Source: Pseudomonadota bacterium (GTDB lineage Bacteria; Desulfobacterota; Desulfobulbia; Desulfobulbales; Desulfocapsaceae). From it: a stretch of 42,495 nt of DNA. The notes beneath the pieces are model-generated. The model was not told where the DNA came from, did no database searches, and was given only the letters and a program-made list of their open reading frames with translations. The stretch's first letter is position 1. Every line of letters starts with the position of its first letter. Position numbers and translations under genes: made by a program. Positions 1-42,495 of the stretch are shown here, piece by piece. Location of the stretch: contig JAHJNL010000004.1 of the NCBI GenBank assembly GCA_018820855.1, positions 1 to 42,495 on the forward strand, in the 5' to 3' direction.

Positions 1-380
1 GCATAGGCATAATTACGGTTATCCTGCTCATTCTGAGACGAATGCATCTCCGGATCGTCGGCGGTTATGACAACCAATCCTCCACGACCACCTGTATAGG
101 AAGCGGTAAAGAGCGGATCGGCAGCCACGTTGACGCCCACATGCTTCATGGTAGCCAGTGCCCGAACTCCGGCAAAAGAGGCGCCGATGGCAACTTCAAG
201 GCCAACCTTTTCATTGGGGGCCCATTCAGTATACACACCTTCATACCTGGAAAGATTTTCCATGATCTCTGTGGATGGCGTCCCGGGATACCCCGAGGCC
301 ACTTTTACCCCTGCCTCGTAGGCAGCCAGGGCAATGGCCTCGTTTCCGGACATCCAGAGTGGATTGCTGCTTTTCGTCAC
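1..380 (-). CDS. iorA: Indolepyruvate:ferredoxin oxidoreductase alpha subunit, 5' part only
   Basis: The gene runs off the left edge, so only about the first 126 codons are present. The protein begins [20 protein letters not shown] and continues through [13 protein letters not shown] and [18 protein letters not shown]. This is the pyrimidine-binding domain typical of IorA, the thiamine-diphosphate subunit that oxidatively decarboxylates arylpyruvates and passes electrons to ferredoxin. The start is GTG at 380, chosen because AGGTG sits five bases upstream and the conserved [10 protein letters not shown] block follows at once. A beta subunit (iorB) would be expected beyond the window. The gene follows the FG-GAP gene on the same strand after 59 bases. 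A role in anaerobic amino-acid metabolism is family knowledge. Confidence 0.9.
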
Positions 381-439
381 ATTTTCACCTGTATCTATTC
401 ATTAATAAAAAGAATATCTGCCACAGAGACAGTTCTTAT

Positions 440-2137
440 TTATTTACTGTCTTCTTCTGTTTTGGCCTTGAACGGATAGATCAACAGTGTCGAGGTGTCG
501 CCGCTGAGCATGTTCATAACCCCGCCCTGAGTCACCACACCCACATAGAGCCTGTCCTCACCATCCTCAGTTTTATGATGTTGGGATTCCAATTCATAAT
601 CCACCACATAGCCATCTATACGCTTTGTCTGCCAGATCTCTTCCAGGCCCAGACCGTTCCACTTCAGTCCCATGGCTGTACCATAAGGGAAAGTCTGCAC
701 CTCTCGAACCACAGTGGTCAGGGTGGAGGCATTTTTATTCAGGATTACATCATCAATCCCGTCCTGATCCATGTCTTTGATGATAATTCGGGAAGGAACC
801 CAGATCTTCAGGAACTGCTCCCCTTTCCCATCAGTTAATTCATCGAAGTCTCTGGAGGTAGGTCTGTTAAGAAGATTCTCACCACCGACAAAGCGTTTTG
901 TTGCTCCGTAATATTCCTGGCTCTTCCACAGCATCTTGCCACCGGGCTCCATGACCCGCAGCTTGCTGAACTCATCCAGGACCACAATTTCCCAGTCACT
1001 GTCACCATCGAGATCACCGATGGCAAAATTAAAGATCACCAGGGTCTCAGGTAACGGTAACACCTCGTCAACAACCAGTTTATCACCGTCCTGTATGAGG
1101 CTGTAGAGGGGTCCGCCAATGGCCTTGGCATTTTTACCTGATCTCTGCCCGGCAAGGATGGTTCCAAAACCCGGCACCATAAGCGGACGGATATAAAATC
1201 TGGCCTGCGCAAAAAGGGTCGTCAGCTCTGTCCCGTTCCATTCCAACCCCCATGAACCAGGTGTGCTGGTATCTGCGGCACTGACATAGATTTCAGACTT
1301 TCCGTTATTATTCAGGTCCGCCACATTCACAGCGTGAATCTTGTAACGGGCAGGAAGTTTGGTCTTGGCAAACTCATTAAGGCGGTTGTTGTTAAGGTGG
1401 TACGCCGTGACATATTGCCTGTCAGCCATGACCACGTCCAGAATGCCATCACCATCCACATCCCCCACTGCCATTGCTTCCAGGGCAAGATCCACATTGG
1501 AGGCCTTAACAAAGCGCTGACCGCCATCTATCCATTTACTTGAAGCACCACCATAATTTCCACCGCTCTTCATGTAGGTTCTATCAGGATGGGCGGTTTC
1601 ATAAGGACTTGCTGCTGGTTCATCGGCGCGCACTGCTGCATATTTTGCCGGACGTTTTTTACCAAAAACACCTGCTGCCACATCCCAGGACAGAGAGTCG
1701 ATGGCACTCATCACCTCTCCTTCGGAAGTGGCAGTGGCATAGAATGTTTCACTTTCGTTTTTTGCTGTCGAATAAACCTTGGCATCAAAGCTCATTCCGC
1801 CTCCCAGGGCCGTCACAGAACCATACATGAGATAATCAGCACCCACTTTTTTCGTGAATTCTGCCACCTTATCAGCAGCGAGAGAACCGCCGCTCGCCTT
1901 CAGAGCCGCATCCACCTTAGCCTTGTCGACGACAGCAATACCTGCTTCTGCCGAAAGCCTGCTGATCAGCATTTCCCTCATCCCTTCACGAAGGTAACTC
2001 ATATCCTTGGCACTATTGATGGTAAAAGGCAAAAAGGCCATCTCAGCCTGTTTTTCGGAGGCCTTGGCTATGCCTGAAGACGGCAGCCACACCAGACAGC
2101 AAAGACACAAAACCAGTCGCATCATGTTTTTTTTCAT
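440..2137 (-). CDS. Secreted FG-GAP/VCBS repeat protein with TolB/FlgO-like N-terminal domain
   Basis: The protein has about 565 residues. An N-terminal signal peptide (MKKNMMRLVLCLCC..., probable cleavage after AKA) points to export. Residues about 30-165 (MAFLPFTINSAKDMSYLREG, then an ADYLMYGSV stretch) resemble the TolB-N/FlgO/CsgG-like fold of outer-membrane-associated proteins. The rest holds at least four FG-GAP-type repeats with calcium-loop-like cores: GDVDGDGILDVV, ADLNNNGKSEI, GDLDGDSDWEIV and KDMDQDGIDDVI. These suggest a beta-propeller. I prefer the ATG at 2137 over the one at 2149 because it gives a normal signal peptide and has GAG upstream. The substrate or partner is unknown. 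A cell-surface or periplasmic scaffold role is inference. Confidence 0.75.
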   Translation of the reverse strand: MKKNMMRLVLCLCCLVWLPSSGIAKASEKQAEMAFLPFTINSAKDMSYLREGMREMLISRLSAEAGIAVVDKAKVDAALKASGGSLAADKVAEFTKKVGADYLMYGSVTALGGGMSFDAKVYSTAKNESETFYATATSEGEVMSAIDSLSWDVAAGVFGKKRPAKYAAVRADEPAASPYETAHPDRTYMKSGGNYGGASSKWIDGGQRFVKASNVDLALEAMAVGDVDGDGILDVVMADRQYVTAYHLNNNRLNEFAKTKLPARYKIHAVNVADLNNNGKSEIYVSAADTSTPGSWGLEWNGTELTTLFAQARFYIRPLMVPGFGTILAGQRSGKNAKAIGGPLYSLIQDGDKLVVDEVLPLPETLVIFNFAIGDLDGDSDWEIVVLDEFSKLRVMEPGGKMLWKSQEYYGATKRFVGGENLLNRPTSRDFDELTDGKGEQFLKIWVPSRIIIKDMDQDGIDDVILNKNASTLTTVVREVQTFPYGTAMGLKWNGLGLEEIWQTKRIDGYVVDYELESQHHKTEDGEDRLYVGVVTQGGVMNMLSGDTSTLLIYPFKAKTEEDSK

Positions 2138-2508
2138 AATTGATCTCATTGGTTAGAACGGTTAACTGCAACAGAGGCATTTTTCTTGACGCCCGACACC
2201 TCTCTTAGAATCGCATCTGTTCGACAAAAGACTGTCAAACTACCCTGAAAACCGACCATCAAGCAAGGTTTTTTTCAGAACAGCCAGTTGTAAATTCATT
2301 TGATTTTCCTCTTTCACTTCCTCTCTGTCAATTTCATTTTTTATTGAATTTTCCTCTCAAAGCTTCTCCCTGCATATGCACCACATATTTTCTAAACAAT
2401 TAAGTAACCATGCCGATTCTCCTAGAAAAAGATAGGTAAGTTTTCAATTAATTGTCAAAAAAAACTTGACTGAAAGTAACTTCAACAGTATCAAATGCAG
2501 AAGCAAAA
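2138..2508. other. Divergent intergenic region
   Basis: This AT-rich 371-base stretch separates the minus-strand FG-GAP gene from the plus-strand regulator remnant. I see no coding region. It must hold the promoter of the FG-GAP gene, which I could not place with confidence. A plausible plus-strand promoter at its right end is listed separately. Confidence 0.6.
2466..2494 (+). promoter_or_regulatory. Possible promoter with operator-like repeat before the TetR remnant and SulP gene
   Basis: TTGACT at 2466-2471 and TATCAA at 2489-2494 are 17 bases apart, a sigma-70-like arrangement just ahead of the ATG at 2509. The imperfect palindrome TGAAAGTAACTTCA (2471-2484) overlaps it and could be a relic operator for the adjacent TetR-type protein. 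Both assignments are inference from pattern. Confidence 0.35.
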
Positions 2509-2947
2509 ATGAATGTGCAGTCAGTCAGCACAGGCAACCTTCCACTAAGAGCAATGCAACCCCCACGTTCCAGAAAAGAATCCATCCTGCAAACTGCCAC
2601 CCGATTTTTTTCTGAGAAATGTCCCCGGGATACCTCCATGAGCGAGACCACCAAGATTACCAGTGTCGCTGACGGAGCAATTTTCTATCATTTCAAGACC
2701 GAGGGTGAGCTATTATTGCTTGCTATAGTGAAAAACTTCACGGAAGGGATCGTCAGGAAGCTGCACAGTAAAAAGCAGGCAAGCCTTCTCTTTTTTACTA
2801 GTGTGGATGGTCTGCTTCGATTGGAAACATATAATCTCTACAGGGCTGGTCCTCTAATAACGACCTTGTCGTTGCATGCTGACAAGCAGGTAACAAGAAA
2901 CGAAGCCCATTTTTATCAACCTACAATAACAAAAGAGTCCACTCACT
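2509..2947 (+). pseudogene. Decayed or truncated TetR/AcrR-family regulator
   Basis: Residues about 20-80 match the TetR DNA-binding domain: RKESILQTATRFF, then SMSETTKITSVADGAIFYHF, then a LLLLAIVKNF segment. After residue about 90 the family resemblance fades. Only a fragment (TSVDGLLRLETYNLYRAG) recalls the start of the ligand-binding domain, and no full domain follows. The frame stays open through the start of the SulP gene and only ends at 3216, an out-of-frame overlap of about 270 bases that is unlikely to be real coding sequence. A functional TetR protein is normally about 190-210 residues. I read this as a remnant that lost its C-terminal domain by deletion or frameshift. A short DNA-binding-only protein is the alternative. 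Confidence 0.6.
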
Positions 2948-5107
2948 ATGATCCTTGCAAAAATTTTCCCATTCTTACTCTGGTTCAAGGGGTACAAGCT
3001 GGAGGAATTCAAGCTGGACCTGATGGCCGGTATTACGGTTGCACTGGTTCTGATCCCTCAGTCCATGGCCTATGCGCAACTGGCCGGCCTTCCCGCTTAT
3101 TACGGCCTTTATGCCGCTTTTCTTCCACCCATGGTGGCGGCACTCTTTGGCTCCAGTCGGCAACTGGGTACCGGCCCGGTGGCCGTTGTTTCTCTCATGT
3201 CGGCAGCATCCCTTGAACCATTGGCCACGGCCGGGTCTCCTGAATTCATCGCCTACTCTATCGTCCTGGCTCTGGTTGTCGGTATCTTCCAGTTCTCCCT
3301 TGGTGTATTGCGACTGGGAATGGTGGTTAATTTCCTCTCCCATCCGGTCATCAACGGATTTACCAATGCTGCAGCCATTATCATTGCCTCGTCTCAGTTC
3401 TCCAAATTTTTTGGAGTCTATGTGGACAAGGCGCCTCATCACTATGAAACCATGACACGGGTTTTCCAGGCAGCAATGGACTACACCCATATCCCCACCC
3501 TTGCCTACGGCATCAGTGCCGTGGTCATCATGGTCACCTTAAGAAAGATCAACCCAAAAATCCCCAGTGTACTGGTCGCTGTTGCCATCACCACCCTGAT
3601 CTCGTACTTTACCGGCTTCAACAACGATGCCTATGTTCCTGTTTCTGCAATCCAATACCCTGGTATCGAAGCAAAAATACACGAGTATAACGAGATCACA
3701 ACACAGATCAACACACATGGCGAAGAGCGTGCCAAACTCGGTAATGCTGTCGATGAACTGCGCAAATTGGAATCAGGCAGCCATGGTGGAGGTCCTTCTG
3801 TGGAACGCCTCAACCTTGAGAACGAAATAAACATCCTGACCGTTCTCATGAATCAGGGCAAAGAGGAAGCACACCTGCTCCGCTCAGATCTCAGGCATCT
3901 GAAATTTGAAGCGGTCAAAGAGGGAGAGACCTACACCTTTTACCCAAAAGAAAGCATCCCTGCTGACGTCAAGACCGATGGCCATACATGGCGCCTCAAG
4001 ATGAAAAACGCTGTCCTTGACACCGACAAACTGAGTATGATGGGCGGCGGTGCCATTGTCGGCAAAATCCCTGAAGGATTGCCGACCTTGGCAATGCCCG
4101 ACCTGACGGTCAAAAGCTTTTTCAAACTGCTGCCCACTGCGATTATTATCTCCCTGCTTGGTTTCATGGAAGCCATTGCCATTGCCAAGGCCATGGCTGC
4201 CAAGACCGGTCAGAAGCTTGACCCCAACCAGGAGCTCATTGGTCAGGGCCTGGCCAATATACTGGGATCTGTCGGATCCAGTTATGCGGTTTCCGGTTCA
4301 TTTTCCCGTTCAGCAGTCAATCTGCAGGCAGGGGCGGTCTCCGGCATCTCGTCCGTGGTTACTTCCCTGATGGTGGTTCTGACCCTGCTCTTTTTCACCC
4401 CCCTGCTCTATCATCTGCCCCAGGCCACCCTGGCTGCAGTTATCATGATGGCCGTTATCGGACTCATCAATATCAAAGGATTTATCCACTCCTATAAGGC
4501 CCAATGGTACGACGGTGTCATCTCCATCCTCAGCTTTCTGGTGACCCTGTACTTTGCCCCGCATCTTGACAAGGGCATCATGGTCGGATTTGTCCTGTCC
4601 ATGGGCGTATTCCTCTACAAATCCATGCGCCCTGTTGTGGCCGAGCTTTCCATGGACGAAGACAAGGCCCTCAAGAATGCAGAGCATTATCGTCTCAAAG
4701 GCTGCCGTCATATCTCGGTGGTTCGCTTTGACGGTGCCCTGTTTTTTGCCAATGCCAGCTATCTCGATGAACAGGTGGCCAAATTCAGAACCGAGCGCCC
4801 GGAGCTCCGTTACATCCTGCTTGATGCCAAAGGGATCAATGAGATGGATGCCTCAGGTGAGGAAGCCCTGGCGATGATCGTTGATCGCCTGCGAGCAGCA
4901 GGACTCGGATTTGCCATGTGTGGTGTCAAAGGCCAGGTCATTGCCGTCATGGAACGGACCCACCTGCTGGGTAAGATCGGCATGGAAAATATGTACCCGG
5001 ACACTAAAACTGCCGTTGCCGACATCATCACCAAGGTCCATACAAACAGTGATCTGCCTGAAGAAGGCTGTAAGAACTGTCCGTTGACCAAATATATCCC
5101 GGCTTAA
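2948..5107 (+). CDS. SulP-family inorganic anion transporter with STAS domain and extra internal domain
   Basis: The protein has 719 residues. The start carries the SulP signature (LIPQSMAYAQLAGLPAYYGLYA, about residues 36-57) followed by many hydrophobic segments. The C-terminal 150 residues form a cytoplasmic STAS domain (RFDGALFFANASYLDE, then LLDAKGINEMDASG). Family members move sulfate, bicarbonate or other anions with H+ or Na+; the substrate here cannot be told from sequence, though sulfate would suit a sulfate reducer. Residues about 228-368 are hydrophilic, partly heptad-like and rich in charge. They sit between the first transmembrane bundle and the conserved VGKIPEGLP motif, where ordinary SulP proteins have only a short linker. 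The ATG at 2948 has only a weak Shine-Dalgarno. A strong terminator follows. Confidence 0.88.
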   Translation: MILAKIFPFLLWFKGYKLEEFKLDLMAGITVALVLIPQSMAYAQLAGLPAYYGLYAAFLPPMVAALFGSSRQLGTGPVAVVSLMSAASLEPLATAGSPEFIAYSIVLALVVGIFQFSLGVLRLGMVVNFLSHPVINGFTNAAAIIIASSQFSKFFGVYVDKAPHHYETMTRVFQAAMDYTHIPTLAYGISAVVIMVTLRKINPKIPSVLVAVAITTLISYFTGFNNDAYVPVSAIQYPGIEAKIHEYNEITTQINTHGEERAKLGNAVDELRKLESGSHGGGPSVERLNLENEINILTVLMNQGKEEAHLLRSDLRHLKFEAVKEGETYTFYPKESIPADVKTDGHTWRLKMKNAVLDTDKLSMMGGGAIVGKIPEGLPTLAMPDLTVKSFFKLLPTAIIISLLGFMEAIAIAKAMAAKTGQKLDPNQELIGQGLANILGSVGSSYAVSGSFSRSAVNLQAGAVSGISSVVTSLMVVLTLLFFTPLLYHLPQATLAAVIMMAVIGLINIKGFIHSYKAQWYDGVISILSFLVTLYFAPHLDKGIMVGFVLSMGVFLYKSMRPVVAELSMDEDKALKNAEHYRLKGCRHISVVRFDGALFFANASYLDEQVAKFRTERPELRYILLDAKGINEMDASGEEALAMIVDRLRAAGLGFAMCGVKGQVIAVMERTHLLGKIGMENMYPDTKTAVADIITKVHTNSDLPEEGCKNCPLTKYIPA

Positions 5108-5130
5108 CGCGCCTGGTTTTGTTATCACAA

Positions 5131-5168
5131 AAAAAGGCCGCTCACCCATTTGGGTGAGCGGCCTTTTT
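5131..5168. terminator. Bidirectional rho-independent terminator after the SulP gene
   Basis: GGCCGCTCACCC pairs with GGGTGAGCGGCC across a small loop. An A-run precedes and a T-run follows, so it can end transcripts in both directions: from the SulP gene on the plus strand and from the HDOD-GGDEF gene on the minus strand. Confidence 0.88.
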
Positions 5169-5380
5169 TTGGTTTGAAGCAAGAGATGCATGCCGATAAT
5201 AAGAAAAAATCATTGAACAAGAGGTATCAAAGCACAAAAGCAATAGCCCCCTCAAAACGACAGGCATAGCAAAGCTCTCTGAACAATCACCCGGCATTTA
5301 CAGACATAAGATTTTCTGAGATACTGCCAGCGAAAGCTGACATTTCACAGCTGATACTTAACTGACCCGGCTCCTTCCTC

Positions 5381-6886
5381 TCACGCTGTTCCCAGTTCCA
5401 CCCTGTTCCGCCCATTTTGTTTGGCTCTGTACAAGGCCTGATCACTGCACTCAATAAGTGCTGTACGGCTCATTACCGACTTACCCAGATCGCTGGCAGC
5501 AATTCCTATACTCATTGTAACAGAAATAAATTGCCCGTTATATTCAATCTGTTTCTGCTCAATTCCTCTGCGTAGACGCTGAGCAAGCAACTTTGCGCCG
5601 TGAGCACCGGTTTCAGGCAGAACAACAGCAAACTCCTCTCCGCCATAACGGGCAACGAAGTCACATTGGCGCACAAGGGAGACAAGTACACGACTCACCT
5701 CTTGCAGCACATGGTCACCGGCAAGATGCCCGTAGTTGTCATTGACCTTTTTGAAAAAATCAATATCCAAAATCAGCAGGGCAAGGGGGTGCTTGTAGCG
5801 GCCGGACCGTTCCAGTTCTACCTCCAGCACCTCCTGAAAATATCTATGATTGTAGAGACCGGTCAGACCATCGTGCAAGGCAAGTTCACGCAGACTGTCA
5901 TTTGCCTGTTTCAACTCCGTGGCAAGTTTCTCAGCACTCTGTTTAGCCTGCTTCAGTTCAAGAACGATCTGCTCATAAGAGAAATTCAGTCGGCCCAGCT
6001 CATCATTGGCCTCCTGCATGATCTGCGAAAAGGGTTTAATTTCTCCTGGATCGATGGCAAACAGGTCCAGAATCTCACGGGCCCTCTCACCGACGGTGTC
6101 AATCAAAGAATCTATCTGCACGTCAGTAAGCTGCCAACTCTCAGCCAGACCGGAATGCACATCTGTTGATTTACTGTTACTGCGCACCCCATGATACATC
6201 GCTGAAATCTTATCAGCAAAACCGAGCACCATTGCCGCCTGCCTATACTTTGCATCCGGCGCCCCGACATGATGGAAACGGATAGGTTGGCAGATCGAAT
6301 CAGGCAGATTCCAGGATTTAAGAAAAAGACAACCTATCTCAGCATGATCATGGCCAAATTGATTTTTCTCAGTTGCAGAGACACTTTTCCCGCTTACGCG
6401 CTTATCATCCAAAACCGTGGCGTAGCCACTGGGATCGGAAAGAAAGAGAATCAGTACCCCAATATCCTGTAATAAGGCAGAGACAAAGATATCCTGATCT
6501 TTATAGGAAATTCTTTCTCCCAGAACTTCTGCAGCAACAGCCGCAGTAATAGCCCGCCGCCAAAAAAGATTCAGGTCAAAACTGCCGTGGGGTACATCCT
6601 GAAAGTCCTGAACAATTGCAAATGAAAGGGCTATATTTTTCAGGGCATCAGTCCCGATCAGGGCTGTAGCCTGTGAAAGAGAGTTGACAGGTTGCAGGAG
6701 TCCGTAAAGAGAGGAATTAGTAATTTTCAGGATGCGTGCACTCAAGGCAGGATCTGCGGATATAATCCGAGCCAGCTCATCAAAAGAATTTTCCTGTTGT
6801 TGAACTGCCTCAAGAATTTTTAAGGCAATGGCAGGTGGTGATGGCAGCCTGCACTTTTCATCGAAAAAATCCTGTAAGCTGGCCAT
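5381..6886 (-). CDS. HDOD-GGDEF diguanylate cyclase
   Basis: The protein has 501 residues and no membrane segment. An HDOD domain occupies about residues 10-210 (LPSPPAIALKILEAV, then ITNSSLYGLLQPVNSLSQA). A coiled-coil linker runs from about 285 to 335, followed by a GGDEF domain at about 335-500. The active-site loop is GGEEF at 415-419, and an RxxD inhibitory site (RQCD, 406-409) lies five residues before it. This predicts an active cyclase making c-di-GMP from two GTP with product feedback. The HDOD part probably acts as a regulatory or docking module. The ATG at 6886 has GGGAG and AGGTG upstream. The gene stands alone, between a terminator and a 183-base gap. Confidence 0.9.
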   Translation of the reverse strand: MASLQDFFDEKCRLPSPPAIALKILEAVQQQENSFDELARIISADPALSARILKITNSSLYGLLQPVNSLSQATALIGTDALKNIALSFAIVQDFQDVPHGSFDLNLFWRRAITAAVAAEVLGERISYKDQDIFVSALLQDIGVLILFLSDPSGYATVLDDKRVSGKSVSATEKNQFGHDHAEIGCLFLKSWNLPDSICQPIRFHHVGAPDAKYRQAAMVLGFADKISAMYHGVRSNSKSTDVHSGLAESWQLTDVQIDSLIDTVGERAREILDLFAIDPGEIKPFSQIMQEANDELGRLNFSYEQIVLELKQAKQSAEKLATELKQANDSLRELALHDGLTGLYNHRYFQEVLEVELERSGRYKHPLALLILDIDFFKKVNDNYGHLAGDHVLQEVSRVLVSLVRQCDFVARYGGEEFAVVLPETGAHGAKLLAQRLRRGIEQKQIEYNGQFISVTMSIGIAASDLGKSVMSRTALIECSDQALYRAKQNGRNRVELGTA

Positions 6887-7069
6887 ACACCTGCTCTCCC
6901 TGGTAACTATTAAAAAAAATATCCCTATGAATTCAGCACACTCTACTCATCAATAGCACACTAAGACGAGAAGAACCAGGCAAAGATTTGTCCCTTCTTT
7001 GAGAGTTGCAGAGAATGGAACCGTAGATATAAAAACTTTTAACTTTGCTTTGCTACGTTTCCAAGCACT

Positions 7070-9043
7070 CTACTCTTCCTCCAGCCTTTCTATTTCTCCC
7101 TGCGCGGTTTCCCACTTTTCATACCAGTGCTCGAGCCTGCTGACACATTCATCATAGTCATGAGACGTTGCTGTCCAGGCCTTCTGGTCCTGATAAAGAT
7201 CCGGATCGGCCATGAGGGCTTCAAGCTCTATCTTTTCATTTTCGAGCTTCTCCACCTGTTTTTCTGCCTCTTCAGCCTTCTTCTTCCAGGGACCTATCTT
7301 TCGGTTGCGTTCCTTGCGATCGTGAGCCTCCTGCTTCCGTTTTTCCTTGCGCGACCCTTGTGAATGCGGGGTATCCTCTTTTGGCGAGGATGAAGAAACA
7401 CTTTCCTTTTTCTCCGTACTCTCCTGCTCAGCTGCTTCGCCCTCTATCTTCTGCAGATAGTCACTGATATTCCCCTCATACACAGCAACCCGACCGTCCT
7501 TCACCTCCACCACCTTATTAACAAAACTGTCAAGGAAGTAGCGGTTATGAGAAACCACCAGGACAAACCCGTCATACTGGGCCATGGCCTCCTGCAGCAC
7601 CTCCTGGGAACTCATGTCCAGATGGTTGGTGGGCTCATCCAGGAGCATGCAGTTGGCTGGCGTGGCAATCATCTTGGCCAGGGCCAATCGACTCTTTTCC
7701 CCACCGGAGAGAACCGAAACCTTTTTATCCACCTCTTCCCCCCGGAAGAGGAAGGCACCCAGCAGGGAGCGTATCCGTGTGACAGGCATATCTTTGACAG
7801 AAAGTGACAGGGTCTCCAGAGCAGTGAGCGAGGGTGAGAGTTCCTGGGCCTGATGCTGCCCAAAGTAGGAAAGTTGGACATTGTACCCCAGCTTCACCTC
7901 ACCCGAATCCATGGGAATAACACCACTGATAATCTTGAGCAACGTCGATTTTCCTGCCCCATTCACTCCAACCATGGCCACCTTGTCACCGCGCTGAAAC
8001 TGAAAGCTCACATCTTTAAACACATCCTTTCCGGCAAAGGACTTGTACAAGTGCTCTACCTGGAGCACATCCCTGCCCGAGGCCGGAGCCGGTGGAAAGC
8101 TGAAACGGATCTGTCTGTCCTCATCCCCAATTTCGATCAGATCCATCTTTTCCAGCTGCTTGACACGGCTCTGCACCTGTTTAGCCTTAGTGGATTTTGA
8201 GCGAAACCGATCGACAAATCGCATGGTCTGCTTGATCTGTGCCTGCTGATTGTCATAAGCGGCTTTCTCGATGGTTCGGCGTTCTGCCTTTTCCTTCTCA
8301 TAATAGGAATAGTTGCCCTTATAGATCGACAGCCTTCCTTGACTCAGCTCCCAGGTAGTCGTGGTCACCTTGTCTAGAAAAGTCCGGTCATGGGAAATAA
8401 TGACCATAGCTCCCTTGTAGGAGCGGAGAAAATCCTCCACCCAGGTGAGCGAACTGAGATCCAGATGATTGGTGGGTTCGTCAAGGAGAAGAAGCGAAGG
8501 CGCGGCCAGCAGCATCTTGGCCAGCATCAGACGCATGATCCAGCCGCCGGAAAAAGAAGAGGCCGGTTTGTCCATATCATCCTGGTGAAAGCCCAGGCCC
8601 AACAGGATTTTTTCAATCCGGGCCCGCATGGTATAGATACCGCTTCCCTCCAGGCGATGCTGGATTTCCCCCTGCCGCTGCAGCATCTGGGCAAACTCTT
8701 CCGACTGATGATCCACCGAAGCAAGATCCTGATGCAGACGGTCTGCCTCCTTCTGCAACTCCAGCAATTCGGCAAAGGCACTCTCCGCCTCTTCATACAG
8801 GGTCTGACCTGATACCAGGGCACTGGACTCCTGGGGAAGATAGGCCACGCTAAAATACTTTGCCCGACTGAGAACTCCGTCATCGCAGGTACTGACCCCT
8901 GCCATAATTTTGAGCAAGGTTGATTTCCCGGCTCCGTTGACCCCCAGCAGTCCGATGCGGTTTCCCTCGTGAACCTGGACCGAAAGGTCTTTAAACAGGT
9001 GTTTTTCTCCGTAACGGACATCCAGATGATTAAGCGATAACAT
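7070..9043 (-). CDS. ABC-F family ATPase (translation-type, Uup/YheS-like)
   Basis: The protein has 657 residues with two ATP-binding cassettes and no membrane segments. The first has Walker A GVNGAGKST (34-42) and signature SFSGGW. The second has GVNGAGKST again, signature SVLSGGEKSR and Walker B LLLDEPTNHLD. A basic linker with many K and R residues joins them, as in ABC-F proteins that bind the ribosomal E site. The last 110 residues are highly charged and heptad-like, resembling the C-terminal coiled coil of Uup. A role in relieving stalled ribosomes is family knowledge; the exact subgroup is uncertain. Its start overlaps the upstream radical SAM gene by 14 bases, so translation is probably coupled. 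Confidence 0.9.
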   Translation of the reverse strand: MLSLNHLDVRYGEKHLFKDLSVQVHEGNRIGLLGVNGAGKSTLLKIMAGVSTCDDGVLSRAKYFSVAYLPQESSALVSGQTLYEEAESAFAELLELQKEADRLHQDLASVDHQSEEFAQMLQRQGEIQHRLEGSGIYTMRARIEKILLGLGFHQDDMDKPASSFSGGWIMRLMLAKMLLAAPSLLLLDEPTNHLDLSSLTWVEDFLRSYKGAMVIISHDRTFLDKVTTTTWELSQGRLSIYKGNYSYYEKEKAERRTIEKAAYDNQQAQIKQTMRFVDRFRSKSTKAKQVQSRVKQLEKMDLIEIGDEDRQIRFSFPPAPASGRDVLQVEHLYKSFAGKDVFKDVSFQFQRGDKVAMVGVNGAGKSTLLKIISGVIPMDSGEVKLGYNVQLSYFGQHQAQELSPSLTALETLSLSVKDMPVTRIRSLLGAFLFRGEEVDKKVSVLSGGEKSRLALAKMIATPANCMLLDEPTNHLDMSSQEVLQEAMAQYDGFVLVVSHNRYFLDSFVNKVVEVKDGRVAVYEGNISDYLQKIEGEAAEQESTEKKESVSSSSPKEDTPHSQGSRKEKRKQEAHDRKERNRKIGPWKKKAEEAEKQVEKLENEKIELEALMADPDLYQDQKAWTATSHDYDECVSRLEHWYEKWETAQGEIERLEEE

Positions 9044-10037
9044 ATTTCATTGTACCCCGTTGCATGGTTTTATCCGTTTTGACTTCCATTCGTCCTTCAA
9101 GCCCCAGTTCCTGCAGGCGCTTCATGTTTATTCGTTTCGGACCGACAAAGGCCGAAAGATCGCGATCCGAGATATGCAGCCGGAATCGACTTTCCGGCGG
9201 ACAGGAGGCAAGCAGTCTGCGCACCCGCCTGAACCAGTGACGGGCTGCCACCAATTCTCCGAACGAGGGATGATAGGGGCCTGCCAGAAGTTCTTTTTCA
9301 AGTGATGTTGAAGCCTGCAGGCCCATGCGTATAATTGTAATCCCAGCCTGATCCAGCATTTCTTTAGCCCGGCGGCAAAGAGCGATTGCCCGATTCATGG
9401 TCATGGGCCGATAAACGCCCCGACGATACTGTTCAGCCAGGCCGGAACCGTTAATGACCAATGTCGGATAGAGTCGAACAAAGGCTGGTCCGAGTTCTAC
9501 TACCTGCCTCAAGGTACCGAGAAAAGAGATACTTGTCTCCCCGGGAAGACCCGGCATAAGTTGAATCCCCAGCTCCATCCCCAGCTCTTTCAGGATCCGT
9601 GCAGCCCTTACAGAGTCTTCACTGCTATGCCCCCGCTGCGATGCCAGCAGCACCCTGTCATCCAGAGATTGCACGCCAAGCTCCACGGTCCTGACTCCAT
9701 TCTCCAGCAAAAACTCACATGCCTTCTCATCTACACAGTCGGGCCGGGTGGAGAGGCGAATAGAGGCCACCTCTCCTGTTCGGAGAAAGGGCTGGACAGC
9801 ACCCAGCAATTCCTCCTGCCGGGCCGGAGGCAGACAGGTAAAAGAACCTCCATAAAAGGCCACCTGCACCTCACTGTGACAGCGGGAATAGCCAAGCCAT
9901 TCTGCGATGGTCTGCCGAACCTGGGTTACACCATCTGCTTCCTGTTCTCCCTTTCCACTGATGGAGAGCTGATTACAGAAGAGACAATGACACGGACAAC
10001 CCTGGTGGGGGATAAAAACAGGAATAACGAGAGTCAT
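9030..10037 (-). CDS. Elp3/HemW-like radical SAM protein
   Basis: The protein has 335 residues. The cluster-binding motif is C14-x3-C18-x2-C21, just after the N-terminal strand VIPVFIPHQG. AFYGGSFT and the later GVQSLDDRVL and MPGLPGE blocks are typical of the Elp3/MiaB/HemN group of radical SAM enzymes. The C-terminal part (LHISDRDLSAFVGPKRINMKRL) is conserved in a family of unknown substrate, often annotated as oxygen-independent coproporphyrinogen oxidase-like. A heme-synthesis function is not supported by the sequence alone. It lies between rnc and the ABC-F gene on the same strand and overlaps the latter, suggesting a link to RNA or translation. Confidence 0.82.
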   Translation of the reverse strand: MTLVIPVFIPHQGCPCHCLFCNQLSISGKGEQEADGVTQVRQTIAEWLGYSRCHSEVQVAFYGGSFTCLPPARQEELLGAVQPFLRTGEVASIRLSTRPDCVDEKACEFLLENGVRTVELGVQSLDDRVLLASQRGHSSEDSVRAARILKELGMELGIQLMPGLPGETSISFLGTLRQVVELGPAFVRLYPTLVINGSGLAEQYRRGVYRPMTMNRAIALCRRAKEMLDQAGITIIRMGLQASTSLEKELLAGPYHPSFGELVAARHWFRRVRRLLASCPPESRFRLHISDRDLSAFVGPKRINMKRLQELGLEGRMEVKTDKTMQRGTMKYVIA

Positions 10038-10079
10038 ATTTGATATCGTTTCAGGGGGTCGGACATGACATGTATAAAT

Positions 10080-10146
10080 AAGGCTGAAGGAATAAACAGA
10101 TTACCGGTCTACAAACAATACAATGTCAAAAGATCCCTTCAGCCTT
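10080..10146. repeat. 11-bp perfect inverted repeat between rnc and the radical SAM gene
   Basis: AAGGCTGAAGG (10080-10090) and CCTTCAGCCTT (10136-10146) are perfect complements separated by 45 bases. In the transcript leaving rnc they would form a stem 17 bases past the rnc stop codon. No T-run follows, so a simple terminator is unlikely. A processing or stability element is possible. Confidence 0.7.
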
Positions 10147-10163
10147 CACTCCTTGAACCTCTC

Positions 10164-10907
10164 CTACTCTGAAAACCTGGCGAGCACATCATCGAGTTCA
10201 TTTAGGGTCGCTGCTGCTGCTCGCTGCTCCGCCTCTTTCTTCGATCCGGCCACACCGGTACCAAGGGGGGTATCACGAAACAGAACGGAGACAGTGAAGA
10301 CCTTCTGATGGGAAGGCCCCTCTTCTAAGTCAAGTTGATAGGAAGGAGCTTCATTAAACTTCTCCTGCAATGCCTCCTGCAGCCTGCTTTTGGCATCTGC
10401 CATCAGCAACTCTTCCTTTTTTGCAGCAATGGCCGGAATAAAAAAACGACCGACGAGCGCTTCCACTGTGATATAATCACTGTCTTCAAAGACTGCCCCT
10501 ATCAGTGCCTCATAGGCACAGGAAAGGATAGAAGACTTTTTTCGGCCATTGGACGCGTCTTCCCCTTTTCCCAGACAGAGGTAGTCTCCCAATTTAATTT
10601 CCCGGGCCATGGCCGCCAGATGACTCTCATTGACCAGAGATGATCGCAGACGGGTCAATTCACCTTCCTGCATGTCCGGAAAATGTCTGCACAGGATGTG
10701 TCCTATGACCAGGTCTAGAACTGCATCGCCAAGGAATTCTAAAATTTCATTGTTTTTATCGATCCGGGCCTGTTCAAAAGCAAATGAAGAGTGAATCAGA
10801 GCTTTTTGCAACAGGCGCAGATCGGTAAAACGATAACCAAGGACCTGTTCCAAAACCGCCAGGTCATTCTTGTTTCGTTGTACCAGTGAATCAATATCCA
10901 TCACCAT
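10164..10907 (-). CDS. rnc: Ribonuclease III
   Basis: The protein has 247 residues, normal for the family. The catalytic domain carries the signature NEILEFLGDAVLDLVIG (residues 53-69), including the acidic metal-binding residues. A double-stranded RNA-binding domain fills about residues 165-240 (RLQEALQEKFNEAPSYQLDLEEGPSHQKVF cut into its usual alpha-beta blocks, ending GSKKEAEQRAAAATL). It cleaves double-stranded RNA in rRNA processing and mRNA turnover. The ATG at 10907 and one two codons later both suit the AGAGGAAAA ribosome site. It is followed on the same strand by the radical SAM and ABC-F genes. Confidence 0.96.
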   Translation of the reverse strand: MVMDIDSLVQRNKNDLAVLEQVLGYRFTDLRLLQKALIHSSFAFEQARIDKNNEILEFLGDAVLDLVIGHILCRHFPDMQEGELTRLRSSLVNESHLAAMAREIKLGDYLCLGKGEDASNGRKKSSILSCAYEALIGAVFEDSDYITVEALVGRFFIPAIAAKKEELLMADAKSRLQEALQEKFNEAPSYQLDLEEGPSHQKVFTVSVLFRDTPLGTGVAGSKKEAEQRAAAATLNELDDVLARFSE

Positions 10908-10914
10908 TTTCCTC

Positions 10915-10942
10915 TTGTGAAAAAAACAAACTATGGTATAAA
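10915..10942 (+). promoter_or_regulatory. Promoter of tRNA-Cys
   Basis: TTGTGA (10915-10920) and TATAAA (10937-10942) are 16 bases apart. The -10 box lies 30 bases before the mature tRNA 5' end, a normal spacing for a precursor leader. Confidence 0.5.
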
Positions 10943-10971
10943 GTTCGGTTCGTGTCGCTCAGGCACATCCA

Positions 10972-11047
10972 GGCGGCGTAGCCAAGCGGCTAAGGCACTG
11001 GTCTGCAAAACCATGATTCAGCGGTTCAAATCCGCTCGCCGCCTCCA
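10972..11047 (+). tRNA. tRNA-Cys(GCA), CCA encoded
   Basis: This 76-base gene folds into a standard cloverleaf. The acceptor GGCGGCG pairs with CGCCGCC, followed by T and an encoded CCA. The D-arm is GCC/GGC, the anticodon loop CTGCAAA carries GCA at 11005-11007, and the T-arm AGCGG/CCGCT encloses TTCAAAT. It is a single tRNA gene lying between rnc and glgP, with its own promoter and terminator. Confidence 0.97.
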
Positions 11048-11055
11048 GGACTTTC

Positions 11056-11092
11056 AAGGCGATAACCACTAAACCGGTTATCGCCTTTTTTT
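11056..11092 (+). terminator. Rho-independent terminator of tRNA-Cys
   Basis: GGCGATAACC (11058-11067) pairs perfectly with GGTTATCGCC (11076-11085) around an eight-base loop and is followed by T7. It lies nine bases past the CCA end. Confidence 0.85.
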
Positions 11093-11103
11093 ATGCTCAA
11101 CAT

Positions 11104-11145
11104 AAAAAAAAGGGGGCAGGCTGAGCCCTACCCCCTAAAAAAAAA
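11104..11145 (-). terminator. Rho-independent terminator of glgP
   Basis: AGGGGG (11111-11116) pairs with CCCCCT (11131-11136), and AGG with CCT inside, around a six-base loop. Read from the minus strand the stem is followed by T8, and it lies about 60 bases past the glgP stop codon. Confidence 0.75.
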
Positions 11146-11200
11146 GCATTATAGCATAAAACGTGCTTTGCCACACCTTTTTCCTTTGCCGCCAGTCAGA

Positions 11201-13717
11201 TCAGGAAAGCTTCTCCACCGGAATCCCCCATATCTCCTCTGCATACTGACGAATGGTTCGGTCTGTGGAGAATTTTCCCATCCTCGCCACATTGAGTATA
11301 GCCATCCGCGTCCACTGCTCCTGATCGCCGAAGGCCTCCCCCACCCGTTCCTGGCATTCCAGATAGGATTCAAAATCGCGTAACAGGAGATAGGGATCTT
11401 GAGGATTCATCAGACTCTCCACCAGAGGCCTGAACAGCTCTTTATTACCACGGCTGAAAGCTCCATTACGCAGACTTGCCAGCACCTCTCTTACCACCGG
11501 GTTTTCATCGCAGATCAGCTGGGGCGAACGGCTGATATTCAGACGTTCATACTCGGCCTCTTCTGCTGTCAGACCGAAGATGAAAATATTTTCTGCACCC
11601 ACCTCTTCCAGAATTTCAATATTGGCACCATCCAGAGTACCGATGGTAAGCGCACCATTCAGGGAAAACTTCATATTACCTGTACCCGAGGCCTCGGTAC
11701 CGGCAGTGGATATCTGTTCCGAGAGATCTGCCGCCGGCATAATCACCTCGGCCTGGGAGACATTATAGTTGGGAAGAAAGACGACTCGCAGCCGCTTCCC
11801 GACCCGAGGATCATTATTAATCACATCAGCCACAGAGGTAATCAGCTTAATAATGAGCTTGGCTATCCAGTAAGAAGGTGCAGCCTTACCGGCAAAAATC
11901 ACCACCCGCGGTGCCAGATTCCGCTCCGGATGCTGGATCATCTGATGATACAGACTGATGATGTGCAGGCAATTCAGGAGCTGTCTTTTGTACTCATGTA
12001 TTCGCTTCACCTGCACATCAAACATGGCGTAGGGATCGACCTCCACTCCACAGAGCTCGCCTATGAGCATGGCCAGTTGCTTCTTGTTTTCCAGCTTGAC
12101 CTCCTGCCACTTCCGGCAAAATGTCTTGTCGTCCACCAGAGAAGCCAAGCCATGCAACTGATCCAGATCCGTGACCCAGCCGGAACCGATGTGGCTGCTG
12201 ATCAGCTTGGCCAGTCCCGGATTGGCCAGGAGCAGCCAGCGCCGGGGAGTGATACCATTGGTTTTGGAATTGAATTTGCCGGGATAAAACTCATTGAATC
12301 TGGGAAATATATTTTCCTTCAGCAGTTTGGCATGAAGCTCGGCCACACCATTAACCGAATGACTGCCGATGATGGCCAGGTGAGCCATTCGGATTTTTTT
12401 TCCCTCACCACTCTCCTCGATGATGGACATGGTCTGCAGCCGATGAACATCACCGGGATACTGTTGTTTGACACTATCCAGAAAGCGTTGATTGATCTCA
12501 TAGATAATCTGCAGGTGACGGGGCAGGACCCTGTCCATCATTTCCACGGTCCACTTCTCCAAAGCCTCGGGCATCAGGGTATGGTTCGTATAGGCAAAGG
12601 TGTGAATACAGACATTCCAGGCCTTTTCCCAATGCAGTCCCTCTTCATCCAGAAGCAGACGCATGAGTTCGGGAATGGCAATGGCCGGGTGGGTGTCATT
12701 GAGCTGAACTACTATCCGCTCACTGAATTTAGTAAAGTCGTGATATTTCTTCTTGTAGCGGCGCATGATATCCTGAAAGGTGGCCGCCACGAAAAAGTAC
12801 TGCTGCTTCAAGCGCAGCTCCTGACCCGCAAGATTGTGGTCTGGCGGATAGAGGACCTTGGAGATGGTCTCGGAACTGACCTTAGACTGCACAGCACCGA
12901 TATAATCACCGTGGCTGAAGTAGCTGAGGTCGAGTTCCCGGGACGCCCGGGCTGTCCACAAACGCATATTGATGACATGATTGTTTTCATATCCGGGGAC
13001 CAGGATGTCGCAGGGCATGGCCATGACATCTGTGGTGTCCACCCACTTCACCCGGTAATTCCCTTCGGTATCCTGGTAGGTGGAGAGACGGCCGTAAAAA
13101 TGGACGGGAAAGACCGGATTCTTCCGATCGAACTCCCATGGCGTCCCGTAACGCAGCCAGTTATCCGGGCTCTCCACCTGATAACCATCGATCAGCTGCT
13201 GGTAAAACAGGCCGTACTCATAGCGAATCCCATAGCCATAGGCGGGAATCTTGAGCGTGGCAATGGAATCCATGAAACAGGCGGCAAGACGGCCAAGCCC
13301 ACCGTTACCAAGAGCCGCATCCTCTTCCTCTTCGGCCAGGATACTGAGATCATAACCCAGCTCTTCCACGGCAGACTTCACCTGATCATAGATCCCCAGG
13401 TTGATGATAGCGTTGCTCAGCGAACGGCCAATCAGAAACTCCAGGGAAAGATAATAGACCCGCTTCTTCTCTTTATCGTAATAGGCCTTCTGGGTATCGA
13501 TCCACTTCTCGGTCAGAATGTCGCGAAGGGTATAGGCCAGCGCCTTATAGATATCACTCTTGCCGGCCCGCTCCGGGTCACGCCCCTGAAAACTCATCAC
13601 ATGGTGAAGGATATTTTTTTTCAGCGATTCCACTGTGGTCGGACACATTTCTGACGGCAGAATTTTACTTGCGGCCTTGCACTGCTTTGCTCTTTTTGGG
13701 GGGGACATTGTACTCAC
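11201..13717 (-). CDS. glgP: Glycogen/alpha-glucan phosphorylase
   Basis: The protein has 838 residues, the usual length. Family landmarks include YYLSLEFLIGRSL, EEEDAALGNGGLGRLAACF, QLNDTHPAIAIPELMR, the VKRIHEYKRQLLN block, and the pyridoxal-phosphate-lysine region GTEASGTGNMKFSLNGAL. It releases glucose-1-phosphate from storage glucan in the cytoplasm. The ATG at 13717 is preceded by AGGTG at six bases. No other glycogen genes are adjacent. A 10-bp inverted repeat lies in the leader, and a terminator follows the gene. The opposite strand is open for about 750 codons, but that frame has no domain and is a shadow. Confidence 0.97.
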   Translation of the reverse strand: MSTMSPPKRAKQCKAASKILPSEMCPTTVESLKKNILHHVMSFQGRDPERAGKSDIYKALAYTLRDILTEKWIDTQKAYYDKEKKRVYYLSLEFLIGRSLSNAIINLGIYDQVKSAVEELGYDLSILAEEEEDAALGNGGLGRLAACFMDSIATLKIPAYGYGIRYEYGLFYQQLIDGYQVESPDNWLRYGTPWEFDRKNPVFPVHFYGRLSTYQDTEGNYRVKWVDTTDVMAMPCDILVPGYENNHVINMRLWTARASRELDLSYFSHGDYIGAVQSKVSSETISKVLYPPDHNLAGQELRLKQQYFFVAATFQDIMRRYKKKYHDFTKFSERIVVQLNDTHPAIAIPELMRLLLDEEGLHWEKAWNVCIHTFAYTNHTLMPEALEKWTVEMMDRVLPRHLQIIYEINQRFLDSVKQQYPGDVHRLQTMSIIEESGEGKKIRMAHLAIIGSHSVNGVAELHAKLLKENIFPRFNEFYPGKFNSKTNGITPRRWLLLANPGLAKLISSHIGSGWVTDLDQLHGLASLVDDKTFCRKWQEVKLENKKQLAMLIGELCGVEVDPYAMFDVQVKRIHEYKRQLLNCLHIISLYHQMIQHPERNLAPRVVIFAGKAAPSYWIAKLIIKLITSVADVINNDPRVGKRLRVVFLPNYNVSQAEVIMPAADLSEQISTAGTEASGTGNMKFSLNGALTIGTLDGANIEILEEVGAENIFIFGLTAEEAEYERLNISRSPQLICDENPVVREVLASLRNGAFSRGNKELFRPLVESLMNPQDPYLLLRDFESYLECQERVGEAFGDQEQWTRMAILNVARMGKFSTDRTIRQYAEEIWGIPVEKLS

Positions 13718-13720
13718 CTG

Positions 13721-13807
13721 TATGTATCAGTTATGATTTTGCCTGCAGTCACCACTCCAGCGACCGACAGAGAACAGTTTCCGTACGTTTCCAAAACCTG
13801 ATACATA
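13721..13807. repeat. 10-bp inverted repeat in the glgP leader
   Basis: TATGTATCAG (13721-13730) and CTGATACATA (13798-13807) are perfect complements 67 bases apart. The copy next to glgP lies directly upstream of its AGGTG ribosome site, so pairing in the mRNA, or binding of a regulator to the two DNA sites, could affect expression. The function is inference. Confidence 0.6.
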
Positions 13808-13911
13808 TGGTACCAAATAGTTAGAAGAAAAGGAAAATAATAATCCAGGAACCACACATTATCAGCCTGGTGGTGGGGGGCAATCTCTTTTCAGCCCTGC
13901 ACAGAATCGAT

Positions 13912-13939
13912 TTGACAGAGGCGGGATCCTGGCTATACT
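13912..13939 (+). promoter_or_regulatory. Sigma-70-type promoter for the TPR-cysE-cysK operon
   Basis: A perfect TTGACA (13912-13917) is followed after 16 bases by TATACT (13934-13939). This is the best promoter match in the gap and it faces the plus-strand operon. Confidence 0.6.
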
Positions 13940-14124
13940 TTCCGGTAACAGTATTTCATATAAAGAAGAAGTATTGAGTGGATGGGTCTTGCTTCTCCCC
14001 TTTGTGAAAATTTTATGCTACAATGCAAGTCCAGCGACCCCTTACAGCACGGTGGGTTAACCATACCGGTCCCCCCCTCCCCATGAACTGCAACGCCTGA
14101 ACATTGAATAAAGGATAACAGAAA

Positions 14125-14763
14125 ATGACAGAAAAGAGCGGCTTGGTCAAAAAAGAAACCTTAATTTATGCCCTGCTTATCGGTTTTGTAGCAGGATTCA
14201 TCAGTGGAGCCATATTTGCCGTATACAAACTAAAACCCATCACTTCATCCCAACAAGTCTCGGGGACAGCCGCTACCGACACCTCATCCCAACTGAGCAA
14301 TCAGCAGATGGAGGCCATCGTCAATCTGGAAGCCGAGGTCACGGCCAATAAAGACAACGTAGAAGCCTGGACCAGACTCGGCCATCTCTACTACGATACC
14401 GAGCAGCCTACCCAGGCTATCAAGGCCTATACGCAATCTCTGGCTCTGCAGCCAAACAATGCAGATGTCTGGACAGACATGGGGGTCATGTACCGCCAAA
14501 ACAAACAACCCGATAAAGCCATTGAGTCCTTTGAGAAGGCCTATTCCATCCAACCCGGCCACGAACCCGCACGCCTGAACAAAGGAATTGTCCTGCTCTA
14601 TGACATGGACAAACCCCTGGAGGCCATTGCAACCTGGGAAGAACTGCTGGCCATCAATCCCCAGGCAAAGCTGAGCAGCGGCATGCCGTTGCAGCAGGCA
14701 GTAACAGAGATAAAAAAAGAACTCGCCTCCATGCCGAGAGCTGAAGAGCAGGAAGGGAAATGA
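14125..14763 (+). CDS. Membrane-anchored tetratricopeptide-repeat protein
   Basis: The protein has 212 residues. A single hydrophobic segment at about 13-35 (LIYALLIGFVAGFISGAIFAV) anchors it, with most of the chain probably periplasmic. Residues about 65-180 hold TPR motifs, clearest in AWTRLGHLYYDTEQPTQAI, VWTDMGVMYRQNKQPDKAI and ARLNKGIVLLYDMDKPLEAI. Such proteins are usually assembly scaffolds; the NrfG/CcmH-type TPR proteins of cytochrome c maturation are the nearest style. Its stop overlaps the start of the serine acetyltransferase gene (ATGA at 14760-14763), so the two are translationally coupled. Why a TPR anchor leads a cysteine operon is unknown. Confidence 0.8.
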   Translation: MTEKSGLVKKETLIYALLIGFVAGFISGAIFAVYKLKPITSSQQVSGTAATDTSSQLSNQQMEAIVNLEAEVTANKDNVEAWTRLGHLYYDTEQPTQAIKAYTQSLALQPNNADVWTDMGVMYRQNKQPDKAIESFEKAYSIQPGHEPARLNKGIVLLYDMDKPLEAIATWEELLAINPQAKLSSGMPLQQAVTEIKKELASMPRAEEQEGK

Positions 14764-15728
14764 CATCGAACATTCATATCCCGGAACACTGCGATCACGA
14801 GACATTCAGTTCCGCCTGCCTTCATGACAAGGTACCACCAGTGGTCAAAACCCTGGTGGCCGCCTGGAAGAGCGGAGACTGTTTTGAGCATGTGGGTCCT
14901 GTCCCCATTCCGTCGCACAGGGCGATTATCGACATCATCTACCAGGTCCGGCAAATCCTTTTTCCCGGCTATTTCACCAGGACCAAGATCTACGCCTCCA
15001 ACCTCGAGTATTATCTGGGAAAAGAGACCACAGAACTCTACGAGCGACTGACCGATGAAATCATCATGGCCATTCGTCACGACTGCCGCCGCACCAACCA
15101 GCCCTGCACTCAATGCGAAGAGCGGGGGCACCGTATGGCGCTCTCCTTTATCGAATCGCTGCCCGGCATCTCGGCCCTGCTCTCCACCGATATTCGGGCA
15201 ACACTGGCCGGGGACCCGGCAACCGCAAGTTCCGACGAGGTAATCTTCTGCTACCCCGGGCTGTTGGCCACTTCTATCTATCGAATGGCTCATGAACTCT
15301 ACCTCCTGCAAGTTCCCATCATTCCGCGAATCATGACTGAACACGCCCACAGTCTCACCGGAATCGACATCCATCCGGGTGCCTCCATCGGCCCGGGATT
15401 CTTCATCGATCATGGCACCGGGGTCGTTATCGGAGAAACCACGTTTATCGGATCCAATGTCCGCCTCTATCAGGGCGTAACTCTGGGGGCTCTGTCCCTG
15501 CCCAAGGATGCCGGGAAAACATTGCAGCATGTCAAACGCCACCCTACCATAGAAGATGATGTGATCATCTATGCCAACACCACCATTCTCGGTGGTGATA
15601 CTGAAATCGGTGCCCGATCAGTAATCGGCGGCAATATCTGGCTGACCGAAAGTGTTCCCTCTGACACCAGGGTTGTACTCAAACGACCGGAACTGATCTA
15701 TTCCGGAAGAAAAGGAGGGACATCGTGA
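14760..15728 (+). CDS. cysE: Serine O-acetyltransferase, long (EpsC-type) form
   Basis: The protein has 322 residues, longer than the 273 of E. coli CysE. The extra length is an N-terminal helical part (about residues 1-140). The C-terminal third is a left-handed beta-helix of hexapeptide repeats (IDIHPGASIGPGFFIDHGTG, then VVIGETTFIGSNVRLYQGV). The DIHPGA and DHGTG motifs hold the catalytic Asp/His residues. The enzyme converts L-serine and acetyl-CoA to O-acetylserine in the cytoplasm. It overlaps the TPR gene by four bases and is followed after 107 bases by cysK, which uses its product. Confidence 0.93.
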   Translation: MTSNIHIPEHCDHETFSSACLHDKVPPVVKTLVAAWKSGDCFEHVGPVPIPSHRAIIDIIYQVRQILFPGYFTRTKIYASNLEYYLGKETTELYERLTDEIIMAIRHDCRRTNQPCTQCEERGHRMALSFIESLPGISALLSTDIRATLAGDPATASSDEVIFCYPGLLATSIYRMAHELYLLQVPIIPRIMTEHAHSLTGIDIHPGASIGPGFFIDHGTGVVIGETTFIGSNVRLYQGVTLGALSLPKDAGKTLQHVKRHPTIEDDVIIYANTTILGGDTEIGARSVIGGNIWLTESVPSDTRVVLKRPELIYSGRKGGTS

Positions 15729-15835
15729 ACCGGCTTTTGCCGGAGTTAACAGTTGAGAGTGAAAGGTTACAGGTTACATAACACCCCGCTTTGCGGAGTA
15801 TCAATCTTAGTTCTTCATTGAAGGAGCCTTTGTCC
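15729..15835 (+). repeat. cysE-cysK spacer with two small GC hairpins
   Basis: CCGGC-TTTT-GCCGG (15730-15743) starts just past the cysE stop, and CCGC-TTT-GCGG (15786-15796) lies before the cysK ribosome site. Between them is an AG-rich stretch. It resembles a degenerate small palindromic repeat, but only one copy is visible here. Confidence 0.4.
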
Positions 15836-16777
15836 ATGACCTGTTCAGTAACCGCCACAATCGGCAACACTCCGCTTCTGTCTCTCTCCCGACTCTGTCC
15901 GGACTGCCGGGCCCGGGTTCTGGCCAAACAGGAATCCCGTAATCCCATGGGCAGTGTCAAGGACCGTATTGCCCTGGCCATGATTGAGGCCGGAGAACAA
16001 GACGGTCTGATCCGAAAAGAAACTACCATTATCGAGGCCACCTCCGGCAATACCGGCCTGGGTCTGGCCTTTGTCTGTGCCAACAAGGGACTCCCCTTAA
16101 TTCTCACCATGCCGGAAAGTATGTCTCTGGAACGGAGAACGCTCCTCAAACACCTGGGAGCCCGCCTCATCCTCACTCCTGCAGCCAAAGGCATGAAAGG
16201 AGCCATTGAAACAGCTGAAGAGCTGCTGCTGAATACGCCTAACAGCTTCATGCCCAGACAGTTTGACAACCCGGCCAATCCGAAAATCCATCGGGACACA
16301 ACCGCTGAAGAGATCTGGCAGGCCACAGCAGGGAAGGTTGATATCTTTGTGGCAGGGATCGGAACCGGAGGCACATTCACCGGTGTGGCCGGAAGGCTCA
16401 AAGAAAAGAATCCTGATCTCATTGCCGTCGCAGTGGAACCTGCCGACTCTCCGGTCCTCTCCGGGGGCAAGCCCGGGCCTCATAAGATACAGGGTATCGG
16501 AGCTGGGTTCATTCCTTCCATCCTGCAGACTGAATTCATTGATCAAATCATTACCGTTACAAACAGCGATGCCATCGACACGGCCAGACTGCTTGCCCGA
16601 TTAGAAGGGCTGCTGGTCGGCATTTCCTCGGGAGCAGCTGCCTGGGCAGCCATGCAACTGGCACAGCAAGAGGCAAACTGTGACAAAACCATTGTCACCA
16701 TCCTTCCGGATACTGGTGAGCGTTATCTGAGTACTGACCTGATGAGACAGGAAAAGTCAGGGAATACCTTTTACTGA
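15836..16777 (+). CDS. cysK: Cysteine synthase (O-acetylserine sulfhydrylase)
   Basis: The protein has 313 residues. The pyridoxal phosphate lysine is K42 in [11 protein letters not shown]. The substrate loop TSGNTG lies at 69-74, and the phosphate-binding glycine loop is GTGGTFTG. It condenses O-acetylserine with sulfide to give cysteine, the step after CysE, and sulfide would be plentiful in a sulfate reducer. I start it at ATG 15836, not the in-frame TTG at 15791, because GAAGGAG sits eight bases upstream and the family begins right there (IGNTPLLSL). The overlap of function and strand with cysE supports one operon. CysK rather than CysM is by overall resemblance. Confidence 0.95.
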
Positions 16778-16804
16778 AATCACGGGCAAATCAGGACTCA
16801 CAAA

Positions 16805-16982
16805 ACTTTCCCCATGCACAGAACAATACACAGACGGCCTGCAGCAGCAGCCTCTCCTCCACCCAGCAGCATAGTGCTGCTTCACACTGTCTGGATACCA
16901 ACCCTGCATACTCATGGTGAGCTCCCCCCAACAAAAGAGTCAAGCCCCATACAAGCGTTGTGGCATTGAGGTTCGGGGAAGT
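16805..16982. ncRNA. Candidate structured small RNA, strand undetermined
   Basis: The ends of this 178-base segment pair: ACTTTCCCC (16805-16813) with GGGGAAGT (16975-16982), and ATGC (16814-16817) with GCAT (16963-16966). A few more pairs follow inward, broken by small bulges. Inside is a hairpin AGCAGCA-TAG-TGCTGCT at 16865-16881. Length and closed-end architecture recall 6S RNA, but I recognise no diagnostic 6S sequence, no clear promoter on either strand, and only a weak T-rich hairpin downstream on the plus strand. Confidence 0.25.
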
Positions 16983-17057
16983 ATCAAGCTGTTCTGCATT
17001 TGTCATCAGGAAATCCGCCGATTTTTTTCAAAATTTACTGTCCCCCCCCCTTCTCAT

Positions 17058-17087
17058 TTGACTCCTGACCTCTCTTTATCATAGACT
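17058..17087 (+). promoter_or_regulatory. Possible promoter of the plus-strand signalling genes
   Basis: TTGACT (17058-17063) and TAGACT (17082-17087) are 18 bases apart, about 140 bases before the first kinase gene. The match is moderate only. Confidence 0.3.
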
Positions 17088-17228
17088 ATTATCAGATGAG
17101 AGAATATGTATCTTTGTTTGCCCGTTACAGAATTTCCTCCTTAACCTTTATGGCGTTGCGATTATCACAAATCACCTGCCACGACACCTCATGCATTTGT
17201 TTTTGATCAAAAATCTAAGGCCTCGTTT

Positions 17229-18806
17229 ATGATGGCAAATCACTCCATCACCATTCTTACCATTGAGGACGACCGACTGGTACGCAAGGCTATCGCCTCT
17301 TACCTGCAGGGACTTGGTCACTTAGTCCTCCAGGCTGGGGATGGGGCAGAAGGCCTGGAGATATTCCGGAGGGCACATCCTGATCTTATCCTCACCGATC
17401 TCCGCCTGCCGAAGATCGATGGCATGGAAGTGCTCTCTACTGTCCAGAAAGAATCCCCGGACACCCCTGTTATCATCGTTTCCGGTATGGGTACCCTGGA
17501 AGATGCCATTAAGGCTCTCAAACTTGGTGCCCGAGACTATGTAACCAAGCCGATTACTGACATGGCTCTGCTGGAGCATGCTGCTGCCCGTGCCCTGGAA
17601 CGAGTCAGACTGATCAAGGAAAACAGACGATATCAGTCCTTTCTTGAAGATGAGGTTCAGAAAAAAACCGCTGAATTACAGCAGGCCCAGAAACTCGAAG
17701 CCATCGGTACTCTGGCCGGCGGCATTGCTCATGACTTCAACAATATCCTTGCCGCCATCATGGGCTTTACCGATCTTGCTCTGCTGAAGACAGAAATGGA
17801 CTCTGAATTGACTGACTATCTGCATCAGGTACAAAAGGCCAGTCGTCGGGCAAAAGATCTGGTACTTCAGATCCTGACCTTCAGCCGCAAGAATGATACT
17901 GAGCGCCATCCGATTCAGGCTGCGCTCACCATCACAGAGACCCTGAAATTTACGCAGGCAACACTGCCGGCAACAGTCCGGATAACTCAGCACATCAATG
18001 CCCAACAGACAATGATCCTGGCTGACCCCACTGAAATTCATCAGATAATCACCAACCTCTGCACCAATGCCTTTCATGCCCTGCCCGACGAAAAGGGGAC
18101 AATTACAGTAACCCTTGATAACCTCACCATCACCGCAGACGATTTGCACAAACACCCCCAATTGCCAGGCGGGGATTATCTGCAGCTTACGGTCAGCGAT
18201 GATGGATGCGGCATGGACCTGGCAACCCAGAGCGCTATTTTCGACCCCTTTTTCACCACCAAGGAAAAGGGACAAGGTACCGGCCTTGGTCTTTCCGTAG
18301 TGCATGGCATCGTTACTGACTGGGGCGGCACCATCAAAGTCAAGAGTGAACCGGGCAAGGGCTCGACGTTCACGCTCCTCTTTCCGGTGACAGAGGCCGT
18401 CGCCAGAGAAACCGAGGCTGTCGTCTCCCTTCCCGGCGGCAGTGAGCGTATCCTTTTCATTGACGATGAAGAGGACCTGCGATTACTGGCCGAGCGAATG
18501 CTTACCTATCTCGGCTACTCTGTCATCTGCTGTTCTTCCGCTCAGGAGGCCTTGAAAAAAATGAGAGGAGACACTGCCGGTTTTGACCTGGTCATCACTG
18601 ACCAATCCATGCCGCAGATGCCAGGAACGGAGCTGGCAAAGGAGCTGCTCTCCATCAGTCCGGGACTGCCGATCCTCCTCTGCACCGGCTACAGTTCCAT
18701 GGTCGATAACGACAAGGCACTGACCATGGGAATCAGAGGTTTTCTTCTGAAACCCCTTTCCATCAGTAAAATGGCCCGGGAGATACGGACCATTCTTGAT
18801 AAGTAG
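17229..18806 (+). CDS. Hybrid histidine kinase, REC-HisKA-HATPase-REC
   Basis: The protein has 525 residues and no membrane segment. An N-terminal receiver (residues 7-125; phosphoacceptor D57 in LILTDLRLP) is followed by a coiled coil and a HisKA domain with H168 in GGIAHDFNN. The HATPase domain has its G-box (KGQGTGLGLSVV), and a C-terminal receiver holds D458 (VITDQSMP). This is a soluble phosphorelay node with a receiver at each end. It receives phosphate from another kinase, or is gated by one, and hands it on. It heads the plus-strand signalling genes, 124 bases ahead of the heme-sensor kinase. Confidence 0.9.
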   Translation: MMANHSITILTIEDDRLVRKAIASYLQGLGHLVLQAGDGAEGLEIFRRAHPDLILTDLRLPKIDGMEVLSTVQKESPDTPVIIVSGMGTLEDAIKALKLGARDYVTKPITDMALLEHAAARALERVRLIKENRRYQSFLEDEVQKKTAELQQAQKLEAIGTLAGGIAHDFNNILAAIMGFTDLALLKTEMDSELTDYLHQVQKASRRAKDLVLQILTFSRKNDTERHPIQAALTITETLKFTQATLPATVRITQHINAQQTMILADPTEIHQIITNLCTNAFHALPDEKGTITVTLDNLTITADDLHKHPQLPGGDYLQLTVSDDGCGMDLATQSAIFDPFFTTKEKGQGTGLGLSVVHGIVTDWGGTIKVKSEPGKGSTFTLLFPVTEAVARETEAVVSLPGGSERILFIDDEEDLRLLAERMLTYLGYSVICCSSAQEALKKMRGDTAGFDLVITDQSMPQMPGTELAKELLSISPGLPILLCTGYSSMVDNDKALTMGIRGFLLKPLSISKMAREIRTILDK

Positions 18807-18930
18807 CAGAACAAGTGCTCAAAAATATGAAATTAACCATCAGCTTTTTGCTGTCAGGTATGGGCTTAATGCAGAAGAAGCCTGAAGAGAGAAGTGGGGA
18901 TATGAAAAGCACAGCAAAAAAAAAGGTGTC

Positions 18931-20877
18931 ATGAAGACAGTGAGTCCATCTCAAAAATCGCCTTTTCTCATGAAACGCAACACCCTCATTCTCGTAGCAG
19001 GATGGACGGCAGTGATTGTCATGGGGGCGTGCTGGCATCTGTTCGAAGCGTACCAGAACACGTTGCAATCGGCATATATTGAGGCGACACGCTCATTTGA
19101 AAAGGATCAGGTATACCGCCGCTGGGCCGCCGGTCACGGTGGTGTTTATGTGCCGGTGAGCAAAGAGACGCCACCCAATCCCTACCTGTCGCACATAAAA
19201 AATCGTGACATCACCACCACATCCGGGCAAAAACTGACCCTGGTCAATCCGGCCTACATGACACGCCAGGCATATGAGATAGGACACAAATACTACGGCC
19301 ATCAGAACCATATCACCAGCCTCAAGCCTATTCGCCCTGAAAATGGACCGGATAGCTGGGAGACCAAAGCGCTGCAGGCAGTTGAACAGGGCAAGACCGA
19401 GGTAAGCGAATTTGCAAAAATCGGGGGCACTGACTACCTGCGCCTGATGCGACCGCTGAGAACCGAGCACAGCTGTCTGAAATGCCACGCGACACAAGGC
19501 TACAAGGAGGGCGATCTGCGTGGCGGCATCAGCGTCTCTGTGCCTATGGAGCCGCGGTGGAAACTTATGTCTCTTCATGCGACTGCCATCTTTATCATGA
19601 GCTACGGCCTCGTATGGCTCCTGGGTCTGGCCGGTTTCGGGGTCTATGCCTGGCAAACAGGACAGCAAATCCGGCTGCGCGATCAGGCAGAGGAAGCGCT
19701 GCAAAATGCATTAACAGAATACGCCGATCTCTACAATAACGCCCTGGATATGTTTGTCTCGGCGGATGCCGACACAACACAGGTTATTCGATGCAACCAG
19801 ACCCTGCTCACAACCCTGGGCTACAGCAGAGAAGAAATCATCGGCCGCCCGGTTTTTGATCTCTACCACCCCGACTGTCTGGATGAGGTCAAAAACAACA
19901 TCTTCCCCACCTTTTACAGAACAGGAACAATTACAAACAGAGAACTGAAGCTGCAATGCAAGGATGGCTCTCCCCTGTCAGTAACCCTTGACCTCTCGGC
20001 CTTTCGAGACAAAGAAGGAAGGATCATACAAAGCAGATCTGTTCTGCATGACATCAGCGACAGAAAGTGGCTGCAGGAACAGCTCATTATCAATGAGAAG
20101 ATGGCTACCATCGCCGGGCTTGCCGCAGGTGTTGCCCATGAAATAAACACTCCGCTTTCAGGAATTCTCCAATCAATCCAGCTTATTGAGATGGGACTTG
20201 ACCCGGAGCAGGAAGAGAATCGGCAGCTGGCTGCCAAATGCGGCATAGAACTAGCCAATGTCCGGAGCTACCTGCAGAAAAAAGAACTGGATTTCTTCCT
20301 CAACGGCATCAAAGAATCTGCCACCACGGCAGCACATATTATCTCTGACCTGCTCCAGTTCAGCCGCCCCCGTATAAGTGAACGCGCTGCTGTCAGTCTG
20401 ACTGATCTCATCGACCATTCCATTGAACTCGCCAAGGCCGATTATTCGCTGAAAAAGGAGTACAATATACTCAATGTAGAGTTCATACGAGAATACAGTC
20501 CAGACCTGCCGGAAGTCAACTGCATGGCCATGGAAATAGAACAGGTTCTTATCAATCTCATCAAAAACAGCTGCCAGGCAATGGCAGAAAATGGAGGCCC
20601 GACAGCCCCGCACATTATTGTCCGTACAAAACAACGCGATGAGATGGCAGTGATTGAGGTGGAAGACAATGGCCCGGGTATAGAGGAAAAGATCAGCCTC
20701 CAGATCTTTGATCCATTTTTCACTACCAAGGATATCGGCAAAGGAACCGGCCTTGGTCTTACCGTATCCTATTCCATTATCTGTGACAAGCATGGTGGAA
20801 CCTTGCAGCTAACGAGCCTGCCGGATAAAGGAACCAAGACCATCATCGAACTGCCGATCACAGGAGCAAGGAAATAA
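18931..20877 (+). CDS. Membrane sensor histidine kinase with DUF3365-type heme domain and PAS
   Basis: The protein has 648 residues. Transmembrane helices at about 17-37 and 212-236 enclose a periplasmic domain that ends in a c-type heme site, C182-x2-C185-H186 ([10 protein letters not shown]). This pattern with [11 protein letters not shown] after it is typical of the DUF3365 (Tll0287-like) domain. In the cytoplasm follow a PAS domain (about 250-370), HisKA ([11 protein letters not shown]) and HATPase ([11 protein letters not shown]). The heme should sense redox state, oxygen or a small gas ligand in the periplasm; that is inference. Five bases separate it from the next kinase gene, so the two are co-transcribed. 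Confidence 0.9.
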
Positions 20878-20882
20878 CAAAA

Positions 20883-22601
20883 ATGAGTAAGCGCGCAGAG
20901 ACAATTCTGATTGCTGAAGATGATCCGCTTGTTCGTAAAACAACAGCTCATTATCTGACAGGAAAGGGCTATACCATCCTGGAAGCCAGTAACGGCAGCG
21001 AGGCCTTGCAGTTGTTCAGAGAAGAAAAACCGAATATCCTTCTTACTGACCTGCGCATGCCGAGACTGGACGGTATGCAGCTTATCCAGACAGTGGTGCA
21101 GGAAGATCCGCATATGCCGGTGATTATTTTCTCCGGCATGGGAACCATGGGAGATGTCATCGAGGCCCTGCGCGCCGGGGCCTGGGACTATCTCACCAAA
21201 CCGATAACGGATCTGGATATTGTCGCCCACAGCATCAACAAGGCCTTGGAACGTGCCAAACATCTTCGCCAGGAAAAATTATACCAGGCCAGTCTTGAAC
21301 AGGAGGTACAGAAACGGACCCTCGAGCTGCAGCAGCAGAACAGGCAGCTCGAGCAGGAGATACAAGAACGTAAGGTCCAGGAAGCCCTGGTTCTCCATGC
21401 AAAGCAGGAATGGGAACGCACCATTGACTCCATGCCTGATATGGTAGCCATTATTGATATTGAACACACCATTGTTCGTATGAATAAGACCATGCTCAAT
21501 CAACTCGGCAAGTCCTACAATGAACTGTTGAGTACAAAGTGCTTTCTTTGTGCCCATGACAGAGAGGAGCCGCCCGAGTACTGCCCGCACAGCAAACTCC
21601 TTCAGGACGGCAAGCCTCACCGGGCCGAAATCTACGAAGAACGTCTGGGCGGGCACTGCGAGATCAGTGTGACTCCTTACTATGACCCTGACGGGTCTCT
21701 TCTCGGCTCCGTCCACATTGCCAGGAATATCAATGCACAAAAAAAGGCTGCGCTGGAAAAGGAGAAACTGCAGTCCCAGCTTCTTCATGCTCAGAAACTT
21801 GAATCAGTGGGACAACTGGCTGCCGGTATTGCCCATGAAATAAACACCCCCACCCAGTTCATCGGCACCAATATCGATTTTTTCGATGAAACGTGTCGGG
21901 ATATCAGTGAGTTCATGACACAGATTCAGGAAATTGCAAAGAAGGCCACGCCGGAAATCAGTGCTGCAATAAACAAGGCCCTGGAAGAGCTGGATTGGGC
22001 CTACCTGACCGAAGAGATCCCCCTGGCCATCAGCCAATCGTATGAGGGCGTGAAACGTGTCAGATCCATTGTCCAGGCCATGAAGGAATTCTCCCATCCG
22101 GGCAGCAAGACTAAGAAAGAGCTGGATCTTAATCAAATTATCAATACTACAGTGACGGTAGCCCGTAACGAATGGAAATACGTTGCCGACATGGAGCTCG
22201 ATCTGGATCCGCAACTGCCGAAAATTCCGCTGTTGGCAGATGAAATGGGCCAGGTTGTCCTCAATATGCTGGTCAATGCGGCCCATGCCATAGCTGAAAA
22301 ACTAGGTGATAACCCGGCGGGAGCCAAGGGCACAATATCCATCATCACCCAAAAGACTGCAAAAGGGGTAGAACTGCGTATGCATGACACTGGAGCCGGC
22401 ATGCCTGGTCATGTGCAACTCCGAATCTTTGATCCTTTTTACACCACCAAAAAAGTGGGTAAAGGTACAGGCCAGGGTCTGGCAATAAGCCACGATGTGG
22501 TTGTTGACAAACACCAGGGAACCATTGAGGTTGAATCAACATTGGATGAAGGCACAACGTTCATTATCCAACTGCCTTTGCAAGACGGAGAAAGCAAATG
22601 A
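20883..22601 (+). CDS. REC-PAS-histidine kinase
   Basis: The protein has 572 residues. A receiver (D56 in LLTDLRMP) leads into a coiled coil (about 130-180), then a PAS domain (about 180-290) with a cysteine-rich insert (CFLCAHDREEPPEYCPH). HisKA (AAGIAHEINTPTQ) and HATPase (GKGTGQGLAIS) follow. The receiver-first layout suggests it is driven by an upstream kinase, probably the heme sensor encoded just before. It overlaps the following REC-HDOD gene by four bases (ATGA). No DNA-binding domain is present. Confidence 0.9.
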   Translation: MSKRAETILIAEDDPLVRKTTAHYLTGKGYTILEASNGSEALQLFREEKPNILLTDLRMPRLDGMQLIQTVVQEDPHMPVIIFSGMGTMGDVIEALRAGAWDYLTKPITDLDIVAHSINKALERAKHLRQEKLYQASLEQEVQKRTLELQQQNRQLEQEIQERKVQEALVLHAKQEWERTIDSMPDMVAIIDIEHTIVRMNKTMLNQLGKSYNELLSTKCFLCAHDREEPPEYCPHSKLLQDGKPHRAEIYEERLGGHCEISVTPYYDPDGSLLGSVHIARNINAQKKAALEKEKLQSQLLHAQKLESVGQLAAGIAHEINTPTQFIGTNIDFFDETCRDISEFMTQIQEIAKKATPEISAAINKALEELDWAYLTEEIPLAISQSYEGVKRVRSIVQAMKEFSHPGSKTKKELDLNQIINTTVTVARNEWKYVADMELDLDPQLPKIPLLADEMGQVVLNMLVNAAHAIAEKLGDNPAGAKGTISIITQKTAKGVELRMHDTGAGMPGHVQLRIFDPFYTTKKVGKGTGQGLAISHDVVVDKHQGTIEVESTLDEGTTFIIQLPLQDGESK

Positions 22602-23815
22602 GAAAAAAAAGGATCCTTTTTGTAGACGATGAAACCAATATCCTTTCAGGATTAAAACGCATGCTGCGTTCAATGCGGCAAGAATTTGATCTGCAATTTG
22701 CCGAGAGTGGCAAAGAGGCGCTTGAGATTATGGAAAGTACCGAGTTTGACGTGGTGGTTTCCGATATGCGTATGCCTGGCATGGATGGGGCAACATTGCT
22801 CACAGAAATACAGAAACTCCACCCCTATTCCATCCGGATCATGCTCACAGGACAGGCCGATGAAAAATCGATACTGCGCACAGTGGGCGTTGTCCATCAG
22901 TTTCTTGCCAAACCGTGTGAATCGGAGCATCTTAAGGCTATACTGCTACGGGCAAGTGCCTTGCATGAGCTCATCTCCCAGGATGCACTGAAAAAAATCA
23001 TTACCCAGCTTGGTACCTTGCCCAGTGTGCCTGAGGTCTATGCAAAACTGCGCAAGGCCATGGCAAACCCAGAGATCGCCATAGCAGAAGTTGCAAAAAT
23101 TATAGAAGAAGATATGGCTATGAGCGCCAAGGTTCTGCAGTTGGTAAATTCAGCTTTTTTCGGTCTATGCCAAAAGGTAGAGAGTCCGGCCCGTGCCGTG
23201 AATTTTTTAGGACTTGACACTGTTAAAAGCCTGGTTCTGGGCGTTGGGGCTTTCTCTCAGACCAAGGCCTCCTCAAAGATCTTTCCTATCAAACAACTCT
23301 GGTCACACAGCCTAACAGTAGGAACCTTTGCCAAGAAGATTGCCTTGAGTGAGTCGGACGACAAGGAACTTATTGATTACTGTTTTCTGGCCGGCCTCCT
23401 CCATGACATCGGCAAATTGGTATTAGTTGCGCAAATGGAGGATAAGTATGAACAGGCAGTCCTGCTTGCCAGAAAGAACAATATCTGCCTGCGTACAGCT
23501 GAAAAGGAGATCTTTGATACGGTTCATGGGGATATCGGAGCATATCTGATGGGCTTATGGGGAATGCCCGGACCGGTAGTTGAGGGTATTGGCTTTCACC
23601 ATCGTCTGGATAACTACCCAAACAGGCAATTTAACCCTGCACTTGCTGTGCATGTAGCCAATGCCATTTATTATGAGAACCGGCCTGATGAAGTTATTGG
23701 TGCTCCCCATGAAATAGCCATGGTCCACTTGCAGGCCATGGGACTAGATGATAAAATAGACCACTGGCGTGAACTTTGTGCTGAATCATTTGAACAGGAT
23801 AACAAAGATGACTGA
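22598..23815 (+). CDS. Response regulator with HDOD output domain
   Basis: The protein has 405 residues. The receiver (residues 4-125, D56 in VVSDMRMPGMDG) is followed by an HDOD domain at about 135-335 (LPSVPEVYAKL, then VLQLVNSAFFGL and a LAGLLHDIGKLVL helix that keeps an HD pair). HDOD modules act mainly through protein contacts in bacterial signalling. It is translationally coupled on both sides: ATGA overlap with the kinase gene before it and an eight-base overlap with the gene after it. It is the probable output of the adjacent kinases. Confidence 0.9.
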   Translation: MRKKRILFVDDETNILSGLKRMLRSMRQEFDLQFAESGKEALEIMESTEFDVVVSDMRMPGMDGATLLTEIQKLHPYSIRIMLTGQADEKSILRTVGVVHQFLAKPCESEHLKAILLRASALHELISQDALKKIITQLGTLPSVPEVYAKLRKAMANPEIAIAEVAKIIEEDMAMSAKVLQLVNSAFFGLCQKVESPARAVNFLGLDTVKSLVLGVGAFSQTKASSKIFPIKQLWSHSLTVGTFAKKIALSESDDKELIDYCFLAGLLHDIGKLVLVAQMEDKYEQAVLLARKNNICLRTAEKEIFDTVHGDIGAYLMGLWGMPGPVVEGIGFHHRLDNYPNRQFNPALAVHVANAIYYENRPDEVIGAPHEIAMVHLQAMGLDDKIDHWRELCAESFEQDNKDD

Positions 23816-24938
23816 TAAAATTTTACTGGTCGATGACGAACCTAACGTTCTGCAATCCATGCAGCGTCAGTTACGAAAACGTTTTAATATAACAACGGCG
23901 GAAAGTGGTAATGACGCCCTGGCAAAATTAAAAGAGCAGGGGCCTTTTGCCGTTATTATTTCAGATATGCGCATGCCTGGCATGGATGGGGTACAACTTC
24001 TCAGCAGGGTGAAGTCCACTTTTCCTGATACGGTTCGCATTATGCTTACCGGTAATGCTGATCAGGAAACAGCTACTGAAGCAGTGAACGTAGGTCAGAT
24101 CTTTCGCTTCCTGAATAAACCCTGTTCTACTGCCGTGTTAGCAACATCCATTGCCCTTGCAGTAAGACAGTACAACCTTATTACCGCCGAAAAAGAGCTC
24201 CTGAACAAGACCTTGAAAGGCAGTATCTCTGTTATGGCCGAATTGCTCAGCCTTGCCAATGCCACTGCCTTCAGCAGTGGATACCGTATCAAATCCATGG
24301 TTAAGCACATTGCCCAAGAACTCCAGTTAACCAATCCCTGGCAATATGAAGTTGCAGCGTTGATGTCTCAAATAGGATGCATCACCCTGCCCACTGATAT
24401 TTTACACAAACTCCATGCAGGCATCACACTCTCGGCGGAAGAACAGGAGATGTATGAAAATCATCCAAATGTTGGCAGCAAGCTCATCCGCAAGATTCCC
24501 AGGCTGGAAAAAGTCGCGGCAATGATCGAACACCAGCTTCGCTCTTTTGACTGTTGTGACAAGGAAGATTCTCTGGAAGAAGAGATTACCCTTGGTGCCG
24601 AAACCCTGAAGGCGGTCATAGAATACGACCTGTTGCGTCAGCAGGATCTGGGGCATCTGCAGGCCCTTAAGCGTATGCGAAAACGATCGGGTGAATACAA
24701 CCCCAACATACTGAATATCCTGGAATTGCACAGGCCAAAGGAGGTGCATGCCACAATCAAAAACCTGAGTTTTAAAGATATCATTCCCGGCATGATTGCG
24801 GTTGAAGATGTTTTTGCCAAGAATGGCACTATGCTTATTCCGAAAAATCAGGAAATCACCTGGCCTGTCATTCAAAGTCTGACAAATTTTGAAAAGCACA
24901 TTGGTATTATCGAGCCAATACGCGTACGCACAACTTAA
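23808..24938 (+). CDS. Response regulator with degenerate HD domain
   Basis: The protein has 376 residues from ATG 23808. The start is chosen because the receiver begins immediately (MTDKILLVDDEP) and the codon overlaps the previous stop. The receiver has D53. Residues about 150-270 have the layout of an HD-GYP domain (HIAQEL, then VAALMSQIGCITLP, then EMYENHPNVGSKLI), but the metal ligands are lost: QIG replaces HDIG, and the HHE...GYP segment is replaced by EHQLRSFD. The C-terminal 60 residues (NLSFKDIIPGMIAVEDVF) match the tail seen on HD-type regulators. Phosphodiesterase activity is therefore unlikely; a binding role is inferred. Confidence 0.85.
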   Translation: MTDKILLVDDEPNVLQSMQRQLRKRFNITTAESGNDALAKLKEQGPFAVIISDMRMPGMDGVQLLSRVKSTFPDTVRIMLTGNADQETATEAVNVGQIFRFLNKPCSTAVLATSIALAVRQYNLITAEKELLNKTLKGSISVMAELLSLANATAFSSGYRIKSMVKHIAQELQLTNPWQYEVAALMSQIGCITLPTDILHKLHAGITLSAEEQEMYENHPNVGSKLIRKIPRLEKVAAMIEHQLRSFDCCDKEDSLEEEITLGAETLKAVIEYDLLRQQDLGHLQALKRMRKRSGEYNPNILNILELHRPKEVHATIKNLSFKDIIPGMIAVEDVFAKNGTMLIPKNQEITWPVIQSLTNFEKHIGIIEPIRVRTT

Positions 24939-25056
24939 TTCAAAAACAGAAAAAGCAGGTGTGCGGTTTGGTTTGCCCAAAAAGCTAAAAGCATCTCAGA
25001 CAGGGACGGTCTCAAAAAATAACAAACGGGCCACACGATTTTTTCAAAGAATAATC

Positions 25057-27768
25057 TTATGTTTTATCCAGCACTTCGCGGACGGCCTCAAGAAGCTCGT
25101 CTCCATGTATCGGTTTGAAAACGTATTTTTTTATGCCCATGGACAGGGCCTTTTCTTCGGAAACGATATCACTGTGTCCGGTACACATGATAATAGGCAG
25201 GGACGGTTTGATCTCCAGCACCGCTTTGGCCAGTTCTGCACCCGTGAGCCTTGGCATGGTCTGGTCGGTGATGAGCATATCAAACGTATCCGGCTGACTG
25301 CGGAACTTCTCCAGGGCCTCCATGCTGTCTGTAACTGCAGTAACCTGATACCCTCTGCTTTCCAAACGTTTTTTGTTGATTTTCACCAGAAGCAGTTCAT
25401 CGTCCACCATCAATATTTTCTCGTTGCCAGTGGTTTGCCCCCCCCTCTTTTTCTCCTCTGCAGCACTTGATTGAACAGTTGATTCTGCCGTTATCGGTAA
25501 ATAAACGGAAAAAAGCGTCCCCTTTCCGACACTGCTTTCCACCTCAATAAATCCGTTACAATCCTCGACAGCACCGTGGACAACAGCAAGCCCCAGACCG
25601 GTTCCTCTCCCCACTTCTTTGGTGGTGAAATAGGGTTCAAAAATTCGATCAATGATGGATGGCTCCAAGCCACATCCGTCATCCCTGACAGTCAAAACGA
25701 CAAAGGGTCCAGTCGGCACGCCCCGCTCACTGAGGATTTCCCCGCCACTTTTTCCCCTTTTCTGTAAGCCCACACTCAAGGTCCCCTTCTGCTCATTCAT
25801 GGCATGCAGGCCATTGGTACAGAGATTGACAACAATCTGATGGATGACGGTAGGGTCAGCCATTATCATTCCACAATCAGGGTCAACATCTTCTCTTATC
25901 TCAACCGTTGCCGGCATGGTCGCATGCAGCATTTTCAGTGCTTCCCGGACAACCAGATGAGGGTGGATGACCTGTTTTTCAATGCCAGCCTGACAACTGA
26001 AGGTAAGAATCTGCCTGACAAGATTTGTTGCCCGTTTCCCAGCTGCAAGGACTTCTGCAATGTTCTTTCCAATCTCACTCTCTGCCGAAACATCCTCTCG
26101 AATAAATTCGGCATATCCTAAAATTGCAGAAAGAATATTATTAAAATCATGGGCAATGCCACCGGCCATTGTGCCTATTGCCTCCATTTTCTGAGATTGG
26201 GCCAATTTCTTTTCAAGATTTTTCAAGTCAGATATATCCTTGCCAACGCGGGCAATATATTCAAGTTCACCCAGATCATCAAACACCGGAGCAGCCGTGA
26301 CAAGAAAGGTCTTTCCCAGTTTCCCATAATACATCTCTCGGCTACAGGGCACTAGGCTCTTTTTGGTCTCCACAAGAGGACACCCCGGACAGGGCTCTTC
26401 TGAGCCATGAAAGAGTTCATAGCAGTGATACCCGATAATCTCATCACAGGGGGAAGCAAGCATGGCACATGCTGCCTGGTTAGCCTTGACTATTCGCAGA
26501 TCAGTATCATGGAGAGTGACGATATCGGAAAACGAATTGAAGGTTCGATCCCACTGTTTTTCACTTTTGCGAATAGCCCGTTCCACCTGCTTTCGCTCAG
26601 TAACATCATGGGCAATGCCACTAATGAAGAGCAACTTTCCCTGCTCATCATAAGAAAAACTTACGGTCCACAACATATCATGGACAACGCCTGTTTCCAG
26701 GTTAACCAGTCGGTTTTCAATCTTTGACTGAATTATCTGTTTATTGAAACAATTTTCACACCAGACTGTTGTCGTTTCAAGATCATCCGGATGGATAAAG
26801 TCAAAAACATTTTTCCCTACTAGTTTTCCAGGATCATGACCCAATATTTCCTTACCCATGTGGTTGACGTAGAGCAGGTTTCTATCAGCATCCACCTGGA
26901 TTATCAGATCAATTGTTCCTTCCACCAGTTCCAGATATCTCTGCTCCATTTTCTTACGTTGCGTTATATCTAAGACAATGGCTGCAAAAACAGGCCTGGC
27001 CCGATACTCTGTTTTCTGGAGATGCACCTCTGCAGGATAGGTCGATCCATCCTTACGCCTATGAACAGTCTCATAAACCAGCTTTTCTTTTTGCCCAATT
27101 TTTAATGAGGCGACTCTTTGCGTAAAAGAAGAATTAGCAATTTCGGGCTTGATATCCATGGGAGTCATTTCCATGAATTCTGACAGGGAGTACCCCATAT
27201 TTGACCGAGCCCCTTCATTTACGAACAAATATTTATAGTTTTCCGCATCAAAGAGGTAAATTTCATTGAGTGATTTTTCGATGATCTGAGTTAAATTTTT
27301 TTCCCGGTTGAGCGACTGACGTAATTTGACTGTTCGCTCTTCCACCATGGATTCAAGACGTTCGTGATAGTTGCGCAATTCCTCTTCATTCTGTTTCCGT
27401 TTCAGTGCCAGTTTCACTGTGGCCGGAAGGATTTTGAGGTAATTACCTCCAGGATCTTTGATGAGATAATCATAGGCACCTAACTTCATAGCTTCCACAG
27501 CCACTTCTTCATTACCCGTCCCGGTTGTTACAATGACCGGGAGTTCTTTGAACAGGTCAAAGAGTTCAAAAGACACCCCGTCTCCAAGCCAATAATCCGA
27601 AATAACGATATCGAAACTGGTTGATTTGAGAATTTTTTCTGCCTCAGCAATGGACCCGGCAATGGTGTAATCATAGGGCAGTTTCTTCTTTTTGACATAC
27701 CTCTCAAACGCCATCTGGTCGACCTTGTCATCCTCAACCAGAAGAAGACGGATTGCTTTGTCTTTCAC
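25057..27768 (-). CDS. Large hybrid histidine kinase, REC-PAS-PAS-PAS-HisKA-HATPase-REC
   Basis: The protein has about 903 residues and is soluble. A receiver (D58 in VISDYWLG) precedes a coiled coil and three PAS domains (about 175-290, 295-415 and 420-535). The third PAS carries a cysteine motif, CYELFHGSEEPCPGCP. HisKA (AGGIAHDFNNILS), HATPase (GRGTGLGLAVV) and a C-terminal receiver (D835 in LITDQTMP) follow. I use the GTG at 27768, preceded by AGAGGG, in preference to the in-frame GTG at 27813. It lies 89 bases behind the single-domain regulator on the same strand and meets the plus-strand set tail to tail, with a 118-base gap that shows no clear terminator. Confidence 0.88.
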   Translation of the reverse strand: MKDKAIRLLLVEDDKVDQMAFERYVKKKKLPYDYTIAGSIAEAEKILKSTSFDIVISDYWLGDGVSFELFDLFKELPVIVTTGTGNEEVAVEAMKLGAYDYLIKDPGGNYLKILPATVKLALKRKQNEEELRNYHERLESMVEERTVKLRQSLNREKNLTQIIEKSLNEIYLFDAENYKYLFVNEGARSNMGYSLSEFMEMTPMDIKPEIANSSFTQRVASLKIGQKEKLVYETVHRRKDGSTYPAEVHLQKTEYRARPVFAAIVLDITQRKKMEQRYLELVEGTIDLIIQVDADRNLLYVNHMGKEILGHDPGKLVGKNVFDFIHPDDLETTTVWCENCFNKQIIQSKIENRLVNLETGVVHDMLWTVSFSYDEQGKLLFISGIAHDVTERKQVERAIRKSEKQWDRTFNSFSDIVTLHDTDLRIVKANQAACAMLASPCDEIIGYHCYELFHGSEEPCPGCPLVETKKSLVPCSREMYYGKLGKTFLVTAAPVFDDLGELEYIARVGKDISDLKNLEKKLAQSQKMEAIGTMAGGIAHDFNNILSAILGYAEFIREDVSAESEIGKNIAEVLAAGKRATNLVRQILTFSCQAGIEKQVIHPHLVVREALKMLHATMPATVEIREDVDPDCGMIMADPTVIHQIVVNLCTNGLHAMNEQKGTLSVGLQKRGKSGGEILSERGVPTGPFVVLTVRDDGCGLEPSIIDRIFEPYFTTKEVGRGTGLGLAVVHGAVEDCNGFIEVESSVGKGTLFSVYLPITAESTVQSSAAEEKKRGGQTTGNEKILMVDDELLLVKINKKRLESRGYQVTAVTDSMEALEKFRSQPDTFDMLITDQTMPRLTGAELAKAVLEIKPSLPIIMCTGHSDIVSEEKALSMGIKKYVFKPIHGDELLEAVREVLDKT

Positions 27769-27857
27769 GAATTTCCCTCTTTTTTGATCGAAACCAACTC
27801 CATTTGATAGCACATTATTAAGTTAGGTTGCGGTCCAACATTTGCGGACGTATCTGC

Positions 27858-28271
27858 TCATTCCGGCAGCTCACTCAAGGTCCAGTACAGATCAATTGTT
27901 TTTACCACCTCAACAAATTTCAGGTAATCGACAGGTTTGACCATATACCCGGCAACCCCTAATTTGAAGCTGTCAACCTTATCCTGATCTTCTCTTGATG
28001 TGGTGAGAACAATCACGGGAATTTTTTGCAACATGTCATCTTTTTTGACTATATGCAAAAATTCAATACCATTCATTCTGGGCATATTGAGATCAAGCAA
28101 TATAATACCCGGATTTTCATTTTCAGGATTTTCCAGAAAGGCCAAGGCCTTTTCGCCGTCATCCACAATATCCAGGCGGTTGGTGACATTGATTTCCTTC
28201 AAGGCCCGTTTAACGGTCATGGCATCGACCTGATCGTCTTCCACCAAAAGAATGGGTTTAGAGCTTCTCAT
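27858..28271 (-). CDS. Single-domain response regulator (Rcp1-like)
   Basis: The protein has 137 residues and is a lone receiver domain: acidic pair at E11-D13, D60 in ILLDLNMPRMNG, T85-region VIVLTTS, and lysine in MVKPVDYLKF. The long asparagine- and glutamate-rich loop before the phosphorylation site is typical of the Rcp1 group that pairs with phytochrome-style kinases. The ATG at 28271 follows AAAGGAG and lies inside the last codons of the kinase gene upstream (14-base overlap), so that kinase is the evident partner. It has no output domain and would act as a phosphate shuttle or by protein contact. Confidence 0.92.
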   Translation of the reverse strand: MRSSKPILLVEDDQVDAMTVKRALKEINVTNRLDIVDDGEKALAFLENPENENPGIILLDLNMPRMNGIEFLHIVKKDDMLQKIPVIVLTTSREDQDKVDSFKLGVAGYMVKPVDYLKFVEVVKTIDLYWTLSELPE

Positions 28272-30300
28272 CTTTTTCTCCTTTTTTGGGTAACGTAAAA
28301 AAGAATGCAGCCCCTTTTCCTGATTCCGACTCCACCCAGACAGAACCACCATAGAGGGCAACAATTTTTTTAACCAGAGTCAGACCGATTCCGGTGCTTT
28401 CGTGTTCATCACGGGGCATTAGTGTCTGAAATATCTGGAATATCTTCTCATGATATTTTTTATCAATTCCTGGGCCGTTATCAGATACACTGAATTTCCA
28501 GAATGCTCCTTCGTCGACACAGCCCACCTTGATAATCCCTTCATCCTTATCCATATATTTTATGGCATTTCCGAGAAGGTTCTGAAAGACCTGCTCCATC
28601 CGGATAGCATTTTTGAAGACCACTGGCAATTTATTTTCAAAGAGTATCTGAATAGTATCCCGCGGTGCGATGCTGTCAATCACCTCCTCAACAAGGAGGT
28701 TCAGATCCAAGCGTTTTTCCTTTTCTTTAATTCGACCAATACGCGAATAGCGCAGAATACCATCGATAAGTCCATCCATACGTTTGACTCGTTGCAGGAT
28801 TAACTGCATCTGCTCTTTCCCTTCTGCATCAAACCCTGCGGAATAATCTTCAGAAAGCCAGTGAGTGAGTTGACTGATTGCCCTGAGCGGTGCTTTGAGA
28901 TCATGGGATACCACATAGGCAAATTCCTTCAGCTCCTTGTTTGCAGCATCATATTCACTGTTTACTTTCTGGAGCTCATCTATGGATTTTTCTACTTTCC
29001 CGGTCTGTTCCTGCAGTTCTTCAGTTCGTTTTTGAACCAGTTCCTCCAACTGATTGCGATATTGCGACAATTCAGCTTCTGCCTGCATGCGCTGAGTCAC
29101 ATCAGACAGTGAAACAAAGACCTTCGACCATGTATCTTCATAGCCGGGTACCACTGTCAGTCCCAATATCACTTGGATTTCATTGCCCTGAAGCGTTTTA
29201 TTGACAGTCTGTAACTCAAAATTATATTTTCCTTCAGCCAGACAAATAAGTTCTTCTCTAAATGCCTCATAGGACTTCTGTCCGAACACCGTATCCAGAT
29301 TTCCATAAAGCAGTTCCTTACTGCCAGCCCCTAATATTTTGAGGGTTTCCCGGTTTACATCTATAATCTTAATCAGCTGTGCGCATGTATCGACGGATTC
29401 CGGATGGCTTATAAAATAGGACCTAAAATCAGTAATACCGGCAGAACGCAGTTGATCAATGTATTTCCTGACAGCCGAAAAGTCTTCTTCCCATAACGAA
29501 ATGGGCGCCTCTTCAAATAACCCTCGATAGCGACTTTCACTTTTCCGCAGTGACGCCTCCACCTGCTTACGTTCAATGATTTCCCCCTGAAGCTGACGAT
29601 AGGATGCCTGCAACGTCATTCGCATTTCATTGATAGCCTTTACAAGTATATCAAACTCATCTTTTATCCTGTTATGTTGCTTACGCTTCAGAACAAAAGG
29701 TTTTTCCAAGGTATGCAGATCCAAGGCATTGGCATAACTTGCCAATGCCTGAAGATGTCTGGCAACTAACATATAGAAAACAAAAAAGATAAATCCTGAG
29801 ACCATAAATGTTTTGACACCTTGTGAAACGATGATAACGATGGCTTTTTGTGTCAGGCGATCATAAATATTTTCCAAGGTGTAAACGATATGAAGCCTTC
29901 CCAACGGAATCGTTTTGTTGCCATAGGTATAAGACAAAAGAAACTCTTTTTTTACCACATGTGCAGCTTGAATCTCGCCGGCTTTTGCGACCATTCCATT
30001 TTCATACACCACGTCGACATACTGCATATCAGGCAATTTCAGTATCCCTTCAAGTTGGATCTGCAAGAGTTCCGTATCAGAGAGCCAGAGGCTGTTGATA
30101 ATACCGTCAAGGTAGCTAACTTCAATCTGGGTGACGCTTTTTTCTATGGAATCAAGGCCGTACCTGTAGTCACCATAGAGCTGAATCACTATCAAAACCA
30201 ACGTGACAGTAGAACTGAACAGTAAAATATATAAGATGAATTTTCGAACAACACTCCGTCCTAAAACAAACTTTTTGTTTATATTTTCATCAAGTTGCAT
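28258..30300 (-). CDS. Membrane PAS sensor histidine kinase paired with a periplasmic binding protein
   Basis: The protein has 680 residues. Transmembrane helices at about 20-43 and 156-180 flank a periplasmic domain of about 110 residues (WLSDTELLQIQLEGI, then MQYVDVVYENG), similar in style to the sensor regions of LuxQ/CHASE-like kinases. A HAMP-like linker, a PAS region (about 265-410) and a long coiled coil follow. HisKA is of the phytochrome type (FAYVVSHDLKAPLRAI), and the HATPase ends STGIGLTLVKKIVALYGG. Its start is only six bases behind the stop of the solute-binding gene, and its end overlaps the response regulator gene. The three genes form one sensing operon. Confidence 0.9.
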   Translation of the reverse strand: MQLDENINKKFVLGRSVVRKFILYILLFSSTVTLVLIVIQLYGDYRYGLDSIEKSVTQIEVSYLDGIINSLWLSDTELLQIQLEGILKLPDMQYVDVVYENGMVAKAGEIQAAHVVKKEFLLSYTYGNKTIPLGRLHIVYTLENIYDRLTQKAIVIIVSQGVKTFMVSGFIFFVFYMLVARHLQALASYANALDLHTLEKPFVLKRKQHNRIKDEFDILVKAINEMRMTLQASYRQLQGEIIERKQVEASLRKSESRYRGLFEEAPISLWEEDFSAVRKYIDQLRSAGITDFRSYFISHPESVDTCAQLIKIIDVNRETLKILGAGSKELLYGNLDTVFGQKSYEAFREELICLAEGKYNFELQTVNKTLQGNEIQVILGLTVVPGYEDTWSKVFVSLSDVTQRMQAEAELSQYRNQLEELVQKRTEELQEQTGKVEKSIDELQKVNSEYDAANKELKEFAYVVSHDLKAPLRAISQLTHWLSEDYSAGFDAEGKEQMQLILQRVKRMDGLIDGILRYSRIGRIKEKEKRLDLNLLVEEVIDSIAPRDTIQILFENKLPVVFKNAIRMEQVFQNLLGNAIKYMDKDEGIIKVGCVDEGAFWKFSVSDNGPGIDKKYHEKIFQIFQTLMPRDEHESTGIGLTLVKKIVALYGGSVWVESESGKGAAFFFTLPKKGEKDEKL

Positions 30301-30306
30301 GTTATT

Positions 30307-31008
30307 TTATTGAAATTCCCGATGAACCAGATTTTGGTACGTGCCATCTTTTTTCATTTCTTGAAGAGTTCTTACAATTTCAGGAATCAAGTCTTCATGT
30401 TTTTTGTGAATATACAAAAACATATCACTGACATCTATGGGCGGCTGCAATGCCTTGATATCGGAATAACCAAGTTTTTTTAACACTTCCAGCCCAGTGC
30501 TTTGCCCAAAAACACCAACATCTGCCCGCTCTTTTTCCAGAAATGTGAAGAGAAGTTCTTCATTTTTAATAACGGTCTGCTCCTTGGCCTTTTTCAGCTC
30601 CCGCTCGCAATTTCTCCAACCGTTGACATAAACCACATGGTATTCCAGAAGGCTTTCCCAGCCGTTGACTGGAATATCTGTATGTTTTGAAAAAGCCACA
30701 ATTCGATTCACAGCAATTTTCTCCGGCACTTTGATAAGATTCGGATATGCCAGTGTTATGCCGTCTGTTCTTAGAAAATTTCCGTCTTCTGTGCCGTTAT
30801 TGGCGTTTTCCAGTGACCTCTTGGACGGCATGGAAACAATTTCAAGCACTATCCCCATTCGTTTAAAGCATTCTGTAAGCACTCCATTCATGGCCTGAGC
30901 GCGACTATGCTCCTGATTGTCAGCCGTTGTAAATGTAAGTGTTGTCTGAGCCATGACAGCAGATGATAAAACAAGAACCAACATGATTAAAGATGCTAAT
31001 AAATTCAC
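30307..31008 (-). CDS. Periplasmic solute-binding protein (SBP_bac_3-like), probably sensory
   Basis: The protein has 233 residues from GTG 31008, which has an almost perfect Shine-Dalgarno (AAAGGAGGTG) three bases upstream; a longer in-frame reading to 31065 lacks this. A signal peptide (cleavage after VMA) precedes a type-II periplasmic binding fold: LTFTTADNQEHSR, MNGVLTECFKRMGI, and near the end LFLYIHKKHEDLIPEIVRTL-like text ending in DGTYQNLV. No permease or ATPase gene is nearby, and the next gene is a membrane sensor kinase. I infer that it presents a ligand to that kinase. The ligand (amino acid or small organic acid by family) is unknown. Confidence 0.85.
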   Translation of the reverse strand: MNLLASLIMLVLVLSSAVMAQTTLTFTTADNQEHSRAQAMNGVLTECFKRMGIVLEIVSMPSKRSLENANNGTEDGNFLRTDGITLAYPNLIKVPEKIAVNRIVAFSKHTDIPVNGWESLLEYHVVYVNGWRNCERELKKAKEQTVIKNEELLFTFLEKERADVGVFGQSTGLEVLKKLGYSDIKALQPPIDVSDMFLYIHKKHEDLIPEIVRTLQEMKKDGTYQNLVHREFQ

Positions 31009-31610
31009 AGCACCTCCTTTATTTAATATGTATACGCCTTCTGCCGGATTGTTTTTGATCATCATAAGAGGAGGGACCAGGAGAATGAATTTGATCCAAG
31101 GCCATGTTTACCTGCAACCTGTCAATGACAATTTAGGCGGCAATACCCATACAGGAAATCCCAAATAAAGATATTTTTTTCCACCACAGCTGTGCCCTGT
31201 TTACAGAAAGACCTTCATTGGCAGATTTCATGTGAACCACATACTGATCATACGACATTTCCCATCGTTAACAAAACTTATTATCACAGAATCCACCCAA
31301 TGAATGAGTTATGGAATCCCTCCCGTTGTTGTCCCTTTCTTTCTATACCACCAGGCAATGGAGCAATCAACAGTCATACCAGGATAACATGCCGACGACT
31401 CATTACGTGTTAAACCTAATCCAACAGGTGGAGCGCAGATTCTCTACCGACTGAGATCAACAAAATTGAAAGGTTTGCTGTCGTGTTGACAGCAAAACAT
31501 CGTGAGAGACAGTCTGCAAATGATGAAGGAAGGGCAAGAGAAGAGTTACGCCTTGCAGGACACTCTCTTGCTTCGCATGAATCAGTATCGGGCAGTCACA
31601 GGATAAGGAA
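31009..31610. other. 602-base gene-free region
   Basis: No reading frame here has a domain, good start or sensible composition. The left end should hold the promoter for the binding protein-kinase-regulator operon on the minus strand, but I could not place it. The stretch contains a CACAGCTGTG palindrome (31185-31194) next to a T-run, and a perfect 9-bp inverted repeat at 31474-31496 downstream of the lipid-type operon. Confidence 0.6.
31474..31496. repeat. Perfect 9-bp inverted repeat, possible weak terminator
   Basis: TTTGCTGTC (31474-31482) and GACAGCAAA (31488-31496) enclose a five-base loop. It lies about 115 bases past the last gene of the minus-strand lipid-type operon. On that strand the stem is followed by a T-rich but interrupted stretch, so it may be a weak terminator or a protein-binding site. 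Confidence 0.6.
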
Positions 31611-32159
31611 TTACAGCACCCAGGGAACAAACATTCTGGTCCGTTGCATGTACTCCTCATACACCGGCCCGAAAAATCGGATATTCTCCCGTTCTTCCAC
31701 CTTTGCGACAGCGATGAGCAAGGCGCTCACCAAGAGAATCAATCCAGTATTGAGCGGTGTAATATGCTTGAAGAAAGCCCCCCAGCCCAGAAAAAGGAGG
31801 GAACTGTACATCGGATGCCGAATATATCGGAAGAGTCCCTCTTCCACGACATGAACGGTATTTTCAAAAGAGTGGTTCTCCGGCATCTCCTCCCGCTCCC
31901 CATGACCGCCACGTCGTTTAAGGGTCAGGAAGGAGTGGAAAACAAAAAAAATGGAAGTAAGCAAAAGACACCAGGACAACAGATGCTGCGCTGAAAAAGG
32001 GTCCCTGAACCAGTAGGGATGGTTCAACAAGACCAGAAGTAAAATCCCTTCAAAAACAAAAAAGCGGTAAAACCCGTGTGTCCCCGGATTAGCTAAGGCC
32101 CGCCAGGAAAAGCGAACAAAAAAAATGGTGCAGATAATAAACAGACCAACCCGTATCAC
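31611..32159 (-). CDS. Isoprenylcysteine carboxyl methyltransferase-like membrane protein
   Basis: The protein has 182 residues with about four or five hydrophobic helices. The C-terminal half carries the ICMT/PEMT/NnrU-type SAM-binding signature: GLFRYIRHPMYSSLL, then a hydrophobic pair, then AKVEERENIRFFGPVYEEYMQ split as in the family. Bacterial members methylate small or lipid-linked acids and alcohols; the substrate is unknown. I use GTG 32159 because AGGTGG lies five bases upstream; an in-frame GTG at 32168 is possible. It is the last gene of the seven-gene operon, 67 bases after the flavoprotein, and could methylate an acyl or polar end of the product. Confidence 0.75.
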   Translation of the reverse strand: MIRVGLFIICTIFFVRFSWRALANPGTHGFYRFFVFEGILLLVLLNHPYWFRDPFSAQHLLSWCLLLTSIFFVFHSFLTLKRRGGHGEREEMPENHSFENTVHVVEEGLFRYIRHPMYSSLLFLGWGAFFKHITPLNTGLILLVSALLIAVAKVEERENIRFFGPVYEEYMQRTRMFVPWVL

Positions 32160-32226
32160 AACAACCACCTGAAGATGCTTTCACTATGGATGGTTTCATT
32201 ACGCATCCGGCATACCCCTCTCCGCC

Positions 32227-33717
32227 TCACAGGCGGACTGCTTCCCTGAACTCATCCGCCCCCAGAATCGCCTTGACCGTACTGAAAGACCCCATAATGG
32301 TCCCTATAATCCCAGGAGCCATTACATTCTGGCCGGCAAGATACAACCCTTTTACAGAGGTGCGATTCAGCATGGCTGTGGCCAGTAGCTGGCTGGAAGA
32401 ACGCAGCACGCCGTAAGCACTGCCTCCGGGGCTGTTCACCCAGTCCCGCATGGTCAGGGGAGTATAGGCGTCGAGTATCTTTAAGCCCTTGAAAGAACCA
32501 AACAGTCCTTCAGCCTCCCGGAGCAATTGCCGGGCATGGTTTTCCTTTGCTTCACAGTAGTCATTACCACGACGGCCGCTTTTCGTATGCAGCCAAGGCG
32601 CCCATAATTCATCCTTCCCAGAGGTAAGGATGGAAAGGAGACTGACATCTTCCTTTTCACTTTTCCGGATTTGATAATACCTGAGATCAGGCACGTTCCC
32701 GTCTGAATCCGTATCTACCTTAAAGATATTATATGGAATTTCAGGATGGCTGTTAGCATCCACGCGGGCATGAACTGAAAAAATACCGTGGGTATCTTCG
32801 AGGCCACTGATCCGCTGCCGATATGATGGTTTCACCGCCTCTTGCGGAAGCATCTGCAGAACAACCTTCGGATGCACAGCTCCAATAACAGTCGTGGCAG
32901 GCAAAGACTCTCCGGATTTCAACTGCAGTCCGGTAACCACACGGGAGCTGACATGGATTTTGCTGATCTCCGCACCCGTAACAATTCTGCCCCCCAACTC
33001 CTGCAGACGCATAGCCAAAGCATCAGCCATAGCCGAGCCACTCCCCTGCAGACGATAGGAGGAAGAGACATAGGAGGCAAGCGCCGTATTATGATAGTAG
33101 GCCGGGCACTCATGTAACGGCACGCCTATCCAGCAGGATGGTATGGCCAGAATGCTGCGTAATCCTGGTGAGCAGCCAAGATCATCTAAAATTTTGCCCA
33201 GAGGCTGGGACTGATCAAGCAAGGAAAAATCGTTTTGCCTTGCATACAACAAATCCAGCGCATGCAACTGCTCGGCTGCCTTGCGTATAGGATCTACTAT
33301 GCTGACGATTGCTTCCCGCTCTTTGGGAAAAGTCTGTTTGAGCGCCTCTTCGAAGGCATCAAGTCCTTCCGGCAAATCAAATGTTGCCGGATAGTTCACG
33401 GAGGAGGTATCGAAGATATAACGATCGATGATGCCATCCTGCCCCATACGCGTCACCGGAATCGCAGCAGTGACCCCTAAATAATCAAAAAATTTTCTGA
33501 GGATTTGTCCCTGATCGAGCGACCCTAGATAGTGCACCCCAACAGCACACTCGATCCCGTCCCGAGTGTAGCTGCGCAGCAACCCGCCCGGGTGAGTGTT
33601 CTTCTCCAGAACGGTAACAGCAAAACCGAGCTTAGCAAGTATAATTGCAGTACTCAGGCCGCCGACACCGGAACCGATGATCAATACATCTTCAGGAAAA
33701 GATGAATGAGGCGCCAT
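32227..33717 (-). CDS. Phytoene desaturase / retinol saturase-like FAD oxidoreductase
   Basis: The protein has 496 residues. The N-terminal FAD-binding fold has GSGVGGLSTAIILAKLG (residues 15-31) and VLEKNTHPGG, the CrtI/CrtISO hallmark. The C-terminus has YTPLTMRDWVNSPGGSAYG and LYLAGQNVMAPGI, closest in style to carotenoid isomerases and all-trans-retinol 13,14-reductases. Such enzymes desaturate, isomerise or saturate long conjugated chains. No carotenoid genes (phytoene synthase, GGPP synthase) are in the window, so the substrate is more likely the chain made by the neighbouring ketosynthase and carrier protein. It starts three bases after the SPASM gene. Confidence 0.85.
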   Translation of the reverse strand: MAPHSSFPEDVLIIGSGVGGLSTAIILAKLGFAVTVLEKNTHPGGLLRSYTRDGIECAVGVHYLGSLDQGQILRKFFDYLGVTAAIPVTRMGQDGIIDRYIFDTSSVNYPATFDLPEGLDAFEEALKQTFPKEREAIVSIVDPIRKAAEQLHALDLLYARQNDFSLLDQSQPLGKILDDLGCSPGLRSILAIPSCWIGVPLHECPAYYHNTALASYVSSSYRLQGSGSAMADALAMRLQELGGRIVTGAEISKIHVSSRVVTGLQLKSGESLPATTVIGAVHPKVVLQMLPQEAVKPSYRQRISGLEDTHGIFSVHARVDANSHPEIPYNIFKVDTDSDGNVPDLRYYQIRKSEKEDVSLLSILTSGKDELWAPWLHTKSGRRGNDYCEAKENHARQLLREAEGLFGSFKGLKILDAYTPLTMRDWVNSPGGSAYGVLRSSSQLLATAMLNRTSVKGLYLAGQNVMAPGIIGTIMGSFSTVKAILGADEFREAVRL

Positions 33718-33720
33718 AAC

Positions 33721-34770
33721 CTATTTACACGCCACAGTTTTCTTTGCCATGGCGTTTCGCCAACAGGTAGGATCTGAGGCCAGATAATCACCGGTGAGCT
33801 GGTATGCTGCACCACGGCAGCCATAACATTCCTCTGCCTTTTCGCAGTCACGACACTCACCTTTGATCATTTGCCGGTAATTTTTCAGATTATTAATGAC
33901 TTCACTGTGTTTCAGGATATGAGCCAGTCGGTTATCGCGCACATTGTCCAGCGGGATAGTAACCCCGACACAGGGCATGACATGCCCGTTGGCTGTCACC
34001 AAACAGGAAACCTGATGGCGCATACACTTATTGCCCACCAGTGGTGGCTGCGGCTCCCAATGACGACCATATTTTTCCTTATCAATAGCCGAGAGCCGGG
34101 AAAATAAAGTTTTCAGCTCTTCTGCATCAACTGACAGCCAACTGTTTTCGACAGCATTTTCCTGGGGAGTAATCACCTCAAAATAAGGTTCTATCCCCTC
34201 ATCACGCAGCCACTGCCACATGTCCGGCAGCTCGCCGAGATTCTGCTGGCAGATTATAGTGCTGAGGGCAAGAAACAGATCCTGCGACGGATAACCGGCC
34301 TGTTTCAGGTTGGCAAATGCGCGTTGGATGATGTCAAATGCTCCTGCTCTCCCTGCCAATTGATCCTGGATTTCCCTGTTTCTCGAATTCAGTTTCAAGA
34401 CTACCCGCACCTGAGCGTCTGCCAGGATTGCCGCAAGTTCAGGCGATACCCCGGTACCATTGGTGAACATTTCAATTTCAAAGTCATGCTCACTCAGGAA
34501 TTGTATCATTTCAACAAGGTGTGGGTAAATACTCGGTTCACCGCCTAAAATGATGATCTTCCGTGCACCCAGGTCCCTGGCCTGCAGGAGAACATCCTTA
34601 ATTTCACCTCGTGACAGCTCACCTGTACATTCACGTTTCTCGGGAACATAGCAGTAGGAGCAACGAAAATTGCAGATACGGCTGAATTCGATCTCCATGG
34701 ACAATAACCTGCCTGCGGCCACTGCCTCTTTTATTTCCTGCTCAGTAAATTCCAGATTATATAGCTGCAT
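33721..34770 (-). CDS. Radical SAM enzyme with SPASM-type C-terminus
   Basis: The protein has 349 residues. The SAM-cluster motif is C33-x3-C37-x2-C40 (CNFRCSYC). A GGEPSIYPHL motif follows, as in the MoaA/PqqE group. The C-terminal 90 residues contain about eight cysteines (CMRHQVSC, MPCVGVTIP, then CRDCEKAEECYGCRG and a last DPTC), typical of a SPASM or twitch domain holding auxiliary iron-sulfur clusters. Most SPASM enzymes modify peptides or make cofactors, but here the neighbours are fatty-acid-type genes and no precursor peptide is seen. The ribosome site AGGTG lies inside a small palindrome at 34782-34795. Confidence 0.87.
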   Translation of the reverse strand: MQLYNLEFTEQEIKEAVAAGRLLSMEIEFSRICNFRCSYCYVPEKRECTGELSRGEIKDVLLQARDLGARKIIILGGEPSIYPHLVEMIQFLSEHDFEIEMFTNGTGVSPELAAILADAQVRVVLKLNSRNREIQDQLAGRAGAFDIIQRAFANLKQAGYPSQDLFLALSTIICQQNLGELPDMWQWLRDEGIEPYFEVITPQENAVENSWLSVDAEELKTLFSRLSAIDKEKYGRHWEPQPPLVGNKCMRHQVSCLVTANGHVMPCVGVTIPLDNVRDNRLAHILKHSEVINNLKNYRQMIKGECRDCEKAEECYGCRGAAYQLTGDYLASDPTCWRNAMAKKTVACK

Positions 34771-34781
34771 TTTTCATTTTC

Positions 34782-34795
34782 ACCTGCAAGCAGGT
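34782..34795 (-). promoter_or_regulatory. Hairpin covering the ribosome site of the SPASM gene
   Basis: ACCTGCAAGCAGGT is a perfect palindrome about 12 bases before the ATG at 34770, and its minus-strand half includes the AGGTG Shine-Dalgarno. Folding in the mRNA would hide the ribosome site. It lies in the only sizeable gap (about 100 bases) of the operon. Confidence 0.4.
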
Positions 34796-34873
34796 TATTA
34801 GTAATAAATTTGTAAAAAAACCCGAGTTCCGATTGATGGCTAAACAGAGAAAATCATCTTTCTTACAACGCCA

Positions 34874-36364
34874 TCAATATTTTTCAAGATCATCAAAGGT
34901 GTTCATCCGCTCCCAACGCTGAACTTCCCGCTGATAACGCCCCTCCCAGCCATATTTCTTCATCACTCGTCGATAATGCAGCTTCAGGAATGGTTTAAAG
35001 ATAAACCGCCAGATCCCGGTCCAGAGCTTACCCTGCTTGCGCGCCGGTGTGGGGGGATTCCACCAGCTGAGCACTACCTGACGCTGATACCAGTAGTTGT
35101 ACTGCAGTTCTTCAGCATCAAGATACTTGGTGCGTACATTGGCCCAGAGCCCATTATATTTTTTATAATTTGTCTTATTGGTGATCAGATTTTCCGATAA
35201 CAGATGCTCACGCATACCGGTTTTCGGATACGGAGTGATGATCTGGCAATAGGCTGCGTCAGCTCCGATATTCTTAAAAAATTCATAATTTTCCTTGATG
35301 GCCTGTACATCATCCTCAGGAAAACCAAAGATAAGGCCTCCGATTACCATCATTCCGTACTTATGGCAATTCTCAACGGCCTTTTTCGAGGCAGCCACAA
35401 TATCTCCCTTGCCGGCAGCCGCCAGATTCTTTTTTGAACCATTTTCTATACCTAGAAAGACAGAGCAGAAACCGGCCGCAGCCATCTTGGCTACCATGTC
35501 TTCGCGCGTTGCCATTGTGATACAATCTGCCTGCACAAGCAGATGGAGTTTTTTATATTTCCTGGCAATAATGGCATCACAGAGTTCCATAACCCGGGCA
35601 GGGTTCAGGACCATATTGTCATCGGTAATAAAAATCCACCTGACTTTTCGCTTGTAATAGATATCGTCTATATCTTCCAGGACACGGCTGATGGGATACG
35701 TGCGAAATGTTCGCCCATACATATGCTTCATGCTGCAGAAATTGCAGGAACGGGTGCAACCGCGGGAGGTCTCTATCATCTCGACACTTGAGTTCATCAC
35801 ATGATAGCCCCAGGTCAGCCTGCGCTTGTCACGGATAGGCAGTTTCAGTGTGGAAAGATCAAGATTCTTCCCCCTTAGGTTATGGATGAAGCCACCGTCT
35901 TTTTTGTAAGAGAGTGAGGGGATCTCAGCAAGGGTGTCACGGCCATCCAGAGCATTGACCAAACGGCGACAGACTTCCTCTCCCTCTCCCCTGACCATAA
36001 AGTCAATCCACTTTGCCTCCGGGGATACAGCAATCTCCTCAGCCATCAGAGTCGCATGGTAGCCGCCAATGACAATTTTTGCCTCGGGCCGCAGCTCTTT
36101 AATCAGGTGTGCTATCTTCACGCAGGTATCATATTGCCAGGCCATGGCCGAAAGCCCGACCAGATCCGGCCTGACCTTATGCATTACTTTGGTCAGATAT
36201 TTTTTGACAGAACGACGTTTCCGTACCAGATCCACAAGAAAGACATCGTGCTCCTTGTCGATATTGCCGCCGACACAGGCAATGCCGTGATTAGGCATAT
36301 GGATTGCCGCTTCATGGACAATGACAGGAACCACATCCGGCATGGATATCAAAAGAACTTTCAT
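34874..36364 (-). CDS. B12-binding-type radical SAM enzyme
   Basis: The protein has 496 residues. Residues about 1-130 form a cobalamin-binding Rossmann domain in layout (GIACVGGNID, LVGLSAMAWQYDTC, KIVIGGYHATLMAEE). I do not see the DxHxxG motif that supplies the lower cobalt ligand. The radical SAM core has C203-x3-C207-x2-C210 (SRGCTRSCNFCSM). Class members include the BchE, P-methylase and hopanoid-methylase groups and catalyse methylation of unreactive carbons or ring formation. The gene overlaps the acyltransferase gene by four bases (ATGA). The substrate is probably an acyl or lipid chain, by context only. Confidence 0.85.
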   Translation of the reverse strand: MKVLLISMPDVVPVIVHEAAIHMPNHGIACVGGNIDKEHDVFLVDLVRKRRSVKKYLTKVMHKVRPDLVGLSAMAWQYDTCVKIAHLIKELRPEAKIVIGGYHATLMAEEIAVSPEAKWIDFMVRGEGEEVCRRLVNALDGRDTLAEIPSLSYKKDGGFIHNLRGKNLDLSTLKLPIRDKRRLTWGYHVMNSSVEMIETSRGCTRSCNFCSMKHMYGRTFRTYPISRVLEDIDDIYYKRKVRWIFITDDNMVLNPARVMELCDAIIARKYKKLHLLVQADCITMATREDMVAKMAAAGFCSVFLGIENGSKKNLAAAGKGDIVAASKKAVENCHKYGMMVIGGLIFGFPEDDVQAIKENYEFFKNIGADAAYCQIITPYPKTGMREHLLSENLITNKTNYKKYNGLWANVRTKYLDAEELQYNYWYQRQVVLSWWNPPTPARKQGKLWTGIWRFIFKPFLKLHYRRVMKKYGWEGRYQREVQRWERMNTFDDLEKY

Positions 36365-37182
36365 TCCACTCTCCCGCTTTGCATGCTGCTCATAGTTTCC
36401 TGTCCACAGGAGGTATGCCGAACCCGGAAAATCTCCCGCACCTGTTTCTCCAGATCAACAATTGATACCGGGCAGGGCTCTGCCTCGGGATCAATACGAT
36501 CCAGGAGTTGCACACTGATACTGTTTTTTTGCCTGGTATTAAAGACAAATTTCCCCGGTGTAAACAACTTGTCCGTGTTACACAGACTCAATACATAGAT
36601 GGGACATCTGTACATGCGGGCAATTTTAAAAATTCCCTTATGCAAGGGACCGATGTTTCCGTCACGACTTCTGGTTCCCTCCGGAAAGACAAAAAGATTT
36701 CCCCCATTTGCCAAAAAATCTCCCATTCTTTCAACCTGCTCGATCATTCTCAGCCCATGCACTCCCTCAGTAGTGGAAGGCAGATACCCGGATATCTTAA
36801 TCAGCCAGCCAAAAACCGGTGCCTGGAAAAACTTTGTCTTTACAATGGTTTTTTGGCGGCTCAGCAGGGATATGAGAATAAGCGGATCCAGATAGGAAAG
36901 ATGATTACAGATGATAATCGATGATTCGATTGCTCCTATATTCCGGTCAATATTCCAGTCCTGCCGGGGAGAAAGAGTACGGAGCAGCCCCAGAAAACCC
37001 TTGAAAAAGAGATGATTGAGCCGCTGAAAAGCATATTCCCGGTTGCCGGCAAATAGAAATGCCACCGCGTAACCAAAAGAGAAAAAGAATACAAATCCCA
37101 GGATGAAATAGACCCAGCAGGCCATGGTCACGACAAAATCGATGACTCTGCCCCCCCGACAACTCTGCGCTGGGCTACGCAC
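36361..37182 (-). CDS. PlsC-type 1-acylglycerol-3-phosphate acyltransferase-like protein
   Basis: The protein has 273 residues. A membrane helix at about 21-45 precedes the acyltransferase domain with the catalytic H94-x4-D99 (NHLSYLDP) and the glycerol-phosphate pocket FPEGTRS (166-172). It transfers acyl groups to lysophospholipid or another alcohol at the inner membrane. I start at GTG 37182, which overlaps the ketosynthase stop by eight bases; the in-frame ATG at 37125 is possible since neither has a strong ribosome site. In this operon it may place the specialised chain into a membrane lipid. Confidence 0.88.
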   Translation of the reverse strand: MRSPAQSCRGGRVIDFVVTMACWVYFILGFVFFFSFGYAVAFLFAGNREYAFQRLNHLFFKGFLGLLRTLSPRQDWNIDRNIGAIESSIIICNHLSYLDPLILISLLSRQKTIVKTKFFQAPVFGWLIKISGYLPSTTEGVHGLRMIEQVERMGDFLANGGNLFVFPEGTRSRDGNIGPLHKGIFKIARMYRCPIYVLSLCNTDKLFTPGKFVFNTRQKNSISVQLLDRIDPEAEPCPVSIVDLEKQVREIFRVRHTSCGQETMSSMQSGRVE

Positions 37183-38422
37183 CTACTTCTCTGCCGTTGG
37201 CAATGAGCAGGCAGGTGTTTACGCCACCAAAAGCAAAATTCTGTATGGCGGCTATCCTGGTCTCTGTGTTGGTGATTTTCCGCACATGGTTGAGCATACT
37301 GCAGCGTTCATCAACCGATTCCAGATTTAAAGTAGGAGCGATAAAGCCCTGCTCCATCATGTACAGGGTCAGGATCATCTCAATGGCTCCGCAGGAGCCC
37401 ATGGTATGGCCCATATAGCTCTTCAGTCCGGTTACCAGCGGTCTGCTGCCATACACTGCGTTAATGGCCTGGGCTTCAATAACATCTCCCATTTTTGTGG
37501 CTGTGGCATGGGCGCTGACAAAATCCACATCCTGGGGCCTGATGTCGGCATCTGCAAGAGCCAGACGCAGGGTTGCGGTTATCCCGTCGAGATTGGGCAG
37601 AATAAGATCACCGCCATTATTGTTGCAGGCAAAACCGATCACCTCACCTAAGATATCAGCCCCGCGCGCCTTTGCGGACTCATATTCCTCCAAAAGCACG
37701 GCCCCTGCACCTTCCCCCACCACCAGACCGTCACGTTTGGCATCAAAGGGGCGAGGCGTGCATTCGGGTCTGTCATTATAATCCACTGAACAGGCCAACA
37801 GGTTGTCAAAAACCGCCACCGTTGTCGTATCATACTCGTCGGCACCGCCGCAGATCATGGCATCCTGCATCCCGTACTTGATCGTCTCATAGCCAAAGCC
37901 AATGGACTGACTGGACGTTGTACATGCCGTAGACGAGGCAATGATCCTGCCGGTGATCCCAAACATCCTGGCAATGTTCACTGCTGTGGTATGGACCATG
38001 GATTTGAGATAATCCACTGCACCGATGGAAGAAAACTCGGACTGCAGCTGACTGAAAAAGGTCTTGTAAATATTACGCTGCACCGTGGGACTGCCATGGG
38101 TCGAGCTAAACGACACACCTAATCGTCCGGAGGTGATAAACTCCTGTTCCAGACCAGAGGCGGCCAGGACATCTTTTGCCACCTGGCAGGCATAAAAGGC
38201 CACAGGTCCCATGGTCTTGGTATCTTTACGCGTAAAACCGTAATCAATGGGATAATCAACCGTGCCAAACACTCTGGAATGGATATATTGAGTGAGCAGA
38301 CCATCATCGTGCAGGGGTTTGACACCGGACCTGCCCTGCTGCAGACTTTCTATAATGTCGCTTCGCCTATAACCTATGGGGGTGATGGCGGAACAGGCGG
38401 TGATAACGACTCGTCTTTTCAT
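37175..38422 (-). CDS. Beta-ketoacyl-ACP synthase (FabF-like, KAS II)
   Basis: The protein has 415 residues. The active-site triad is visible: C167 in ASSTACTTSSQS, H305 in SAHATATKMGD and H339 in KSYMGHTMG, with K334 beside it. The usual GVSFSS and GEGAGAVLLEE landmarks are present. It elongates acyl chains on the carrier protein with malonyl-ACP. No reductase, dehydratase or malonyl transferase lies alongside, so these would come from the housekeeping fatty acid system. It is the second gene of the operon, 46 bases after the carrier protein gene. Confidence 0.93.
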   Translation of the reverse strand: MKRRVVITACSAITPIGYRRSDIIESLQQGRSGVKPLHDDGLLTQYIHSRVFGTVDYPIDYGFTRKDTKTMGPVAFYACQVAKDVLAASGLEQEFITSGRLGVSFSSTHGSPTVQRNIYKTFFSQLQSEFSSIGAVDYLKSMVHTTAVNIARMFGITGRIIASSTACTTSSQSIGFGYETIKYGMQDAMICGGADEYDTTTVAVFDNLLACSVDYNDRPECTPRPFDAKRDGLVVGEGAGAVLLEEYESAKARGADILGEVIGFACNNNGGDLILPNLDGITATLRLALADADIRPQDVDFVSAHATATKMGDVIEAQAINAVYGSRPLVTGLKSYMGHTMGSCGAIEMILTLYMMEQGFIAPTLNLESVDERCSMLNHVRKITNTETRIAAIQNFAFGGVNTCLLIANGREVGA

Positions 38423-38468
38423 AAACTGCCTGATTAATCAGATTAATTTTTTATTTTTTATGAATTAT

Positions 38469-38729
38469 TCAACTATGATGAGATGCCTGTATGGCTTCGA
38501 TATAATCAAGGATATCGTTGATGGTTCTGATGGACATAGCCTTTTCTTTTTCTTCTCTGGCCAACTGAAAACCGAGGATTTTTTCTATTTTTGCCAGTAA
38601 CTCAATGGCATCAATGGAGTCAAAACCATGATCATCACGAAGATTATCCGTTAGCCCCGGATTCTCAAACTCAAAGTCATCTACTAAAATTGCAACAATC
38701 CGCTCTTGCAGTTCGTCTCTATTCATCAT
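38469..38729 (-). CDS. Acyl carrier protein
   Basis: The protein has 86 residues from ATG 38729; an ATG one codon later is equivalent. The phosphopantetheine serine lies in GFDSIDAIELL (S37 or S38), where housekeeping AcpP proteins usually have DSLD. The rest shows the four-helix pattern and acidic composition of the family. AGGG lies about nine bases upstream. Longer in-frame readings to 38819 add a non-conserved hydrophobic stretch and are rejected. As first gene of the operon it is probably the dedicated carrier for the ketosynthase next to it, not the general AcpP. Confidence 0.9.
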   Translation of the reverse strand: MMNRDELQERIVAILVDDFEFENPGLTDNLRDDHGFDSIDAIELLAKIEKILGFQLAREEKEKAMSIRTINDILDYIEAIQASHHS

Positions 38730-39036
38730 GCGCAAAGGCCCTGGGAAAGTATTCAGAAGTAAGGATATATTGAAATTTGATTGTACACAGTTTCCTGGTA
38801 AAATGAAAATGAAAATCAACTATTAATACAAGCCGGCGGATTCTGGCAAAAAAGAAATCAGTCAAAAGGTCCTCACCAGCGCTTATCACTCTCATCCGAC
38901 ACAAAGAGACATAGTCGTCGACTATTTTTCCGTTGCACACAAACACACTCGGTGAGTATTCTTACCTGTATCGGACAATATGAACTTCGGCAAGACCATT
39001 CGGATACCTCTTTTAAAGAGGTCCCACAGGACAACA
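38730..39036. other. Divergent intergenic region between the lipid-type operon and the channel gene
   Basis: This 307-base stretch has no supported gene. On the minus strand a TACAAT -10-like box (38780-38785) lies about 50 bases before the carrier protein start, but its -35 region is poor. An in-frame upstream ATG for the channel at 38980 is less well placed than the one at 39037. Confidence 0.5.
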
Positions 39037-40041
39037 ATGAGTAAAAACGCATTACAGGTACTCAGGGCCTTACTGGTATTTTTAGGAATACTGCTGACAG
39101 GCACTGTCGGCAATATGTATTTTGAGCACAATAATTTTATTGATGCCCTCTACATGACAGTTATCACCGTATCCACGGTTGGATATGGCGATATGGTACC
39201 GGTGCAGCCGGCAGGCAAGATCTTTACCGTGCTGCTGGTACTGGGCGGTGTTGGCTATGTCATGTATATATTTTCAAAACTTATGGAAGCCATGGTGGAA
39301 GGCGGCCTCCGTGAAATTCTGGGGAAAAGGAAGATGGCAAAGGAACTGGCTCGTTTAAAAAATCATTATATCATCTGCGGATATGGCCGTATCGGTAAAG
39401 TCATCTGTGAGACACTCTATGAAAACGAAAAGAATTTTGTGGTGATTGAGAGCAATCCTGAGGAGATGCAGACAATCATCGGCAATGGCTTCTACGGCAT
39501 AGAAGGAGAGGCCTCAGAGGATGACATCCTGGTACAAGCCGGTATTCATCAGGCTGCCGGTCTGATTGCAGTTGTTTCAACAGATGCCGACAATGTTTTT
39601 ATAACGCTGACAGCAAGGGGACTCAACCCGGGCATTGACATCCTGGCACGTTCCAGCGGGGCAACAGGATCAGAAAGAAAATTAAAACGGGCAGGGGCCA
39701 ATCGTGTGATCTCTCCTTATTCCATTGGCGGAAAACGAATGGCCCATGCAGTGGTTCGCCCCAATGTAATTAATTTTCTCGAAATGACCATGCAGGTTGA
39801 TGAATATAACCTGCAAATGGAAGAGATGCCGGTCAGCGACAATGCGGAACTCCAGGGAAAGACCCTGATGGAATCCAACATACGCAATGATTTTAATATC
39901 ATCGTCATTGGCATCAAGCGCCGGGACGGAACAATGTTATTTAACCCCAGACCAGATACCCTTATTCTGGCTCGTGATATCTTGATCGTTCTCGGGAAAA
40001 AGGCACAGATTGCCAGTCTTAAAAAAGTACTGGCGATCTGA
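39037..40041 (+). CDS. Two-TM potassium channel with RCK (TrkA-N/TrkA-C) domains
   Basis: The protein has 334 residues. Two helices (about 8-26 and 65-88) flank a pore loop with the selectivity filter TVGYGD. A cytoplasmic RCK domain follows with the nucleotide-binding GYGRIGKVICE and later IEGEASEDD; the last 80 residues match TrkA-C. This is the MthK/Kch layout, an ion channel gated by ligands such as Ca2+ or nucleotides. The ATG at 39037 is chosen over 38980 because AGGACA precedes it and the extra 19 residues are basic and not family-like. The gene stands alone. Confidence 0.92.
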   Translation: MSKNALQVLRALLVFLGILLTGTVGNMYFEHNNFIDALYMTVITVSTVGYGDMVPVQPAGKIFTVLLVLGGVGYVMYIFSKLMEAMVEGGLREILGKRKMAKELARLKNHYIICGYGRIGKVICETLYENEKNFVVIESNPEEMQTIIGNGFYGIEGEASEDDILVQAGIHQAAGLIAVVSTDADNVFITLTARGLNPGIDILARSSGATGSERKLKRAGANRVISPYSIGGKRMAHAVVRPNVINFLEMTMQVDEYNLQMEEMPVSDNAELQGKTLMESNIRNDFNIIVIGIKRRDGTMLFNPRPDTLILARDILIVLGKKAQIASLKKVLAI

Positions 40042-40216
40042 CTGGTTTTCCTGCCATCAACGACTTCCCATTAACCTTTATTGACTTGCAGGCATCCCCC
40101 CCACAATCTATCCTTTTTTTTTGGGGGGGAAAAGTCATTTTGCCGAATTGTGCCTGAAGGGAATACGCCATTTTTTTCACGGCTCTCTCAAACACCACTT
40201 GAGAACACAACTCTCC

Positions 40217-42313
40217 TCAGTAGGCTATGGCCATAAAGGCATCAACCACATCAGGATCAAACATCTTGCCTGCCTGCTCTTCAATATAAATCAACACATC
40301 CTCCCGAGCCCATCCCTGCCGGTAGGGACGCTGTGAAATAAGCGCATCATACACATCAGCCACAGCAAGGATGCGAGCGTTAATGTCTATATCACTGCCT
40401 GACAGACCATAAGGATAACCTTTCCCATCAAACCGTTCATGGTGCTGAATCACAATCGGCAAGATGTTTTTATACACATCAATAGGTTGGAGAATTTTCT
40501 CACCAATGAGCGGATGACTCCTGACTGTATCGAACTCATCATCATCAAGTTTCTCTGGTTTATCCAGAATGGTCAGCGGAATCCCTATCTTACCGATATC
40601 GTGGAGCAACCCCCCACGATAAAGTAACGCAATGTTTTTCGAGTCAAAGCCCATGACGCTGGCAACCTTTACAGAAAGTTCAGCAACTCTTTCAGAATGC
40701 CCTGCTGTCCATTCCGATTTTGCATCCACCGTACGGGAAAGAGCTTCGACCGTGCCGATGTTCAACAGTTCAAGTTCCTGGACAAGACTGGCATTCGCCA
40801 AGGCAATAGCTAACAGATCCGCTATTTGCCTTGCCTGCTTGATTTCTTCTTCAACATTTGCCTGATCAACCATATTCAGGCCCATAATAACCGCGCCAAC
40901 AAGTTTTTGTTCGATAAACAAGGGGAGAGACAGAAAAATGTTACTCGTTGCAACAAATGAGGAAAGAAAGCGGGGAATCTGCTCTACAGAATCAAGTAAC
41001 GTATACTCGTCATTAGCAAAAATATTTTCTCTCTCCCCCAATGTAATATCCGTATTTTCACTATCAGGAGTTGCCCGCCCTCCCTTCTCCAAAATGGATA
41101 ATGCCAATGTCTCTGGATTTTCTGTATTGATACGGGCATACAATATCACCTCGGAGTTGAAGAAATCACTCATCATTCGCAGGGCCGTAGCAACAACAAT
41201 TGATGGATCGAGGGAAGAGAGGATGGCGCGGTTGATCTGATCAATAACGGCAAGAGCATTAAACTGATTATTCAACCGGGCAGACATGGAGTTAAAGGAA
41301 ACCGCCAGTTCTTCAAATTCGTCGCCACTATCCACATCAACTTGAGTTGTGAAATCTTTATTGGCAATACGTTGTGTACCCTCCTTCAATTTATTAAGCG
41401 GTGCAAGAGTCTTTCGGAGAGTGTACATGGAAAGGAAGAGAACCGCCCACAGAAAAAGAAGACTAACAAGCGGAAATACCTGCCTAAACTCCGTCATGGG
41501 AGCCAGTATATCTTTTTTTGACTGGCTCAAAATGATGGTCCAGAGCGGAGCATCAAACTCTGACTGCAAAAACAACGTCCATGAACTTGCAAGATACAAA
41601 GAGCCTTCCCGCTCATACTCAAACAGTCGCTTGTCAGAGGCATGCAAAGGACGAGAAACCAGCCGATGTCTCTCTGCTGGTGCCGCATAGGTCAGTATCA
41701 CCGGCCTGTTTGAATCATCATAGACTGCCAACTCCGTCATAGCAGGCAATAACATTACCGAACCAATCCCCCACAAAAAAGAGGTATTGATTTCGGCAAG
41801 TAAAAAACCGTCCTGCGGCTGCTTTTTGTCTAAGGCCACAAGCATATATACCGGAGAAACAAATTCACTGAACTGGCCAATGAGGATCTGACTTTTGGGG
41901 TTTCCTGGGCTGTACTGCACAGCAATATCTTTCAGTTTTTGTGTAGCCAGGAAACCAGCAATTGGAGCATATTCGCCGTTAGGAACGACGAGATATACAC
42001 TGTCAAACAAAGAAGATACATTCTCTTTCAATTCATTGTCAAGAGCAGGTCTTTGGTGGTTGTCGGTAAGGGATAGCTTTATTGCACAGATACTCAATAA
42101 ATTTTCCATTCGAGCCAGCCGCTCAAACAGTGAAAGTCCATACGATTTTGTCTCGTTCTGAAGACGCAACAGGCTCTGCTCTTTCATTTGCCCAATAACC
42201 CTCTGATAGGACAATAGCAGCAAAATGCCTGTGGGAATAAAGGCACAAAAGAGAAAAAGGAAAAAAAACCGTTTCCCGAGTTTACTCTTAAAAAAAGACG
42301 CACCTAGTTCCAT
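40217..42313 (-). CDS. Membrane HD-GYP protein (c-di-GMP phosphodiesterase type) with HAMP and GAF
   Basis: The protein has 698 residues. Transmembrane helices at about 14-34 and 280-300 bound a large periplasmic sensor region, dCache-like by length. A HAMP linker (about 300-350), a GAF domain (about 370-510) and an HD-GYP domain follow. The catalytic motifs are intact: H571-D572 in HDIGKIGIP, H624-H625-E626, and G632-Y633-P634. It should hydrolyse c-di-GMP in response to a periplasmic signal, opposite to the HDOD-GGDEF protein at 5.4-6.9 kb. Its start is 12 bases behind the pseudopilin stop, suggesting co-transcription with that gene. Confidence 0.9.
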   Translation of the reverse strand: MELGASFFKSKLGKRFFFLFLFCAFIPTGILLLLSYQRVIGQMKEQSLLRLQNETKSYGLSLFERLARMENLLSICAIKLSLTDNHQRPALDNELKENVSSLFDSVYLVVPNGEYAPIAGFLATQKLKDIAVQYSPGNPKSQILIGQFSEFVSPVYMLVALDKKQPQDGFLLAEINTSFLWGIGSVMLLPAMTELAVYDDSNRPVILTYAAPAERHRLVSRPLHASDKRLFEYEREGSLYLASSWTLFLQSEFDAPLWTIILSQSKKDILAPMTEFRQVFPLVSLLFLWAVLFLSMYTLRKTLAPLNKLKEGTQRIANKDFTTQVDVDSGDEFEELAVSFNSMSARLNNQFNALAVIDQINRAILSSLDPSIVVATALRMMSDFFNSEVILYARINTENPETLALSILEKGGRATPDSENTDITLGERENIFANDEYTLLDSVEQIPRFLSSFVATSNIFLSLPLFIEQKLVGAVIMGLNMVDQANVEEEIKQARQIADLLAIALANASLVQELELLNIGTVEALSRTVDAKSEWTAGHSERVAELSVKVASVMGFDSKNIALLYRGGLLHDIGKIGIPLTILDKPEKLDDDEFDTVRSHPLIGEKILQPIDVYKNILPIVIQHHERFDGKGYPYGLSGSDIDINARILAVADVYDALISQRPYRQGWAREDVLIYIEEQAGKMFDPDVVDAFMAIAY

Positions 42314-42325
42314 TACATGAATAAC

Positions 42326-42495
42326 CTAATAGTCTGCAGCAAGTCCAAAATAACCACCGTTATTGGCCCGGACGATATCATCCCGACTGGCTTTAGCTGT
42401 GAAAGGTCGCCTGCTGTCACCGTCTGCTCCCATGCTGTACAGATCAAAATCAGTATTCACCGGTACTATGCCATTTTTACTGCGGCGCTTGCCTA
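42326..42495 (-). CDS. GspG-like type II secretion pseudopilin, 3' end only
   Basis: The last 55 codons are in the window. The protein ends VNTDFDLYSMGADGDSRRPF, then TAKASRDDIVRANNGGYFGL and AADY. This matches the conserved C-terminus of GspG-type major pseudopilins, where YSxGxDG is a calcium-binding loop and DDIVRANNGGYxGL closes the fold. The N-terminal methylation helix is outside the window. Whether it serves type II secretion or a related pilus-like system cannot be told here. Confidence 0.75.
   Translation of the reverse strand, partial: GKRRSKNGIVPVNTDFDLYSMGADGDSRRPFTAKASRDDIVRANNGGYFGLAADY

Follow-up and report, generated by a model that had tools for sequence, protein, structure and literature searches.

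A signalling island in a Desulfocapsaceae genome may comprise two adjacent systems, one with an HDOD and pseudo-HD-GYP regulator pair as its output

The locus analyzed here raises the question of whether two convergent sets of genes rich in histidine kinases and receiver domains form a single circuit, and of how response regulators might act when no DNA-binding domain is recognizable among them. Textbook response-regulator biology mostly describes one kinase, one regulator and binding to DNA. The initial annotation of the window, the whole stretch of 42,495 nucleotides that was analyzed, proposed that both sets are one branched phosphorelay fed by a heme sensor and a binding protein.

Open reading frames and Pfam searches supported nine adjacent genes, g1 to g5 on the + strand (set 1) and g6 to g9 on the − strand (set 2). 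Set 1 begins with g1 (17229–18806), a REC-HisKA-HATPase-REC hybrid kinase of 525 amino acids, followed by g2 (18931–20877), a Tll0287-like (c-heme Cache)-PAS-histidine kinase, and g3 (20883–22601), a REC-PAS-HKc kinase that overlaps the next gene by 4 bases. The last two genes encode the HDOD and HD-like outputs that had been predicted: g4 (22598–23815) is a REC-HDOD response regulator, and g5 (23808–24938), the start of which overlaps g4 by 8 bases, is a REC-pseudo-HD-GYP (HDx) response regulator, REC-HD_5 in Pfam terms. Set 2 consists of g6 (25057–27774), a REC-PAS-PAS-PAS-HK-REC hybrid kinase, g7 (27858–28283), a single-domain receiver of 141 amino acids, g8 (28258–30300), a CHASE5-histidine kinase, and g9 (30307–31065), a family 3-like periplasmic binding protein (SBP_bac_3, 21.8 bits, below the Pfam cut-off of 26.4). 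The layout given in the initial annotation was correct except that it ended at 31008, whereas the g9 ORF extends to 31065, and that it counted g9, a binding protein, as a signalling gene. A short remnant at 31112–31180 on the − strand matches the beginning of a CHASE-PAS gene with 65% identity over 23 residues (E 9e-4 in a comparison with the whole window), and that gene comes after g9 in the two closest relatives. Pfam also agreed with the count of five histidine kinases (g1, g2, g3, g6 and g8) and eight receivers; the HisKA match of g3 was below the cut-off (18.7 versus 26.9 bits), and the DHp histidine is found in each of the five kinases. Each set does contain a hybrid kinase with a receiver at both ends, g1 and g6. 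As had been noted, the island has no recognizable helix-turn-helix or other DNA-binding domain: at E ≤ 0.01, the only match listed for the nine proteins to such models was a sub-threshold FleQ match overlapping the C-terminal receiver of g1. No promoter-like or terminator-like sites were found between the sets, at 24850–25150.

The island is dense, yet it lies within a genome rich in signalling genes, with 118 HisKA matches and at least 151 receiver matches. Given these numbers, eight receivers within 11.1 kb were found in 0 of 2000 random placements, a test that counts domains and is inflated by proteins with two receivers. Random placement put four HisKA matches within 11.3 kb in 24% of cases and five in 2%.

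The distribution of the two sets was compared in 56 genomes, this one and 55 relatives, with g6 and g8 as markers of set 2. Beyond this genome, set 2 was detected in no relatives other than the two closest: g8 matched in 3 of the 56 genomes at E ≤ 1e-80, and a full-length g6 was present in the same three, where both sets adjoin. Set 1 was found without set 2 in G008 (g1, g3, g4 and g5) and in G002, which has g1, g4 and g5 together with a kinase of the g2 type and two of the g3 type, one of which is interrupted by a stop. The ortholog of g1 shares a locus with g4 and g5 in these two genomes and in G018 and G006; since the G008 locus lacks g2, this gene is not tied to the g3-g4-g5 unit. These distributions speak against a single relay across both sets, as does the lack of any HPt match in the nine island proteins at E ≤ 0.01, so that the island has no HPt domain between receivers, a feature expected of a multistep phosphorelay. 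The receivers group mainly within sets by identity (g1N/g3N 52%, g4/g5 44% and, weakly, g6N/g7 31%), and those of g6N and g7 differ from those of g4 and g5 at the contact positions. These and the DHp contact positions used below follow work by Skerker, Capra and colleagues. The sets are linked by the C-terminal receivers of g1 and g6 (43% identity) and by the kinase cores of the same two proteins (47%), but hybrids of this type are common. At E ≤ 1e-120, g6 had matches in 33 of the 56 genomes, at up to seven places each and chiefly to the PAS-HK-REC half; the presence of a hybrid kinase in both sets weighs little because this type is so widespread, and it was rejected as evidence of a link. 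The initial annotation had named as evidence against its relay that the sets occur separately in most relatives and show no predicted cross-pairing; this is largely what we observed. In favor of a common circuit, g1C and g6C group across sets. Another such point comes from G011, a relative without g4 and g5, in which a single operon (locus L162) contains REC-HKb, g6-like (62% identity over the first 594 residues) and g1-like (55%) kinases and then a REC-sigma54 activator. Kinases of the g1, g2 and g6 types can therefore be associated, although the output in that case is a regulator of the sigma54 type. Taken together, the single branched phosphorelay is mostly unsupported and appears quite improbable. 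The G011 operon also raises the alternative that g1, g2 and g6 control transcription through a sigma54-type regulator encoded at another site of this genome, as seems to be the case for their counterparts in G011, and that the lack of DNA-binding outputs is only local. We regard this as unlikely, G011 being a single case. It is compatible with the explanation preferred below for g3, g4 and g5.

The unit composed of the HKc kinase g3, the REC-HDOD g4 and the REC-HDx g5 recurs in several phyla with varying sensors; culturable Sedimenticola, Paramagnetospirillum and Desulfosediminicola strains are among those with the genes. The 32 loci retrieved by searching with g5, and thus independently of g4, included 27 with a full REC-HDOD (28 when a split one is counted) and 25 with an HKc kinase at ≥40% identity. 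These counts exclude the window and the loci picked through g4, which contain an HDOD by construction (L020–L023 and L026–L028), as well as those of the 80 loci in which the g5 match did not reach residue 330 (mostly receiver only). Ten more distant REC-HD loci (≤30% identity; a mixed set in which eight keep HD, L062 has QD and L075 has AQ) had no full-length REC-HDOD match and no HKc kinase at ≥40% identity. These cut-offs nonetheless make the unit look better delimited than it is because a kinase at 34–40% identity to g3 is present at eight of the ten distant loci, the contig end of one distant locus (L068) holds an HDOD fragment, and genomes without HDx hold related kinases at 33–41% identity. 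The distance matrices of the g3-, g4- and g5-type proteins were correlated over 30 loci (r 0.82–0.88) and, after removal of four close relatives, over 26 (r 0.63–0.68), with 0 of 2000 permutations each; this lends little support to a partnership because any co-inherited genes would yield such values.

The fold and motifs of the two output proteins were then considered. In g5 the catalytic HD is replaced by SQ and the GYP motif is lost, so that neither the HD metal pair nor the HHE...GYP signature of HD-GYP phosphodiesterases is present. The HD pair is absent in all 40 sequences compared (g5 and 39 homologues at ≥32% identity, after L033, a duplicate of L027, was dropped). The HD part was modeled alone because receiver domains filled the fold search when the whole g5 was used. 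The model of residues 138–376 (pLDDT 88.8) has the HD-GYP fold, and its best PDB chains were HD-GYP proteins (3tm8_B, Z 17.4, rmsd 2.4, 154 aligned residues; 4r8z_A, Z 15.2, rmsd 3.3, 174 aligned), with HDOD entries at Z 9–11; these matches barely cover the C-terminal beta part, model residues ~197–239. A protein with this predicted fold and without the catalytic HD should not hydrolyze c-di-GMP. The g4 protein combines PF08668 (191.7 bits) and PF00072 (79.9 bits), as expected of an HDOD regulator, and its receiver is paralogous to that of g5. Judging from these sequences, the pair would bind no DNA and probably cuts no substrate.

The HKc kinases are more numerous than their candidate partners. 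HKc and HDx were found in the same 10 of the 56 genomes, at thresholds read off after the gap had been seen. In 257 genomes, for which the thresholds were fixed beforehand and informed by the first run, 63 had both, 1 had HDx only and 9 had HKc only; these co-occurrence statistics ignore shared ancestry. The 63 genomes with both hold HKc at no fewer than 217 places, counted from at most nine scored candidates per genome, versus 77 for HDx. In G033, the genes for g4, g5 and three HKc kinases are dispersed over five sites. The genome studied here has one HDx and, besides a truncated HKc kinase, g3 and six more that have the complete set of domains, and g4 was the only place matching receiver and HDOD together among the 150 of 182 candidates that were scored. 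At the six DHp contact positions all seven kinases have TQ[FY][TSG]NF; the residues are TSGQSL in g2 and NAAGFL in g1. The presence of many such kinases and one g4/g5 pair suggests a many-to-one hub, which would probably be responsive to nitric oxide (NO).

Two readings compete with such a hub. The g3-g4-g5 genes may be an ordinary operon of one kinase and two regulators, with the scattered HKc kinases serving other regulators and the co-occurrence reflecting duplication of the kinase family in genomes that carry the operon. An HKc kinase is indeed near most g5 homologues, duplication would also produce extra copies, and since nine genomes have HKc without HDx, some of these kinases must have other partners. 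However, in the stretch examined around each of the six further kinases of this genome there was no REC-HDOD or HDx neighbor, these kinases retain the same contact residues, and the pair of a FIST protein and an HKc kinase, which stands alone here, adjoins REC-HDOD/HDx in G032 and L056. We consider the ordinary operon rather unlikely. The second reading is that one of the two regulators does have enzymatic activity, in the case of g4 a weak phosphodiesterase activity through its HD residues. The g4 protein keeps HDIGK, and according to PMC4114195 the isolated HDOD domain of Desulfovibrio vulgaris DVU0330 acted very weakly on bis-pNPP; but the same paper reports that DVU0330 did not hydrolyze c-di-GMP, and the HD pair is missing from g5 and the 39 homologues examined. 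An enzymatic role is therefore very improbable.

Two types of putative NO sensor are associated with these kinases. The periplasmic heme sensor predicted in the initial annotation is g2, which matches PF11845 (Tll0287-like/sCache_heme) at 77.2 bits, above the cut-off of 24.1, and has the CXXCH motif of the family as CLKCH at residue 182. A signalling-associated member of the sCache_heme (DUF3365/Tll0287) sensors is described as having NO-sensor properties (PMC12889525). By analogy, g2, which shares the domain and the motif and is fused to a kinase, is likely an NO-type periplasmic c-heme sensor, its NO binding being putative. In L040 and L049, an HKc kinase carries a fused Tll0287 domain with CXXCH. 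The other type is found at C52, unlinked to g4 and g5, where an HKc kinase of this genome lies beside a NosP-like FIST protein that matches nearly the whole NosP model NF041558 (399.7 bits, E 1.2e-119), below its curated cut-off of 450; relatives in L026 and L056 scored 397 and 378 bits. FIST and Cache are different folds. The FIST-HKc pair adjoins REC-HDOD/HDx in G032 and a Methyloversatilis MAG, and occurs without them in this genome and in G023. Such links are few: FIST-HKc was found in 4 loci and Tll0287 in 6, including the window.

Several known systems resemble the unit in part. NosR of Burkholderia pseudomallei is described as a degenerate HD-GYP regulator (PMC12570481), and the NosR-NosP-NosK system comprises a degenerate REC-HD-GYP protein, an NO sensor and a cytosolic kinase; a FIST protein and a kinase arranged alike are present in this genome and, in two other lineages, beside the unit. 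The NosR NCBIfam model gave the best score for g5 (245 bits) and g4 (148 bits), mainly over the receivers. Membership of g5 in that family (NF053512) was rejected, its 245.2 bits being below the curated cut-off of 400; four other HDx proteins scored 200–254 bits, and three more distant REC-HD proteins passed with 448–566. Unlike NosR-NosP-NosK, to which it was likened by family models and description, the unit studied here also has a REC-HDOD partner and more than one kinase, and the FIST pair of this genome is unlinked to it. In the Hno network of Shewanella oneidensis (HnoK/HnoS-HnoB/HnoC/HnoD), PMC6335343 describes two kinases, one of them NO-responsive, that converge on shared regulators, including a degenerate, inactive HD-GYP protein whose direct interaction with an EAL enzyme suppresses the latter; the passage in question names no HDOD regulator, and HnoC is a transcription factor. 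The HDOD domain of MmoQ (3ljx, 3p3q), a named response regulator of Methylococcus capsulatus, matches g4 at E 6e-19. According to PMC7994243, MmoQ pairs with the sensor kinase MmoS; this system differs in being tied to the sMMO locus. Xanthomonas GsmR, reported to have no phosphodiesterase activity, and DVU0330 are single REC-HDOD regulators like g4, and the passages of PMC4114195 on them place neither in a kinase-HDOD-HDx unit. None of the titles and abstract openings retrieved by searches of open-access literature described a unit of kinase, REC-HDOD and REC-pseudo-HD-GYP.

The explanation that we favor as a whole, with a probability of about 0.55, is that the island consists of two adjacent, separately inherited systems, in which g3-g4-g5 would be the output unit of a shared hub and set 2 would be separate. 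HKc kinases, both in the operon and scattered, would phosphorylate the g4 and g5 receivers, and this would alter the contacts of these proteins with others; action through protein contacts is proposed because the pair has no DNA-binding domain and g5 should not hydrolyze c-di-GMP. By comparison with Shewanella HnoD, c-di-GMP enzymes are the most probable targets, and the pair perhaps acts on them, a suggestion based on analogy and neighborhood. The window also encodes an HDOD-GGDEF protein (5381–6886) and a HAMP-HD-GYP protein (40217–42313). NO would likely enter through the c-heme domain of g2, which would signal to the N-terminal receivers of g1 and g3, and via the unlinked NosP-like/HKc pair; Cache, HAMP and PAS sensors are likely further inputs. 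Set 2, in the order g9-g8-g7-g6, would have been added locally at a later time and would pair kinases with receivers of its own. More tentatively, and at less than even odds, we propose a widespread many-to-one design, undescribed in the open-access literature searched, in which HKc kinases with interchangeable sensors, two NO-sensor types among them, converge on an obligate non-enzymatic pair of HDOD and pseudo-HD-GYP regulators that would act as a joint protein-binding switch on c-di-GMP enzymes.

The island is also a warning that a dense group of signalling genes need not form a single circuit. If the proposal is correct, HDOD and pseudo-HD-GYP regulators, both of which are poorly understood as outputs, would gain a family of partner kinases and, in NO, a likely signal.

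The nine signaling genes at window positions 17229-31008 were confirmed, and Pfam analysis found in them five histidine kinases, eight receiver (REC) domains, one HDOD and one HD_5 domain as outputs, and no DNA-binding domain. The sensor domains are one CHASE5 and one Tll0287-like domain, and the match to a family-3 binding protein is weak. The phospho-accepting histidine is conserved in each of the five kinases. Set 1 (g1-g5, forward strand) and set 2 (g6-g9, reverse strand) converge with 118 bases between them, and packing inside each is mostly tight: g2 and g3 are separated by 5 bases, and g3-g4, g4-g5 and g7-g8 overlap by 4, 8 and 26 bases. The window makes up one entire contig; the draft genome to which it belongs is 4.82 Mb in size and has 118 HisKA matches. 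The initial annotation was right about the island itself, while its interpretation as a single branched phosphorelay was mostly not upheld, since set 1 was found without set 2 in the genomes G008 and G002.

Searches for g4, g6, g8, FIST, HKc (the kinase type of g3) and HDx (the pseudo-HD-GYP domain type of g5) covered 56 genomes, our own and 55 relatives. The CHASE5 kinase g8 (E<=1e-80) and full-length g6, a hybrid kinase, occur in the same three (own, G018 and G006), always beside set 1; the REC-HDOD gene g4 occurs in 12 (E<=1e-60). The G008 locus has g1-g3-g4-g5, lacking g2 and set 2. In G002, again without set 2, the locus includes g1, a g2-type kinase with GAF/PAS domains in place of the heme sensor, two g3-type kinases, g4 and g5. 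Set 1 thus occurs without set 2, and set 2 only beside set 1; these distributions indicate that set 1 is older and that set 2 was added locally. One of the g3-type genes of G002 is split by a stop (L022 4477-5622, forward strand) and adjoins the other, an HKc with a phosphonate-type binding domain; it looks as if one kinase is replacing the other. After g9, the two closest relatives carry a CHASE-PAS sensor gene without a kinase (L020 16659-18200 and L021 16890-18356, both reverse strand), of which the window retains only a short remnant (31112-31180, reverse strand).

The conserved part of the island is the unit HKc, REC-HDOD and REC-HDx (g3-g4-g5). Scanning the genome_contigs collection for g5 homologues yielded 80 loci, which were annotated by similarity. 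In forty loci the g5 homologue reaches 32% identity or more; besides the window, these comprise 32 loci from the scan and seven relatives that were selected by way of g4. The catalytic HD is absent from all 40 homologues. A full REC-HDOD is present in 27 of the 32 scan loci (L034 adds a split one), and a kinase at least 40% identical to HKc of g3 in 25, several contigs being short. The genes usually stand in the order HKc, REC-HDOD, REC-HDx, frequently with overlaps; order or strand differs in L026, L028, L032, L035, L036 and L054. The hosts, many of them metagenome bins, include Desulfobulbaceae, other Desulfobacterota, Gamma-, Beta- and Alphaproteobacteria, Myxococcales, Planctomycetota, Verrucomicrobia/Lentisphaerae, Actinobacteria, one Latescibacteria and one Leptolinea bin. 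None of ten distant REC-HD loci (at most 30% identity) had a full-length REC-HDOD match or a kinase of at least 40% identity; eight had a kinase of 34-40% identity, and L068 had an HDOD fragment at the contig end. HD is retained in eight of these ten, and lacking in L062 and L075.

HKc (E<=7e-62) was found in 10 of the 56 genomes and HDx (E<=1e-60) in exactly those 10. The nearest matches elsewhere were 41% (HKc-like, E 1.5e-53, G043) and 31% identical (HDx-like, E 4e-26, G039). REC-HDOD is present in the same 10, with more distant versions in G016 and G046. Class-wide, among 257 genomes, 64 have HDx, 72 HKc and 63 both (Fisher p 6e-49, shared ancestry ignored), 53 of the 63 lying outside the first 56; nine have HKc without HDx and one, G166, the reverse. 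In G033, g4, g5 and three HKc genes lie at five separate places, so linkage alone does not explain the co-occurrence. The 63 genomes hold at least 217 HKc copies versus 77 of HDx, with HKc in excess in 47, equal in 16 and fewer in none.

Sensor parts vary among 33 HKc kinases: PAS leads (25, counted with its commonest model), followed by receivers (13), phosphonate-binding (3) and Tll0287 (2) domains, and Cache types, CHASE4, MHYT, GAF and EAL/GGDEF were seen once each. HKc occurs at eight places in our own genome. Apart from g3, these are six kinases (C15, C104, C52, C83, C6 and C47; open frames of 355-871 aa) and a truncated gene (C19; L148 6141-6650, forward strand; 169 aa, ATPase domain only), possibly a decaying kinase. 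Pfam sensor parts are HAMP-PAS in C15 and C83, PAS in C104 and C47, and dCache in C6; C52 has none, and a FIST protein lies directly upstream. No REC-HDOD or REC-HDx gene neighbors any of the six in the stretch examined around each, and an unrelated REC gene lies within a few kb of C47 and C52. Six DHp positions, which we take to be partner-determining, read TQ[FY][TSG]NF in g3 and all six; g1, g2, g6 and g8 differ. Unit kinases of other lineages mostly have TQ[FY]DNF or TQ[FY]TNF.

The HD part of g5 has a predicted HD-GYP fold (Z 15-17, compared with about 9-11 for HDOD structures); neither the HD pair that binds metal nor the GYP motif is present in it. Degenerate HD-GYP regulators are described in NO signaling, namely NosR (PMC12570481) and HnoD (PMC6335343), the latter suppressing an EAL enzyme with which it interacts directly. 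The REC-HDOD protein DVU0330 is described as not hydrolyzing c-di-GMP (PMC4114195). Proteins encoded close to homologous units include REC-HD_5 proteins (L032, L036, L044) and a REC-GGDEF-EAL protein (L053). In the window, an HDOD-GGDEF fusion with intact GGEEF (5381-6886, reverse strand) suggests that direct coupling of HDOD to a diguanylate cyclase is possible. The HAMP-HD-GYP protein at 40217-42313 (reverse strand), in which the HDIGK and HHERFDGKGYP motifs are intact, is likely an active c-di-GMP phosphodiesterase. By analogy, the degenerate HD-GYP parallels and the gene neighbors point to a possible tie of the unit's output to c-di-GMP.

FIST domains occupy 17 places across 13 of the 56 genomes, and 16 score above the cut-off. 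Among the 16 of these 17 places whose surroundings were examined, including C3:52398 of G032 (in L026), an HKc (at least 45% identity) adjoins FIST only in our own genome, G023 and G032; a Methyloversatilis MAG (L056) provides a fourth pair. REC-HDOD and REC-HDx are adjacent in two of the four, G032 and L056. Three FIST proteins of these pairs are nearly full-length NCBIfam NosP matches, below the cut-off (378-400 versus 450 bits). CXXCH is present in the Tll0287 domains of g2, L020, L021, L032, L040 and L049, the domain being fused to HKc in the last two, and a signaling-associated member of this family is described as having NO-sensor properties (2026 preprint, PMC12889525). In G008, a chemoreceptor with a Tll0287 heme domain (L163 3401-5152, forward strand) adjoins two kinases, one of g2 type and the other a hybrid resembling g6. 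Given the FIST-HKc and Tll0287 occurrences, two different NO-type sensors would therefore recur with one output unit, in few loci, NO sensing here being a prediction.

In G011, a genome without g4 and g5, the HDOD/HDx pair, g1-, g2- and g6-like kinases share an operon with a REC-sigma54 activator (L162 1316-10130, reverse strand; REC-HKb, g6-like and g1-like hybrid kinases, and the activator last). These three types of kinase are therefore not bound to HDOD/HDx as their output and may serve transcription. Several kinases probably share the HKc/REC-HDOD/REC-pseudo-HD-GYP unit as their output, and this conserved unit in the island is a variation on known two-component signaling.
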